Positions 1 through 64,000 of a DNA stretch of 64,000 nt are shown here, in pieces. Location: assembly GCA_003024785.1 (NCBI GenBank), contig PUQB01000088.1, forward strand, positions 1-64,000, read 5' to 3'. The DNA is from Selaginella tamariscina. Its lineage: Eukaryota > Streptophyta > Lycopodiopsida > Selaginellales > Selaginellaceae. Positions within the stretch are counted from its first letter, which is position 1; every line of letters begins with the position of its first letter. The position numbers and the translations under genes are program-made. The notes beneath the pieces were generated by a model, which was not told the origin of the DNA, searched no databases, and worked only from the letters and a program-made list of their open reading frames with translations.

Positions 1-3000
1 ACAATTCCTTGATTTTCCAATGGTCCCACATGTCTACATGTTACGATATTATAGCTTACATCTATGCATCCCTCAGTGTTTCTCATTACCCTTTTCATAA
101 GGGTCTTACTATACCTATCTCTCGTTAGTATATAGCTACGCTAGACTAAGTATGAGACTTTTATCGGAATCAAGCTCTTTTCCGATATAAAGTACAATTC
201 ATAAAACCCTATTCTTTGTAAAACATCAATCTGGCTAGAGGCGATCACATAGGCGCATGGTTGTACACATGTATACAACAAGGTCTTGCCAACCTATCAA
301 CTACCATCCACTTGGTGTGTTATTAACATAAATTTATTCTGGATAGAATCAAATTCAGTCAAATCGTCACCAAGTGTGATAGCACTACCATTTGTCTTTT
401 GTAATCAACTTTGTACTCTTTCATAACACCGACCAATTCAGGGATCAGATAAGCTAACATACTTTCTTACAAACCAATGTGGAAACCAGAAAATTCAACC
501 CATCTTTAGTGCTTTCAAACAGCAATCTTTAGATAGCATGTGTCTTAACTAATACTCTCATTGTACTCATTCCCCAAAGAGTACATTATACTAGATGCGT
601 TCAATAATTCCTAACTCTTAATCTCACTAAGGCCACATAACTTAATCCTAGAATTAAGTTAAGAGACCGGCTTTATGATAAGAGTCTCCCTAAACTCGAA
701 TACCAAATCATTATAATATTATACTTTTCCAACTCGTAAAACTGATTACACAAGATTTCAATAAGCTAATATTGAAACACACAGTGCACTAATTTGAATC
801 ATTCAATTAAAGTAACTTACTTTCAATTTATCAAAAGTAATGCTTTATCGTCTGATTCAATTAGTGTTCGTGAAATACCTTTAGACACCCTATTTCATAT
901 AACCTTTGCATTCTTGATATTGATAATATTTTGTTCCGTGATCATCGACTAACTTTGAAGTTCAGAATTTAACAAGTGATGGGTTTGTTAAATACTTCGC
1001 ATACTCAAGTGCTTTGCTCTCGTGAACGCATATAGTTACATTATCAAACATAACTACATGAACTATCAAAATATCAAAACGCGGTAGTTATTATGGAATG
1101 AGACTTAGTTCTTGATATTACCCGAACTTCAGTTTCAAGACGGAAATATAATGCTATAATGCATCAAGCAACAGTTCAGGGACCAAGAGGAATCATGACT
1201 AGTGTTTGGTTCATCTAACTGATTTAGTAAGATATATTTTCCACACTAATGTTATCATGACACCAAAGTATCACACTAACTTCATGTTTCAGTTATATTC
1301 ATAATTCAGCAAATCTCCCAAACATGAATAAGATATTTAGTTCAATACGTTGAACTAAAATACATTATCCATTTAAACACCTAGCCATCCACAAAGTACC
1401 ACATTGCCCCTCAAGCAATGTATTGAGAAACACCTCATTTCTCAAATAACTTGAAAATATGTTTCAAGTTATAACACTAAGGTAGTGCCTTACCAAAGTG
1501 TTAAACTCAAGTCTGCTTGAGTCTTTTTATTATATGATTATGGCCACCTCATGTGATATAACCAAGTTTCGATATTGAGCGCTCCAAACTCAATATTAAA
1601 GAGATACCATACTTTACTTTGACAAGTCATTTATAATCAATCTTAAAAGACTGTCATAAATACTTTCAAAGTCTAAGATATGAATATCTCAATGAATGAG
1701 GTGATAGGAAACCTTATATTTTCAAACTGAACATTGGACCATACATTAAGAACCTTGAACTACGATCATCAAAAGGACACCATCTTCTTGAGCTAATCCG
1801 CTACACAATATTATACTTACAAGAATATTGAACCAACTCAAGGAACACCATCCAAACCTTGAGATAGAACCAATAACTAACCCAAGGAATACAATAAACC
1901 TTGAGTCAAGAATAGTTCTATTTTTTAATATTCCAAAGATGAAGATAATTACTTTAGTTCTTTAAGTGCCCACATTTGTGACCATGATGCAAAGTCAAGA
2001 AACCGTCTTTTGAATAATCGTATTCGACTCAAAAAAAAATGATATTGATATTGAAAACCAAATTCTCATTAAATACCGACTCTCTGAGGAGGTACATGCA
2101 CTTAAACCTCCAAAATGTATACCCGACTAACTTCCGACTCATTTGACACCACCACACATAACTTATTAAACTTAGCAAGTTTCCTTACTTAGTCAATAAG
2201 TAGAGTGGAGAATCCCAAATCATGCTCTTCAACCAAGGAATCACCCTTGTTCAAGAGCTTATCCCACATTGCAAACAACGTTATAGATTTAAGATTAAAG
2301 AGTTAACAATGAAAATGCACAAGTGTGCACCGAACGCCTTCATTATGCAAGTCCTTATTACTCAGTAAATTGAAAATGTAAATGTGTTTTTAACATTTCT
2401 TTTTGATAAATCATGCCATCTATCCCAAAACTGTATCGATAAAAACTAAAATCCTCAAGCTATTATCCCAAGTCTCTCTCATGATCCCATATAAGACAAC
2501 TTCATAATCAAATTAGTCGAGCTAGCTAACTTGAATACAGAGTGCGCGCTTACAACTAACTAAGGTTTCATGTTATACTTTGTTCAAATCAAGGGACTTG
2601 AATTTAGTAAACTATTCCACCTAATATTACTTGCAGCTAGCGTTATCAAAATATTACGAACATCAGACAATACTTTGACTACATTGGATCTTCAAACCAT
2701 TGCTTAACATATTTATCATATGTTAATATTTGACTTTCTTTTGTATTAAAAGTTCATCACCAGTCTGCTTCTAGAGTTACACTCTAGAAAACACGCACTA
2801 TAATAAGAGCTTATTTACAACTTTCTGTCAAAATGTAGTGTTCACTCTTATGTTTGAATATGCCCCTTCTCCCAAAGTCAAAGACGCACTTCTAAACATA
2901 AGTCTTTCCCCATTTAACACTATTGCCGAACCTGATATTGAATCTTGACATAGGTCAAAACTCAAAGGACGTTGTCACGTTCTCAACCATGTGTTATCCC

Positions 3001-3393
3001 AACTTCACACACGTTAAAGAAAAAGAAAATTTTTCATAATATGTAAACTTAGCATATCACATGATCCACTTCACAAGACTTAGTTTGTAAGCCAGAACAA
3101 ACTAGCACGCCACGTCTTGTGGAAGTATATGGTAAAGTAACATGAACATCCATAAGGCAAAGTAACTTGGCATACAACTTGGAAGCCTTCTAAGTGCTAC
3201 TTTCAACATTGGTGTCCATAACCCACACCCACTTATGAAGTAGGTGTACTATGAAGAGTTATAGATCTCAGGACCAACTCCCTACGCAGATTTAAACGTT
3301 AGCCAAAAGTGATAAGTACTTTAAGAACTTAAAACTAACTAAACCCTGAAACGCCTTACAACTTTAGGTAGTCCTACTGACAGTAGAGAATAG
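1..3393 (-). other. Non-coding internal region of a large minus-strand LTR element
   Basis: No convincing reading frame is present in this AT-rich stretch. It lies directly downstream (minus strand) of a primer-binding site and LTR at 3394-5080, so it is best read as the interior of a non-autonomous, LARD-like LTR element. About 300 bp of it (roughly 1026-1350) recurs at 58330-58650 with many small differences, which shows it is a repeat family. The downstream LTR would lie left of the window. The class is inferred from the adjacent PBS and the recurrence, not from coding content. Confidence 0.45.
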
Positions 3394-3406
3394 GCTCCGA
3401 TACCAA
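3394..3406 (-). other. Primer-binding site, initiator-Met tRNA type
   Basis: On the minus strand the sequence reads TGGTATCGGAGCC. This differs by one base from the usual plant retroelement PBS complementary to the 3' end of initiator methionine tRNA (TGGTATCAGAGC). It follows one or two bases after the LTR edge, as expected. Confidence 0.7.
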
Positions 3407-3407
3407 T

Positions 3408-5080
3408 TGTAAGAATTTTAACCCAAAGGGCCAACACGTGGTTGCCAAGTGGCCATCCGGTGTCATCACCCTATGTGAGCAGCACTAAGTCTTCCAGAAC
3501 AACCCCAACGATCCCTAGGGTTAGACTCTAATGCCTAAGTGGACAAGAGACTTAGGGTTTAGCCTAAGTCTCCCTAGAATGTCTGCCCCCATAACCCTTG
3601 AGGGATAACCCTAGTTGACTTAGGGTTTAGCCTAAGTCCCTAGAGTGTCTACCCCAAAACCCTTGAGGGATAACCCTAGTTGACTTAGGGTCTGCACTAA
3701 AGACCTAGACAGGCTCATGCCCTAACCCTACAAAGGAGATGTGTTCACACATACCCCGTGACAGAGCTAAGGCATCGTCACTTCCTCGAGGAATCACCCT
3801 CATCCGGGAGTACAACCCCTTTAGGCGACAAGGGGTACCCTAAACCACGACTAACCCTAAGGGTTTGAGTGGCAAGTCACCCTAGACCTAGGGCTAGTAC
3901 TTAGTGAGGACACGAGTGTGCACCATAGGTGGACATGAGTGTTCTGCTAAGCAAACTCTAAGGCTAGGTTTGGATAACCCTAAGTATATGACCTTGCGAG
4001 TCTCATGAATAGGGCTTTTGCTAATGAGCTTAGGTTGTTCAACCCTTAGATCCAAGGAGAACACCCCCTAGCCAAGTGTGCCAAAGCACACCTAGTTATG
4101 AGACCTAACCTCCCTTGAGCGAATGCTCAAGGTTTAGCACCCTAGTAAACACAAGTATGATGTTTACTAGGTATCCAACCCCTTGGCGACAAACCCATGA
4201 CACAACCCCAAAGGGCATGCCTCGGGCGTTGATGTGACATCTAGCCTAGTGTCACATCTCCATGTGACACTGCCTTCCACGATGTGGGCTATCATGCCAT
4301 AGCCTTATTGCACCAAGTACCACAATCGTGGCTCCTAAATGCCACCTCAATGAACCCTCAGGAACCAGGTAACGTGAACCTGTCAAACAAGATCCACGCC
4401 CACAGTTGGACAAGGACACAGATGTGCCTTGCTTGGCCATGAGTGCTACACCTAGCTTGACGTGGAGGAGGAGGCTGGAGACAAGCCACAACCTTTGCCT
4501 CTTGGAACGTGCATCCCGACAAGACCTCTCAGGCATGGATTTGCCAACGTTAAGGGTAAGCTACCCCGAAGGTGGGACGTACCCCTATCATCTAGAAGTT
4601 AAGACGGCACAACAGAGGGTTGTACCTTAACGACAAAAGCTAAAGCTTGCACCGACAAAAGAGCAACGAACTCAGTCATGAACCCAGGAGCTCTCCTACG
4701 TATACTCTACCTTATTTATGTGACGGAGCCCCTCCCCCCTTTTCCTATATTGTTAGTGGGCTGGCACTAAATGCCAGCCCCTTAGTTAATGAGATGAGTT
4801 TGCACACTAACCCCTACCCCTAAACCCTAACCAAGGGGGGTGGGGGTTTTAGGGCGTGGGTTAGGGCAACCCTAGGGTGTTCCTAACCCTATTTAACATG
4901 CCAAACTCATCTTAACTAGGACGTTAAAAATCAGGGGTGGGTTTTCTAGAAGGTAAGTGCTACCTTTGCTTAGAGTTTCTCGCGACATCTAAAGATAACC
5001 GGCCGGACTACCCTTAAACACCTAGCGGGGTTGTTACATCTAGGGTCCGTCAACAAGTACAGTAGGTAACCACAGTCAAC
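3408..5080 (-). repeat. Long LTR of the large minus-strand element
   Basis: The LTR edge TGTAAG abuts the PBS at 3406. The body is rich in CCCTAA/TTAGGG-like words and 'accctaag' motifs and contains no gene. Two ORFs near 4252-4630 overlap each other on opposite strands and look accidental. Segments of this LTR recur at 58660-59850, including the blocks around 3430-3540, 3680-3900 and 4720-5080. The right edge is uncertain because an inverted copy follows immediately. Confidence 0.5.
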
Positions 5081-5480
5081 GTCCAAAGTAAAGGTCGAGT
5101 CATAGTAAAAACTATGATACCCTAAGTCTAAAGTATGACTTGGCTACTCAAACCCTTAAGGGTTAGTGTGGTTTAGGGCACTCTTTGTTGCTTTAAAAGG
5201 GGTTGTACTACCCTGATGAGGGTGATTCCTCAAGGGGTAAGTCACAATGCTTAACTCTGTCGTGGCAGTATGTGCCAAGGCATGTCTGTTTAACAGGGTT
5301 AGGGCATGAGCCTATCTAGGTCTTTTAAGGTAAGATCGATTATCCTTTAAGGTTTAGGATACTCATTTTAAAGGACTTAGGGTAGAAAACCTAAGTCTTG
5401 TACCTATTTGGATATCTTAATCAGCTTTAGGGTTGTCTTGGAAAACTTGGCATTGCTTACATAGGCTAGTCATATGTTAA
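5080..5480 (+). repeat. Inverted partial copy of the same LTR
   Basis: Read as reverse complement, 5120-5330 matches about 3680-3900 (the block containing 'ctcatgccctaaccc' and 'gaatcaccctcatcc'), and 5400-5470 matches about 3460-3520. A partial LTR therefore lies tail-to-tail with the first. This suggests nested insertion or rearrangement. Confidence 0.5.
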
Positions 5481-8400
5481 CCTCCGAATTAAAACACTAA
5501 CAAATGACCTTTTCACCAATTTGTATGAGATTTATCCAGCCAATGCATTGTTTCCCTCCTTAGTCCTCAACGAGATTTATCCTGTTGAGGCCAACAAATG
5601 GCGTCAATGGGATTAATGGGTTTTTCATTGCATATATATGGAATTTACTTTCAAGCACATGCCTCCAAACTAGATTAGTGTAATTGTCCTATGATATACC
5701 ATGTTCATTAATACTTCAAATGAAAATTATATACACCAAAAGCTAAAAAACATAAACATGTTACTCATGTTCAATGTTGGCCACGTATTTGTCCATTGCA
5801 AATGCCACACTTAAACTAGGTGCCCTCCTACTTGTGATTTTAACTCTATGAATCTTGCTTTCATATAATTCTCACAAGCATCTTGTAAATGTCTAACTCT
5901 TAAATTGTACATGGTTAAAAATTAGACATTTATAAAATGTTTATAAAACATACCTATAAATTATATAATCAATGATACTTCTCAAAAGACAATATTTAAT
6001 TAATTATATAGTTGCACATGAGTTAATTCTTTATGTCGAATTAAATTTATCCATATAATTGGGCATAGGGTATAGAGAATGATAAGATTTTTAATAATAA
6101 TTATTTGTAAATATTTATTAAAAGCTACAATGTTGAATATCATTTATACATTGTTACATTGTGAAATACACATATATTCATAATATGGGCATGTATGCCA
6201 ACGGAAATTTTATTGAAAGTTATTATAATATATATATTAAGAGATATAAATCAAATAAAAGGAATATTCAAGATCATCCAAGGATTATTAATAAATATTT
6301 AAGGAATATTCTTTTCTAAATATACTTATTTGGGTTTCTAATCTTTTTAAATTTTATTAATCGTGTTTAATTAAGTATATTTAATAATTAATAATTTTAA
6401 GTATTTTGTTTATGCTCATTTATGTTTGAGGGTGCTTATAAGTTCATGTCATGCATAAACGATCCATTCTCTCATTGTCTAATTGCAAACTAGAATATAA
6501 AAATAATATTATATACATGTCCTAATAGATTCAAATGGAATATTATGTTTTACGATTCTTTAGTGTTAATATATTTGTGTGTGGAATTAAAGGACAAAAA
6601 TGAAGTAATGCAATTTATTTATCAACAAGGAGTCAACTAAAATAGAAAAGAAGCAATTAAATCCTTAAACTCAAGCCTTTAAGAAGGCATGAGATCAAAA
6701 ATCATGAAGGTACATTATAACAGCAAATACATTATAATGTATTTAACATCTATATATTGTTTACATCTTTATGTTTAATTAATTTACAAATTTATTTACA
6801 TTCTATAGTTTACTTTAGGTCGAACCATTTCAAATGAAGCGGGATCAATGCAAGTGAAAAGCTAGTGCCCGTTAAACCACTAGCATCGGTAATTTCAAAA
6901 TAAGCTAAAGCAAAAAGAAAACATAGGTCAACAATATTGGTACTTAATAAAAAAAACTTATAATGCAAAGAGCAATACATTCACTTGAATGGTATTTTGA
7001 ACCCTCACCTAGGCAAAAAGAAGAGAAATCCAAGCCTAGGGTTCAACTAAGTATGTAGATTGACATGTTGACATTCAAAGTACGTGGATGAGAGTTTACA
7101 AGTTCCACATATTACAATGAAAGTTGAATGAGAGAGAATTGTTGCCTAACCAATTGAAGTGCCACATCAAATATTAAAGCAAGGAATGCATTGTCCTCTA
7201 CATTTTTTTCAACAGTCTTACAAGTGAAGTATCAAAGTCATAAGAAACTTCCTTACCATAAGTCACTTATCATTAACTTGTCTTATTTGACCTTTATATC
7301 TTCTTAATCAACAATATTCCCGCTGATAAGTTACTTTGACTTCTACCTTCATGGAGAAGATTTGCACCCACCTCAACATATTTACCAAAATGCATGATTG
7401 CAACCTCGGGTTATAAGTAAGATAAGAGTGTAAAAGTACTTAATTAAAAATAAAATAAAATGTCAAGCTAGTTAATCTTTTTCATAAACTATACCTATAA
7501 ATTAACAAGATTTTTGGTGAAAAATTGTACAATAAATATTAATTAAGAGATTAAAATCAAATAAAGAGAATATTAAAAAAAACTTTTCTTGGTTTAGATC
7601 TCATTTATTGTGTTAATTAATAATTTTATAAAAATATTAATTAAACAAGATTAATGAGGATTCTAACCCAACTTAGTTTAAAGTGGTTTTAGGCTATTCA
7701 TACATTCTGTCGGTGTTGTCCTTATGCTACTTGCCCATAGGTGGTCTCAACTTTGCAAGTCGCCCTTCCTAATCATCTTGTTGAACACTTAGTTACCAAC
7801 TAAGGATATGCATCCTAATTTAAAAAGTGAGCATTATTTTTAGTTATTGTGAGTGTAAATTTTAGGTGAAAAGAGTTCTATTGAGATTTTAGGGTTGGCA
7901 TATGTGAGTTGCACACATGGCACCAAGCAAAACCTTTATATTATATTCACAATGTAACATTATCATACTTTTGTTCAAGTTTGTGTCTTTGCAAAGAACT
8001 CATTCCACTTTTTTTTTAGATTCACTAGTATATGTTAGCAGTTGGTCCATGCTAATTAGGTGCCCATTACCTATCATCCGTGCTTCCAATAATTCAGCTA
8101 TCCTCAAAACTCTCGTTTAGCTACCCTTAGCTAAGCTAATGCTATATTTAGCTCAAGTTACAAGCTATAATTATTCATGGTAAGCCACTCCACTCATTGT
8201 TAGACGAATAGTGGTAACTTATTACTACAAAGCTAATTCATACTTAACTCACTTAACTCAGTACTATTTTAAGGAAAATACATTTTAAATTTTATTCTAG
8301 TTATACTTATTATATATCCAACCTGTACTGTGAGAGGTGTAATGGGTCATATTCTCTTAATTGACCGTAAGAGGGTGATTCTACTAAGGTAATGAATAAT

Positions 8401-9013
8401 GTTTTCATTTCTCTTTCTTGAAATACATACGTTCACAAAAAGAGTCGTGAATGTGTGTAAGTCTTTTAAACAAAAATCCTAAGTTTGCCAAAGTTAAATC
8501 CTTTAGGTCCTTTTAAGTCTTTTATTAGGGTTATTCCTATATGTGCAACCTTACAAATTAAAATTTTGATAAATATTATTTTGGCATTATAAAATTTAAA
8601 CTCGTTCGTTAGAATTTCAATTCAGATTGTAAAGGTCGTTACTATAAATAGAATATGAATTTTATTAGAGAATAGAGGAAAAATAATTAACCAAATACAA
8701 AACCAAAATCCAAATGTTTAAAACTTAATTTTGGATTTCTTTGGTCTAGAATATTTTAATATATACTCTAACCTTTTTAGAAACTCTTAAAGCATAACAC
8801 GATGCATGGCACAATCTAGACCATTTTGTTATGAGATTTGATTTAGACCATTTTATAATAGAATATTTTAAAATATTTAAAAAAAATAATAATAAGTACT
8901 AATACTAATGGAGGGAACCAATATTAATAAGGTAGTCACGGCTGGATTGTACAAGGTAGATTTGTTACTAAATTAGTTATTAGTAAGAACAATAACTCTA
9001 ACAAAAACGTGGT
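5480..9013. other. AT-rich intergenic DNA, no feature recognised
   Basis: This 3.5-kb stretch is strongly AT-rich, with many stops in all frames. The only ORF of note (7917-8120, 67 codons) has biased composition and no recognisable motif. I see no RNA gene, LTR edge or tandem array here. Confidence 0.5.
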
Positions 9014-9176
9014 TGTGAGAGCTCGGAATATAGAAATGTGTATATATCCATTAGTTCAGAAACCCTAACTTATATACAAGAGCGAGTGGTCCAGATTGAA
9101 TCCAATCTGACGGCTATCAAAATCCACTACGCTAATAATAGTATGTGCACATGCAGCCGTACACGTGGATCTTACA
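9014..9176 (-). repeat. 3' LTR, gypsy copy 1
   Basis: 163 bp, edges TG...CA. On the minus strand it begins TGTAAGATCCACGTG and carries a TATA-like GTATATAAG. It is bordered inside by a purine-rich tract at 9177-9193 (GAGAGGAGGGGATGA on the minus strand), the expected polypurine tract. Confidence 0.9.
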
Positions 9177-9195
9177 TCATCCCCTCCTCTCGGAA

Positions 9196-12100
9196 GGGTG
9201 TAAGTTGGTTAGGGTTCTCTTGTAGACGGGCCCAGATCTGGAGGAACATCAGAGGAGGCACTGGTGGATCTGTAGGTGGCACAACTTGTTCCCGTTGCAC
9301 AAAATGCTTCAACCGTTGTACATGTACAATCTCCGGAGGATCGGGTTGAATGTCGTGCCAAACCTCATAAACCTGTGGCCCTACTTGCCGTAGCACTCGA
9401 TACGGTCCTTTCCACTAAGGAAGGAGACTCTTAGCTAAACCACGTACCGTAAGCTTGGGAAAACGAACCAACACCAGTTCATCAACCTTGTACTCCGTAG
9501 GAGGACGATGATGCGAGTTGTAGCATTGTTGTTGTCCTACTTGTACGCGGCCAAGTGTTCTGCTGACTCCACACGAACCAATGGAAGAATGCTTATCAAA
9601 TACAGATCCCACAACCTAGCATTAGCAGCTCGTGGTAACCGAGAAGGCAAACCCAACTCCGTTGGCAACATCGGGTCATGACCATACAAAAGCTTATATG
9701 GGGAAGTACCAATGGAACTTTGAACTCCAGTGACATAAGCATATCGGAGAGATGGCAGATAACCATCCCAATCTGAATGTTGAAAGTTCACATACTTCGC
9801 GATCATCCCCTTGAAGGTTCTGACGAGCCGTTCCACTAAACCATCTGTCTGAGGATGATAAGCACTTGTGAAAGTGTGGCGTATCCCTAATCGAGATGTC
9901 AAAACATGAAATGCCTCAGCCATAAATGCGGGACCATTATCCGAGAGAATTCGCTCCGAACAAGAATGCTGAAACACGACCCGATTCAGGAGAAACTGAC
10001 CAACAGCAGAAGCAGTCGCATTAGCAAGAGCACCAACTTCTACCCAACGAGTTAGGTAATCAGAAGCAATAATAACGTACTCGTTACCAGCCATTGACGC
10101 GGAAAAGGTCCCATCAAATCAAATGCCACCAATTCAAACGGACGAGAAACTGCAATTGACTCCAACCGTCCTTCCGAAGCACATGGGGGAGTATTGCGAG
10201 CTTGGCACCACACACAGCTACGCACATACCGAATCACATCTTCTCGCAACTCCGGCCAATAGAAAGATCTGCGCAGCTTCTCCATCACCCGACGATGTCC
10301 CATGTGCCCGCCAAGAATAGGAGAGTCATGATAAGCATGGAGGAAGCGTGGAATGAAGATTGAAGGCACCACCAACCGCAAAGGATCATCTGAATCAGTC
10401 CCCACAAATCTTGAAGGCGATACTGCGAATGTAAATGCCTGAAAGGCAAGTCATCAGCAAGTGATGCAGGATTCTCAAAACCCATCACGAAGCCTTCAAA
10501 TCCACGGCTCAACCTTTTGAGCTTCCTGAACCTCATCCAAAGACGGCAAATTTAACTCTGTTCTGCGGACACTGAATGTCAAGCACAGCAACTGCTGATG
10601 GTATGGAATCTTCGTCCAAAAAGTCCACTGAGGCTGGAACAACTGGTTCCTCTGGGGCAACAGAAGAGAGAGAAGGTGGAAGAGGAGCCCGAGAAAGAGC
10701 ATCAGCATCAGCCATGGAACTTCTGGGCGATGAACAACTTCAAAGTCGTAAATTTGAAGTTTCAAGGCCCACCGAGCAATACGCCCAATTAAATTCTTCC
10801 GCTTCAACAACGAAGTGACTGCTGCATGATCGCCTTCCAATAACGTCCGCGAACCATGCAAGTAGGCATGGAGCTTCTCAAAACCCCAAACTGCTGCTAG
10901 ACACTCCTTTTCAGTCGTGGAGTAATTCACCTCTGCTGGCTGCAATGTACGGCTGATGTACGCAATGGGATGTGTTGGCCAGGAACACTCGTACTCTCCT
11001 GCATCAATACACCCCAAGGCCGATTTCAGAAGCATCTACACGCAAGATGAAAGGACGGGTAATCCGGGTACGCCAAAACTAGAGGAGTCGTCAACAACTT
11101 TTGAGATCTGCAAATGCCTGCTTGCAATCCTTAGACCAAACAAAAGAAGTCATTGACGATTTCAACAACGCGCGCAATGGTGCAGTACGATCTGAAAGAT
11201 GATCCACAAAACGACCCAGATATTGTACCTTGCCAAGAAAGCGTTGCACATCATTCACACACTTTGGAGTAGGGAACTTCAAAACTGCAACTAGTTTGTC
11301 AGGATCGACTTGCAAACCTTCACGTGAAATGCGATAACCCAGATAAGTGGTGTCCTTTGATCCAAAACACACACTTAGATGGCTTCAACTTCAAACCAAC
11401 TTCCCGCAATCGATCCAAAACCTTATGTACATCACTGACATGCTCCTCCCACGTTCCATCCGAATGGATCAAAACATCATCGATGAAATCGGCAGTCACC
11501 TCCGGCATGTCGTAAAGAACCTCGTCCATCATACGCTGGAAAGTTGCTGGAGCATTGATCAAACTGAAAGGCATCACCAGGAACTCATACAGGCCAAATG
11601 GTGTCCGAAAAGCAGTCTTGTGAATGTCCATGTCAGCCATCAGAACTTCAATATCCAGATGCGAGATCTAACTTGGTGAACCAACGGCTCCGCCCTAGTC
11701 GATCCAAAAGGTTGTAGTATGAGGAAGTGGGTACACATCTGAGATGGTTACCTCATTTAACGGGCGATAGTTAATGCAGAATCGAACGCTCCCATCAGGC
11801 TTCGTCACAAGGTGAGGTTCGCACGCCCAAGGACTTGAGACTTCCGGATAACACCCTTCTCCAACATCTCTTTGACATTCGCTCGTAAGATCTTGAGCTC
11901 CTTTGTGATCGACGTCGAACAGGTACCTTGATTGGCCTAGCTTCTCCAGTTGGAATAGGGTGGCGTGTCGCAATCTTGGCCCCAGATGACAAGTCGAAGT
12001 TGAAAAGATCAGCATACTCCTTCTTGAGTTGATCAACAACTACAGCATGACAATCATCTGATGGATCCAAAGAAGGAAAGGAAGAGCATGAAGGGAAATG

Positions 12101-12560
12101 GTTGGAAATAGGGGTGAGACAAAAGTGATGAAAGCAGAGGTGGAAGCAGATGGATGAAGTGGAATAGAAGTAAAAGGAATGAAAGAAAGACGAGGGAGAG
12201 TCAAACAAGGGGGAGACTTTTCAAAGTCACACTTGGCATGATTGCAAGTTAACCAATCATACCAAGAATAAGGTGAAAATCTTAACTCGGCCCCACCCGC
12301 AAAGACTGAAGCTCAAGCTCACAATCATTCACACGAAAATAATGTCCACTTCATCCCGTGAACAAGCATGAGTATGTCCGTTGCCGTACAGAATGAAGAC
12401 TGGTTCTACCGCACGACGCAAATGAAGGCTGCAACGTGTACAACAGATTGAGAAACAGAGGACAAACTCAAACCTGTATCCACCAACACTGAAAGGAAAA
12501 CAGGACGAGGCGTGCGATTAAAACGAGCTTGAAAAGTGAAAACCGGATAATTTGGTGAAG
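9196..12560 (-). pseudogene. gypsy pol (protease-RT-RNase H-integrase), broken
   Basis: Read on the minus strand from the right, the domains are: protease with the VDTG active site near 12470; reverse transcriptase at 11320-12040, with KPDGSVRFCINYRPLNE and the catalytic FIDDVLIHSD; RNase H at 10500-11035, with the [18 protein letters not shown] and GRIARWAL blocks; and integrase at 9415-10405, with the HH-CC zinc part (HMGHRR...CVWCQ), core Asp residues (FDLMGPF, LSDNGP) and TDGLVERLVRTFKG. After the core comes a VDELVLVRFPKL block and a proline-rich tail. At least five frameshifts separate these blocks, so no full polyprotein can be made from this copy as it stands. It lacks a chromodomain. 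Confidence 0.85.
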
Positions 12561-12599
12561 TGAACCCCTTGATGATACTCCCGAAAGAAAGATGGAGGG

Positions 12600-13255
12600 G
12601 TCACTAATTTATTTGCACGAGGACCCTCTTCTACTCGTGCGATTCGTCGTTTCTCGGAAGATCCATCGCATCACAACCTTCCATTGCAGCAGCACCAATC
12701 GGACGTTGTTGACGCCATGGCCTCCATCCTGGAAATGGGACGCCAATCGGGAAACTGTTGACAGCGCCGATACGTGTGTCCAACCTCATCACATGCCCAA
12801 TAACGAACTGCACGTCCATGTCCTCGTCCACGGGCCCCACCTTGTGCTAGTACACGAGCGGCAACAGCCTCAACCTCCATCGGAGCAGGTCCATCCCCAA
12901 CATGGAGCCTCAACCTCCATCGGAGCAGGTCCATCCCCAACATGGAGTGGAACAAGAGCACGTGAAGGCGCAAGTGAGAGAGGTGACGACTCATATCATT
13001 GTGCCAGCCTCAAAGCATTGTCAAGAGTCACTGGAGCTAGTGCATGCACAAGCCCTACAAGGTCTTGACGAAGTGTTGGCCATAACATACCTAACTTGAT
13101 GCGTTCCGACATGTTAGGTTCTGCACGCAGTAAAAGGCTTTGAAAGCAAACACCAAACTGCATCACCGACTCAGATGGCTCCTGACGAATACGATGCAAC
13201 TGCTGAAAAAGCATCATCACAGTCGTCCTAAGAAGACAAAGAAAATTGATAAAAA
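12600..13255 (-). pseudogene. gypsy gag remnant, internally deleted
   Basis: The minus-strand frames carry the gag block QQLHRIRQEPSESVMQFGV and ERIKLGMLWPTLRQDL, then the CCHC zinc knuckle CWACDEVGHTYRRC seen intact in copy 2 (here YWACDEVGHTYRRC, with the first Cys changed to Tyr). The N-terminal third of gag present in copy 2 is absent. A 40-bp tandem repeat (units at about 12863-12902 and 12905-12944) sits before the knuckle and shifts the frame. This gag is almost certainly non-functional. Confidence 0.8.
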
Positions 13256-13300
13256 AGACACAAATCCGAGCACTCCGTAGGGACAATTAGAGGTGCCCCT

Positions 13301-13311
13301 CACCTCCACCA
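13301..13311 (-). other. Primer-binding site, probable tRNA-Ala type
   Basis: One base inside the LTR the minus strand reads TGGTGGAGGTG. This differs by one base from the PBS of the plus-strand element at 18014-18024 (TGGTGGAGATG), which is complementary to CATCTCCACCA, the 3' end I recall for plant alanine tRNA. Confidence 0.55.
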
Positions 13312-13312
13312 A

Positions 13313-13474
13313 TGTGAGAGCTCGGAATATAGAAATGTATATATCCATTAGTTCAGAAACCCTAACTTATATACAGGAGCGAGTGGTCCAGATTAAATTC
13401 AATCCGACGGCTATCAAAATCCACTATGCTAATAATAATATGTGCACATGCGGGCCGTACACGTGGATCTTACA
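13313..13474 (-). repeat. 5' LTR, gypsy copy 1
   Basis: 162 bp with TG...CA edges. It matches the 9014-9176 LTR apart from roughly eight substitutions or small indels. Confidence 0.9.
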
Positions 13475-14960
13475 TTGGTGAACTTTACAAAATAAATAAA
13501 AGATGGATATAAACTAAATAAACATGAAATAAAAGTCTAAATAACCCAAATAAATTCTCTTATAATTAGTACTAAGCAGTGACATAATGACATTGCCATG
13601 TACATATATACATTTATATGTGAATTTTTTGTACGTAATTTTCAAGTGTTTTCTTTTATACACATGGTGTGTGTATCTCTCTCTCGCTATATATATATGT
13701 ATGTATGTATGTATGTATATGCGCGTTTGTACTTCCTTTCCCTATAACTGCATTCGTCTCAAATTTAAAATAAGAACCAATCGTTCGAATTTAAAGTAAG
13801 AGCAAATCCTTCACACTAATTTTCCTTACGTAGAATGCTAAAGAAATTACGATCACGTCGGGATCACGTATATTTCCTTTATTTATTTGAAATTCAAACT
13901 TAAAACATGGCATGAATGTTGTGTATTTATAGATATAATTGTATACATAACATACTAGAAAGAATCACATATACATACAATATTACCAGTTTGATACACA
14001 GCAGATACAATAAATATATATCATACATGCACTCATACACATGCATTTATACACACACACACATGAGCATATCAGTTTGATATATACATACAGATTATAT
14101 ATTTATTGATAATATAATAAAAATTAATTTACCAACAAAATTAGTAATAAGTGTGTGACTATCTATATATATATATATAATATTACACACACTTTTATGC
14201 AACAGATGTAATGCTCGGCCACCACCACGGCTATCCCAAGCATGCTCAGGCCGGGCTGAACATATGGGCTGCTCATGTGGAATTAATAAGAATACCTTAA
14301 TACAAAATTTAAGTGACCTAAAGAGGTCATTTAAAAAATGATTTTAAATTTTTTAAGGTAAGGGATTTGATACGAATCTCTTACCTTTAACTGGTTAAAA
14401 ATTAAGATAAAGATTTGATGTGAATTTAACCTCACAAAATTACGTAAGGTGAGGACAGCACCCTATAATATATATATATATAGAGAGAAATAGATATAAA
14501 TAGATAAATAGATGTTGAAAGTATAATATTTTAAATTATCACTAGACAATCTCTGTTAAATGTGGTCTGTGTGTGTGAAGCATACAAAAGAATTGGTATA
14601 TTCCACGGATGGTGAAATATCTTGTGATTAGCCATTATATATATACAGAAGACAAATGCACGTTATGTCAAGCACATGGCCAGCCTCGAACCTTGCTGAG
14701 CTTATTATATTATATTATATTAAATAAATAAAATAATATTTATCTAAATAATCTAAGGCACCATCTATATCTAGAATATAGAGATTGTGTCAAACAGCTG
14801 GTTGCAATTTCACATTGTGCCCTATATACCCAACAACTTTGTCTTATTCCGTATGCTTGTTGTCTGATTATAGCTGTCATCCATACTATGTGTGATTACG
14901 TCTGCTGTGATATCCAGAAAGTATAATATATACATTTTAAAGTGTATCCAACTTAATCTT
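13475..14960. other. Intergenic DNA with microsatellites
   Basis: AT-rich DNA with a (TATG)n run near 13697-13725, (TA)n runs near 14166 and 14468, and TATAT tracts. No coding signal is visible. It ends at the 3' end of the lipase gene. Confidence 0.5.
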
Positions 14961-14961
14961 G

Positions 14962-16745
14962 TTAGTAGCATTCCTCGTCTTTGTCTTCCCGCTCCGGTTG
15001 AACCCATCTACCATTTTTATCCTGAACAAGCCCCTTGTGCATCTCTTGCCACCAACACGGCGGTACACCGAGTTCACTCTTCAGAAAGTCTGCAGCCTTG
15101 TTCACAAGGGCCGGTCTCGACCTGTAACCGAAACAAACTCCTTGCCGAGCCCGGTAACCATCCACAAGATACAGGAGAGCCTCCAGATGGTGCCAGATAG
15201 GGTTCAAAGTGTGTTGCAGAGCCTGACACCAGTCGGTACACAGCTCGAGACTCCTCCCCACATGACTGTACGTCCATGGTAAACCATCAATCACCCTCCG
15301 CAGTAGAGCGAAACAGTTCTCGTTAAAGATAATCCCAGGTGCCCTAGGAACAAGGTCCTTGTCATTGACAATGCGAAGAACCCTAATCCCCAGCCCGTTG
15401 CACCTGTCTCGGAACGCATTGTTTCCGACTCTGGGTGCACTGAACGAGAACACCGTGATGGGTATGTTGTTGGTAGGGTCGTCGTCCTCATTATGCGGCC
15501 TAGGCAAGCTCTCAAATATCGCATCCATACTTCTAGACTGAGTCCCTTGTTGAATGTACCCCTCCGAAAGCCAGTTAGCGCCGGTTCATCCATACCCGAC
15601 TCAGCTATGTCGTAAGCAGACAGTAAAGCAAGTGCACCTCCGAGGCTGTGACCAGTAACCGTGATACTCAGCTGCTCGCCCGTATACTTACCCACCAGCC
15701 GGTGTATCTCCCACAGGAGCTGCTCACGTGCAGATTGTCTCTTCTCCTTCTTGCACGTGTACAGATGCAGGAAACCACTCTCCACCTTGACACCGTTGAG
15801 AGAGATAAAACTTTTGTCTCCTCGTGTGTGCCGCTCGTCCAGACCGGCTGGTACTAGAAAGTCCTTGAGATTCTCCATCCACTCTAACGAAGTCACAGTA
15901 CCTGAAAGACCAACACTTAATATTGGCATGTGTGTGTGTGCACGCACATGAGCAAGCAAAAGAAGTGTACCTCTCCATGCCACCAAAATGTCACGCCGGC
16001 CCAGTCGAGCAATCTCCTTGTCGCAAGTAGTAACCGCAACATACCCGATCCAATTTGAATCGCGACTCCATGCATCCTTTGCCTCTGAGTTTTGAAGAAC
16101 CGAGGTAAATCCGGGTCCATGGTAGCATATAGATACTTTGTAATCTCGTACCCTCTTTCCGGTAGCCCGACCTTGTCGAACAGTTCGGACCTCTTGTACT
16201 TACACCTACCGCAGTACTTCGAGTAACTGTTCGCATCGAAAGCGTCATAGCACGCCTGCGCAAACTCACCGTACCGTATAATCTCGGATCTCAAGCAGGC
16301 ATCCATGGGATGGTCCAATAGGCCTTCCCAGTTATTAGCCCCCTGTATCTCCCTCCATCTCTCTCGCTAATTATCGGCTTCTTTGTTGATTTACTCTTCT
16401 TGATACCTCACCTAACTTCTTTCTCTTTGTTGTGATATATGCAGATCTTCTTATAGTATTGCTTTCAACTGGTGAGGGTGCGGGTGCTTCTACAGAGCTC
16501 AAGGCATCGGTTTTGTTACTGAGGACTGACCTTCCAATGTCTTCAAGTATGTTACTCTGGTTCTCTGCTGCAGTACAGACTTCGCCAGACTGCAGTACAC
16601 AGGGATTATTTGTAGAGACCACAACCGAATTGAAGGACGGGGAAGACCCAGTAGCACATGTGATATGTCTCCTCTTTGGAGCCTGACTCAGATAATAAAC
16701 CTTCTTAACAAGGCAATGGGGATTTGTTAGAAACAGAGCCTCCAT
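14962..16745 (-). CDS. Class-3 lipase, plastid PLA1/DAD1-like, with frameshifts
   Basis: This is a lipase_3 (alpha/beta hydrolase) gene on the minus strand. The family's DAD1/PLA1-I members release acyl chains from plastid galactolipids or phospholipids and feed oxylipin (jasmonate-type) synthesis. From 16745 the frame starts [11 protein letters not shown], a Ser/Thr-rich leader that could be a transit peptide. It shifts by one base near 16390 into [19 protein letters not shown], then [20 protein letters not shown] and [28 protein letters not shown] and DILVAWRGT follow in another frame. A 69-bp intron (15970-15902, GT-AG) joins AWRG to [11 protein letters not shown]. The nucleophile motif GHSLGG lies near 15650. 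After another frame change near 15540 come [10 protein letters not shown], the Asp motif [11 protein letters not shown] and the His region [14 protein letters not shown], ending WVQPER. All three catalytic regions are present. The frame breaks could be mutations or indel errors. Substrate and compartment are inferred from family. Confidence 0.8.
15902..15970 (-). other. 69-bp intron in the lipase gene
   Basis: On the minus strand the sequence passes from AGAG to a GTACAC donor and ends TTTCAG before GTACTGTGAC. Removing it restores the conserved [11 protein letters not shown] frame. This is short but within the range of other introns in this window. Confidence 0.75.
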
Positions 16746-16749
16746 TCTT

Positions 16750-17789
16750 AAGCCTCAAGGAGCTTCTTATCCCAAATATTTAATTTCTTCTATATATTTA
16801 CATGAAAATATGTAATAAATATATAAAGCAACATATTTCAAGTCTCTGAAATAGTAAAAGTCTTTGAACATGTGTAACATATGCAAAGTGTAACTGGAAT
16901 CAGTATATAATGAATCGTTTCTGCCACTAAAGGTTTCTTATTATTAAAACCAAAACATATGTATATATATATATATAAAGAAATAATATACATATATGTA
17001 AGTAAAACATTATAGATGACAAAACTTAATATGTCAAACTCGGACAAATTCAAAGTCATATTTGGATGCTATAACTACAAAAGCATGACTTATAACAAAG
17101 TGATTCTAAACACACATATATTAAATGTTAATATAACATTTATTAATGGAAAGTATCTATCTTTTAATGGTCAAAACACATTTATGACCAAGGTATCTTT
17201 TGAGAAATTTAAGCTAATTATATTCCCTATTTATTTAAATGACAAATCTTAAAATATACATATACATGTATCGGATTTGGAATCCGACCATTTAATTATT
17301 CTACAAAATATTTTAATTAAATTGTTCAGATTTATTTAATGTTAGATTAATTTTGAGAAATAATAAAATATCACGAGTGTAAGGTAATGGAGTTTGATTT
17401 ATAATTTATTTCAATTTTAAAATTAAATTAAGAAATGAAATGTAAAGGACTTAAATATTAGTGATGTAATATATATTAGGATATGTGCTAATTAAATGGC
17501 TCACTCATAATTTACTTTTTTAAATTAATAATAAAAAGAATTAAACATAATAATAATATTCTAATATATATTATATCATCTCTAAGGTAAGGATATAGTT
17601 TAGTTGAAAAACTTAAGTTTTATTTAAGCCTTAAAATTTTATAATTAAATTTATAAAAAGACTGAAGTATGTTTATTTAAATTGAGTTAAAGTTTCATCT
17701 TTAAGTGCTTCACTACTTAACTTCTTAATATGAATTTTTTATTACATACGTATAATTTCTTAAATACAGATTATGTATATGTAAACACT
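16750..17789. other. AT-rich intergenic DNA
   Basis: AT-rich stretch with a (TA)n run near 16965 and no recognisable gene. The ORF at 17016-17252 (78 codons) is Lys/Asn/Ile-rich, as expected from base composition alone. The 3' part borders the gypsy LTR. Confidence 0.45.
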
Positions 17790-18012
17790 TGTAGGTTCCA
17801 TGGTATATATACTACGTATATACGCTACGTATACTTTGCCATGGAGGTGCCAAGTGGCATTAGGATTCATACACACTAATATGGGCATTGGCTAATCTGG
17901 GCACCATGATTTACTTGGTACCAAGAGTGCTAATCCTAGCACAGACACTTAGTATAAATACCCTGTATCAGCAGACCTAATTGAATCGTATTTAGTATTC
18001 ACACCTCTCTCA
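17790..18012 (+). repeat. 5' LTR of the plus-strand gypsy element
   Basis: 223 bp, TG...CA edges. It contains the inverted stretch TATACTACGTATATACG near the start and a TATAAATA box near 17953, a plausible promoter core. Confidence 0.9.
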
Positions 18013-18013
18013 T

Positions 18014-18024
18014 TGGTGGAGATG
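18014..18024 (+). other. Primer-binding site, probable tRNA-Ala
   Basis: TGGTGGAGATG begins one base after the LTR. It is complementary to CATCTCCACCA, which I recall as the 3' end (with CCA) of plant tRNA-Ala. The two minus-strand elements carry near-identical PBS, so alanine priming appears to be a lineage trait. Confidence 0.6.
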
Positions 18025-18099
18025 TTGGGTAGTCCTTTTTCGGCTTAGTTTTTTTGTGTTCCTTTTTTGTCTCCCTCTTCCCTTGTGTTCTTGGTCGTG

Positions 18100-19016
18100 A
18101 TGGCAACCGAAGAAAGGTGGTTGCAGTTGTTCGATGCACTGCAATTGAGCGTGGCAAATCAGACTGCTCTGCTGTGCGAGAAATTCACCAAGGAATGCAG
18201 CAGAATGCTAGTATGCCGCAGAGTTCTAATCCACACCTTTTGGGTTCCAATCCACGGGTTCGTCCAGAATTCTTCAAGGGGGAGATTGGAGCAGACGTGT
18301 ACCATTGGTGGGAACATTTTCAAGGGATTGCTGATTACCATGGATGGTCTGACTCCCAGCGGTTGCGAGAGTTCCCAACGTGTTTGCAAGGACTTGCCTT
18401 GCAATGGTACAATGGTGTCCCCGTTCTTGATCGACAAGATTGGAACATCTTATCCCAGCGTTTCAAGCAAGCTTTTGGTAAGCCCGAGGATTCTGCTGCA
18501 GCTTTTCGTGAGCTCCATGACTTGAAGCAAGTGTCGGGAGAGACTGTCCAACGATTCGGGATTAAGTTTCGAAACTTGGTCAATCGTGCAGATCCAAGCA
18601 TGACAGAACGGGTACGTTTGGGCTTGTTATGGCCGCTCTTCGCCCTGATTTGGCTGGCTTGGTGGAGGGCTTTGGTCCTTCGACTGTGGAGGAGGCCTTG
18701 CGGATTGCACAACGATTTGAGAACTCATTGGGGAGCACAACGTGTATATCCTGTATCGGCACCTATTCCTGGGACATCCGATCCTGTTCCGATGGAGGTG
18801 GGTGCTGTTCAGATGGAGGACCAGTCCTCAGGCCGCAGGAGGGGCCCAGGCCAAGCTGCTGGTCGTCGTGGTCGTGGTCGTGGGCGGAACATTCAGTGCT
18901 ATGAGTGCCGAGGTTGGGGACATGTTGCACGAGCATGTGCAAATCGACATCAAGTAGCTGCCATCGAGATTGCAGAAGAAGTGGAGACTCTTCCGCAGCC
19001 GGAAAACGAGGCATAG
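18100..19016 (+). pseudogene. gypsy gag, frameshifted
   Basis: The likely start is ATG at 18100 (MATEERWLQLFDALQLS). The frame slips before GEIGADVYHWWEHFQ, the retrotransposon gag core that continues through LREFPTCLQGLALQWYNG and ILSQRFKQAFG. A second slip around 18633-18720 hides ALRPDLAGLVEGFGPSTVEE in another frame. The original frame returns for a basic Gly/Arg-rich linker and the CCHC knuckle CYECRGWGHVARAC (near 18900), ending at 19016. Gag would form the virus-like particle and bind RNA. This copy cannot make the whole protein without correction. Confidence 0.85.
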
Positions 19017-19169
19017 TGCATGGGGTGTCAGAGGACCCATGCACTAGGCACATTGCACCACCTCTGAAGAACTTGATTCCAGCGCATGGTCGACACTTCC
19101 CCGAAGCACCTTTGTTCTTCCATGCTTGTGCGGGCATAGGGGTCTCGAGTGAGTTACTGGACACTGAGC

Positions 19170-22100
19170 GTTTTATGTTTGTGTTCTCCGGCATGGTAGA
19201 AGGAACTCCTGTTTCAGTCCTGGTGGACTCCGGATCCAGTATATCTTTTCTATCAATCGATCAGTAGCGGAGTCCTTGCACTTGCACACAGTACCAGCTG
19301 AGCGAACTTTGAAGGTAGTGTTTGCTGATAAGCAGTCTTTTGCTAGATCACATCGAATTGCACATGTGCCTGTGGTGTTAGGAGGATACCATCATCTACT
19401 TCCGTTGCGGGTGATGCCGAGCCAAGTCCATGACATCATCCTCGGTGTCAATTGGCTTCGTGCGGTCAAGGCAAGATGTGATTTTGAAATGTGCACGTTG
19501 TCTATCCCAGGATGCCCCCCATTGCAGGCTACAGAACATGCACCGAATGGCATGGCGGCAACATTGCAGGGCATGATGGCGCCTAAGGCAGAGCCTTCTC
19601 CAGAGCAACGAGCTAAGGACATCAAGGAGCTGTTGGCGAGGTATCCGAGCCTATTCAAACCCATTGTAGGAGATGCAAATCCCCTGTTGACTACTCGGCA
19701 TCACATCCCGACTGGTACAACTCGCCCGATCAGAATGGGGCTCAGGCGACGATCTCCAAAGGAGAAGGATATCTTGAATCGTTGTGTGAGGGAGATGCTA
19801 GAGTTGAAGGTGATACGTAAGTCTCGAAGTCCATGGGCAGCAGAACCACACCTAGTTCCGAAGCCGGATGGGACTACACGTTTCACTATTGATTTCAGGC
19901 CATTGAACGATGTTTCTGTTCCAGATTCATATCCACTACCAAGGGTGGATGATTTGGTCGATGCATTGGGGAATAGCCGGTACTTCACTATCTTGACATG
20001 GCTTCCGGCTATTGGCAGATCCCTATGGCTCCTGAAGATGCAGCAAAGACAGCATTTCGAACACCATCCGGCTTGTACGAGTTTACGTCATGCCATTTGG
20101 GTTGGTCGGGGCCCCAGCAACCTTCCAGCGGATGATGGATGAGCTATTGGAGGGCTTTGAAGAATTTGCACGTGCGTACATCGATGACCTTCTTATTCAC
20201 TCTGCTACGTGGGAGGAGCACCTTCAGCAGTTAGAGCGGGTCCTGCAGCGATTGGTGCAATACGGGCTGAAGTTGAAAGAGCAGAAGTGCAAGTTCGGAT
20301 GTACCTCCTTGAAATACTTAGGATTCATCATCACGGCAGAGGGTGTGAAACCGGATCCCGAGAAGACCCTAGCTGTACGAGAATTTCCTGCTCCTGAGTC
20401 AGTGGCGGAGTTGCAGCGTTTCTTGGGAAAGGCAACATACCTAGCGAGGTTTGTTCCGCGGTTCTCAGATTTGACAGCCCCATTGCGAGGATTGTTAAAA
20501 CAAGGAGCTCAGTTCCGGTGGTCCAAGAAGTGTCAGAAGGCGTTCGAGGATGTTAAGGCATTGCTAGGATCTCCACCTTTGTTGCGGTATCCGGACTTTG
20601 CCAAATCCTTTATTCTTCGGACCGATGCTTCAGATGTCGGGTTGGGGCCGATCTGTTGCAGGAGACTCCCAATGGTCAGCGGTACCCAATCGCTTATGCA
20701 AGTCGGAGCCTTACTGAGGCAGAGAAAAATTATTCCACCACGGACAAGGAATGTCTGGCAGCCGTATGGGCCTTTCAAAAGTTCCATGCATATCTACATG
20801 GCTCCAACACATTGTTGGAAACTGATCATGCTGCTGTCAACTCAATCATGAAGAGGAGGAATGTGACGGGACGACTTGCACGTTGGGCGTTAATTTTGCA
20901 AGGGTATCGTTTTCGGGTTGTTCATCGCCCAGGGTCTAGCATGGCGGATGTGGATGCGTTATCCCGAGCTCCTGTGGTAGTGGCAGCCCCTGTAGCATTG
21001 TTGCCGGATGCCCTTCCTGATCGCGTACTTCCGAGGCGGGAAGACATTGTGGAGGCTCAAAAGATGGAGCCATGGATCAGGAGGTTGCGTGAGTCTTGAG
21101 TAGTGAGGTACCCTGCGAGGATCTTAACTTTCGCACATATGCACGATCTTTCAGACTGATGGATGACTTGCTTGTCTTTGTTGGAGACGGTTCCGAGTGT
21201 CGTGTGGTGGCACCACCAGTTTACATTAACTCCTGGTTGCAGTTCTTTCATGACAACCCGATGTCCGGACACATGGGATTCCAACGATGCCTTGAGAGGA
21301 TTCGACAGCACTTGTATTGGCCCCGATTGCGACAAGACCTACATGAGTACATTCATACGTGTCCGGAGTGTCAACGGCATAACGTGTCCACACTTCCTCC
21401 TGCGCAACCCTGGAACCAATTCGAGTTTCTCGCCCCTTTGAGCTGGTAGCGTATGACATCATGGGACCATTCCCTGTGTCGCAGTTCGGTAATCGATACA
21501 TCATTGTGTGCTCTGATTACTTGACTCGGTGGGTAGAAGTGTGTGCTTTGCCAGATGCTACAGCAACTTCCATCATCAAGTTCCTACTAGCTCAAGTGGT
21601 GTGAGGCATGGTTGCCCGAACGAATTTTATCGGATCAAGGACCAGGCCCAGCAGCGGAAGCAGTAGCTTTGTTGATGCGACGGTTGCAGATCCGACAATC
21701 TTTTGCCTCAGCTTATCATCCTGAGACTGATGGTTTGGTGGAGCGGTTGAACAGAACTTTCAAAGTCATGCTTGCCAAGTATGTGCGTCCTGACCATACG
21801 GATTGGGATATGTGGCTTCCATATCTCCAATTTGCTTATGTTTCAGCCCCTCACAAGTCAACAGGGATTTCCCCATTCAAAGCTTTGTATGGTCGTGAAC
21901 CTGTATTGCCACCAGCAGTTGGCATCACTCCTCACGAAGCACGGTATATGGATGGGCGTATGTGGTTGGAGCATTTGAACCAAGTCCTTCCTCTGTTGTA
22001 TGCTCAAGGTGGAGAACAGTTAGCTCGTGCACAAGAGTATCAGCGTCGGACTTACAATCAACGACATCGAATGCCACCTCAATACCAAGTGGGAGATTTG

Positions 22101-22316
22101 GTTCTCGTCAAGTTTCCAAGGTTAGGGGATCAAACACACGCAGCAGGGCTTCAACCGCGATGGGTCGGGCCTTGGAGTGTTGAAGAACAGTTGGGAACAC
22201 AGTGTATCGCTTGAAGCGGCCGTGATGGGGTTCGGGAGTCACAACATGTCACTCATATTGTCGGCTACTACCGTTCCACCAATGAACACTCGTCCAAGGA
22301 AAGAGGACCACCTTGA
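19170..22316 (+). pseudogene. gypsy pol (protease-RT-RNase H-integrase), broken
   Basis: Protease: LVDSGSSISFLS near 19225, then a stop and DIILGVNWLRAVKARCDFE. RT: PHLVPKPDGTTRFTIDFRP at about 19855, MPFGLVGAPATFQRMMDE, and catalytic AYIDDLLIHS near 20180, with a frameshift near 19995. RNase H: FILRTDASDVG near 20620, then a change of frame to [19 protein letters not shown] and HRPGSSMADVDALSRAP. Integrase: zinc part around 21240-21375 (HDNPMSGHMG...CPEC), core Asp residues in YDIMGPF and LSDQGP, then TDGLVERLNRTFKVML with the catalytic Glu. The C-terminal DLVLVKFPRL block ends without a chromodomain; the last in-frame stop is near 22316. Multiple shifts and stops make this copy inactive as read. 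Confidence 0.85.
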
Positions 22317-22334
22317 TAGGTAGAAGCCATGTCT

Positions 22335-22348
22335 TGAGAGGGGGATGA
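22335..22348 (+). other. Polypurine tract
   Basis: A purine run (GAGAGGGGGATGA) directly precedes the 3' LTR edge at 22349, as required for plus-strand priming. It resembles the tract of the minus-strand copies. Confidence 0.75.
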
Positions 22349-22589
22349 TGTAAGGTTCCATGGTATATACTACGTATATACGCTACGTATACTTTGCCAT
22401 GAAGGTGCCAAGTGGCATTAGGATTCATTACACACTAATATGGGCATTGGCTAATCTCGGGGCTGGCTAATCTGGGCACCATGATTTAACTTGGTACCAA
22501 GAGTGTAATCCTAGCACAAAACACTTAGTATAAATACCCTGTATCAGTCAGACCTAATCGAATCGTATTTAGTATTCACACCTCTTTCA
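22349..22589 (+). repeat. 3' LTR of the plus-strand gypsy element
   Basis: 241 bp, TG...CA edges. It matches the 5' LTR with a few substitutions and an extra segment of about 18 bp (the 'ggctggctaatctggg' partial duplication near 22460). Confidence 0.9.
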
Positions 22590-23650
22590 AGTTATGTAAT
22601 TTTATGTCATTAATGTTCGAAAAGATTTTGTGAATATTGAAAACTACCTTCGTTATTCACTTTATGGATGAATATTCATCAAGAATCTCTCTTACATCTC
22701 CGTATTGAGCAATCTTTTACATTCACATGGAATGACTCAATGATTCTTACAAAATTATTCAATAAGGTCTTCATGCATAGTAATGTAATTTTGAACTATG
22801 CATAATTAATAAGTTTTTAAATATAAAGACTAATAATGCTAGTTATTAGTCCTATAATTAAGACAATCTATATTTAATTTATATGAAGATCCTTATTTTA
22901 ATCTTTAAATTTTATTTTATTTTTCTGTAAATCTCTAGCATCTTTTTTTATTTTTCTGTAAATCTCAAAAATATGAGTAAATTTTAAACCCCAAGTTTTA
23001 GGGTACGTTGAAGGTAAAGCCAATCCGCAGCGGTGATGAATCATCTGCATCAAGCCGCAATCACGAAATCGATCAGCCGGTATTCAGTCGCTCTCCATCT
23101 GCTGCCGCTCGGGTCGGGGAGGAATCGAGCAGGTCGAAGGTATGGATCGCTCTCCAGGGAGTGGCTGGCCGACGGCCGGTATCCAGTCGCTCTTCATCCG
23201 CCGCTGATCGGTCGGACCAAGCCGGGTAAAGCTGAGCCGCTTTCTCATCAGTGAGCCTCAAACCACAGGAAGAGGATCAACGAGTTGGATTCGTGAAATT
23301 CAACATTGCAACAAAGGATCATTGCACGATTCGACTGTGGAACTTTCAAGTCAACACCATGCGTAAGCTTCGGGAGGTCCTTCGCGAGGGTGAGGAGGAA
23401 ATTTTTCTACCTCATGTTTCTAGTGATTTTTGAACTGTGCTTCGAAACTACTGCGACAATGTTCTCCCCAGGTTGAAGAAGTGGTCCAAGAAGAAGCCTC
23501 ACAAGCTTTCTATGTTGCGTGACGTGTAGCATCTTTTTGGGAATCTATCGTCTACCTTACGTTGGATTAACGGAGTTTGTGAAGCAGATTTGAGCTTGGT
23601 CCTAAGATTACTCCATAGCCTTTTGTATAGGAGGGGTCGTCCTTTGCAAC
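22590..23650. other. Intergenic DNA with a short degenerate repeat
   Basis: 22590-22990 is AT-rich and featureless. 23085-23225 contains two diverged copies (offset about 90 bp) of a block containing 'cagtcgctctccatc', GC-rich against the surroundings. A 60-codon frame at 23251-23433 (IRLWNFQVNTMRKLRE...) could be an exon fragment but I do not recognise it. Confidence 0.3.
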
Positions 23651-23653
23651 TGT

Positions 23654-23895
23654 GGAAAGCAATCCTCCGCATTTAAAACGTTGCTCGAGGTCCTGTCTTG
23701 TATGTTCAACAAAGGGGGTCTAGAGGAGGTTCTAGTATTTGATCAGCAACTCGATTTGCTGTTGTTGAAGCCCTCCTTCTGCTCAAGTCCTTTTTCCAGT
23801 TGCTGCTCAAGCCATCCTTCCTAATGTCTTCCCCTTTGTTGAGCATACAAGACGGGAACTCGAGCAACATTTTGAATGCGGAGGGGAGTGCTTCC
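23654..23895. repeat. Imperfect inverted repeat (65-bp arms, 112-bp loop)
   Basis: The arm at 23654-23718 is the reverse complement of 23831-23895, with most positions matching by eye; 'cgttgctcgagg...tcttgtatg' pairs with 'catacaaga...ctcgagcaac'. Transcription would give a long hairpin. Further 25-bp inverted matches (23757-23790 with about 24003-24040) sit outside the hairpin, so the locus has been rearranged. It may be a foldback element or gene-fragment duplication. Confidence 0.6.
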
Positions 23896-24069
23896 AATTA
23901 CGGAGGAGGTTGCTACACTTACAATTCCGGAGGTTCTACTATTTTATCAAGAACCTGGGGTAGTAGTTCTAGGAAGACAGGAAGGAGGGCTAGCAGTTGG
24001 AAAGAGGGTTTGAGCCGTGGCTGGAAGGAGGGCTTCAACAGCAGTGAATTTGTGGATATCAACTAGGGT

Positions 24070-25060
24070 GTGAGTAGTGTCGGAGGAGGAGGTACATATG
24101 TCTATATATATAATATATATATATATAGACACACACACACACACATTCTAAATGTATAATTTTTTATTTTCCATCAGACGCTAGTGTGGAATATGAGGAT
24201 TGTGGAAGACTAAAGAAATCTAAAGTTTGTGCAGGACTGGTACTTAATCATTCTTTTTGGCATCTTCGAATATATATCCAATTTTCAGGTACGTGTGTGT
24301 GTTAGCGTGTGTGCGTGTGAGAGGTGCAGGTTTGTCTCTGGCGTTACTTGGGACGTATGTATGTGGTGTTGACGTATTTTCACTGTGAAGAGCTTCTCAG
24401 GTTGACACCTTAAATTTGCGGCTTAGCCATAATCCAGTGTCTTTAAGCAGCACGTTACCCGACTGGTCTCCGACGTAAGCATAACACACACACACACGTA
24501 CACGCACGCACGCGCACGCGCACGCGCGACACACACACACACACATATATATATAAACACACACACAGACATTTCAAAACTAGCAGATCCAATCAAACGT
24601 GTAAGTATATATACAAGTTAAACTCGCTGTAGCATATTTATCATTAGAACTTTTACAAAACTATGTTAATTAACCATATGAGCACGCACACACACGAAAC
24701 CTACATACAAAGTATTGTCTACCACATAGTCCTATACAGCATAGTTATGTATACTATAGTTTTATACATCAAACAGATTCTTTCTTTCAAGTCGTCCAGT
24801 GCCTTTGCAATAACACAGTGGACCATTCTCAGCCAGTCGCTGATCCATCCATGAACTCAAAGAGACCACCTTTAGAAGAATAGTAGAGAGAGAGTCGTGT
24901 ATGATATAGCTATGTTCCACAAATATTGCAATTCATATATCAAATGTAAAGACAGGCGTACCTTTGGTGTGTGTAGTCATATATATATTGGACGCTCATA
25001 TGATGTATGTGGCCTCTTTTACATTGGACTGTGAGAGCAACAGTGGCAAAGTAGATATCC
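24070..25060. other. Intergenic DNA, CA/CG/TA microsatellites
   Basis: Compound simple repeats occur at about 24095-24150 (TA, then CA) and 24483-24575 (CA with CACG/GCGC runs, then TA, then CA). No coding or RNA gene is evident. Confidence 0.5.
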
Positions 25061-27000
25061 GGACGCGTAGACAAGGCTAGGTACATTAGGCACTCGATGA
25101 GGTTGGGAAAGAAAACTTCTGTTGAGATACGTTGTCAGAATCTTCAAGAGGTGACAACAATGAGATGGCACCTGAAACCATAGGTGTACGTATAGGCTTG
25201 CAGTTGGACATCTCGAAGCGTGACAAGATCATTTTTCACATGTGATTGCTGATGAAGCTCATTATGGGTACCATCATGTCAACTTGAATTCTAAGGAAGG
25301 TGTTAACTTCAGCAAGGTCCTTCATCTCAAACCATTGAGAGAGACTACCATGTTGTTATTGAAAATCTCAAACATAAACGTTGAAATCAACGGTTGATCG
25401 ATGAAAGCCTCTAAAGCGAAAGAGCATCATCGAATTTTTTAGTATCAAACACGAGATCCTTGCTTAGGGTCGTAGAGTACTTTGTTGAGACGCCATGCAC
25501 GGCCAGAGCCAAAGAAATCGTTGGAAATGTGCATATTATCTCTTCTTGAAGGTTCACCATGGAGAAGAGATGTCTTGACATCTATTTGGTGAACTTGCCA
25601 TCATCAAGCATGGGCAAGAGCGAGAATGGTCCGAGGTCAATGACTACAGGAGAAAACGTTTCTCGATAGTCGAGGCCATGATTGAGTGAAACCTTTTGTT
25701 ACATGTCGAGCTTTGAACCGAGAAAGATTGCTGGAAGGATCCATGGTGCGTCGGAATACCCATTTGAAGTCCACGAGTTGTCAGTGAGGAGGTGTTGCAC
25801 ACTGGGTGAATGTTCGATTTTCGATGAGAGAATTCAACAGCAACAATGCATTGTGATGCATTAGAGCCAGTAGTGGCATCACAGAAAGTGAGAAGAACCA
25901 TGTCATCCACATACATGCAGAACTGAGCTTCATTCAAGAAGTTGGCGGAGTCTTCAATAACTTTTTGAGAGAGGAGTCATTGTTTAGGTCCTTCTAGGAC
26001 GGCAGGCATGCCACGAAGTTAACAAGGGGGGAGGGGTGGAGAATCAGGTGGAGAAAGGCTGGGAGGAGTAGGGTGGTGATAGAGGCTCGGGAAGAGTAGG
26101 AATAGGAGGTTCAATACATGGTTCAACATGAGAGTCACGTGAGTTTGTCAAAGCTTGGAGGGTTAGTAGGAACGAGGATGTCATCACGGAAAAAGTCGGA
26201 TGCATCTATAGTCGTTGGTCGTCGGTCGAGATGATCTTTATGAAAAACAACATCAATGTTGATAATGAGTTGGCGATGAAGTGAATCCCAAAGGCGATAA
26301 GCCTTGCGACTGTACTCTTTATCTTGCATTAGGCCGCATAAATCTAAGTGAACAAGTTCAAGGAGGGAGGCAAAGTTGTGGCGAGGATGTTTCCCAAGAA
26401 CAAATGATCCCCAAAATGGAGGAGTTGAGACCATCTATAAGAAAAAATCCTTTCACCATGCGATGCTTGATTAGCTCATCTAAAGCATGGTAATGAACAT
26501 GGCCCGAGGTGGCAATGCCATAGTTGACAAGGATCACTAAAAGGTTCTTCAACATCAATGTGCACAGTTTCATGATTGAAACCTCGTACAAATTGCCTCG
26601 TTAGATGCCTTGGACGTGACGTTGCATGTCTTCTTATCATAGAATGTGACTTGGATCCTATCAAAACACAACAACAACATCTTGGTCACAAACTTTGGCA
26701 ACTGATAGTAAATTGCGACACAATTCAAGAACGTGCATCGTGAGTAGGACACTTGCACTAAGAAAACAACAAATACAGGCCTCGTGCACGCCTCACCTTG
26801 AATCTGCCACTTTCAATGCAGTTTCGTCGACTCCACCGTGCTCCCAATCGCTGGCTCAACATCCTTGTCACTGATGATTCCATGCACCCCATACAACCGT
26901 GCCTATGTGGGACGCTTCCATAATACAAAGTCTTTGCCTTGGAAAGCAAAGGGTTTGACTGCAGCTTCATTGCTGTCGCAATACCTGCACCAGAGGAATT
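25060..27000 (-). mobile_element. Decayed Ty1/copia retrotransposon
   Basis: On the minus strand, from right to left, there are a gag N-terminal block near 26760-26960 (PFAFQGKDFVLWK, ARLYGVHGIISDKD), the pre-integrase region (MVKGFFLIDGLNSS near 26450), an integrase start (LELVHLDLCGLM near 26350), then KAYRLWDSLHRQLIINIDVVF. RT follows (RWVFRRTMDPSSNLSRFKAR, and YVDDMVLL near 25900), and MYLALSTRPDIYFATVAL near 25070. The gag-IN-RT-RNase H order is copia-type. Large internal deletions (most of the integrase core), frameshifts and lack of visible LTRs show an old dead copy. Confidence 0.7.
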
Positions 27001-27515
27001 CATTGAGCCGCCTTTACCCTAAATGCTTGAGCTTCCATGTTTGCAATTCTGAAGTAATAAACTTTCATCAAAAACACCAAAGCGGAGCGGCTGCTCGTAT
27101 ATATCTTCATGCCTATTTTACCTATTACAAACTTATAAACAACAGTTGCTCGTTAGAACCCACAACTCTTCCTTGTGTCCACGCCTCTCCTGCCACAGCA
27201 AAGCTTGCTTGCATACATACTGCTTGGCACCTCAGTAGCATTTGTATATCCAGGAAGGCCCCGCTTATAAACCTTTTTTATGGAAGCCCATTACATTACA
27301 CACGCACAAACAACGCATGCATAGTATACGCGCGTGCCCACACAGATGCATTCATGAATATATATTGTTTCAATCTACACTAACAGCCTGCAGCAGCCCG
27401 CAGCAGCCCGCAGCATACCCAACAATTCTGGATGCAAAAATGAGACAGCAGTGCAAGTGTATATGCATCTAAATATGAAATGTCATCTGTAAGCCACGAT
27501 CTACTTCATCCTTCT
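27000..27515. other. Intergenic segment partly duplicated from 28970-29345
   Basis: 27228-27262 and 28970-29007 share about 35 bp ('cacctcagtagcatttgtat'), and 27363-27410 and 29300-29335 share the 'tgtttcaatctacac...cagcccgcagca' block, with CAGCCCGCAG tripled here. The 181-codon plus-strand frame 26838-27383 runs through the copia remnant and this repeat and is not credible. Confidence 0.35.
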
Positions 27516-28750
27516 TCATGGTCCAAATCCAAAATCGGATCCATCTTCGTTTTCAGCTTCACCAATCGTCAAGACTGTATAGTTGTTTCACCAGCTAAAT
27601 CCATATCGACCTTACCATTTTACAGTAAGCTTTGAATTCCTTGGCATACACAAAACGCTCATACGGATACGCAACATGAATCTGCAATAAACATGTGTGT
27701 GTACCCACAGCCTCTCTCTCACACACAGGACACATACCTCTCCATGAAAGGTAATATTCAAACCAGCCTTGTTATTAAGGCACTGTGCTTGTATGCCATG
27801 TATAACCCAGCCAGAATATACCCTGACTGCAGTTTAGAAATCTCCATCCTCAAATACAAGTACGAAACTTGATACGCACGCACATATACGTAGAAGAACC
27901 TTAAAATTATTATGTTGCCACGTGAAAAGTCTAAAGTGGCTAAAACATTTTAATTAATTAATAATTCATTGCATGTGATAGGTTTACAGAAATTAAAGTA
28001 AGCTAATCTAAAAGTTGGCTTCAAATAATATTTAACCCATCCTCACATACAGCTCCTGATTGAACAAACATCTAATGTCTTTGCTGTATCCGAGCATAAT
28101 ACGGCCATATAAATTGTAGAGATCTGTCGTGCGTGTGTATAAATGAAAAACACACACTCTCTATGCCGTACGGAAACAGAATGTAATATGCATACGAACA
28201 GCTCATATGATAACAAAGGACACATCTAATTGTGTTGCGTAAATACATATATAAATAAGCTTTCTATACTGCTACATAAAAGAATAAATGGAAAACGATC
28301 GGAACCGAGCTTCCGTTGCTCCTTGTTTAACTTCCAAATCCCAAACCCCTCGTACCCAGTCCTCCGCGTGTTGATGGTCCATGAGAAGCAAAGTAGTGTA
28401 TCTTATTCCACATCCAAAGCCCAAAATAGAACTCCATAAGGCAAAATCTCTATAGGGAAGCCAGTGTACACCTCCAAACCAGTCGTTATCATCAATTCAC
28501 CAGTCACCCATGCTAAATCGTCCGTTATTCCTTGAGGTAATACGTTATCATGCGAGTCCAGGTCCTGGTCACCGCTGTATACATAGCCTACGAGTTCGTT
28601 TCCTCCAACACCTACCTTCACATTGTACCCACCCTCCACTAGTTCCATTTCGTACTTGATCAGACAGTCCATCAGAAGAGCATCCTGAAGACTATGAAGT
28701 GTTCCCTCTGCGACAGTGGTGGCAGCTCCTCCCATTCCCCTGTGCAAGCA
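27516..28750 (-). CDS. Putative multi-exon gene, product unrecognised
   Basis: Several minus-strand segments look like exons with consensus splice sites. About 28744-28617 encodes GMGGAATTVAEGTLHSLQD and LIKYEMELVEGGYNVK, between a GCACAG acceptor and a GTAGGT donor. 27681-27616 encodes AYPYERFVYAKEFKAYCKM between TTGCAG and GTAAGG. A last segment at 27574-27516 starts after ATACAG. The frame at 28617-28403 (VGGNELVGYVYSGDQ, GLEVYTGFPIEILPYG) could be exon or retained intron. I recognise no domain. It lies just downstream of the reticulon gene on the same strand and might be further exons of an unrelated neighbour. Low confidence in structure. Confidence 0.3.
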
Positions 28751-29166
28751 AGGGTTTAACCAACTATAAAATGGTAAAAGTCACTATGTGACATTCAGCT
28801 CCGGCTCGCACTTGCCATAATCCCCTGCCGCCTTGGAAGTGCTTGATTAATCGCGAAGATCTGCGGAAACTTGTGGGTTCTAATGAGCAACTTGGATGTA
28901 GGCATCGTCCCCCACCATATCAAGGTGCATACGTGAGTGGTTTCCAATACTTGGAGGTTGTGGCTTCATACTGCTGGCACCTCAGTAGCATTTGTATATC
29001 CAGAAAGGTCAGTATAAGTTCCACCAGTTCACTCCGCAGTCCCAAGTCTGTCTCTCTCGGTCTTTTAGCAGCTAGTTAGGAGAGCCCTTCTTTTTAATGG
29101 AATATACCTTCCTTTAAATAACACATAATATCAAGTAAAATACGTTTTAAAGCGTGAGTGTGTATG

Positions 29167-29204
<38 letters not shown>

Positions 29205-29561
29205 GTAGGTTCCTTCAAGTCTCATGTTTAATGTGTATACACAACGCATACATATACATAAAGCTATAAATTCAAAGATTATATATATGTATATATATAA
29301 TTGTTTCAATCTACACAAGCAGCCCGCAGCAATTCTAATAATATCCGGGGACGCACAAAATAAATGAATACCTAAAGACCAGGCGCAATTGTAAGAATTG
29401 AAGGTGCTCTTTCTTGTAAGATATCTGTGACCGGCTAACAATGTCATGCTTTGTTTATTTTTATGCGGATAATATAAATTCCATATACGTAAACCCTCCA
29501 TAACCAGGAAATGAAGCCAATGAGTTAAGCATTCAAGAGAACTATATACACATACCCGTTG

Positions 29562-31779
29562 CTAATGTTCTTTTTTAAACTGCAGCCAGGTTAATTGAAG
29601 CATCCACAGAACTGCCACGGAGGTTTGGTACTGCCTGAATGCCACCAGACACAAAAAGGCTGCACTATTTAAATGCAAACATGAATATGACACATCTCTC
29701 TCTCATGATTGCCTTACCAACCAAAGCCTTGAAGAAACAGTAGACACATTCCATATAAGGATGGCACCAACACATGCTACAACTTTCTTGTGTGTGCAGT
29801 TGTTCCAAACCAACCACAACTGAGAAAGAAAGTGATTACCTGCATTTTCACGTTAGTGACTATTTCAAGCTCTGTGTGTGTGTGTGTGTGTGAATGTACG
29901 TACACCCACAGACCGTACCTTGCTCATGTAATTGCGATGAGTAGGCCATGTAAACCTTTCGGTATCAAGAAAGCTCCAAAGTATGCTGCACTCAAAGTTT
30001 TCTTTCTTGATATCAAAAAAATCATCATTTACGGACTGTATAATCGAGACTCTTTATGTATATATTCTGTATGTAACAAAACCTTATACTGGTTCGAACT
30101 TATGACCATCAGTAAGATAAATATTCAAAGACGACTTACCAATTCGGAAAATGTTCCACAGTGACATCCAATAGCCTGCAGTGCCAAACACATAATGCCA
30201 ATGCAACTGCAAAACATCATATTATACATCATACAGATATGTGTATCGAACAATGCGTCTACGTATACATACATATATGCATACAGACACACATTGTATG
30301 CCCATTTTCCCATCTACATTTCACGTAACTTATTTTGCTCACCTTTAGAGTTGTTCCTGGATCACCAGAGAAAAGCTGTGAGAGCTTCACAAGGACACAG
30401 TTTATAGCCGTAGAACTTCCCGCATCAACTCCAAAGCGGCTGTCTCGTTTAGTTTCCAGGAATTTTCCGTCGCGGATGGCAATCTGCACGAGAAGATTAA
30501 TATATCGTTATGTCTATATAAAGATATGAGCGCATACATACATACATATATTACCTTTGAAAAAATTAATCCTGAAGAAAACTGCTGACAAATAGATTAG
30601 CGCAATGTACGACAGAGCAGTAACAATGCTGCCAAGAGAACATGTATGTAAGCATGTACATGTTTATATACATTCATATGACACATAAATCACGCTTATG
30701 ATACTCACTTAAAATGCATGTCTTGCATATATGACGCAGACAAGATGCAGAAAGCACCCACTCCAAATATGAGTGTTGACCTTGCATAGTCGCGCCACAG
30801 GATCACGTCAGCTGCATAAGAAAGAAGTAAAAAGTTACAATCAATTCAATCCAAGAGCATACTTACTTATAGATTGTGACCATCCCCTTTCTGAGTTTGC
30901 TCTGCAACAGATGCTTAACTATTAGCAGACACCCGGGATATACACACATATCATGAGTAATAATAGGAATATAGATCAACATGGGAGTGTCTCTCTCTCT
31001 CTCTACACACACACGGGGGGGCACACACATTACCTCTTTCAGGACGTCTCTGACCAAAATAACGAGGAGACCGACCCGAGGATGATTCCGGAACCGGACT
31101 GCTGCGCCAGTGAAAGAAAACGAACCGGAAGCGATGCAAAGAGCTCGGCGCTTTCTGTTTCAAAGGACGAGGGCTGTTCTGAACAGGACCAATTTCAGAA
31201 TGAATTTCCACTGGCTCGACTTTGACAGCCACAGGCGTAGAGCACGACCTCCTTACAGGATTAACCGGATCTACATTGCTCTTCTCCTTCATCGCATCAA
31301 TCTGCGGAGAGGCAATCTCTCGCCGGTTGCTCGCACATTCTCCTGGTCTTCTAAACGAGAGATTTTCTCATACCTCAATCGCCTCGGGCTCCCGCGCGCG
31401 GATTTCTTCTCAGAAGCAGTTTTCTGCTCTTCCGCAGCGATTTTCCTCCGTTGTCCGATCCTTCGAGACAGCATTTCGCCCTCGTCTCCCTGCATTCCTT
31501 CCACGGCAAGCCGGACACGATCCGAGACTGCTCTTCGAAAAACCCTACCTTGCTGCTCCTCGACCAAACCGCGACCTTCCTGCGACAATGTTCTTCGAAA
31601 GATCCTACTTTGCTGCTCCTCGATCGAAATGTTATTCTCCTGCGGGAGATTCGTCGGCAAAGCCTGGATTGATGAAGCGCAGTTCCGGAGAACGAAGGAG
31701 ACGAGATTGAAGCTGAGATCGAAGAGGATGAAGTGGATTGAGGCGATGGCGCTCTCCTGGCGACCTGCATTGGTGACAT
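29562..31779 (-). CDS. Reticulon-like (RTNLB) membrane protein, about nine exons
   Basis: Plant reticulons insert hairpin membrane segments into tubular ER and bend it. From the minus strand, exon 1 (about 31779-31034) encodes a basic/Ser-rich N-terminal region; its frame is ambiguous because two frames are open. Then: exon 2, 30901-30867; exon 3, 30811-30709 (DVILWRDYARSTLIFGVGA, the reticulon signature); exon 4, 30628-30555 (IVTALSYIALIYLSAVFF); exon 5, 30483-30343 (CVLVKLSQLFSGDPGTTLK); exon 6, 30206-30140 (AGYWMSLWNIFRIG); exon 7, about 30006-29919 (AAYFGAFLIPK, then VYMAYSSQLHEQ after a +1 slip at a GG); exon 8, 29820-29718 (CTHKKVVACVGAILIWN); and a last exon ending at 29562. Most joins are in frame with GT-AG sites. 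Exon 2 runs into a stop as read, and exon 7 has one extra base. Long plant reticulons with N-terminal extensions (B17/B21-like) are the nearest type I can recall. Confidence 0.75.
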
Positions 31780-31859
31780 CCTCGCTAAGAACCCTATGGC
31801 TTCTGACCTAATCTCCGTGCGGTGATGTTGACTGACCGTTGGCGATTCAAAAAGCATCT

Positions 31860-32533
31860 CGCTTTACAAAGGAATGTTTTTTTTTGTAGAATTTAAAACT
31901 TCACTTTTATTTTGAGTTAGGGTTGACACTAACCCTAAGTTGGGGTTTAAAATAATTTAATTTTTAGCATATTACAAATATAAAAATCTAAAAAATAATT
32001 CAAAATTAATCAATAACATTTATTAAATAACAGTGTTTTGATATAAATTTTTACTGAAGTAAATCCAAAAGTTAACCATATATTTAGTTATTTGTGTTAT
32101 GGAAATTAAATGTAGCAATTGGAATAAAATAAATCAAATAAACAAATGTTAGTAAATGCTATAATTTATTAAATAAATATGTTATATATGTTAAATCAAT
32201 TTACTTAATTATACTATAATATATCAAACATTAAAATAAAATTACTTAGAATTATACTATAATTATCTATAATATATGAAATATAAATGTTAAATAGAAT
32301 TTAACTATATATATCAAACATTAAAAATCCTATCACTTAAACTTACATTATAATTAACATTTCATTTAGGGTATATTCTTAATATATACTTCATTTAATT
32401 AGGGATGTTTTAAACCTTTTTATCATTATAATTGTTTAGAAATCTTAAAAGTAAAATATAATATAAACTATCTAATTAAAATATATCTTTAATACATTAC
32501 AACCATAAGATATTGTAATTAAAATTGTTCACA
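31860..32533. other. AT-rich intergenic DNA
   Basis: Very AT-rich, with TTAGGGTT/AACCCTAA words near 31915-31945. No gene or repeat boundary is seen before the LTR at 32534. Confidence 0.5.
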
Positions 32534-32692
32534 TGTGAGAGCTCGGAATATAGAAATGTGTATATCCATTAGTTCAGAAACCCTAACTTATATACAAGAG
32601 CGTGGTCCAGATTGAATCCAATCCGACGGCTATCAAAATCCACTACGCTAATAATAGTATGTGCACATGCAGCCGTACACGTGGATCTTACA
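32534..32692 (-). repeat. 3' LTR, gypsy copy 2
   Basis: 159 bp, TG...CA. It is followed inside by the polypurine tract at 32693-32709 (minus strand GAGAGGAGGGGATGA). It equals the other LTR except for a missing AG in 'gagcgagtgg'. Confidence 0.9.
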
Positions 32693-32724
32693 TCATCCCC
32701 TCCTCTCGGAAGGGTGTAAGTTGG

Positions 32725-35700
32725 TTAGGGTTCTCTTGTAGACGGGCCCGGATCTGGAGGAACATCAGGAGGAGGCACTGGTGGATCTGTAGGCGGCACA
32801 ACTTGTTCCCGTTGCACAAAATGCTTCAACCGTTGTACATGTACAATCTCCGGAGGATCGGGTTGAATGTCGTGCCGAACCTCATAAACCTGTGGCCCTA
32901 CTTGCCGTAGCACTCGATACGGTCCTTTCCACTGAGGAAGGAGACTCTTAGCTAAACCACGTACCGTAAGCTTGGGAAAACGAACCAACACCAGTTCATC
33001 AACCTTGTACTCCGCAGGAGGACGATGATGCGAGTTGTAGCGTTGTTGTTGTCCTACTTGTACGCGGCCCAAGTGTTCTGCTGACTCCGCACGAACCAAT
33101 GGAAGATGCTCGTCAGATACCGATCCCACGACCTAGCATCAGCAGCTCGTAACCGAGAAGGCAAACCCAACTCCGTTGGCAACACCGGGTCATGACCATA
33201 CAAAAGCTTATATGGAAGTACCAATGGAACTTTGAACTCCAGTGACATAAGCATATCGGAGAGACGGCAGATAACCATCCCAATCTGAATGTTGAAAGTT
33301 CACATACTTTGCGATCATCCCCTTGAAGGTTCTGACGCCGTTCCACTAAACCATCTGTCTGAGGATGATAAGCACTTGTGAAAGTGTGGCGTATCCCTAA
33401 TCGAGATGTCAAAACATGAAATGCCTCAGCCATAAATGCGGACCATTATCCGAGAGAATTCGCTCCGGACAAGAATGCTGAAACACGACCCGATTCAGGA
33501 GAAACTGACCAACAGCAGAAGCAGTCGCACTAGCAAGAGCACCAACTTCTACCCAACGAGTTAGGTAATCAGAAGCAATAATAACGTACTCGTTACCAGC
33601 AGTTGACCGCGGAAAAGGTCCCATCAAATCAAATGCCACCAATTCAAACGGACGAGAAACTGCAATTGACTCCAACCGTCCTTCCGAAGCACATGGGGGA
33701 GTATTGCGAGCTTGGCACCACACACAGCTACGCACATACCGAATCACATCTCCTCGCAACTCCGGCCAATAGAAAGATCTGCAGCTTCTCCATCACCCGA
33801 CGATGTCCCATGTGCCCGCCAAGAATAGGAGAGTCATGGTAAGCATGGAGGAAGCGTGGAATGAAGATTGAAGGCACCACCAACCGCAAAGGATCATCTG
33901 GATCAGTCCCCACAAAATAAAGAAGGTCATCCTGAAGGCGATACTGTGAATGTAAATGCCTGAAAGGCAAGTCATCAGCAAGTGATGCAGGATTCTCANC
34001 AAACCCATCACGAAGCCTTCGAATCCACGACTCAACCTTTTGAGCTTCCCGAACCTCATCCAACGACGGCAAATCTAACTCTGCATTCTGTGGACACTGA
34101 ATGTCAAGCACAGCAACTGCTGATGGTACAGAATCTTCATCCAAAAAGTCCACTAAAGCTGGAACAACTGGTTCCTCTGGGGCAACAGAAGAAGAGAAGG
34201 TGGAAGAGGTGCCCAAGAAAGAGCATCAGCATCAGCCATGGAACTCCCTGGACGATGAACAACTTCAAAGTCGTAAATTTGAAGTTTCAAGGCCCACCGA
34301 GCAGTACGACCAATCAAATTCTTCCGCTTTAACAACGAAGTGACCACTGCATGATCGCCTTCCAACAACGTCCGCGAACCATGCAAGTAGGCATGGAGCT
34401 TCTCAAACCCCAAACTGCTGCTAGACACTCCTTTTCTGTTGTGGAGTAATTCACCTCTGCTGGCTGCAATGTACGGCTGATGTACGCAATGGGATGTCGT
34501 TGGCCAGGAACACTTGTATTCACCTGCATCAATACGCCCCGAGGCCGATGTCAGAAGCATCTACACGCAGGATGAAAGGACGGGTGTAATCCGGGTACGC
34601 CAAAACTGGAGGAGTCGTCAACAACTCTTTGAGATCTGCAAATGCCTGCTTGCAATCTTAGACCAAACAAAAGAAGTCATTGACGATTTCAACAACGCGC
34701 GCAACGGTGCAGTACGATCTGAAAGATGATCCACAAAACGACCCAGATAATGTACCTTGCCAAGAAAGCGTTGCACATCATTCACACACTTTGGCGTAGG
34801 GAACTTCAAAAACTGCAACTAGTTTGTCAGGATCGACTTGCAAACCTTCACGTGAAATGCGATAACCCAGATAAGTGGTGTCCTTTGATCCAAACACACA
34901 CTTAGATGGCTTCAACTTCAAACCAACTTCCCACAACCGATCCAAAACCTTACGTACATCACCAACATGCTCTTCCCATGTTCCATCCGAATGGATCAAA
35001 ACATCATCGATGAAATCGGCAGTCACCTCCGGCATGTCGCAAAGAACCTCGTCCATCATACGTTGAAAAGTTGCTGGAGCATTGCTCAAACCGAAAGGCA
35101 TCACCAAGAACTCGTACAGGCCAAATGGTGTCCGCAAAGCAGTCTTGGGAATGTCCATATCAGCCATCGGAACTTGCCAATATCCAGATGCGAGATCTAA
35201 CTTGGTGAACCAACGGCTCCGCCCCAATCGATCCAAAAGGTCTGCAGTATGAGGAAGTGGGTACACATCTGAGACGGTTACCTCATTTAATGGGCGATAG
35301 TCAATGCAGAATCGAACGCTCCCATCAGGCTTCGTCACAAGGTGAGGTTCGCACGCCCAAGGACTTCGAGATTTTTGGATAACACCCTTCTCCAACATCT
35401 CTTTGACATTCGCTCGTAAGATCTTGAGCTCCTTTGGTGACCGACGCCGAACAGGTACCTTGATTGGCCTAGCATCTCCAGTTGGAATAGGGTGGCGTGT
35501 CGCAATCTTGGCCCCAGATGACAAGTCGAAGTTGAAAAGATCAGCATACTCCTTCTTGAGTTGATCAACAACTAAGCACGCGATCATCTGATGGATCCAG
35601 AGAAGGAAAGGAAGAGCATGAAGGAAAAATGGTTGGAAACAGGGGTGAGACAAAAGTGATAGAAGCAGAGGTGGAAGTAGATGGACGAAGTGGAATAGAA

Positions 35701-36060
35701 GTAAGAGGAATGGAAGAAATGAGGGAGAGTCAAACAAGGGGGAGACTTCTCAAAGTCACACTTGGCATGATTGCGAGTTAACCAATCCATACCAAGAATA
35801 AGGTGAAAAGCTTGACTCGGCACCACCCGCAAAGATTGAAGCTCGAGCTCACGATCATCCACACGAACAACAATGTCCACTTCATCTCGCGAACAAGCAT
35901 GAGTATGTCCGTTGTCGTACAGAATGAAGACTGGTTCTTCCCACGACGCAAATGAAGGCTACAACGTGTAGCAACAAATTGAGAAACAGAGGACAAACTT
36001 GAACCTGTATCCACCAAATACTAAAAGGAAAACAGGACGTGGCGTGTGATTAAAACGAGC
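32725..36060 (-). pseudogene. gypsy pol, copy 2, few breaks
   Basis: Minus-strand order: protease active site VDTGSSLSSVS near 36005, and LGMDWLTRNHAKCDFE near 35790. RT sits in one long frame, 35737-34778, with KPDGSVRFCIDYRPLNE, LDLASGYWQVP, MPFGLSNAPATFQRMMDE and catalytic FIDDVLIHSD. RNase H is at about 34560-34150, with [12 protein letters not shown] and HRPGSSMADADALS. Integrase runs from about 33900 (HMGHRR...CVWCQ zinc part) through FDLMGPFPRSTAGNEYVII and LSDNGP to TDGLVER. The C-terminal part (33129-32725) has ELVLVRFPKL and a Pro-rich end, DVPPDPGPSTREP, at the stop. Frameshifts near 33330, 33450, 34010 (an N) and 34400-34650 interrupt it. It has no chromodomain. Confidence 0.85.
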
Positions 36061-36202
36061 TTGAAAAGTGAAAACCGGATGATTTGGTGCCGAGTGAACC
36101 CTTGATGATACTCTTGAAAGAAAGACGGAGGGGTCACTAATTTATTCGCACGAGGACCTCCTCTACTCATGCGATTCGTCGTTTCCCGGAAGATCCACTG
36201 CA

Positions 36203-37199
36203 TCACAACCTTCCACTATAGCAGCACCAAATCGGACGCTGTTGACGCCATGGCTCCATCCTGGAAATGGGGGACGCCAATCGGAAATCGTTGACAGCGC
36301 CGATACGTGTGTCCAACCTCATCACACGCCCAACAACGAACTGCACGTCCACGTCCTCGTCCACGGGGCCCACCTTGTGCTGGTACACGAGCGGCAACAG
36401 CCTCAACCTCCATCGGAGCAGAGGTCCATCCCCAAACATGAAGTGGAACGAGAGCACGTGAAGGTGCAAGTGGGAGAGGTGACGACTCATATCGTTGCGC
36501 CAGCTCAAACATCATCAAAAGTCACTGGAGCTAGTGCATGCACAAGCCCCACAAGGTCTTGACGAAGTGCTAGCCACAACATACCTAACTTGATGCGTTC
36601 CGACATGTTAGGTTCTGCACGCAGCAAAAGGCTTCGAAAGCGAACACCACAACTGCATCACCGACTCAGATGGTTCCTGACGAATACGATGCAACTGCTG
36701 AAAAGCATCATCATAATCGTCCGCATGCCAAATGCACGTTTGAAGATCTCTGGAAGAATATTCCAATCTCCACGAGTTGCAACGTCCAGACCATTGTACC
36801 CACTGCAACGCCGTCCTTGAAGACAAGTAGGAAACTCGCGCAAACACTGAGCACCGTCCCACGAATGATATGTGGCAACCACAATAAAGTGGTCAAACCA
36901 ATGGTACACATCATCTCCAGGATTTCCGCGAAAGAAATCCGGCGGACACGGGGTTTGCAACATGAGTAGGAGGAGTACCTGGACTGTGAATGCTGCATCA
37001 ACTGAGAATGATTGTTCAGTTGCACACGCATGGCATCCAACAATTGCATGAGTAACTGCTCCACAGACAAGGGATTTGCCTGTTGTGGATTCAATGGACG
37101 AAGAAGAGACAAAATCCACAAGAAAAGAATAGATCTAGATAATGGAAAAGCTAGACCTAAGAAGACAAAGAAATTGATAAAAGACACAAATCCGAGCAC
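36203..37199 (-). pseudogene. gypsy gag, copy 2, frameshifted
   Basis: The frames carry QANPLSVEQLLMQLLDAMRV, then PDFFRGNPGDDVYHWFDHF and LREFPTCLQG (gag core), then QQLHRIRQEPSESVMQ. A Pro/Arg-rich linker precedes the intact zinc knuckle CWACDEVGHTYRRC near 36330. At least three frame changes separate the blocks. Spacing to the protease frame indicates a gag-pol arrangement like the plus-strand element. Confidence 0.8.
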
Positions 37200-37237
37200 T
37201 CTGTAGGGACAATTAGAGGTGCCCCTCGCCTCACCAA

Positions 37238-37398
37238 TGTGAGAGCTCGGAATATAGAAATGTGTATATCCATTAGTTCAGAAACCCTAACTTATATACA
37301 AGAGCGAGTGGTCCAGATTGAATCCAATCCGACGGCTATCAAAATCCACTACGCTAATAATAGTATGTGCACATGCAGCCGTACACGTGGATCTTACA
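37238..37398 (-). repeat. 5' LTR, gypsy copy 2
   Basis: 161 bp, TG...CA. On the minus strand the first bases after it are TTGGTGAGGCGAGG, a one-base-deleted version of the alanine-type PBS. Confidence 0.9.
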
Positions 37399-37779
37399 TT
37401 ATGTATAATTTAAAATATGTTCATAGTGTGTATATATATTATTTTCTAATTATTCGATGTTTGTTTTGCACATATTATATATAAACACAATCATAAAATT
37501 ATATATACATGTGCACACGCATTAGAAGCACTTCAGAGACACATATGCATACACATGCACATTGCCCTAAACCAAACTTGAGAAATTATATGTTGCTTCT
37601 TTATTGAAAACATCATGTTCAACGCATGTATGATCTATATGTACAGTGTGTGTGTATGTAACACATTGAATTTACACATGTAATATATATGTATGTCTGT
37701 GGTATACACGTGTGTATGTATATATGTGACTAATATATAATATATGCAATGTGTATGATTTTCATTGTTAACACTCTAT

Positions 37780-38285
37780 CTCTTCTCTCATACATACATA
37801 GTGTCACATGCATAATCCCTTCTCTCATACATATATACACACCATGCATGATCATGATCCATAATATGTAGCATGCTCTTCTCTCATACATACACACCAT
37901 GCATGATCCATAATATGTACTGATGTTACAATATTATGTAATATGTATAATGTATATCTGTGTATAACACTCACCCTCTCATACATAAACACCATGCATG
38001 ATCCATCCTAACCCTAAACCCTAAACCCTACATTGAATTTACACATGTAATAGTATGTATGCTGTGTGTATGTATATTGTGTGTACTAATATATCCAATG
38101 TGTATGAATTTAATTTGTTAACACTCTCACTCTTCTCTCATACATACACACCATGCATGATCCATGTAAATATGTACTGTCTCTTTTTTCTCAAACATAC
38201 ACACCATGCATGATCCATAATATGTATTGTCACTCTTCTCTCATACATACACACATACATGATCCTGTACTCTGTCTCTCTAATA
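37780..38285. repeat. Interspersed minisatellite, unit A
   Basis: A block containing TTCTCTCATACATACACACC followed by ATGCATGATCCATAATATGT recurs about six times with variable spacing, and the same series is present at 50550-51065. A short CCCTAAA telomere-like run lies at 38007-38030. Confidence 0.75.
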
Positions 38286-38459
38286 TTAATATATATTAAT
38301 ATGTTGTATGTCTATTGTATAATACTATGTGTGTATATATGTATCGCTGCATGTGAAACTTTAACACTCTCATTAACGTGTTAAACCTTGCATGATATTT
38401 ATTCTTGAGGTGTATGTGATACACCCACGCACACGCACACGCTGATAATATAATGAAAG

Positions 38460-38633
38460 AATATTCGTTTAGGGCGAATCTATAGTTTATTCTTTTTAGG
38501 GTTTAAGTATATTCTTAAAAGGAATATTCGATTAGGGTTAATATATATTCTATTTCTTTTAGGGTTTTGGTATATTCCTAGGGTTTGTAAGGCGGCGGCG
38601 GCGGCGGTGAAATCTCCTCTCTCTCTCACACAG
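38460..38633 (+). promoter_or_regulatory. Putative promoter and GGC-rich 5' leader exon, unit A
   Basis: Three 'tagggttt' words (telo-box-like, common in promoters of plant growth genes) precede a (GGC)6 run at 38591-38608 and a CT-rich leader ending CACACAG before GTGAGA at 38634. The same arrangement occurs at 51265-51434. I infer transcription to the right into a leader intron; no TATA box is obvious. Confidence 0.45.
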
Positions 38634-38794
38634 GTGAGATCTCTCTCTCTCTCACATGCACACTCCTCTGCGTTTATTTGTGATATTTATTTATTTTTAT
38701 TCACATATATATTTATATGTGTGTGTATCTTAATAATATAATTTAGATCTCTATCTCTCGCACACACACGCACACTCGTATACATATATAACAC

Positions 38795-39045
38795 AGATAT
38801 TATGTATATATATATATATATAATATATTATATATATATATATATATATATCTTCTCTTTCTCCTTCTCTATAGATCTCTATCTCTTGCACACACACGCA
38901 ACTCGTATACATATACAACACAGATATATATATATATATATATATATCTCCTTCTCTCTCTCTCTTCTCTATAGATCTCTATCTCTCGCACACACGCACA
39001 CTCGTATACATATACATACACAGATATATATATACATATAACACA

Positions 39046-39090
<45 letters not shown>

Positions 39091-39495
39091 TATTTATTAT
39101 TTATATATATGTGTGTGTGTGTATCTGTATAATTTTATTGATTTGTTAATTGTATCTCTCGCACACACACGCACACTCCTGTATATATATGTGTGTGTGT
39201 GTGTTTGTTTATCTGTATGATTTTATTTGTTTCACACACGCATACACACGATATACATATACACATATATATATATATATACCTATGTATACATACATAA
39301 TATTATGTGTACCAGTATCTGTATAATTTATTTATTTATCTATCTCTCGCACACAGACGCGTATATACATATACATATACATATATATGTGTGTGTGTGT
39401 ATCTGTATAATTTTATCTGATTTGACTACTCTGGCACACACACACACTCTCCTACACACACATATACATATATATATCTGTGTGTGTGTGTGTGT
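38795..39495. repeat. TA/CA/CT microsatellites
   Basis: Alternating (TA)n, (CA)n and (CTCT)n tracts, with the module 'tctctatctctcgcacacac' repeated about six times. Related modules lie at 51540-52110. Every ORF across it encodes Tyr/Ile/His/Thr low-complexity sequence and is not real. Confidence 0.8.
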
Positions 39496-39496
39496 G

Positions 39497-40115
39497 TAGC
39501 GGCGGGATTAATCCCGCCGCTATATAATTAGCCACTCAGCGGCGGGATTAATCCCGCCGCCTACGCATGCCCTGCGCGGAATCGGGCGGGATTAATCCCG
39601 CCGCCATTGGCCTGCCTGAAGGGCAGGCGCGGGATTAATCCCGCCACTGGCCTTCCTGGGCCTAGGCGGCGGGATTAATCCCGCCGCCGCACGGCATTGG
39701 CCGCGGGATTAATCCCGCCGCTAGGCCGAGTGAAGGGCCTGGGCGGCGGGATTAATCCCGCCGCGTACATGCCCTGCGCGGAATCGGGCGGGATTTATCC
39801 CGCCGCCATTGGCCTGCCTGAAGGGCCTAGGCGGCGGGATTAATCCCGCCGATTCCGCAGGGCATTGGCGTCCAGCGGGATTAATCCCGCCGCCTAGGGC
39901 CGAAGTGAAGGGCCGGGCGGCGGGATTAATCCCGCTGCCCTGCGCGGAATCGGGCGGGATTAATCCCGCCGCCAAAGGCCTGCCTAAGGGCCTAGGCGGC
40001 GGGATTAATCCCGCCCGATTTCGAGCAGGGAATTGGCGTCCGGCGGGATTAATCCCGCCGCATAGGGACCGAGTGAAGGCCCTGGGCGGCGGGATTAATC
40101 CCGCCGAGCCTTCAA
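39497..40115. repeat. Palindrome array A: about 15 copies of an 18-bp perfect palindrome
   Basis: GGCGGGATTAATCCCGCC recurs about every 35-48 bp. Some copies extend further, for example a 26-bp perfect palindrome at 39497-39522. Spacers are not unique: they alternate among a few types ('ggcctgcctgaagggcc', 'gccctgcgcggaatc', 'gcattggcgtcc', 'gagtgaaggg'), giving a higher-order period of about 170-215 bp. Five or six decayed copies (GGCGAGATTAATCCCGCC type) follow at 40125-40470. Being palindromic, the array reads alike on both strands and encodes GGINPA or AGLIPP on each. Confidence 0.95.
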
Positions 40116-40124
40116 TGCCTGTTG

Positions 40125-40475
40125 GAGGAATGAATCCCGCCACCCTTCCTTTTTTCTCCATTGGTGAGTCGGACCAATCCCAAACGTTTCTGTCTGAGAC
40201 GTAGAAGGTTTACAACATACCAATGGAGAGAAGGGAAGGGTGGGGAAATTCATTTAACCATCCCTTACATGGTGGGCGAGATTAATCCCGCCTCCTTTCT
40301 GGAGTCACTGAAGGGGTGTGCCAAAATAAATCCTGCCCAGTTCTCTCTGAGACCGAGAAGGGTGGCAAGATTAATTCCGCACTCCCGTTCAAGGCCTCCA
40401 GAAAGGTGGCGAGATTAATCCCGCCCACTCTTTCAGGAGGCATTGAAGGGGTGGCGAGATTAATCCCGCCGCACC
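40125..40475. repeat. Degenerate tail of palindrome array A
   Basis: Variant units (about 40272, 40365, 40406 and 40450) have GGCGAGATTAATCCCGCC or weaker forms, separated by 'cattgaaggggt' or 'ctccagaaagg' spacers. Substitutions concentrate in the left arm. Confidence 0.8.
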
Positions 40476-40584
40476 TTCCATGTGAATATATATGTGTATT
40501 AGTATATATAAGTTGCATATCTCATTTTATTTACTTTTATCATCTTATCATAATATTTCGAGTAAAAGCTAGGAATCTATGTAA

Positions 40585-40670
40585 AACTGTCCAGAGCTCA
40601 CATTTGTGGTGGTTCTAAAACGAAATGTTATCTTTCTTTTGCACTAGCACAAAGTGAGCTTTGGACAGTT
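40585..40670 (+). other. 86-nt hairpin in the leader intron, unit A
   Basis: 40585-40608 (AACTGTCCAGAGCTCAC...) pairs with 40648-40670 with one mismatch and one bulge over about 23 bp, leaving a 39-nt loop. The hairpin is conserved in unit B (53303-53387). It resembles a small-RNA precursor or foldback in size, but I cannot assign it. Confidence 0.5.
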
Positions 40671-40812
40671 AATTCCGTCTACTTCTCTCTGTGTATTATT
40701 TTTGTATATTCGGGTTTATACAAGTGTGTGTGCGTTTTTATATGATTTGTATTCATAGTGTATTATTTTGCAGAAGGACGATTTGATCAAACAAGGAGAT
40801 CGAGTCATTAGT

Positions 40813-43800
40813 ATGGAGTCGTCGTCAAATTCTGGGTAAGAATTAAAATAAAATCTGTTATACTCGGATATGTGCTTGAACTAATCATTTTTGTATTCAG
40901 ATGTGGAATTGAGGTGACATTAAAGACAGAGCAGGAGAAGAGATGGGCAGGGGGATTCTGGAATCAACTTGGCCATATTTCAAATAAACGGGAAGCGCAT
41001 TGGAACAACCATGGTTGCTGTCAAACTAACCTCTGTCACATCGCATGGACAAGCAAAACAATGGAAAGTGGGTGTGCTAGTCAAGCATCCGAAAGCATGC
41101 TTGAACCCAGATTGAACGATGCTCGACACATATGCCTTGTTCCATCCAATGTCACGTTCTCGGATCCAGAGGTCGCCAGTTACAACATTAATTTCGGGTG
41201 GTTTTGTCGACTTGTGGATAATGACGTTCACGTGTTCACTAATGATGTTGACCTTGGAGTTCTTCTTCAACTCAACGAAAGCCCATCTATGGAGGGGATC
41301 CATCTGGATGTCTACTTCGAAGATCTTCAGACTCATCGAGTAGGTGTATTGTCAGGAGATATTGCTTCACAATACAGAAAATCAGCAAGTGGAGCAATCG
41401 TCCCTCTTCACATTGAAGAAGAACACACGACATCATAAAGGAGATTGAGAGGGTGGCTTGGTCTCAGGTTCTTTACAGATCACGTTCAATTTGCTTAGAA
41501 ATTTCGGGAGCTGGAAGAGTGTGCCGAGAACACTTAGAACAGCATCAATCGGGGATCACACATGTTGATTCGGATCGTAGAAGAAAATCATTAGTTTTTG
41601 TCAGCTGCACCTGTGGCGTCCCATGCTGCAATAAGCCACAAGGAAATGATGTTGGATGATAGGATTTACCAGTGTAGGGTTAAGTATTGCAGCGTCAACC
41701 CAAACTTCAATTACAGGCCACTCAATCAGGAACGTGTAGCTGAGCTCATGGAGAAGATGAAGGACGACAATTCTTACACCGTTCCACATAATGCTGTTTT
41801 GTGCGCATACTACGAGAGACAAAAGGCGCTGACAAAGTGTGGATCACAACACCGGAACAAATGAGGAAGGTTCAGACGGAGAATAGAAAATCAGTTAAGT
41901 ACTACATCATTAGTGGCCAGCACACAATAACGGCAGCCCAACGACTTCTCGACGAACACAACAAAGGAACGATGGCAACAAAACTTTCCGAGCATACCCG
42001 TGAGAAGCTGACAAAAAGATCGGCGTTTTTAGCGAAGCCGAATCTCACAATCGAGCAGTACCATAAGTTATCGGCGGAATGGGACGCTGCAGACACCAAC
42101 CACTACAACAGCAAAATATGGGAGAAGTTCAAACACACGCGAGCCGTGTGGGAATCTCTTCAGCGACCACAAAGAGCTACCGCAGGGAATACACAATCTG
42201 CGGAATACCGGGTAAGCAAATTGTTTGGGCGGGATTTATCTCGCCGGTATATTAATCTGTCTTTTTCCTCAGAGAGTTGAAGAAATTGTAGCAGTTGATT
42301 TTGCCCAGGTGGGCGGGAAGGAAACATCCTTTTTGATGATGTTGATTTCTTGTCCCGAGGATAGGATCTTTGCGAAATGGTTGGGGATTATGGAATCCTT
42401 TGCAAAAGGAACACTGAAGAAGAAGCAGACAAGTGAAGTGGAGCCCTCAGAGAAGTCTGCAAAGAAACCCAGTAAGACGCCGAAGGCTAAGTCTGTTCAA
42501 TCTATAAAGGATGTAGACAACGATTTCAAGCTCACATGGTTGAAGCCTTTAAATGGAACAACGATGGAGGAGATGGAAGTCTTGGCTGATTTGGTGATTG
42601 ATGGCAAATTACAGATTAACAACAGCAGCCCCACCTCTCCTTTTCATCTCAAGGCAATGGAGTTGAAGACGGTCAGGCACTTCAAGGAGTGGTTGGGAAT
42701 ACACTGCCACAAACTGGGTTGGATTTCGGCTTCAACATACGAAGAGGTCAGCAAATATTTGCATGTGACAAATGATGATATGCTTGTCGAATGGGTGAAT
42801 CAATCGGAAGATCTGGGCAAGAATCTATTGCACGCCAACGCCAAAAAGGAGAACATTGCGATGACGCCTTCTCTTATGGCAGTCCTTCAGCAGCGGAGAA
42901 CCGAGTTGAACCTTATAAAGGAGGATGCTACGAATCACGACAAGCCCTACAGATGTTTGTTGTTGGATTCGGAGACTTTATGGGGTACCATCACTGCTTG
43001 TAGGAAACCGTTTCAATTGTTCGTGATGGATCGGCGGGTGTCAAAAAATCCTTCGACAGACAGGACACTAGAGGATTTGGTGGAGAAACTTAGCCGTGCA
43101 AGCATGTACAAAGAAGGTATTTATTATTGAATTCATACTTGCACTCTTGACTGATATCTACGTTTTCAGGTATTTATTTCTTGATTCTTGCTCATGTCAC
43201 CGATACCTTTGCCTTCTCCTTTGCCAAGAGAATAAACATCGTTGGACAGGATTTTATATGAATGATGCTGATCCGAAGTGCATTGATTCGGTTGTTCACT
43301 TGGTTGTTAGGAATGCGCCAAACAGTTTCAAACTTCCAAATGACTGGCCAGGCATCTGTTTGCACTCCAACGGCCCTGAACCTCCATCCGATACACCGAT
43401 AGGTGAGAGTGACGTATTCGGCAATGTACGTTATCCAAACATCAAGCAAGTCAACTTGATCAGGGGTCCTCACAGTGATGCGTGGGTTTTTGACTACTGC
43501 ACTAGGGGGTCCGTCTTGAAGGAGTGTTACCTTCGGCATACATGTGTATTTGCCGTTGAAAAGGATAAGACCATGGTTGAGGACCTGAACAAGTGGATAG
43601 ATAGGTTCTCAACTGACTACCCCAACGAATCCATAAAGGAGTATTTGAGAAAGTTCCCTCCAGATAAGTGCGATAGCTCTGAAGACGAATCTGGTTCAAT
43701 GTCGGAGTCTGAGGACGAACTTCAATCAGATATTAGACCGGAAGTTATCTCGAGGAGTACAGAACATTCGCACACTCCATTACCCATGGAAACATCAATA

Positions 43801-43899
43801 GAAGATGCAGAAGATCTTGAACCATCTCACAAGCGGCTTAGACCTTCTTCGCCTCACTCAGAAGGTAATAGCGAAGAAGAATTGTTAATGAATTGTTAG
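40813..43899 (+). CDS. ParB-like domain plus adenine-MTase-like protein, copy A (frameshifted)
   Basis: Start: ATG 40813 (MESSSNS), then an intron at 40836-40900. The N-terminal region includes FSDPEVASYNINFGWFCRL. A ParB/sulfiredoxin-like domain (about 41660-41965) reads YRPLNQERVAELMEKM and, after a slip near 41820, YYIISGQHTITAAQRLL, the nucleotide-binding GxHR-like turn of ParB. A 61-bp intron (42212-42272) joins AEYR to RVEEIVAVDFAQV. A Lys-rich linker follows, then a region shaped like a beta-class, circularly permuted N6-adenine methyltransferase: LFVMDRRV where DPPY is expected, an intron at 43117-43169, then GIYFLILAH (seen in copy B), VVHLVVRN, and a motif-I-like VFDYCTRGSVLKECYL with CVFAVEKDKTMVEDLNKW. 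An acidic Ser/Glu tail ends at 43899. The catalytic motifs look degenerate, so methylation is doubtful. Frame breaks near 41000, 41445, 41590, 41820 and 43230 are mostly intact in copy B. Confidence 0.6.
42212..42272 (+). other. 61-bp intron carrying a degenerate palindrome
   Basis: GT-AG intron, with the donor after TACCGG and the acceptor at TTCCTCAG. Removal keeps the frame. It contains GGGCGGGATTTATCTCGCC, a two-mismatch version of the array palindrome. It is the same length (61 bp) in unit B (54904-54964). Confidence 0.7.
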
Positions 43900-44100
43900 A
43901 GTGACGAATAGTTGTAAATGAGTGTAACATAAGGCATTTTTGTATATTTCGTTTATATTTGTACAGAAAATAAATTCTCAAGGATTAATGAAGCTTTTAG
44001 TTCAAACATGGGTCACACATTAACAAGGTAAATAATATACCTTGATAATTTTAAGGTCAGCTAATTATCATTTTGCAGATGTAATGAAACAATTGAGAAC
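43900..44100 (+). other. Short spacer between the two cassette genes
   Basis: About 200 bp of UTR-like DNA holding an intron-like stretch that ends TTTTGCAG at 44078, just before the second gene. The spacing is close enough for a shared transcript or a bicistronic remnant. Confidence 0.3.
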
Positions 44101-45137
44101 ATGGATTTTCAGCATTGGCATGAGGTAAGAGAGGGGTTTGGCGACAATTTCTTGTGCCACATGTCAGAATGACAGAGTTCATGGATAATAATGCAGCTCA
44201 AAACATCGTTACCATGGGGGCCACTTCAGTTTTTTCATCATCATTTTTATTGGCTTCAGTTCCGAAATCAATTTCTTCAGCGCATGCAATATCTGAATCT
44301 TGTAAGGATGATGTACAATTAAATGATGAAGGGATAGGCAACGAGATAGTGGCAACGGATAAATGTGAAAGGGAGCAAACAAGTGATTTGCAAAGTATTC
44401 AAGAGGCAACGCTATCTCATGTTACTCATGGCCATATTGTGTTGTTGGATGTCAATGGTGTTCTGCTTCATCGACAAAGGCCCGAGGATAGGAAAAAAGA
44501 AATCAAACAAGGAGATTTCATTCCTTGTCATGGTAAATTTCGATATGATATTATTTTTCGTCCAGGGTTGGATCGTCTCTTTCAAAAGCTTAAGGAGATG
44601 GGTGCGCTTGTGGGGATTTGGTCATGCATGCAGATTCATAACTTAACACCGCTGTTGAATTTGCTTAAGAAACATTGTAGTGTTGCAGAAGAGGTGATTC
44701 GTAAAGATTGGATTTTTGACCAGCGAATGTGTTATAAACCTCTCGAATTTCACAATATAAGAAAGGAAAGCAAGCCATACTTCTTCAAGAATGAAAGAAT
44801 AATTGGGACTCATGGGGAGATCAGTCGCTTAAGGATAATGAAGAATGCACATATCTTAGTAGTAGACGACTCTCCTCAGAAGGCTATGCTCAACCAAAAC
44901 ATTGCTTGTATTCATCCAATCACTTTCGATCCATATTCTGATACCGATATCATGGATGAGCTAGTGAACTACTTGGATACGTGCCTCAGAAAGAAGAATC
45001 TCGAAAATTTTTGTGAGCAGTATCCACCGTATCATACATTTCCTGAAGCTTTTCTTTCTCGTGATTTTGAATTTTATAAAATGAAGGATAGCAACCGGGC
45101 GCTTTATAATATTATTCTTAAGGAACGTCATTTTTAG
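44101..45137 (+). CDS. FCP1/NIF-like HAD phosphatase, copy A
   Basis: The likely start is ATG 44101 (MDFQHWHE), followed by a short intron; in unit B its acceptor is ATGCAG (56895), and copy A lacks 9 bp there. Downstream the frame is open to 45137. HIVLLDVNGVLLHRQRPED is the HAD motif I region; the second Asp of the usual DxDGT/V is Asn, as in many plant NIF-like paralogues. FRPGLDRLFQKLKEMGALVG and GIWSC (motif II Ser) follow, then ILVVDDSPQKAMLNQNIACI (motif III/IV Asp pair) and a DIMDELVNYLDTCL helix. FCP1/SCP enzymes dephosphorylate Ser residues of proteins such as the RNA polymerase II CTD. Whether the Asn variant is active is uncertain. It sits about 200 bp downstream of the ParB-like gene, same strand, in both units. 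Confidence 0.75.
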
Positions 45138-45187
45138 ATGAGCCTTTATGCAGACCTGGTCTTATTACATCTTATGTATTAACAAGG

Positions 45188-45352
45188 ATGGCAACTCCCA
45201 ATTGCATTCGTGAGAGTGTTAGGTGGTGGCAACAACATCAAGATATTGACCAAAATGATTTGATTAATCCGGAGAGTGATGATTTAGACAAAATGAGGAG
45301 ATTTCTCTGTATGGTTAGGAAGAAAGTATTTATAAATAAATTAACATGTTGA
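45188..45352 (+). CDS. Small conserved ORF (54 aa), copy A
   Basis: ATG 45188 to TGA 45352 encodes MATPNCIRESVRWWQQHQD...KLTC. The same frame, stop and length recur at 57900-58064 with only two amino-acid differences, while neighbouring genes carry many indels between the units. It may be a small gene, an uncounted terminal exon, or chance. No homology recognised. Confidence 0.3.
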   Translation: MATPNCIRESVRWWQQHQDIDQNDLINPESDDLDKMRRFLCMVRKKVFINKLTC

Positions 45353-45835
45353 TAAGGAAATGATTTCATTTGTAATTATGTTTGATAGTATTTCTTCATT
45401 ATTGTAAACTATTTTTAGAATAATATGAATATTCTAAGATAGTTTTAGGAATATTCCTTACTAAGTAAGGTTATTGAAGGATTAATTAATTAATTAATTA
45501 ATATTTAAGGCTTAATTACATATTAATTAAATGATTAATTAATAATTAAAACTTAAGTATTAATTAGTAATTTATTTTATATTCCCATTTTCACGTATCA
45601 TGCCCACTTTAGGTTACACGTGATTATAGCATTCATTGAACAAAATTAATAACTTTATAAAAGTAGAAGTATTAAATTATATAATAATTGCCTAATATAA
45701 CAATTAAGGAAGAGCATAAGAGGTACATTAATAAATATTGATGTTGTTATTAAAATATTAATATTTAAATATAACATTATTAATTAAAAATTTGTAGTAG
45801 TAATAATATATATACAAAAATCCTATAATAATATA
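45353..45835. other. AT-rich DNA and right end of duplication unit A
   Basis: (TTAA)n-type run 'ggattaattaattaattaat' near 45480 and AT-rich sequence. Homology to unit B ends near 45630. Nothing coding is seen. Confidence 0.6.
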
Positions 45836-45839
45836 GTCA

Positions 45840-48186
45840 ATCTTCCATATCATTTTTTAAATTTATATAGTTAAGTAAACAGTTTGGTACTATTATTAAA
45901 GAGTTTATAATAATTATGAATATTAAATATATAATATTTTTATAAAACATGCTGGGTCTTTTTGATTGGGAGACCATATTTTTCTCTAGGCATCCATTAT
46001 ATCTTTCGCTCTCCTTCTCATGTCGCCTTTTTTGTGGTTTGAACCATGCAACCTTAACAATACTATTTTTTGTGATTACTTCAGGTGTGTCGATAATTTG
46101 ACCCATCCAAATAGACTGATTATATGACGCATCTGGAGTAATGAGAACCATCATTAGTTTTTGAAGATCCTGGCAGCAATCAAAGTATGCTTTAGGTTTT
46201 GGTTCTTTTGTCCAACAAAGTGTGGGGTTTGCACTTCCACATCACTACTGGCTTCTATGTCGTCTATGCTCAGTGAATGTCATTTTAATCTCCTCTCGCC
46301 ACCTTGTTTTGGCCAAAAGGGTGTTGCAATTCTGTACTTGTGACAGTAGGCCTTCCAACTCTCGAACAACAGTCTCCATAGTCGACCACATGCTTATATA
46401 GTTCTGAGTAACCAGTTGCCTTATCAGAATTCTTTGGCATCGATTTTTAACCATGCCACATATTTTTTGATGCCATATATAATAACCTCTTGTTCTTGAG
46501 CTAGTGGTAGGACGTGTCTGTGAGTGGGCTTCAAGGTTTCTGAAACACATGGCCAACGACCCAATAGTGAAATTGGAGTCACTAGACCAATGTGGAAGTG
46601 AAAAGTTCTATATGATTCACAACCGTGTCCATGTGTTAGCACACCTGTCAATGAATCGGAAGTTTCATGACATTTCCAAGGCACTTTGGTGTTGCAACGA
46701 GCTTTGGAATGCTAGTCTTGAATAATCCATCTTGTCATGGATCAAGCACAGGTACTCTGATGGGCGTGACACAGAAAGCATGCGGTGTGCATAGTACTGA
46801 GACCGGCAAGTTTGTTGTGCAATCATGTGGGCCTCCATCTTCTTTTGAATGGCAGTGATCTCCACCAAGGTTTTTGCACAAGCCTCTGTAGCCTTCAATG
46901 ATGTACAAGTGTCACACTTGGAAAAGCTAGAGTGTTTTGCAATCTTCCACATCCTTAAAATGAGTATTCCATATGTTGTTGAAGGTACCAGTGCAGATTG
47001 CTTGCAGACCCATCAAATTGAGGCACTTGTTCACATGTTCACACAGCTTCAATTGAGTGTAGATTGAAGGCAAAACCTTGAGATTTTTCCCTGATCCTGC
47101 ATTTGTGGTTCGACATTTGTGAGGCATCCTGTCTGCATTTGCTTCCACAAAAGCCTTGAGTATCTCTATGGCTGCCATGATGTGAGAGCGGGTTTTGACC
47201 AAGCAAGTGTTCCCATGTACTGAGGTTCGCGCTCCATCTAGCCATTCATCCCTCCGACAGTAGAACGTGGTCTTTGGGATCCCGTATATACTGTACCAAG
47301 CTTTGAAGCAAATGGCCACCTTATTAAATACCATGGATGTACTCTGATAACCTGTGTCTGAGGTCATTCCATCAATACACCCAGTTAGTGCTGCATATAC
47401 AAACTCATGCCTTTGCTTTTGGGTGAGCGTACGAAAGACATGTCTACATTGGGTAATTTCATTCCGGTCTGCCATCTGACAACACTTCTTCTTGCAGTAA
47501 TCAATCGTGGAAATGCTCATAACACTTTTGGAAGATGTAGGATCCATCTTGACCTCTTGCTGAAACTTGTAGGGGAAGATCTACAACCCATGAATCGCCT
47601 TTTTCTTACAATAGGACCAATGCAAGGAACCTCTTCAAATATGAGTTGTTCTTCCGGGTTGGTTATTATTGAAATTCAACCCAGAATATGTTGAACCATC
47701 TTCCCGTCTTAATTCAGATGTTCGCCACCTCAAGAGGGATGCAGGATGCAAAGTGCCATTAGGTGAAACCTCTGTCACAACTACACCCACGAAGTCGGAC
47801 CCTAGTTTCTCTTCTGACACTGCTTCCATTGGATTTATAGCTGTGATGATGCCTCTCCCAACCTCAATCTCATGAAGAAAGAGAATCACCTCATCCATCA
47901 CAGCAGGCAAGCCATCATCTGAAAAACTCATGCTACTGTTTGTTTGTGACTCTGTATATTCTATGTCAGCCTTGACTTCATCCAAATTCCACAATACAGG
48001 AGAACCCTCCTCAAATTCCATTCCTAGAACATCAACATGCTTGAAAATGGTGTTCACCCATACGTACACACAAGATCCTTGGGCAATATTGTGACATGAT
48101 GCATTATCATCTCGAACTTCCACAGTTCTAGTGCCAACTATCTCGTTGTTCCGAAGAAGACATAATTTATCTCCAGTATTATACAT
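45840..48186 (-). pseudogene. Transposase-like gene (DUF7869-type appearance), broken
   Basis: Minus strand, first ATG at 48186 (MYNTGDKLCLLRNNEIVGT). The N-terminal domain includes GTRTVEVRDDNASCHNIAQG, resembling the small domain found in some plant transposon-encoded proteins. After a frame change near 47650 come HVFRTLTQKQRHEFVYAAL, CFKAWYSIYGIPKTTFY, RDEWLDGARTSVHGNT and NNIWNTHFKDV, then KHSSFSKCDTCTSLKAT with a helix and IHDKMDYSRLAFQ, then SLTGVLTHGHGCE. This block order is the pattern I associate with a widespread RNase H-fold transposase-like family. The expected catalytic 'DNC..QNKN' segment is not evident. The C-terminal frame 46154-45837 (TPDASYNQSIWMGQI) is separate. Many indels are present. 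It lies between the two cassette copies and has its own palindrome array upstream. Confidence 0.45.
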
Positions 48187-48192
48187 ATTGTC

Positions 48193-49354
48193 CTGCACAT
48201 AAATAATTGTGTTATTTATGATATTTGTTTATGCAATATTTCTAAGAAATCATAACTGCGATTGCTTAATAATATGCATGTGCAATAATACATAATTATG
48301 TATAAAGATAATATCTCATGCTTTATTAATACAACTGATGGGCGGATTAATCCCGCCCACGACTCCATCCGATGAGGAACGATGGGCGGAATTAATCCTG
48401 CCGATTCTTCCTTGCGGGAGGGAATTGTCGGCGGGATTAATCCCGCCGACGGTACTTCCTCGTATGAGAGAGGCGGCGGGATTAATCCCGCCGCGACTCC
48501 CTCCGATGAGGAAGTATCGGCGGGATTAATCCCGCCGCTTCTTCCTCGCGGGAGGGAATCGGCGGCGGGATTAATCCCGCCGACGGTACTTCCTCGTATG
48601 AAGAGGCGGCGGGATTAATCCGCCGCGGACTCCCTCCGACGAGGAAGTACTGGCGGGATTAATCCCGCCGCTTCTTCCTCACGGGAGGGAATCGGCGGTG
48701 GGATTAATCCCGCCGCAAATCCCTTCGACGAGGAAGAGGGGGCTGGATTAATCCCGTCCACAACACTGACGAGGAGAATAGGCGGCGGGATTAATCCCGC
48801 CCACAACTCTAACGACGGGGAATAAGCGGCGGGATTAATCCCGCCCACAATTCTTTCCGAAATTATGATTTTAAAGAAATTCGGATGAATCCTACTCACA
48901 AATATTTAAAACAGGAATGTGATGGTAAGATTAATCCCACCACACCTTCTCTGTCTCCTAAAATGAATGGCGAGATTAATCCCATAAATAACTCTTTTCA
49001 ATAAATTCAAGTATCTCTTTATCAATTGAGAGAGTTATCGACGGGATTAATCCCGCCACTCTTCTTAAGAGGCGGAGAAGCATTGCCCGGACTAATTTTG
49101 TCATAGTTATCAAAGAGATGGTGGCGGGATTAATCCCGCCACCTCTTTGAAGAGGCAAAAAAAAATGGCCGGATTAATCCCGCCGCCCCGGCTAACCGAG
49201 AATATTAAGTTAAAAGTATATTTAAAACAGAATAAATCCCTAACAGAATATATTGTAATCCTAATGCATTCCTAAATCTTTAAATTTTAAAATTTAAGAG
49301 AATGTAAGAGAGTGAATCTTTATAAATATATTTAAATTTGTTTATAATACTTAC
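48193..49354 (-). other. Putative leader intron of the transposase-like gene
   Basis: On the minus strand a GTAAGT donor begins at 49354 (after GTTTACAA) and a TTTATGTGCAG acceptor ends at 48193, seven bases before ATG 48186. The whole third palindrome array lies between them, mirroring the arrangement in the cassettes. Inferred from splice consensus only. Confidence 0.4.
48340..49190. repeat. Palindrome array C: about 17 units, different spacers
   Basis: The same core GGCGGGATTAATCCCGCC recurs about every 45 bp. The spacers here ('cttcttcctcgcgggaggga', 'actccctccgatgagg', 'acggtacttcctcg') differ from arrays A and B. Units right of 48740 decay (GTAAGATTAATCCCACC, GACGGGATTAATCCCGCC). Near 49115-49150 the dyad extends to roughly 36 bp through GAGATGGTGG/CCACCTCTTT. 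Only the palindrome core is shared with arrays A and B, so the core is the conserved unit. Confidence 0.95.
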
Positions 49355-49359
49355 TTGTA

Positions 49360-50160
49360 AACAGCACTAAGGCGCCGTGCTTTCCTATAAACAATAGCGC
49401 ACCCAATTTAATGTCGCTCCTGAGTTGATCACTAAGAAGAAAAAAGAAAATCTGAAAAGTGAAAAATAAAGAAATAAAGAAACCCTTGCCGAGAAAGAAC
49501 CAAATCTGAATTTGAGTGGGAAATTAAATGCATTTTCAAATTTACATGTCAGACCGACAATACTTATGTCAGAAATTCAAAATTTTTGAAATAACAGAAA
49601 AGAAAATTTAAGATGAGTTGAAACAAATAACCGACAGTTGACATATATACTCTCCAATTCCAATGAGTGTTTTAAAATTGCATTTAATGTCATTCAAGTG
49701 CTTCAAGCTGTTTAATATTACGAAATTTTTGTAATTATTCTACATTCTTAATATTCAAGTATATATTATTAAGTTTATATTATATATATATATACACTAA
49801 TACAATAAATAAATTGATATATTATTATGTATCATTTAAAATATATTCATAGTCTGTTTATTATTATTATTTTCTTAATTACTCGAGTAATTAATTTACA
49901 TTTCCTACTATTAATGGGATATTCTTTGTTATTTTCTTAATATTCAAAGAATATTTCAATATTAAAAATGATTATCATAATTAAATTAGTCTTATTCTTA
50001 ATTATCTCAGTAATTATTCTACATTTGTATATATTAATGGGATTTTCTCAATTAATTTGTTATTATTTCAAGAATATTCTAGTGTTAAACCTTATTATCA
50101 ATATTAAATTAATATATATTATTAAACTATACATGGCTATATATTAGATAAAATCATATA
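49360..50160. other. AT-rich DNA before duplication unit B
   Basis: No gene seen. Near 49830-49880, 'catttaaaatatattcatag' anticipates the start of unit B (50168, 'aatttaaaatatgttcatag'), suggesting a short local duplication at the boundary. Confidence 0.45.
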
Positions 50161-50544
50161 TTATTATGTATAATTTAAAATATGTTCATAGTGGTTATAT
50201 TAATATTATTTTCTTAATTATTCGATGTTTGTTTGCACATATTATATATAAACACAATCATAAATTTATATATACATGTGCACACGCATTAGAAGCACTT
50301 ACAGAAACACATATGCACACACATGCACATTACCCTAAACCAAACTTGAGAAATTATATGTTACTTCTTTATTGAAAAACATCATGTTCAACGCATGTAT
50401 GATCTATATGTACTCAGTGTGTGTGTATGTAACACATTGAATTTACACATGTAATATATATGTATGTATGTATGTATACACGTGTGTATGTATATATGTG
50501 TACTAATATAATATATGCAATGTGTACGATTTTCATTTGTTAAC

Positions 50545-51070
50545 ACTCTATCTCTTCTCTCATACATACATAGTGTCACCATGCATAATCCCTTCTCTCA
50601 TACATACACACCATGCATGATCATGATCCATAATATGTAGCATGTCTCTTCTCTATACATACACACCATGCATGATCCATAATATGTACTGATGTTACAA
50701 TATTATGTAATATGTATAATGTATATTTGTGTATAACACTCACTCCTCTCATACATAACACCATGCATGATCCATCCTAACCCTAAACCCTAAATCCTAA
50801 ACCCTATGTAACACATTGAATTTACACATGTAATATGTATGTATGTCTATGTGTATACACGTGTGTATGTATATGTGTGTACTAATATATCCAATGTGTA
50901 TGAATTTAATTTGTTAACACTCTCATTCTTCTCTCATACATACACACCATGCATGATCCATGTAAATATGTACTGTCTCTCTTCTCTCAAACATACACAC
51001 CATGCATGATCCATAATATGTATTGTCACTCTTCTCTCATACATACACACCATACATGATCTTGTACTCT
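50545..51070. repeat. Interspersed minisatellite, unit B
   Basis: Second copy of the CATACATACACACCATGCAT series seen at 37780-38285, with a CCCTAAA run near 50779-50808. Confidence 0.7.
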
Positions 51071-51264
51071 GTCTCTCTAATATTAATATGTACTAATATG
51101 TATGTATGTTTATGTATATAATACTATGCGTGTATATATGTATCGCTGCACATGAAACTTTAACACTCTCATGGACACACACGTGTTAAACCTCTGCATG
51201 ATATTTTTCTTGGGTGTATGTGATACACCCACGCACACGCACACGCTGATATATAATGAAAGAA

Positions 51265-51434
51265 TATTCGTTTAGGGCGAATCACTAGTTTAATCTTTTT
51301 AGGGTTTAAGTATATTCTTAGAAGGAATATTCGATTAGGATTAATATATATTCTATTCCTTTTAGGGTTTAAGTATATTCTTAGGGTTTGTAAGGCGGCG
51401 GCGGCGGCGAAATCTCCTTCTCTTTCTCACACAG
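51265..51434 (+). promoter_or_regulatory. Putative promoter and GGC-rich leader exon, unit B
   Basis: Counterpart of 38460-38633: 'tttagggttt' words, a (GGC)n run near 51394-51408, a CT-rich leader and a CACACAG/GTGAGA donor at 51435. The matching leader intron acceptor is TTTTGCAG ending 53488. Confidence 0.45.
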
Positions 51435-52123
51435 GTGAGATCTCTCTCTCTCTCTCACACGCACACTCCTCTGAGTTTATTTATTTATTTATATATTTAT
51501 ATGTGTGTGTATCTTAATAATATAATTTAGATCTCTATCTCTCACACACACGCACACTCGTATACATACACACACCACACACACACACACATATATATAT
51601 ATACACACACACACAGATATATATATATATATATATATATATATCCTTCTCTCTCTTTCTTCTCTATAGATCTCTATCTCTCGCACACACATGCACACTC
51701 CTGTATATATATGTGTGTGTGTGTGTGTTTGTTTATCTGTATGATTTTATTTGTTTCACACACGCATACACACGATATACATATACACACATATATATAT
51801 ATACCTATGTACATATATACATACATATATTATGTGTACCAGTATCTGTATAATTTTATTTATTTATCTATTTCTCGCACACACACGCACACTCCTATAT
51901 ATATATACACACACACACATATATATATATAATTTTATTGATTTGTTTGTTTATTTATGATTTTATTTGTTTCACCACATACACACGATATACATATAAT
52001 TTGTGTATTGGTAAATTTGTGTATAATTTGTGTATTAGTATAATTTTATCTGATTTGTCTATCTCTAGCACACACACACACTCTCCTACACACATATACA
52101 TATATAAATATATATGTGCGTAG

Positions 52124-52860
52124 CGGCGGGATTAATCCCGTCGCTATATGGTGAGACGTGTGTAGCAGCGGATTAATCCCGCCGCTATATGGTTAGCCCC
52201 TCGACGGTGAGATTAATCCGCCGCTATATGGTTAGACCCTCGGCGGCGCGGGATTAATCCCGCCGCCCTTCAAGCAGGCTATTCCGTTAGCCTCATGAGC
52301 AGCGGGATTAATCCCGCCACGTACGCATGCCCTGCGCGAATAGGGCGGGATTTATCTCGCTGCCAAAGGCCTGCCTGAAGGGCCTAGGCGGCGGATTAAT
52401 CCCGCTCGATTTCGCGCAGGCATTGGCGTTCGGCGGGATTAATCCCGCCGCCTAGGGCCCGAGTAAAGGGCCTGGCAGCGGGATTAATCCCGCTGCCCTG
52501 CACAAAATCGGGCGGGATTAATCCCGCCGCCAAAGGCCTGCCTGAAGGGCCTAGGCGGCGGGATTAATCCCGCCCGATTCCGCACAAGGCATTGGCGTCC
52601 AGTGGGATTAATCCTGCTGCCTAGGGCCCGAGTGAAGGCCTAGGCGGCGGATTAATCCCGCTGCCTTGCGCGGAATCGGGCGGGATTAATCCCGCCACCA
52701 AAGGCCTGCTTGAAGGGCCTAGGCGACGGGATTAATCCACCCAATTTCGTGCAGGGATTGGCGTCCGGCATTAATCCCGCCGCATAGGGACCGAGTGAAG
52801 GCCCTAGGCGGCGGATTAATCCCCGCCAAGCCTTCAATGCCTATTGGAGGAATGAATCCC
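52124..52860. repeat. Palindrome array B: about 17 units
   Basis: Copy of array A with the same spacer families (CTGCCTGAAGGGCCTAGG, GCGCGGAATCGGG, GCATTGGCGTCC). Several units have lost one G or C (GGCGGATTAATCCCGC), and a degenerate tail follows at 52990-53195. Unit number and order do not match array A exactly, so units have been gained or lost since duplication. Confidence 0.95.
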
Positions 52861-53302
52861 GCCACCCTTCTTTTATCTTCATTAGTGAGTCGGACCAATC
52901 CCAAATGTTTCTGTCTGAGACGTAGAAGGTTTACAACATACCAATGGAGAGAACCGGGAAGGGTGGCGAAATTCATTTAACCATCCCTTACATGGTAGGT
53001 GAGATTAATCCCGCCTCTTTTCTGGAGTCACTGAAGGGGTGTGCCAAATAAATCCTGCCAAGTTCTCTCTGAGACCGAGAAGGGTGGCAAGATTAAATCC
53101 GCACTCCCGTTCAAGGCCTCCAGAAAGGTGGCGAGATTAATCCCGCCCACTCTTTCAGGAGGCATTGAAGGGGTGGCAAGATTAATCCCGCCGCACCTTC
53201 CATGTGAATATATATGTGTATTATATATATAGTGCATATCTCATTTTATTTACTTTTATCATCTTATCATAATATTTCGAGTAAAAGTTAGGAAAGATGT
53301 AA

Positions 53303-53387
53303 AACTGTCCAGAGCTCACATTTGTGGTGGTTTAAAACGAAATGTTATCTTTCTTTGCACTAGCACAAAGGTGAGCTTTGGATAGTT
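53303..53387 (+). other. Conserved hairpin in leader intron, unit B
   Basis: Counterpart of 40585-40670. Arms of 24 nt pair with about three mismatches. Confidence 0.5.
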
Positions 53388-53526
53388 AATTCCGTCCACT
53401 TCTCTTTGTATTATTTTTGTATATTCGGGTTTATACAAGTGTGTGTGCGTTTTTATATGATTTGTATTCATAGTGTATTATTTTGCAGAAGGACGATTTA
53501 ATTAAACAAGGAGATCAGTCATTAGT

Positions 53527-56500
53527 ATGGAGTCGTCGTCAAATTCTGGTAAGAATTAAAATAAAATCTGTTATACTCGGATATGTGCTTGACTAATCAT
53601 TTTTGTATTTAGATGTGGAATTGAGGTGACATTAAAGACGAGAGCAGGAGAAGAGATGGGCAGGGGGATTCTGAATCAACTTGGCCATATTTCAAATAAA
53701 CGGGAAGCGCATTGGAACAACCATGGTTGCTGTCAAACTAACCTCTGTCACATCGCATGGACAAGCAAAACAATGGAAAGTGGGTGTGCTAGTCAAGCAT
53801 CCGAAAGCATGCTGTGAACCCAGATTGAACGATGCTCGACACATATGCCTTGTTCCATCCAATGTCACGTTCTCGGATCCAGAGGTCGCCAGTTACAACA
53901 TTAATTTCGGGTGGTTTTGTCGACTTGTGGATAATGACGTTCACGTGTTCACTAATGATGTTGACCGTGGAGTTCTTCTTCAACTCAACGAAAGCCCATC
54001 TATGGAGGGGATCCAACTGGATGTCTACTTCGAAGATCTTCAGACTCATCGAGTAGGTGTATTCTCAGGAGATATTGCTTCACAATACAGAAAATCCAAA
54101 TGGAGCAATCGTCCCTCTTCACATTGAAGAAGAACACAGCGACATCATAAAGGAGATTGAGAGGGTGGCTTGGTCTCAGGTTCTTTACAGATCACGTTCA
54201 ATTTGCTTAGCAAATTTCGGGAGCTGGAAGAGTGTGCCGAGAACATTAGAACAGCATCAATCGGGGATCACACATGTTGATTCGGATCGTAGAAGAAAAT
54301 CATTAGTCGTTTTGTCAGCTGCACCTGTGGCGTCCCATGCTGCAATAAGCCACAAGGAAATGATGTTGGATGATAGGATTTACGAGTGTAGGGTTAAGTA
54401 TTGCAGCGTCAACCCAAACTTCAATTACAGGCCACTCAATCAGGAACGTGTAGCTGAGCTCATGGAGAAGATGAAGGACGACAATTCTTACACCGTTCCA
54501 CATAATGCTGTTTTGTGCGCATACTACGAGAGAAACAAAGGCGCTGACAAAGTGTGGATCACAACACCGGAACAAATGAGGAAGGTTCAGACGGAAATAG
54601 AAAATCAGTTAAGTACTTCATTAGTGGCCAGCACACATAACGGCAGCCCAACGACTTCTCGACAAACACAACAAAGGAACGATGGCAACAAAACTTTCCG
54701 AGCATACCCGTGAGAAGCTGACGAAAAGATCGGCGTTTTTAGCGAAGCCGAATCTCACAATCGAGCAGTACCATAAGTTATCGGCGGAATGGGACGCTGC
54801 AGACACCAACCACTACAACAGCAAAATATGGGAGAAGTTCAAACACACGCGAGCCGTGCAGCGACACAGAGCTACCAGGAATACACAATCTGCGGACTAC
54901 CGGGTAAGCAAATTGTTTGGGCGGGATTTATCTCGCCGGTATATTAATCTGTCTTTTTTCTCAGAGAGTTGAAGAAATTGTAGCAGTTGATTTTGCCCAG
55001 GTGGGCGGGAAGGAAACATCCTTTTTGATGATGTTGATTTCTTGTCCCGAGGATAGGATCTTTGCGAAATGGTTGGGGATTATGGAATCCTTTGCAAAAG
55101 GAACACTGAAGAAGAAGCAGACAAGTGAAGTGGAGCCCTCAGAGAAGTCTGCAAAGAAACCCAGTAAGACGCCGAAGGCTAAGTCTGTTCAATCTATAAA
55201 GGATGTAGACAACGATTTCAAGCTCACATGGTTGAAGCCTTTAAATGGAACAACGATGGAGGAGATGGAAGTCTTGGCTGATTTGGTGATTGATGGCAAA
55301 TTACAGATTAACAACACAGCCCCACCTCTCCTTTTCATCTCAAGGCAATGGAGTTGAAGACGGTCAGGCACTTCAAGGAGTGGTTGGGAATACACTGCCA
55401 CAAACTGGGTTGGATTTCGGCTTCAACATACGAAGAGGTCAGCAAATATTTGCATGTGACAAATGATGATATGCTTGTCGAATGGGTGAATCAATCGAAG
55501 ATCTGGGCAAGAATCTATTGCACGCCAACGCCAAAAAGGAGAACATTGCGATGACGCCTTCTCTTATGGCAGTCCTTCAGCAGCGGAGAACCGAGTTGAA
55601 CCTTATAAAGGAGGATGCTACGAATCACGACAAGCCCTACAGATGTTTGTTGTTGGATTCGGAGACTTTATGGGGTACCATCACTGCTTGTAGGAAACCG
55701 TTTCAATTGTTCGTGATGGATCGGCGGGTGTCAAAAAATCCTTCGACAGACAGGACACTAGAGGATTTGGTGGAGAAACTTAGCCGTGCAAGTATGTACA
55801 AAGAAGGTATTTATTATTGAATTCATACTTGCACTCTTGACTGATATCTACGTTTTAGGTATTTATTTCTTGATTCTTGCTCATGTCACCGATACCTTTG
55901 CCTTCTCCTTTGCCAAGAGGAATAAACATCGTTGGACAGGATTTTATATGAATGATGCTGATCCGAAGTGCATTGATTCGGTTGTTCACTTGGTTGTTAG
56001 GAATGCGCCAAACAGTTTCAAACTTCCAAATGACTGGCCAGGCATCTGTTTGCACTCCAACGGCCCTGAACCTCCATCCGATACACCGATAGCTGAGAGT
56101 GACGTATTCGGCAATGTACGTTATCCAAACATCACAAGTCAAGCGGCACGGAGCATCGTCAACTTGATCAGGGGTCCTCACAGTGATGCGTGGGTTTTTG
56201 ACTACTGCACTAGGGGGTCCGTCTTGAAGGAGTGTTACCTTCGGCATACATGTGTATTTGCCGTTGAAAAGGATAAGACCATGGTTGAGGACCTGAACAA
56301 GTGGATAGATAGGTTCTCAACTGACTACCCCAACGAATCCATAAAGGAGTATTTGAGAAAGTTCCCTCCATAAGTAAGTGCGATAGCTCTGAAGACGAAT
56401 CTGGTTCAATGTCGGAGTCTGAGGACGAACTTCAATCAGATATTAGACCGGAAGTTATCTCGAGGAGTACAGAACATTGCACACTCCATTACCCATGGAA

Positions 56501-56608
56501 ACATCAATAGAAGATGAAGAAGATCTTGAACCATCTCACAAGCGGCTTAGACCTTCTTCGCCTCACTCAGAAGGTAATAGCGAAGAAGAATTGTTAATGA
56601 GTTCTTAG
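53527..56608 (+). CDS. ParB-like domain plus adenine-MTase-like protein, copy B (frameshifted)
   Basis: Same gene model as 40813-43899: ATG 53527, introns 53549-53612, 54904-54964 and about 55808-55857. Here the frame is clean through FGSWKSVPRTLEQHQ, KEMMLDDRIYECRVKY and VNPNFNYRPLNQERVAELM up to YYERNKGADKVWITT, places where copy A is broken. It breaks just before IISGQHT (a 3-bp and a 1-bp loss near 54615-54640). Across intron 3 it keeps MYKEG joined to IYFLILAHVTDTFAFSFAKR. It also has an 18-bp stretch (NITSQAARSIVNLIRG) that copy A lacks. It hits a TAA at 56371 before the acidic tail, which continues out of frame to about 56606. Combined evidence from the two copies supports one ancestral ORF. 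Confidence 0.6.
54904..54964 (+). other. 61-bp intron with degenerate palindrome, unit B
   Basis: Same length and embedded GGGCGGGATTTATCTCGCC as 42212-42272; conserved between units apart from one base in the polypyrimidine tract. Confidence 0.7.
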
Positions 56609-56809
56609 AGTGACGAATAGTTGTAAATGAGTGTAACATAAGGCATTTTTGTATATTTCGTTTATATTTGTACAGAAAATAAATTCTCAAGGATTAATGA
56701 AGCTTTTAGTTCAAACATGGGTCACACATTAACAAGGTAAATAATATACCTTGATAATTTTAAGGTCAGCTAATTATCATTTTGCAGATGTAATGAAACA
56801 ATTGAGAAC

Positions 56810-57845
56810 ATGGATTTTCAGCATTGGCATGAGGTAAGAGAGGGGTTTGGCGACAATTTCTTGTGCCACATGTCAGAATGACAGAGTTCATGCAGGAAAT
56901 GGATAATAATGCAGCTCAAAACATCGTTACCATGGGGGCCACTTCAGTTTTTTCATCATCATTTTTATTGGCTTCAGTTCCGAAATCAATTTCTTCAGCG
57001 CATGCAATATCTGAATCTTGTAAGGATGATGTACAATTAAATGATGAAGGGATAGGCAACGAGATAGTGGCAACGGATAAATGTGAAAGGGAGCAAACAA
57101 GTGATTTGCAAAGTATTCAAGAGGCAACGCTATCCCATGTTACTCATGGCCATATTGTGTTGTTGGATGTCAATGGTGTTCTGCTTCATCGACAAAGGCC
57201 CGAGGATAGGAAAAAAGAAATCAAACAAGGAGATTTCATTCCTTGTCATGGTAAATTTCGATATGATATTATTTTTCGTCCAGGGTTGGATCGTCTCTTT
57301 CAAAAGCTTAAGGAGATGGGTGCGCTTGTGGGGATTTGGTCATGCATGCAGATTCATAACTTAACACCGCTGTTGAATTTGCTTAAGAAACATTGTAGTG
57401 TTGCAGAAGAGGTGATTCGTAAAGATTGGATTTTTGACCAGCGAATATGTTATAAACCTCTCGAATTTCACAATATAAGAAAGGAAAGCAAGCCACTTCT
57501 TCAAGAATGAAAGAATAATTGGGACTCATGGGGAGATCAGTCGCTTAAGGATAATGAAGAACGCACAGATGTTAGTGGTAGACGACTCTCCTCAGAAGGC
57601 TATGCTCAACCAAAACATTGCTTGTATTCATCCAATCACTTTCGATCCATATTCTGATACGATATCATGGATGAGCTAGTGAATACTTGGATACGTGCCT
57701 CAGAAAGAAGAATCTCGAAAATTTTGTGAGCAGTATCCACCGTATCAAACATTTCCTGAAGCTTTTCTTTCTCGTGATTTTGAATTTTATAAAATGAAGG
57801 ATAGCAACCGGGGCTTTATAATATTATTCTTAAGGAACGTCATTT
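56810..57845 (+). CDS. FCP1/NIF-like HAD phosphatase, copy B (frameshifted 3' end)
   Basis: ATG 56810 (MDFQHWHE), GT-AG intron 56834-56895 (62 bp), then EMDNNAAQNIV. The frame is open through LLDVNGVLLHR and GIWSC to KDWIFDQRICYKPLEF. A 2-bp loss near 57495 and later single-base losses (about 57660, 57685, 57723, 57812) break the region holding LVVDDSPQKAML. The 5' splice structure is better here than in copy A, while the 3' half is better in copy A. Confidence 0.65.
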
Positions 57846-57899
57846 TTAGATGAGCCTTTATGCAGACCTGGTCTTATTACATCTTATGTATTAACAAGG

Positions 57900-58064
57900 A
57901 TGGCAACTCCCAATTGCATTCGTGAGAGTGTTAGGTGGTGGCAACAACATCAAGATATTGACCAAAATGATTTGATTAATCCGGAGAGTGATGATTTAGA
58001 CAAAATGAAGAGATTTCTCTGTATGGTTAGGAAGAAAGTATTTATAAAAAAATTAACATGTTGA
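57900..58064 (+). CDS. Small conserved ORF (54 aa), copy B
   Basis: Second copy of 45188-45352, same start, stop and length; Arg-to-Lys and Asn-to-Lys are the only changes. Function unknown. Confidence 0.3.
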   Translation: MATPNCIRESVRWWQQHQDIDQNDLINPESDDLDKMKRFLCMVRKKVFIKKLTC

Positions 58065-58335
58065 TAAGAAATGATTTCATTTGTAATTATGTTTGATAGT
58101 ATTTCTTATTATTGTAAACTATTTTTAGAATAATATGAATATTCTAAGATATTTTAGGAATATTCCTTACTAAGTAAGGTTATTGAAGGATTAATTAATT
58201 AATTAATTAATATTTAAGGCTTAATTACATATTAATTAAATGATTAATTAATAATTAAAACTTAAGTATTAATTAGTAATTTATTTTATATTCCCATTTT
58301 CACGTATCATGCCCACTTTAGTTACAACGTGCATA

Positions 58336-58655
58336 ATGCATATAGTTACATTATCAAACATAATCAAAATATCAAAAATGCGGTAGTTATTATGAAATGA
58401 GGACTTAGTTCTTGATATTAACCAAACTTCAGTTTCAAGACGGAAAACAATGCTATAATGCATCAAGCAACAGTTCAGGGACCAAGAGGAATCATGACTC
58501 AGTGTTTGGTTCATTTAATTGATTTAGTAAAATACTAACTTCCACATTAACGCTATTATGATACCAAAATGTCATATTAACGTCATGTTTTAAGTTATAT
58601 CTTATAAATTAATTAAATTCCGCAAACATGAGTAATATACTAGTTCAATATGTTG
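58336..58655 (-). repeat. Repeat related to 1026-1350
   Basis: 'catatagttacattatcaaa' and 'caacagttcagggaccaaga' recur in both places, in order. It is therefore a fragment of the large LTR element's interior, joined directly to the end of duplication unit B. Confidence 0.65.
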
Positions 58656-58659
58656 AAGT

Positions 58660-59300
58660 CAGAATTTTAACTCGAAGGGTGTCATAGTTTTTACTATGAC
58701 TCGACCCTTTACTTTGGATGTTGACTGTTGTTACCTACTGTACTATGTTGATAAGCCCTAGGTGTAGAAGAAACAGGCCCGCTTAGTGCACTTGGATATC
58801 TAGTGATGGTCTGGCCGGGTGTCATTAGGTATTTGCAAGAAACTCTGGGCGAAGCTAGCACTTCCATTTAGAAAACCCACCCCGATTTTGACGTCCCGAA
58901 TAGGCTGATTGGTTGTTGCAGATGAGTTTGGCATGTTAAGTAGGGTTAGGAACACCTGTAGGGTTGATCTAACCCTAGGGTTGCCCCAACCCACGCCCTA
59001 AAACCCCACCGCTTGGGTAGGGTTTAGGGGTAGGAGTAAGGGTGAGTTATAAGTTCATATTGCTAATTTGTCTAAGGGGCTAAAATTCAGTGCCAGCCCA
59101 CTAACACATATAGGAAAGAGGGGGGGAGACTTAGGCTAAACCCTAAGTCTCTTGTCCACTTGGGCATTAGAGTCTAACCCTAGGGGTCGTTAGGGTTGTT
59201 CTGGGAAACTTAGCGTTGCTCACATAGGGTGATGACACCGAATGGCCACCTGGCAGCCACGTGTTTGCCACGTGTTGGCCCTTTGGGTTAAAACTCTGAC
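58660..59300 (-). repeat. LTR fragment of the large element, inverted to its neighbour
   Basis: On the minus strand it begins TGTCAGAGTTTTAACCC and matches the LTR at 3408 onward (including the GGGCTGGCACT block near 59095). It ends near 58663 with GTTAAAATTCTGAC, so its two ends are partly inverted repeats of each other. Length about 640 bp. Confidence 0.6.
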
Positions 59301-59860
59301 AAAGAGCCAACATGTGACTACCAAGTGGCCATTCGGCGTCATCACCCTGTGTGAGCACACTAAGTCTTCCAAGATAACCATAAGAGTCTGACTCAGAGGC
59401 CCAATTAGGCAGATCCTACCCTAAGTCCCCTAGAATGACCATCCCCTGAACCCTAGAGGATAACCCGAGTAGACTTTAAGATCCTGTCCCAGTAGACCTA
59501 GACAGGCTCATGCCCTAACCCCACAAAGAGATGTGTCTCACACATACCCCCGTGACAGAGTTAAGGCATCGTCACTTACCCTTGAGGAATCACCCTCATC
59601 CGGAGTACAACTTCTTTAGGTACCCTGAACCACGACTAACCCCTAAGGGTTTGGGTGGCCAAGCCATACTCTAGACTTAGAGCTAATACTTAATAAGGAC
59701 ATGAGTGTGCGCCGTAGGCGAACACGAGTGCTTTTTTAAGCAAACTCCCTAAGGCTAGGTTTGGATAACCCTAAGTACATGACCTTAGGGTTAGTACGCG
59801 ATCAACTCATTGACAGGGCAATGAGGGGTGGTGAGGCCTGTTTAAGGGCTTGCCGCATGC
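59300..59860 (+). repeat. Second LTR fragment, head-to-head with the first
   Basis: From 59300 the plus strand again reads 'gagccaacatgtgactacc', 'caagtggccattcggcgtca' and onward, parallel to 3430-4000, including the 'caggctcatgccctaacc' block near 59505. The two fragments form a large inverted pair around 59290. Confidence 0.6.
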
Positions 59861-60405
59861 CCTCCGAGCCCACACCGGCCGATTTTGCGTCCGTTTTCTA
59901 GTTATTTACATTTCAATTTTCATGTGGCTATAGTTTCATATTTGTTTTGTTATTATTGTATTTTTATTCTAGTTATAATTTTATTAAACTACTTATGCTG
60001 TTTTTATTTTATTTATTTCTTGTCTTTGTTTTAGTTATGGTTTTATTGCTTTAGTTGTTTTAATTTTGATTTAATATGGTTAATGCGGAGGAAGCCCGGA
60101 CGTATAAAAGATAGATATATTACGAGTGTGTGTGTGTGTGTGTGGGAGAGAGCGAGATGGTGATATTTACACGTATGCAACTGTACCTCAGGCATATACT
60201 TAAAATGCACGCCTGTGGAAAATAACTAACCAATGTATATTGTCGTTTCCTATTATGAACATTTGAATGAATCAAGAAGATATGATTCACAAACAGATGC
60301 ACACGCACACGTGCGTATGCCTATGCCTGGGCTGCGTGTTATTCATTTTTTGTATGCTGCATCTGCTAACATACGTCCAGGCTATTGACTAAGGCCTACA
60401 CTACA
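59861..60405. other. Intergenic DNA
   Basis: AT-rich, with a (TG)n run at 60127-60144. No gene seen. The gypsy remnant is truncated at its right end near 60410. Confidence 0.5.
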
Positions 60406-60409
60406 GAAT

Positions 60410-63400
60410 GTCGGTGCGGAGTCTATGGTAAAAATATGAGAAAGTTTGGTTAACCGATCCACAATAACCAAAACTGAATCATTTTTACTTAACGTTCTTG
60501 GTATCCCAGTAATAAAATCCATACTAATGATTCTCATCTGAGAGCATCAACACCAAATTCTTCTTTCCTGGCATATGAATAATCTTAAAATGAAAATTGG
60601 CAAGGAAGGCTATCCATCGTGCTTGTCTTTGATTAAAAACCGGTTGAGTTAAATAATACTTGAAGCATGATGATCCGTATGCACCTCAAAGTCAACTACC
60701 ATCAAGTAATATTTCTATTTTTTGAATGGCATAAATCATAGCAAGAAATTCTTTATCATAAACTAAATAGTGAGCTTTAGTACTTGAAACTTTATGACTT
60801 TCATAAGCCACTACTTTCTTGTCTTGCATAAGAGTTGCTCCTAGTCCATGATCACAAGCATTAGTCATAACCATAAGGATCTGGAATCCTAAACACTGGA
60901 GCTGTAGTCAACGAATTCTTTAGAGTCTCAAAACTTAGAGCTGTTGACTTGTTCCATAAAGGTGTATATTTCGTAATAAATTGGTCAATAGGGGCTGTTT
61001 TAAAACAAATATTCTTTCACAAATTTTTGATAAATCATGCCAAGCCTAAGAATGATCATACTTCATGTTGATTCTTGGGAATACGCCAGGTCCTGATTGC
61101 TTTAACCTTACTTGGATCCATAAAAATTCCCTTTGCTAAAACAAAGTGCCCCAGGAACTCAATGTGATCCCTGAAAAAGAAACTTTTCTTAGGATTCAAA
61201 TAAAATTCATGTTTTCTTAGTAATCCAGAACTTAACATACCAAAGAAATATGTTCTTCCTCTATTTTTGAATATATCAAAATTCATCAAGATAAATAATA
61301 ACTCCTCGTTGTAGCACACATCTCGGAAAAGAATCATTCATATATGCCATAAATGTGGCCAGGGCATTAGTAAGCCCAAAGGGCATAACTATATATTCAT
61401 CAATGGCCGAAATTAGTGCGGAACTCAGTCTTAACTTCATCCCCTTCTTTAATTCGAATTTGATGATAACCTCTTAAGGTCAATTTTTTAAAAAAATGGT
61501 GCACCTTGTAAGCGTTCCAAAAGATCATCATTCATGGGAGTGGATAGAAGTTGTGCACTGTGAGCTTGTTCAGAGCTCTATAATCCACACATCTTTTTTC
61601 TTAACCAGCAAAACTGGAGCACCAAAAAGGGCTACGACTTGACTGGTAGCCTCTTCCTAGTAAATCAGTTAGCTAACGTTGAAGTTCCATTGACTCTGCA
61701 TATGAAACTTGATAAGGAGGTTTAGAGGTTGGTCGTGCTCCAGGCTCCAGCTCAATGGCATGATTCACCATTCTGCTTGGAGGCAAACCTCACTTGAATC
61801 CTGCATCATAAAACCCTAAATTCATGTAAGGGAAACGAGGTTGGAAACCTAGAAAAATCTAGATCACTCTCCTTTTCCTTAGTCTTAGACATAATAAGAA
61901 AACATTCAGTATTTTTACTGACTAGTCGTTTCACTTGGGTTGCTAAGATTAAGGGAGCGCTTGGCAGGTCTCGCTCACTGCTCAACTCATAGGACTTCCC
62001 TCCCACCTTCAGCTTCATCACATGTTTTCGAAAACTAACGAAGGCATTCTTGACCAATAATCATATCAAGATGAGTGAGCTCCATCACAGAGAAGCGATC
62101 CTACATATTTACTGATTGAAACTTGTAGATGAGATGCTTCACGTAGGTGGAACACACTTGACTTTCTCCATCAGCCACTCTCACATCTAGTGGTTCCTCA
62201 TAAAGCTCTAGCTTCAAACTGAGTTGTCTCATCATTGCAGAAGAAATTAAATTTGAGCACAACCAGAATCAACCACGGCTAAAAACTCATGTCCTTTGGC
62301 AAAGCCTCAAAGTCGAAAAATATCACAAAGGCCCAAATGCACCAGCGGCTTGAACAACAGAAACCACCACCATATTTGCCATTGGACGTTTTCCCTTCTT
62401 ATCTGCAGCGGAATTCTTCACAATTGGTAGTGAGGAAGAACCAGATTCTACCGGCTCCCTCTCCTTCTTTTTCTTGGTTTTATGTGGACACTCGTAGTAG
62501 CGATGCCCTCCATCTCCACACACATAGCATAAGCCTTTCCTTCGATACTCAGCCTTTGTGCTTCAGTCAGAGGCTTGAAATTTGGTTTCTTTGAAGGATT
62601 TTGATCTCCATTCCTCTCCCGATTTGCATTCTTGTTGGGAGGTCGTGATCCCTTCTTAAAGACACCTTGCTCATGCTCAAGACCCAGGTCTCCTACTGCT
62701 TCAGCCAGCTCAATTGCATCATGGAGATCTTCAGGCGAGGACTTCTCCACCTCCTACTTGACATGTTTTTTAGCCCCCCATGAATTGGTGAAGCTTTGTT
62801 TTATCAATGATATCATCAATGTCTAGAACACATGAGGTAAACTCTTGCAAATACAAAGCAATGGTTCCTGTTTGTCGAAGTTCATGGAACTTATCTCGTA
62901 TCTTCATCTCAGCGTTGTTGGGAACAAAATAAGCTCTCAGCTTCCTTGTGAACTTTGACCAAGACTCGATCTTAGAAGCTTGTCCAAGCTGGACTGCTAA
63001 GCAATGTCTTCTCCACCACGACAAGGCATCCTTCTCCAAGGAGTTTGTTGAGCACAATACCTTGTCGGAATCTAGAGTCTTAGCTGCCATAAAATATTGC
63101 TCCATCTTAAAAATCCAATCAGAAACTACCGTCTTATTTCTTGCTCTATTATACGGTCGAGGCAATGGTGGCACATAGGCTTTCTTATCTTTCTTCAGTA
63201 GCTAGTACAACTGCGTGACTTTTGAAGACATCTGAACTTGGGAAGGTAGAACAACACAATCTCCGGCTTGCTCTCCACCCTCTAATCCAGATTCATCTTC
63301 AACTTCCTTCCTCTTCCGGTGTATCCCATTGTTAGCCTTCAATTTCATTTGTTCCCGGAGTTCATTTACTTCATCAGCTAGCAGATCCGCCATTTCTTCA

Positions 63401-63543
63401 TCCCCAAAATCCATTTGATCAGGCACCCCTGTTGCCGCCTGTGATGCCACAGGATCCCCCGTGATTGTGGATTGTTGAGCCAGGGTCGCCATCGAATTGG
63501 TGACTCCGGAAATTCTTGATTGTGCCATTGGATTATCAGCCAT
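60410..63543 (-). mobile_element. Truncated, internally deleted Ty3/gypsy element (second lineage)
   Basis: Minus strand from the right: Gag starts MADNPMAQSRISG at 63543, then MEQYFMAAKTLDSDK (gag core near 63090) and the knuckle CYVCGDGGHRYYEC near 62510. A protease-like region follows at 61800-62300. RT: CVDYRALNKLTV near 61580, VMPFGLTNA near 61390, and LNPKKSFFFRDHIEFLGHFV near 61190. RNase H: NACDHGLGATLMQD near 60860 and a VHTDHHALKYYLTQP-like end near 60670. The integrase core start (SMDFITGIPRTLSK, VIVDRLTKLSH) comes directly after RNase H, so the integrase zinc domain is deleted, and the sequence stops near 60410. Decayed and unrelated to the short-LTR elements. No LTR of its own is visible. 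Confidence 0.8.
62448..63543 (-). pseudogene. gypsy gag of the truncated element
   Basis: Three consecutive frames: 63543-63202 (N-terminal, DEEMADLLADEVNELREQMK), 63174-62770 (gag core, EKDALSWWRRHCLAVQ, FTRKLRAYFVPNNAEMKIRD) and 62750-62448 (HDAIELAEAVGDL to the basic linker), with the CCHC knuckle in a neighbouring frame. Frameshifts separate them. Confidence 0.7.
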
Positions 63544-63650
63544 TGGTGCTTGTTGTGGCTACTGTACCACTCCTTGAACCAGTGGTTTGAGATCGAGATC
63601 GGAGATTGTAGGGATTGGATTTAACTGGTGATTTACTCCTGCTGGTCTTA

Positions 63651-63858
63651 TGTTACGACCCGTATAACAAATCAAAGAATATTCCCCAGAAAGGTATAAG
63701 CTAGAATATTCCTAAAGAGTTATACCTAGATTTAAGAGAATTAAGGGCACACAATATGGGAAGCCTTTTGGAGAGTAGCGTGTGAAGACAAGAGACAGCT
63801 CGGGGGAGGTTGGGTGGTTTTGTGAGGGTCTCTAATTTGTATGTAGTGGTGCCTAACA
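63651..63858 (+). repeat. 5' LTR of a new plus-strand LTR element
   Basis: 208 bp from TGTTACGACC to CCTAACA, with inverted TGTTA/TAACA ends, followed two bases later by a PBS. It interrupts or abuts the 5' side of the truncated minus-strand element. The rest of the element lies beyond the window. Confidence 0.7.
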
Positions 63859-63860
63859 AT

Positions 63861-63872
63861 TGGTATCGGAGC
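63861..63872 (+). other. Primer-binding site, initiator-Met type
   Basis: TGGTATCGGAGC lies two bases after the LTR edge, the same variant as at 3394-3406. Confidence 0.75.
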
Positions 63873-63983
63873 AAGGTTCGAGATGAGTGCCTAGTGGGAA
63901 GGGATAATACCACTTGTGTAGAGACGTTGGACACTAAAAGGCAAATTGTCTAAGGAGAAGCAAGCCCAAGGGCAAAAGTTTCA

Positions 63984-64000
63984 ATGGCAGCAAAGACAAG
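63984..64000 (+). CDS. Start of gag of the edge element (partial)
   Basis: ATG at 63984, in the short leader after the PBS, opens MAAKT and runs off the window. It is proposed as a gag start from position only. Confidence 0.35.

Follow-up and report, generated by a model that had tools for sequence, protein, structure and literature searches.

According to the accessible part of its description, Sola1-1_Ec32 of Ectocarpus is a 21.5-kb Sola1 transposon that encodes a 1104-aa protein with a ParB-like and an N4C/N6A DNA methyltransferase part. The gene lies on the strand opposite to the transposase, and its product is a predicted methylase (PMC12477816). ParB-methyltransferase proteins have been proposed as a class of accessory proteins of algal transposons, with the role of binding and marking the element that encodes them. 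Accessory genes of other kinds appear in the available passages of a second paper, which describe DNA transposons in fungi that carry TET/JBP genes and plant VANDAL (MuDR) transposons whose products include a regulator of the silencing that acts on them (PMC12730594). In the accessible text of the open-licence literature on ParB or transposons in plants, on Selaginella, on EnSpm or on DUF7869, we found no report of the plant family described here.

We analyzed a stretch of 64,000 nucleotides from Selaginella tamariscina (contig PUQB01000088.1, positions 1 to 64,000; the window), in which an earlier note had described a plant gene joining a ParB-like to a methyltransferase-like domain. The gene, here called gene A, is real, and its matches across the genome together with the element ends shared among loci place it in a transposon instead. 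We consider it very probable that gene A belongs to a DNA transposon as an accessory gene and is not an ordinary plant gene (Table 1). Exon 3 gave 130 scored matches, the best of 5782 first-look candidates in the 300.7-Mb genome of 1391 contigs; 18 of them show 99-100% identity and 112 show 96%. Since only the best candidates were scored, this count is a lower bound on the copies, favors intact ones and may include repeated contigs of the assembly. With 130 matching places among these best candidates, a single-copy host gene was rejected.

Table 1. Coordinates of the transposon copies, their genes and the palindrome sites in the window.
Feature	Position	Strand	Remarks
Transposon copy 1	37400..45622	+	left part cut by abutting Gypsy LTR retrotransposon at 37400; from self-comparison
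Palindrome array, copy 1	39501..40470	.	18 sites (<=2 mismatches)
Gene A, copy 1	40813-43899	+	four exons; ATG at 40813, stop ends at 43899
Gene A exon 1	40813..40835	+	MESSSNSG
Gene A exon 2	40901..42211	+	carries ParB-like motif
ParB-like region	41655..41956	+	DDRIYQCRVKY ... YYIISGQHTITAAQRLLDE; broken by frameshift in copy 1
Palindrome-like site, gene A intron 2, copy 1	42228..42245	.	
Gene A exon 3	42273..43116	+	
Gene A exon 4	43170..43899	+	claimed motif-I-like stretch VFDYCTRGSVLKECYLRHTCVFAVEKD; methyltransferase homology without support
Gene B, copy 1	44169..45137	+	NIF/FCP1-like phosphatase domain (PF03031, E=4.6e-12); open
Transposon copy 2	45623..58335	+	left end short of about its first 169 bp; middle of gene C missing
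Gene C of copy 2	46245..48228	-	DUF7869-type putative transposase; frame breaks
Palindrome array, copy 2	48340..49184	.	14 sites; adjoins gene C
Palindrome array, copy 2	52125..53192	.	11 sites; upstream of gene A
Gene A, copy 2	~53527-56609	+	97.4% identity to copy 1
Palindrome-like site, gene A intron 2, copy 2	54920..54937	.	
Gene B, copy 2	56875..57850	+	ends approximate; frame breaks
Right TIR of copy 2	58308..58335	.	CATGCCCACTTTAGTTACAACGTGCATA

The element is a high-copy TIR DNA transposon of about 15 kb. Two elements with both ends, at loci C1 and C113, measure 14,800 and 14,957 bp. The right boundary beside gene A is common to 8 of 10 fetched loci (C1, C113, C147, C538, C529, C91, C125 and C435) and recurs in both window copies, at 45622 and 58335; the gene copy of C280 breaks off about 180 bp before this boundary, which the C180 contig does not reach. 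The left end was found in four loci, in the orientation of gene A in C1 and C113 and in reverse orientation in C538 and C280; C538 was rejected as a full element because of this reversal. The ends lie in unrelated flanking DNA and are inverted repeats of each other, with 17 of 18 bases matching in the BLAST core and, by eye in C113, 25 of 27 bp. Candidate target site duplications of 3-5 bp occur in the two loci with both ends, the exact duplication being ambiguous. From left to right, the element consists of gene C (minus strand), a palindrome array, a spacer, a second array, gene A, gene B and the right end, with genes A and B on the strand opposite to gene C.

The window holds two copies of this element, head to tail. 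A 31-bp match at 45623-45652 suggests that about 169 bp are absent from the left end of copy 2; the stretch 45653-46495 had no long reported alignment to the C1 element. At the junction itself (45622/45623), the last few bases of one end are missing along with the approximately 169 bp of the other. Reverse-oriented left ends of further element copies lie near the gene copies of C538 (L200/L215) and C280 (L211/L212), and elements thus tend to adjoin or nest in one another. The left edge of copy 1 is abutted by a Ty3/Gypsy-like element (32534-37400), which is about 93-94% identical to a second copy of the same element at 9014-13476. Another Gypsy-like element occupies 18033-22214; it matches gag (PF03732, E=4.8e-10) and, weakly, aspartyl protease (E=0.0019), and by eye it has ORFs resembling reverse transcriptase and integrase. 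A class 3 lipase gene (PF01764, E=4e-19 and 3e-10) lies on the minus strand at 14962-16199; by eye, it seems to contain a short intron and to change frame. Rfam and tRNA scans gave 0 matches.

Translations of gene C match DUF7869 (PF25273) at E=1e-26 and 1.2e-13, well above the cut-off, and contain LLLQMDNCAGENKN and FLMVGHTHEDIDAFF; C113 has two long open runs. We take this gene to be the putative transposase. A weak match to PF03017 (E=0.057 and 0.045) was replaced by the DUF7869 match. Gene C in the window had also been considered part of copy 1, which was rejected since the locus comparison puts it at the left of copy 2; there it is without the DNCAGENKN-GHTHEDID block that is present in the C1 and C113 copies. 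A homologue search with gene B returned nothing informative.

The exons of gene A are separated by introns of 65, 61 and 53 bp (40836-40900, 42212-42272 and 43117-43169) that fit GT-AG, and an AATAAA follows the stop at 43969. Given these short, GT-AG-consistent introns and the AATAAA, a single transcript would be the simplest reading. The longest open run in the gene A region is 304 aa, a length reached by 0 of 500 shuffles (shuffle maximum 206). All peptides quoted in the earlier note are present in copy 1, though in different frames as assembled: YRPLNQERVAELMEKM is readable at 41712-41759, YYIISGQHTITAAQRLL at 41900-41950, LFVMDRRV at 43017-43040, IYFLILAH right after the acceptor at 43169 and VFDYCTRGSV...CVFAVEKD at 43486-43566. 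The single-base breaks responsible differ between the two window copies, and neither copy therefore encodes the whole protein as written.

These breaks would also fit a different reading, in which the window copies are dead relics and gene A has no function. We compared 18 aligned rows from 16 distinct copies (L190 and L191 duplicate the C280 and C435 copies, and the truncated C180 copy was left out). For all rows together, the majority sequence can be read in a single open frame along exon 2, and exons 3 and 4 are open as well. When subfamily A (9 copies) and subfamily B (7 copies) are considered separately, the majority of each keeps one or two single-base breaks in exon 2, as relics would. 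Relative to the overall majority, however, the 18 rows contain 230 deleted vs 10 inserted bases (some gaps being multi-base), and because of this excess the breaks look more like long-read assembly error than decay. Further, none of the 130 best-scoring exon 3 places contains a stop, and dN/dS between the two subfamily majorities is 0.21 (65 synonymous and 54 non-synonymous changes, Fisher p=3e-16) over 884 codons in four pieces chosen to avoid frame breaks. From this ratio and from the majority of the 16 distinct copies, which is open in all exons, we conclude that gene A is a real protein-coding gene under purifying selection. Plain decay was rejected on the same grounds, and we regard a functionless gene A as improbable. 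The window copies themselves do speak for it: among 14 differences examined between them, ten alter the encoded protein, two leave it unchanged and two are ambiguous. With ten of 14 altering the protein, no constraint is visible between these two copies since their split.

Divergence between the window copies, measured in 400-bp windows, drops from 3-34% on the left side of gene A to 0-2.1% between the gene A start (about 40800) and 45600, and is alike in coding and non-coding sequence over that stretch. This pattern suggests a recent conversion or exchange tract.

We compared the ParB-like half of gene A with a profile of 32 phage ParB domains. The best place in the 976-aa read-through protein was residues 344-377, around YYIISGQHT, which is the proposed motif. 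The hhalign score was reached by 1 of 400 shuffles, by 3 of 400 ORF segments (drawn from loci of phages and viruses that were selected as lacking both motifs), by 4 of 150 full-length shuffles and, when both subfamilies served as query, by 0 of 400 controls; the reversed protein scored 12.8 vs 22.1 for the real one. In PHROGs, the only match of the subfamily A region was phrog_1033, 'ParB-like partition protein', at the expected place (E=0.079), while the subfamily B region matched only phrog_21535, which has no assigned function and is not a ParB family (E=0.052). The claim of one duplicated gene with a ParB-like motif has weak support: the motif outscores nearly all controls, but Pfam ParB_N (PF02195) gave no match to gene A at E<=10. 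At the same threshold, ParB_N had 0 matches in the whole genome. The sole Pfam match of the ParB-like region was PH_BUD3_C, whose E=0.016 falls short of the cut-off yet is better than the value for the ParB PHROG, and searches of NCBIfam and PDB sequences with gene A gave no ParB match. Additionally, the GxxR arginine is absent, with GQHT in both subfamilies; in ParB-fold proteins, an R-to-A change in GxxR abolishes NTP binding, according to the accessible portion of one study (PMC12704722). Overall, we judge a ParB-like fold to be somewhat more probable than not.

The methyltransferase domain fared worse. Its motif order can be traced by eye, and every profile test was at chance; by the refuting condition of the earlier note, the lack of a profile match, this half fails. 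Gene A has no match to Pfam N6_N4_Mtase (PF01555) at E<=10, and its methyltransferase half found nothing relevant in Pfam, PHROGs, NCBIfam or a phage tblastn, the only match being phrog_6044, of no assigned function (E=0.031). A profile of 123 phage methyltransferases placed best at residues 836-881, the stretch earlier called motif I, with a score that was reached by 41 of 400 shuffles, 52 of 238 ORF segments (again from phage and viral loci chosen without both motifs), 17 of 150 full-length shuffles and 51 of 400 two-row shuffles. The N-terminal half of the profile scored below the null mean, with 276 of 300 shuffles reaching the score. It placed best at a site that is not part of the proposed domain, and the protein scored higher when reversed (23.3) than as it stands (13.1). 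For the C-terminal half, 53 of 300 shuffles reached the score, and the reversed protein scored 17.5 vs 17.7 for the real protein. The structure prediction proposed as a check yielded pLDDT values of 36.3 and 40.8 (AlphaFold on two in-frame pieces, each as a single sequence without alignment), too low to inform on either fold. With profile tests at chance and low pLDDT, the methyltransferase reading rests on the motif order seen by eye, and we hold a methyltransferase-like fold to be possible, while leaning against it.

An active N6A/N4C methylase with unusual motifs, methylating its own transposon, is very improbable. Such an enzyme would agree with the prediction made for the Ectocarpus protein, as far as the accessible part of that report goes (PMC12477816), and with a motif-I-like stretch that is identical between subfamilies A and B. 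However, DRRV and YCTRG stand in both subfamilies at the places proposed for DPPY and FxGxG, and the homology itself is unproven. Should gene A indeed descend from a ParB-methyltransferase, the loss of GxxR, DPPY and FxGxG from both subfamilies would point to a reader or scaffold rather than a methylase. The earlier suggestion of a DNA-reading and not DNA-modifying protein agrees with these lost residues, and holds only if the homology is real.

Gene A could also be a transposon DNA-binding protein unrelated to ParB or methyltransferases, its motif likeness being due to chance. We treat this as a serious possibility, though not the leading one. TNPA and VANC are proteins of other plant transposons with a comparable working mode. 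The lack of any relevant Pfam, NCBIfam, PDB-sequence or phage tblastn match would be expected of such a protein, as would methyltransferase scores at chance and ParB profile matches that span 15-34 aligned columns. Homologue searches add little: residues 250-900 of the composite gene A protein gave nothing at E<=1e-3 in a protein collection, scans of viral and prokaryote contigs with gene A and with a Nostoc phage ParB gave no informative match, and phage tblastn with the ParB half gave two chance matches (E 7 and 9) and none with the methyltransferase half. Against an unrelated protein, the ParB profile falls best on the proposed motif with a score above nearly all controls, and a protein of this architecture and strand layout is encoded by an algal transposon, according to the accessible description (PMC12477816). 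This precedent raises the prior for a ParB-methyltransferase architecture, while the methyltransferase half is unsupported in gene A itself. The ParB-methyltransferase reading stays alive because gene A shares setting, size and proposed domain order with the Ectocarpus Sola1 protein, as described in that part of the source (PMC12477816).

The element also carries arrays of an 18-bp palindrome, GGCGGGATTAATCCCGCC. The window contains 45 sites with up to two mismatches, where 0.00 are expected, and all 45 fall within 37400-58335. Likewise, all 37 sites at C1 and all 35 at C113 lie inside the full elements, and the remainder of the 28 kb retrieved per locus has none; at C538, all 42 sites fall within the part that can be aligned to the element. 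Sites in C1 are spaced at a median of 45 bp (gaps under 100 bp). The arrays are a candidate target of the gene A product, a pairing to which we give slightly less than even weight; the one palindrome-like site in a gene A intron was counted against it. This intron 2 site is present in all five copies looked at, i.e., the two window copies, C1, C113 and C538.

We propose that gene A probably encodes a degenerate relative of the algal transposon ParB-methyltransferase proteins, with weak support for the ParB half and an unproven methyltransferase half. Its product may bind the palindrome arrays between the two divergent genes, the likeliest role if the homology is real. Lacking the residues for NTP binding and methyl transfer, it would then serve the element that encodes it as a DNA-bound regulator or an anti-silencing factor, and not as a methylase. 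Taken as a whole, the reading of gene A as a selected accessory gene of a 15-kb TIR element, degenerate in its ParB-methyltransferase ancestry and working as a palindrome-binding regulator, appears to us evenly balanced. A more specific version is unlikely: a catalytically dead ParB-methyltransferase turned into a sequence-specific, parS-like palindrome reader, which would protect or control the divergent transposase promoter and thereby aid the spread to well over a hundred similar copies.

Several known systems can be set beside this proposal. Fusions of ParB_N and N6_N4_Mtase in phages and bacteria, such as a protein of Streptococcus phage phiGBSVK-A (L002:700-1953), have the same proposed domain order, and the best place of the methyltransferase profile in gene A is the motif-I-like stretch. 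The phiGBSVK-A protein, however, retains GHQR, DPPY and GSGST, and the methyltransferase half of gene A has no significant similarity to it. The same Selaginella genome contains another multicopy family (L216-L223) that matches the C-terminal part of the methyltransferase profile. At least 150 members are over the cut-off among the best 150 of 739 candidates, and in three translations the C-terminal part matches PF01555 by hmmscan (E about 1e-10) and retains DIGSGTGS. Between this family and gene A there is no detectable similarity, the scores being reached by 146 of 2000, 4369 of 5000 and 357 of 2000 shuffles. A DNA methylase relative carried by a plant repeat would merit separate study.

The TET/JBP and VANDAL transposons resemble the present element in encoding an accessory gene possibly aimed at host epigenetic control, in the passages available to us; the protein families are other than that of gene A, whose function is putative (PMC12730594). 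The comparison with Sola1-1_Ec32, drawn from the accessible part of its description, is closest. That element belongs to an alga and has a Sola1 transposase, whereas the element described here belongs to a land plant, has DUF7869 and adds palindrome arrays and a NIF gene. Gene A gives no methyltransferase profile match and is without the active-site motifs, and the two are likened by description and not by sequence. Both are large DNA transposons with an accessory gene opposite to the transposase, if gene C is taken as such, and the proteins have 1104 aa against 976 aa in gene A and, if the homology holds, a ParB-like followed by a methyltransferase-like part. A high-copy land-plant version with candidate site arrays and without catalytic residues would make the bind-and-mark idea put forward for algae directly testable and, if true, would split the binding role from the methylating role.
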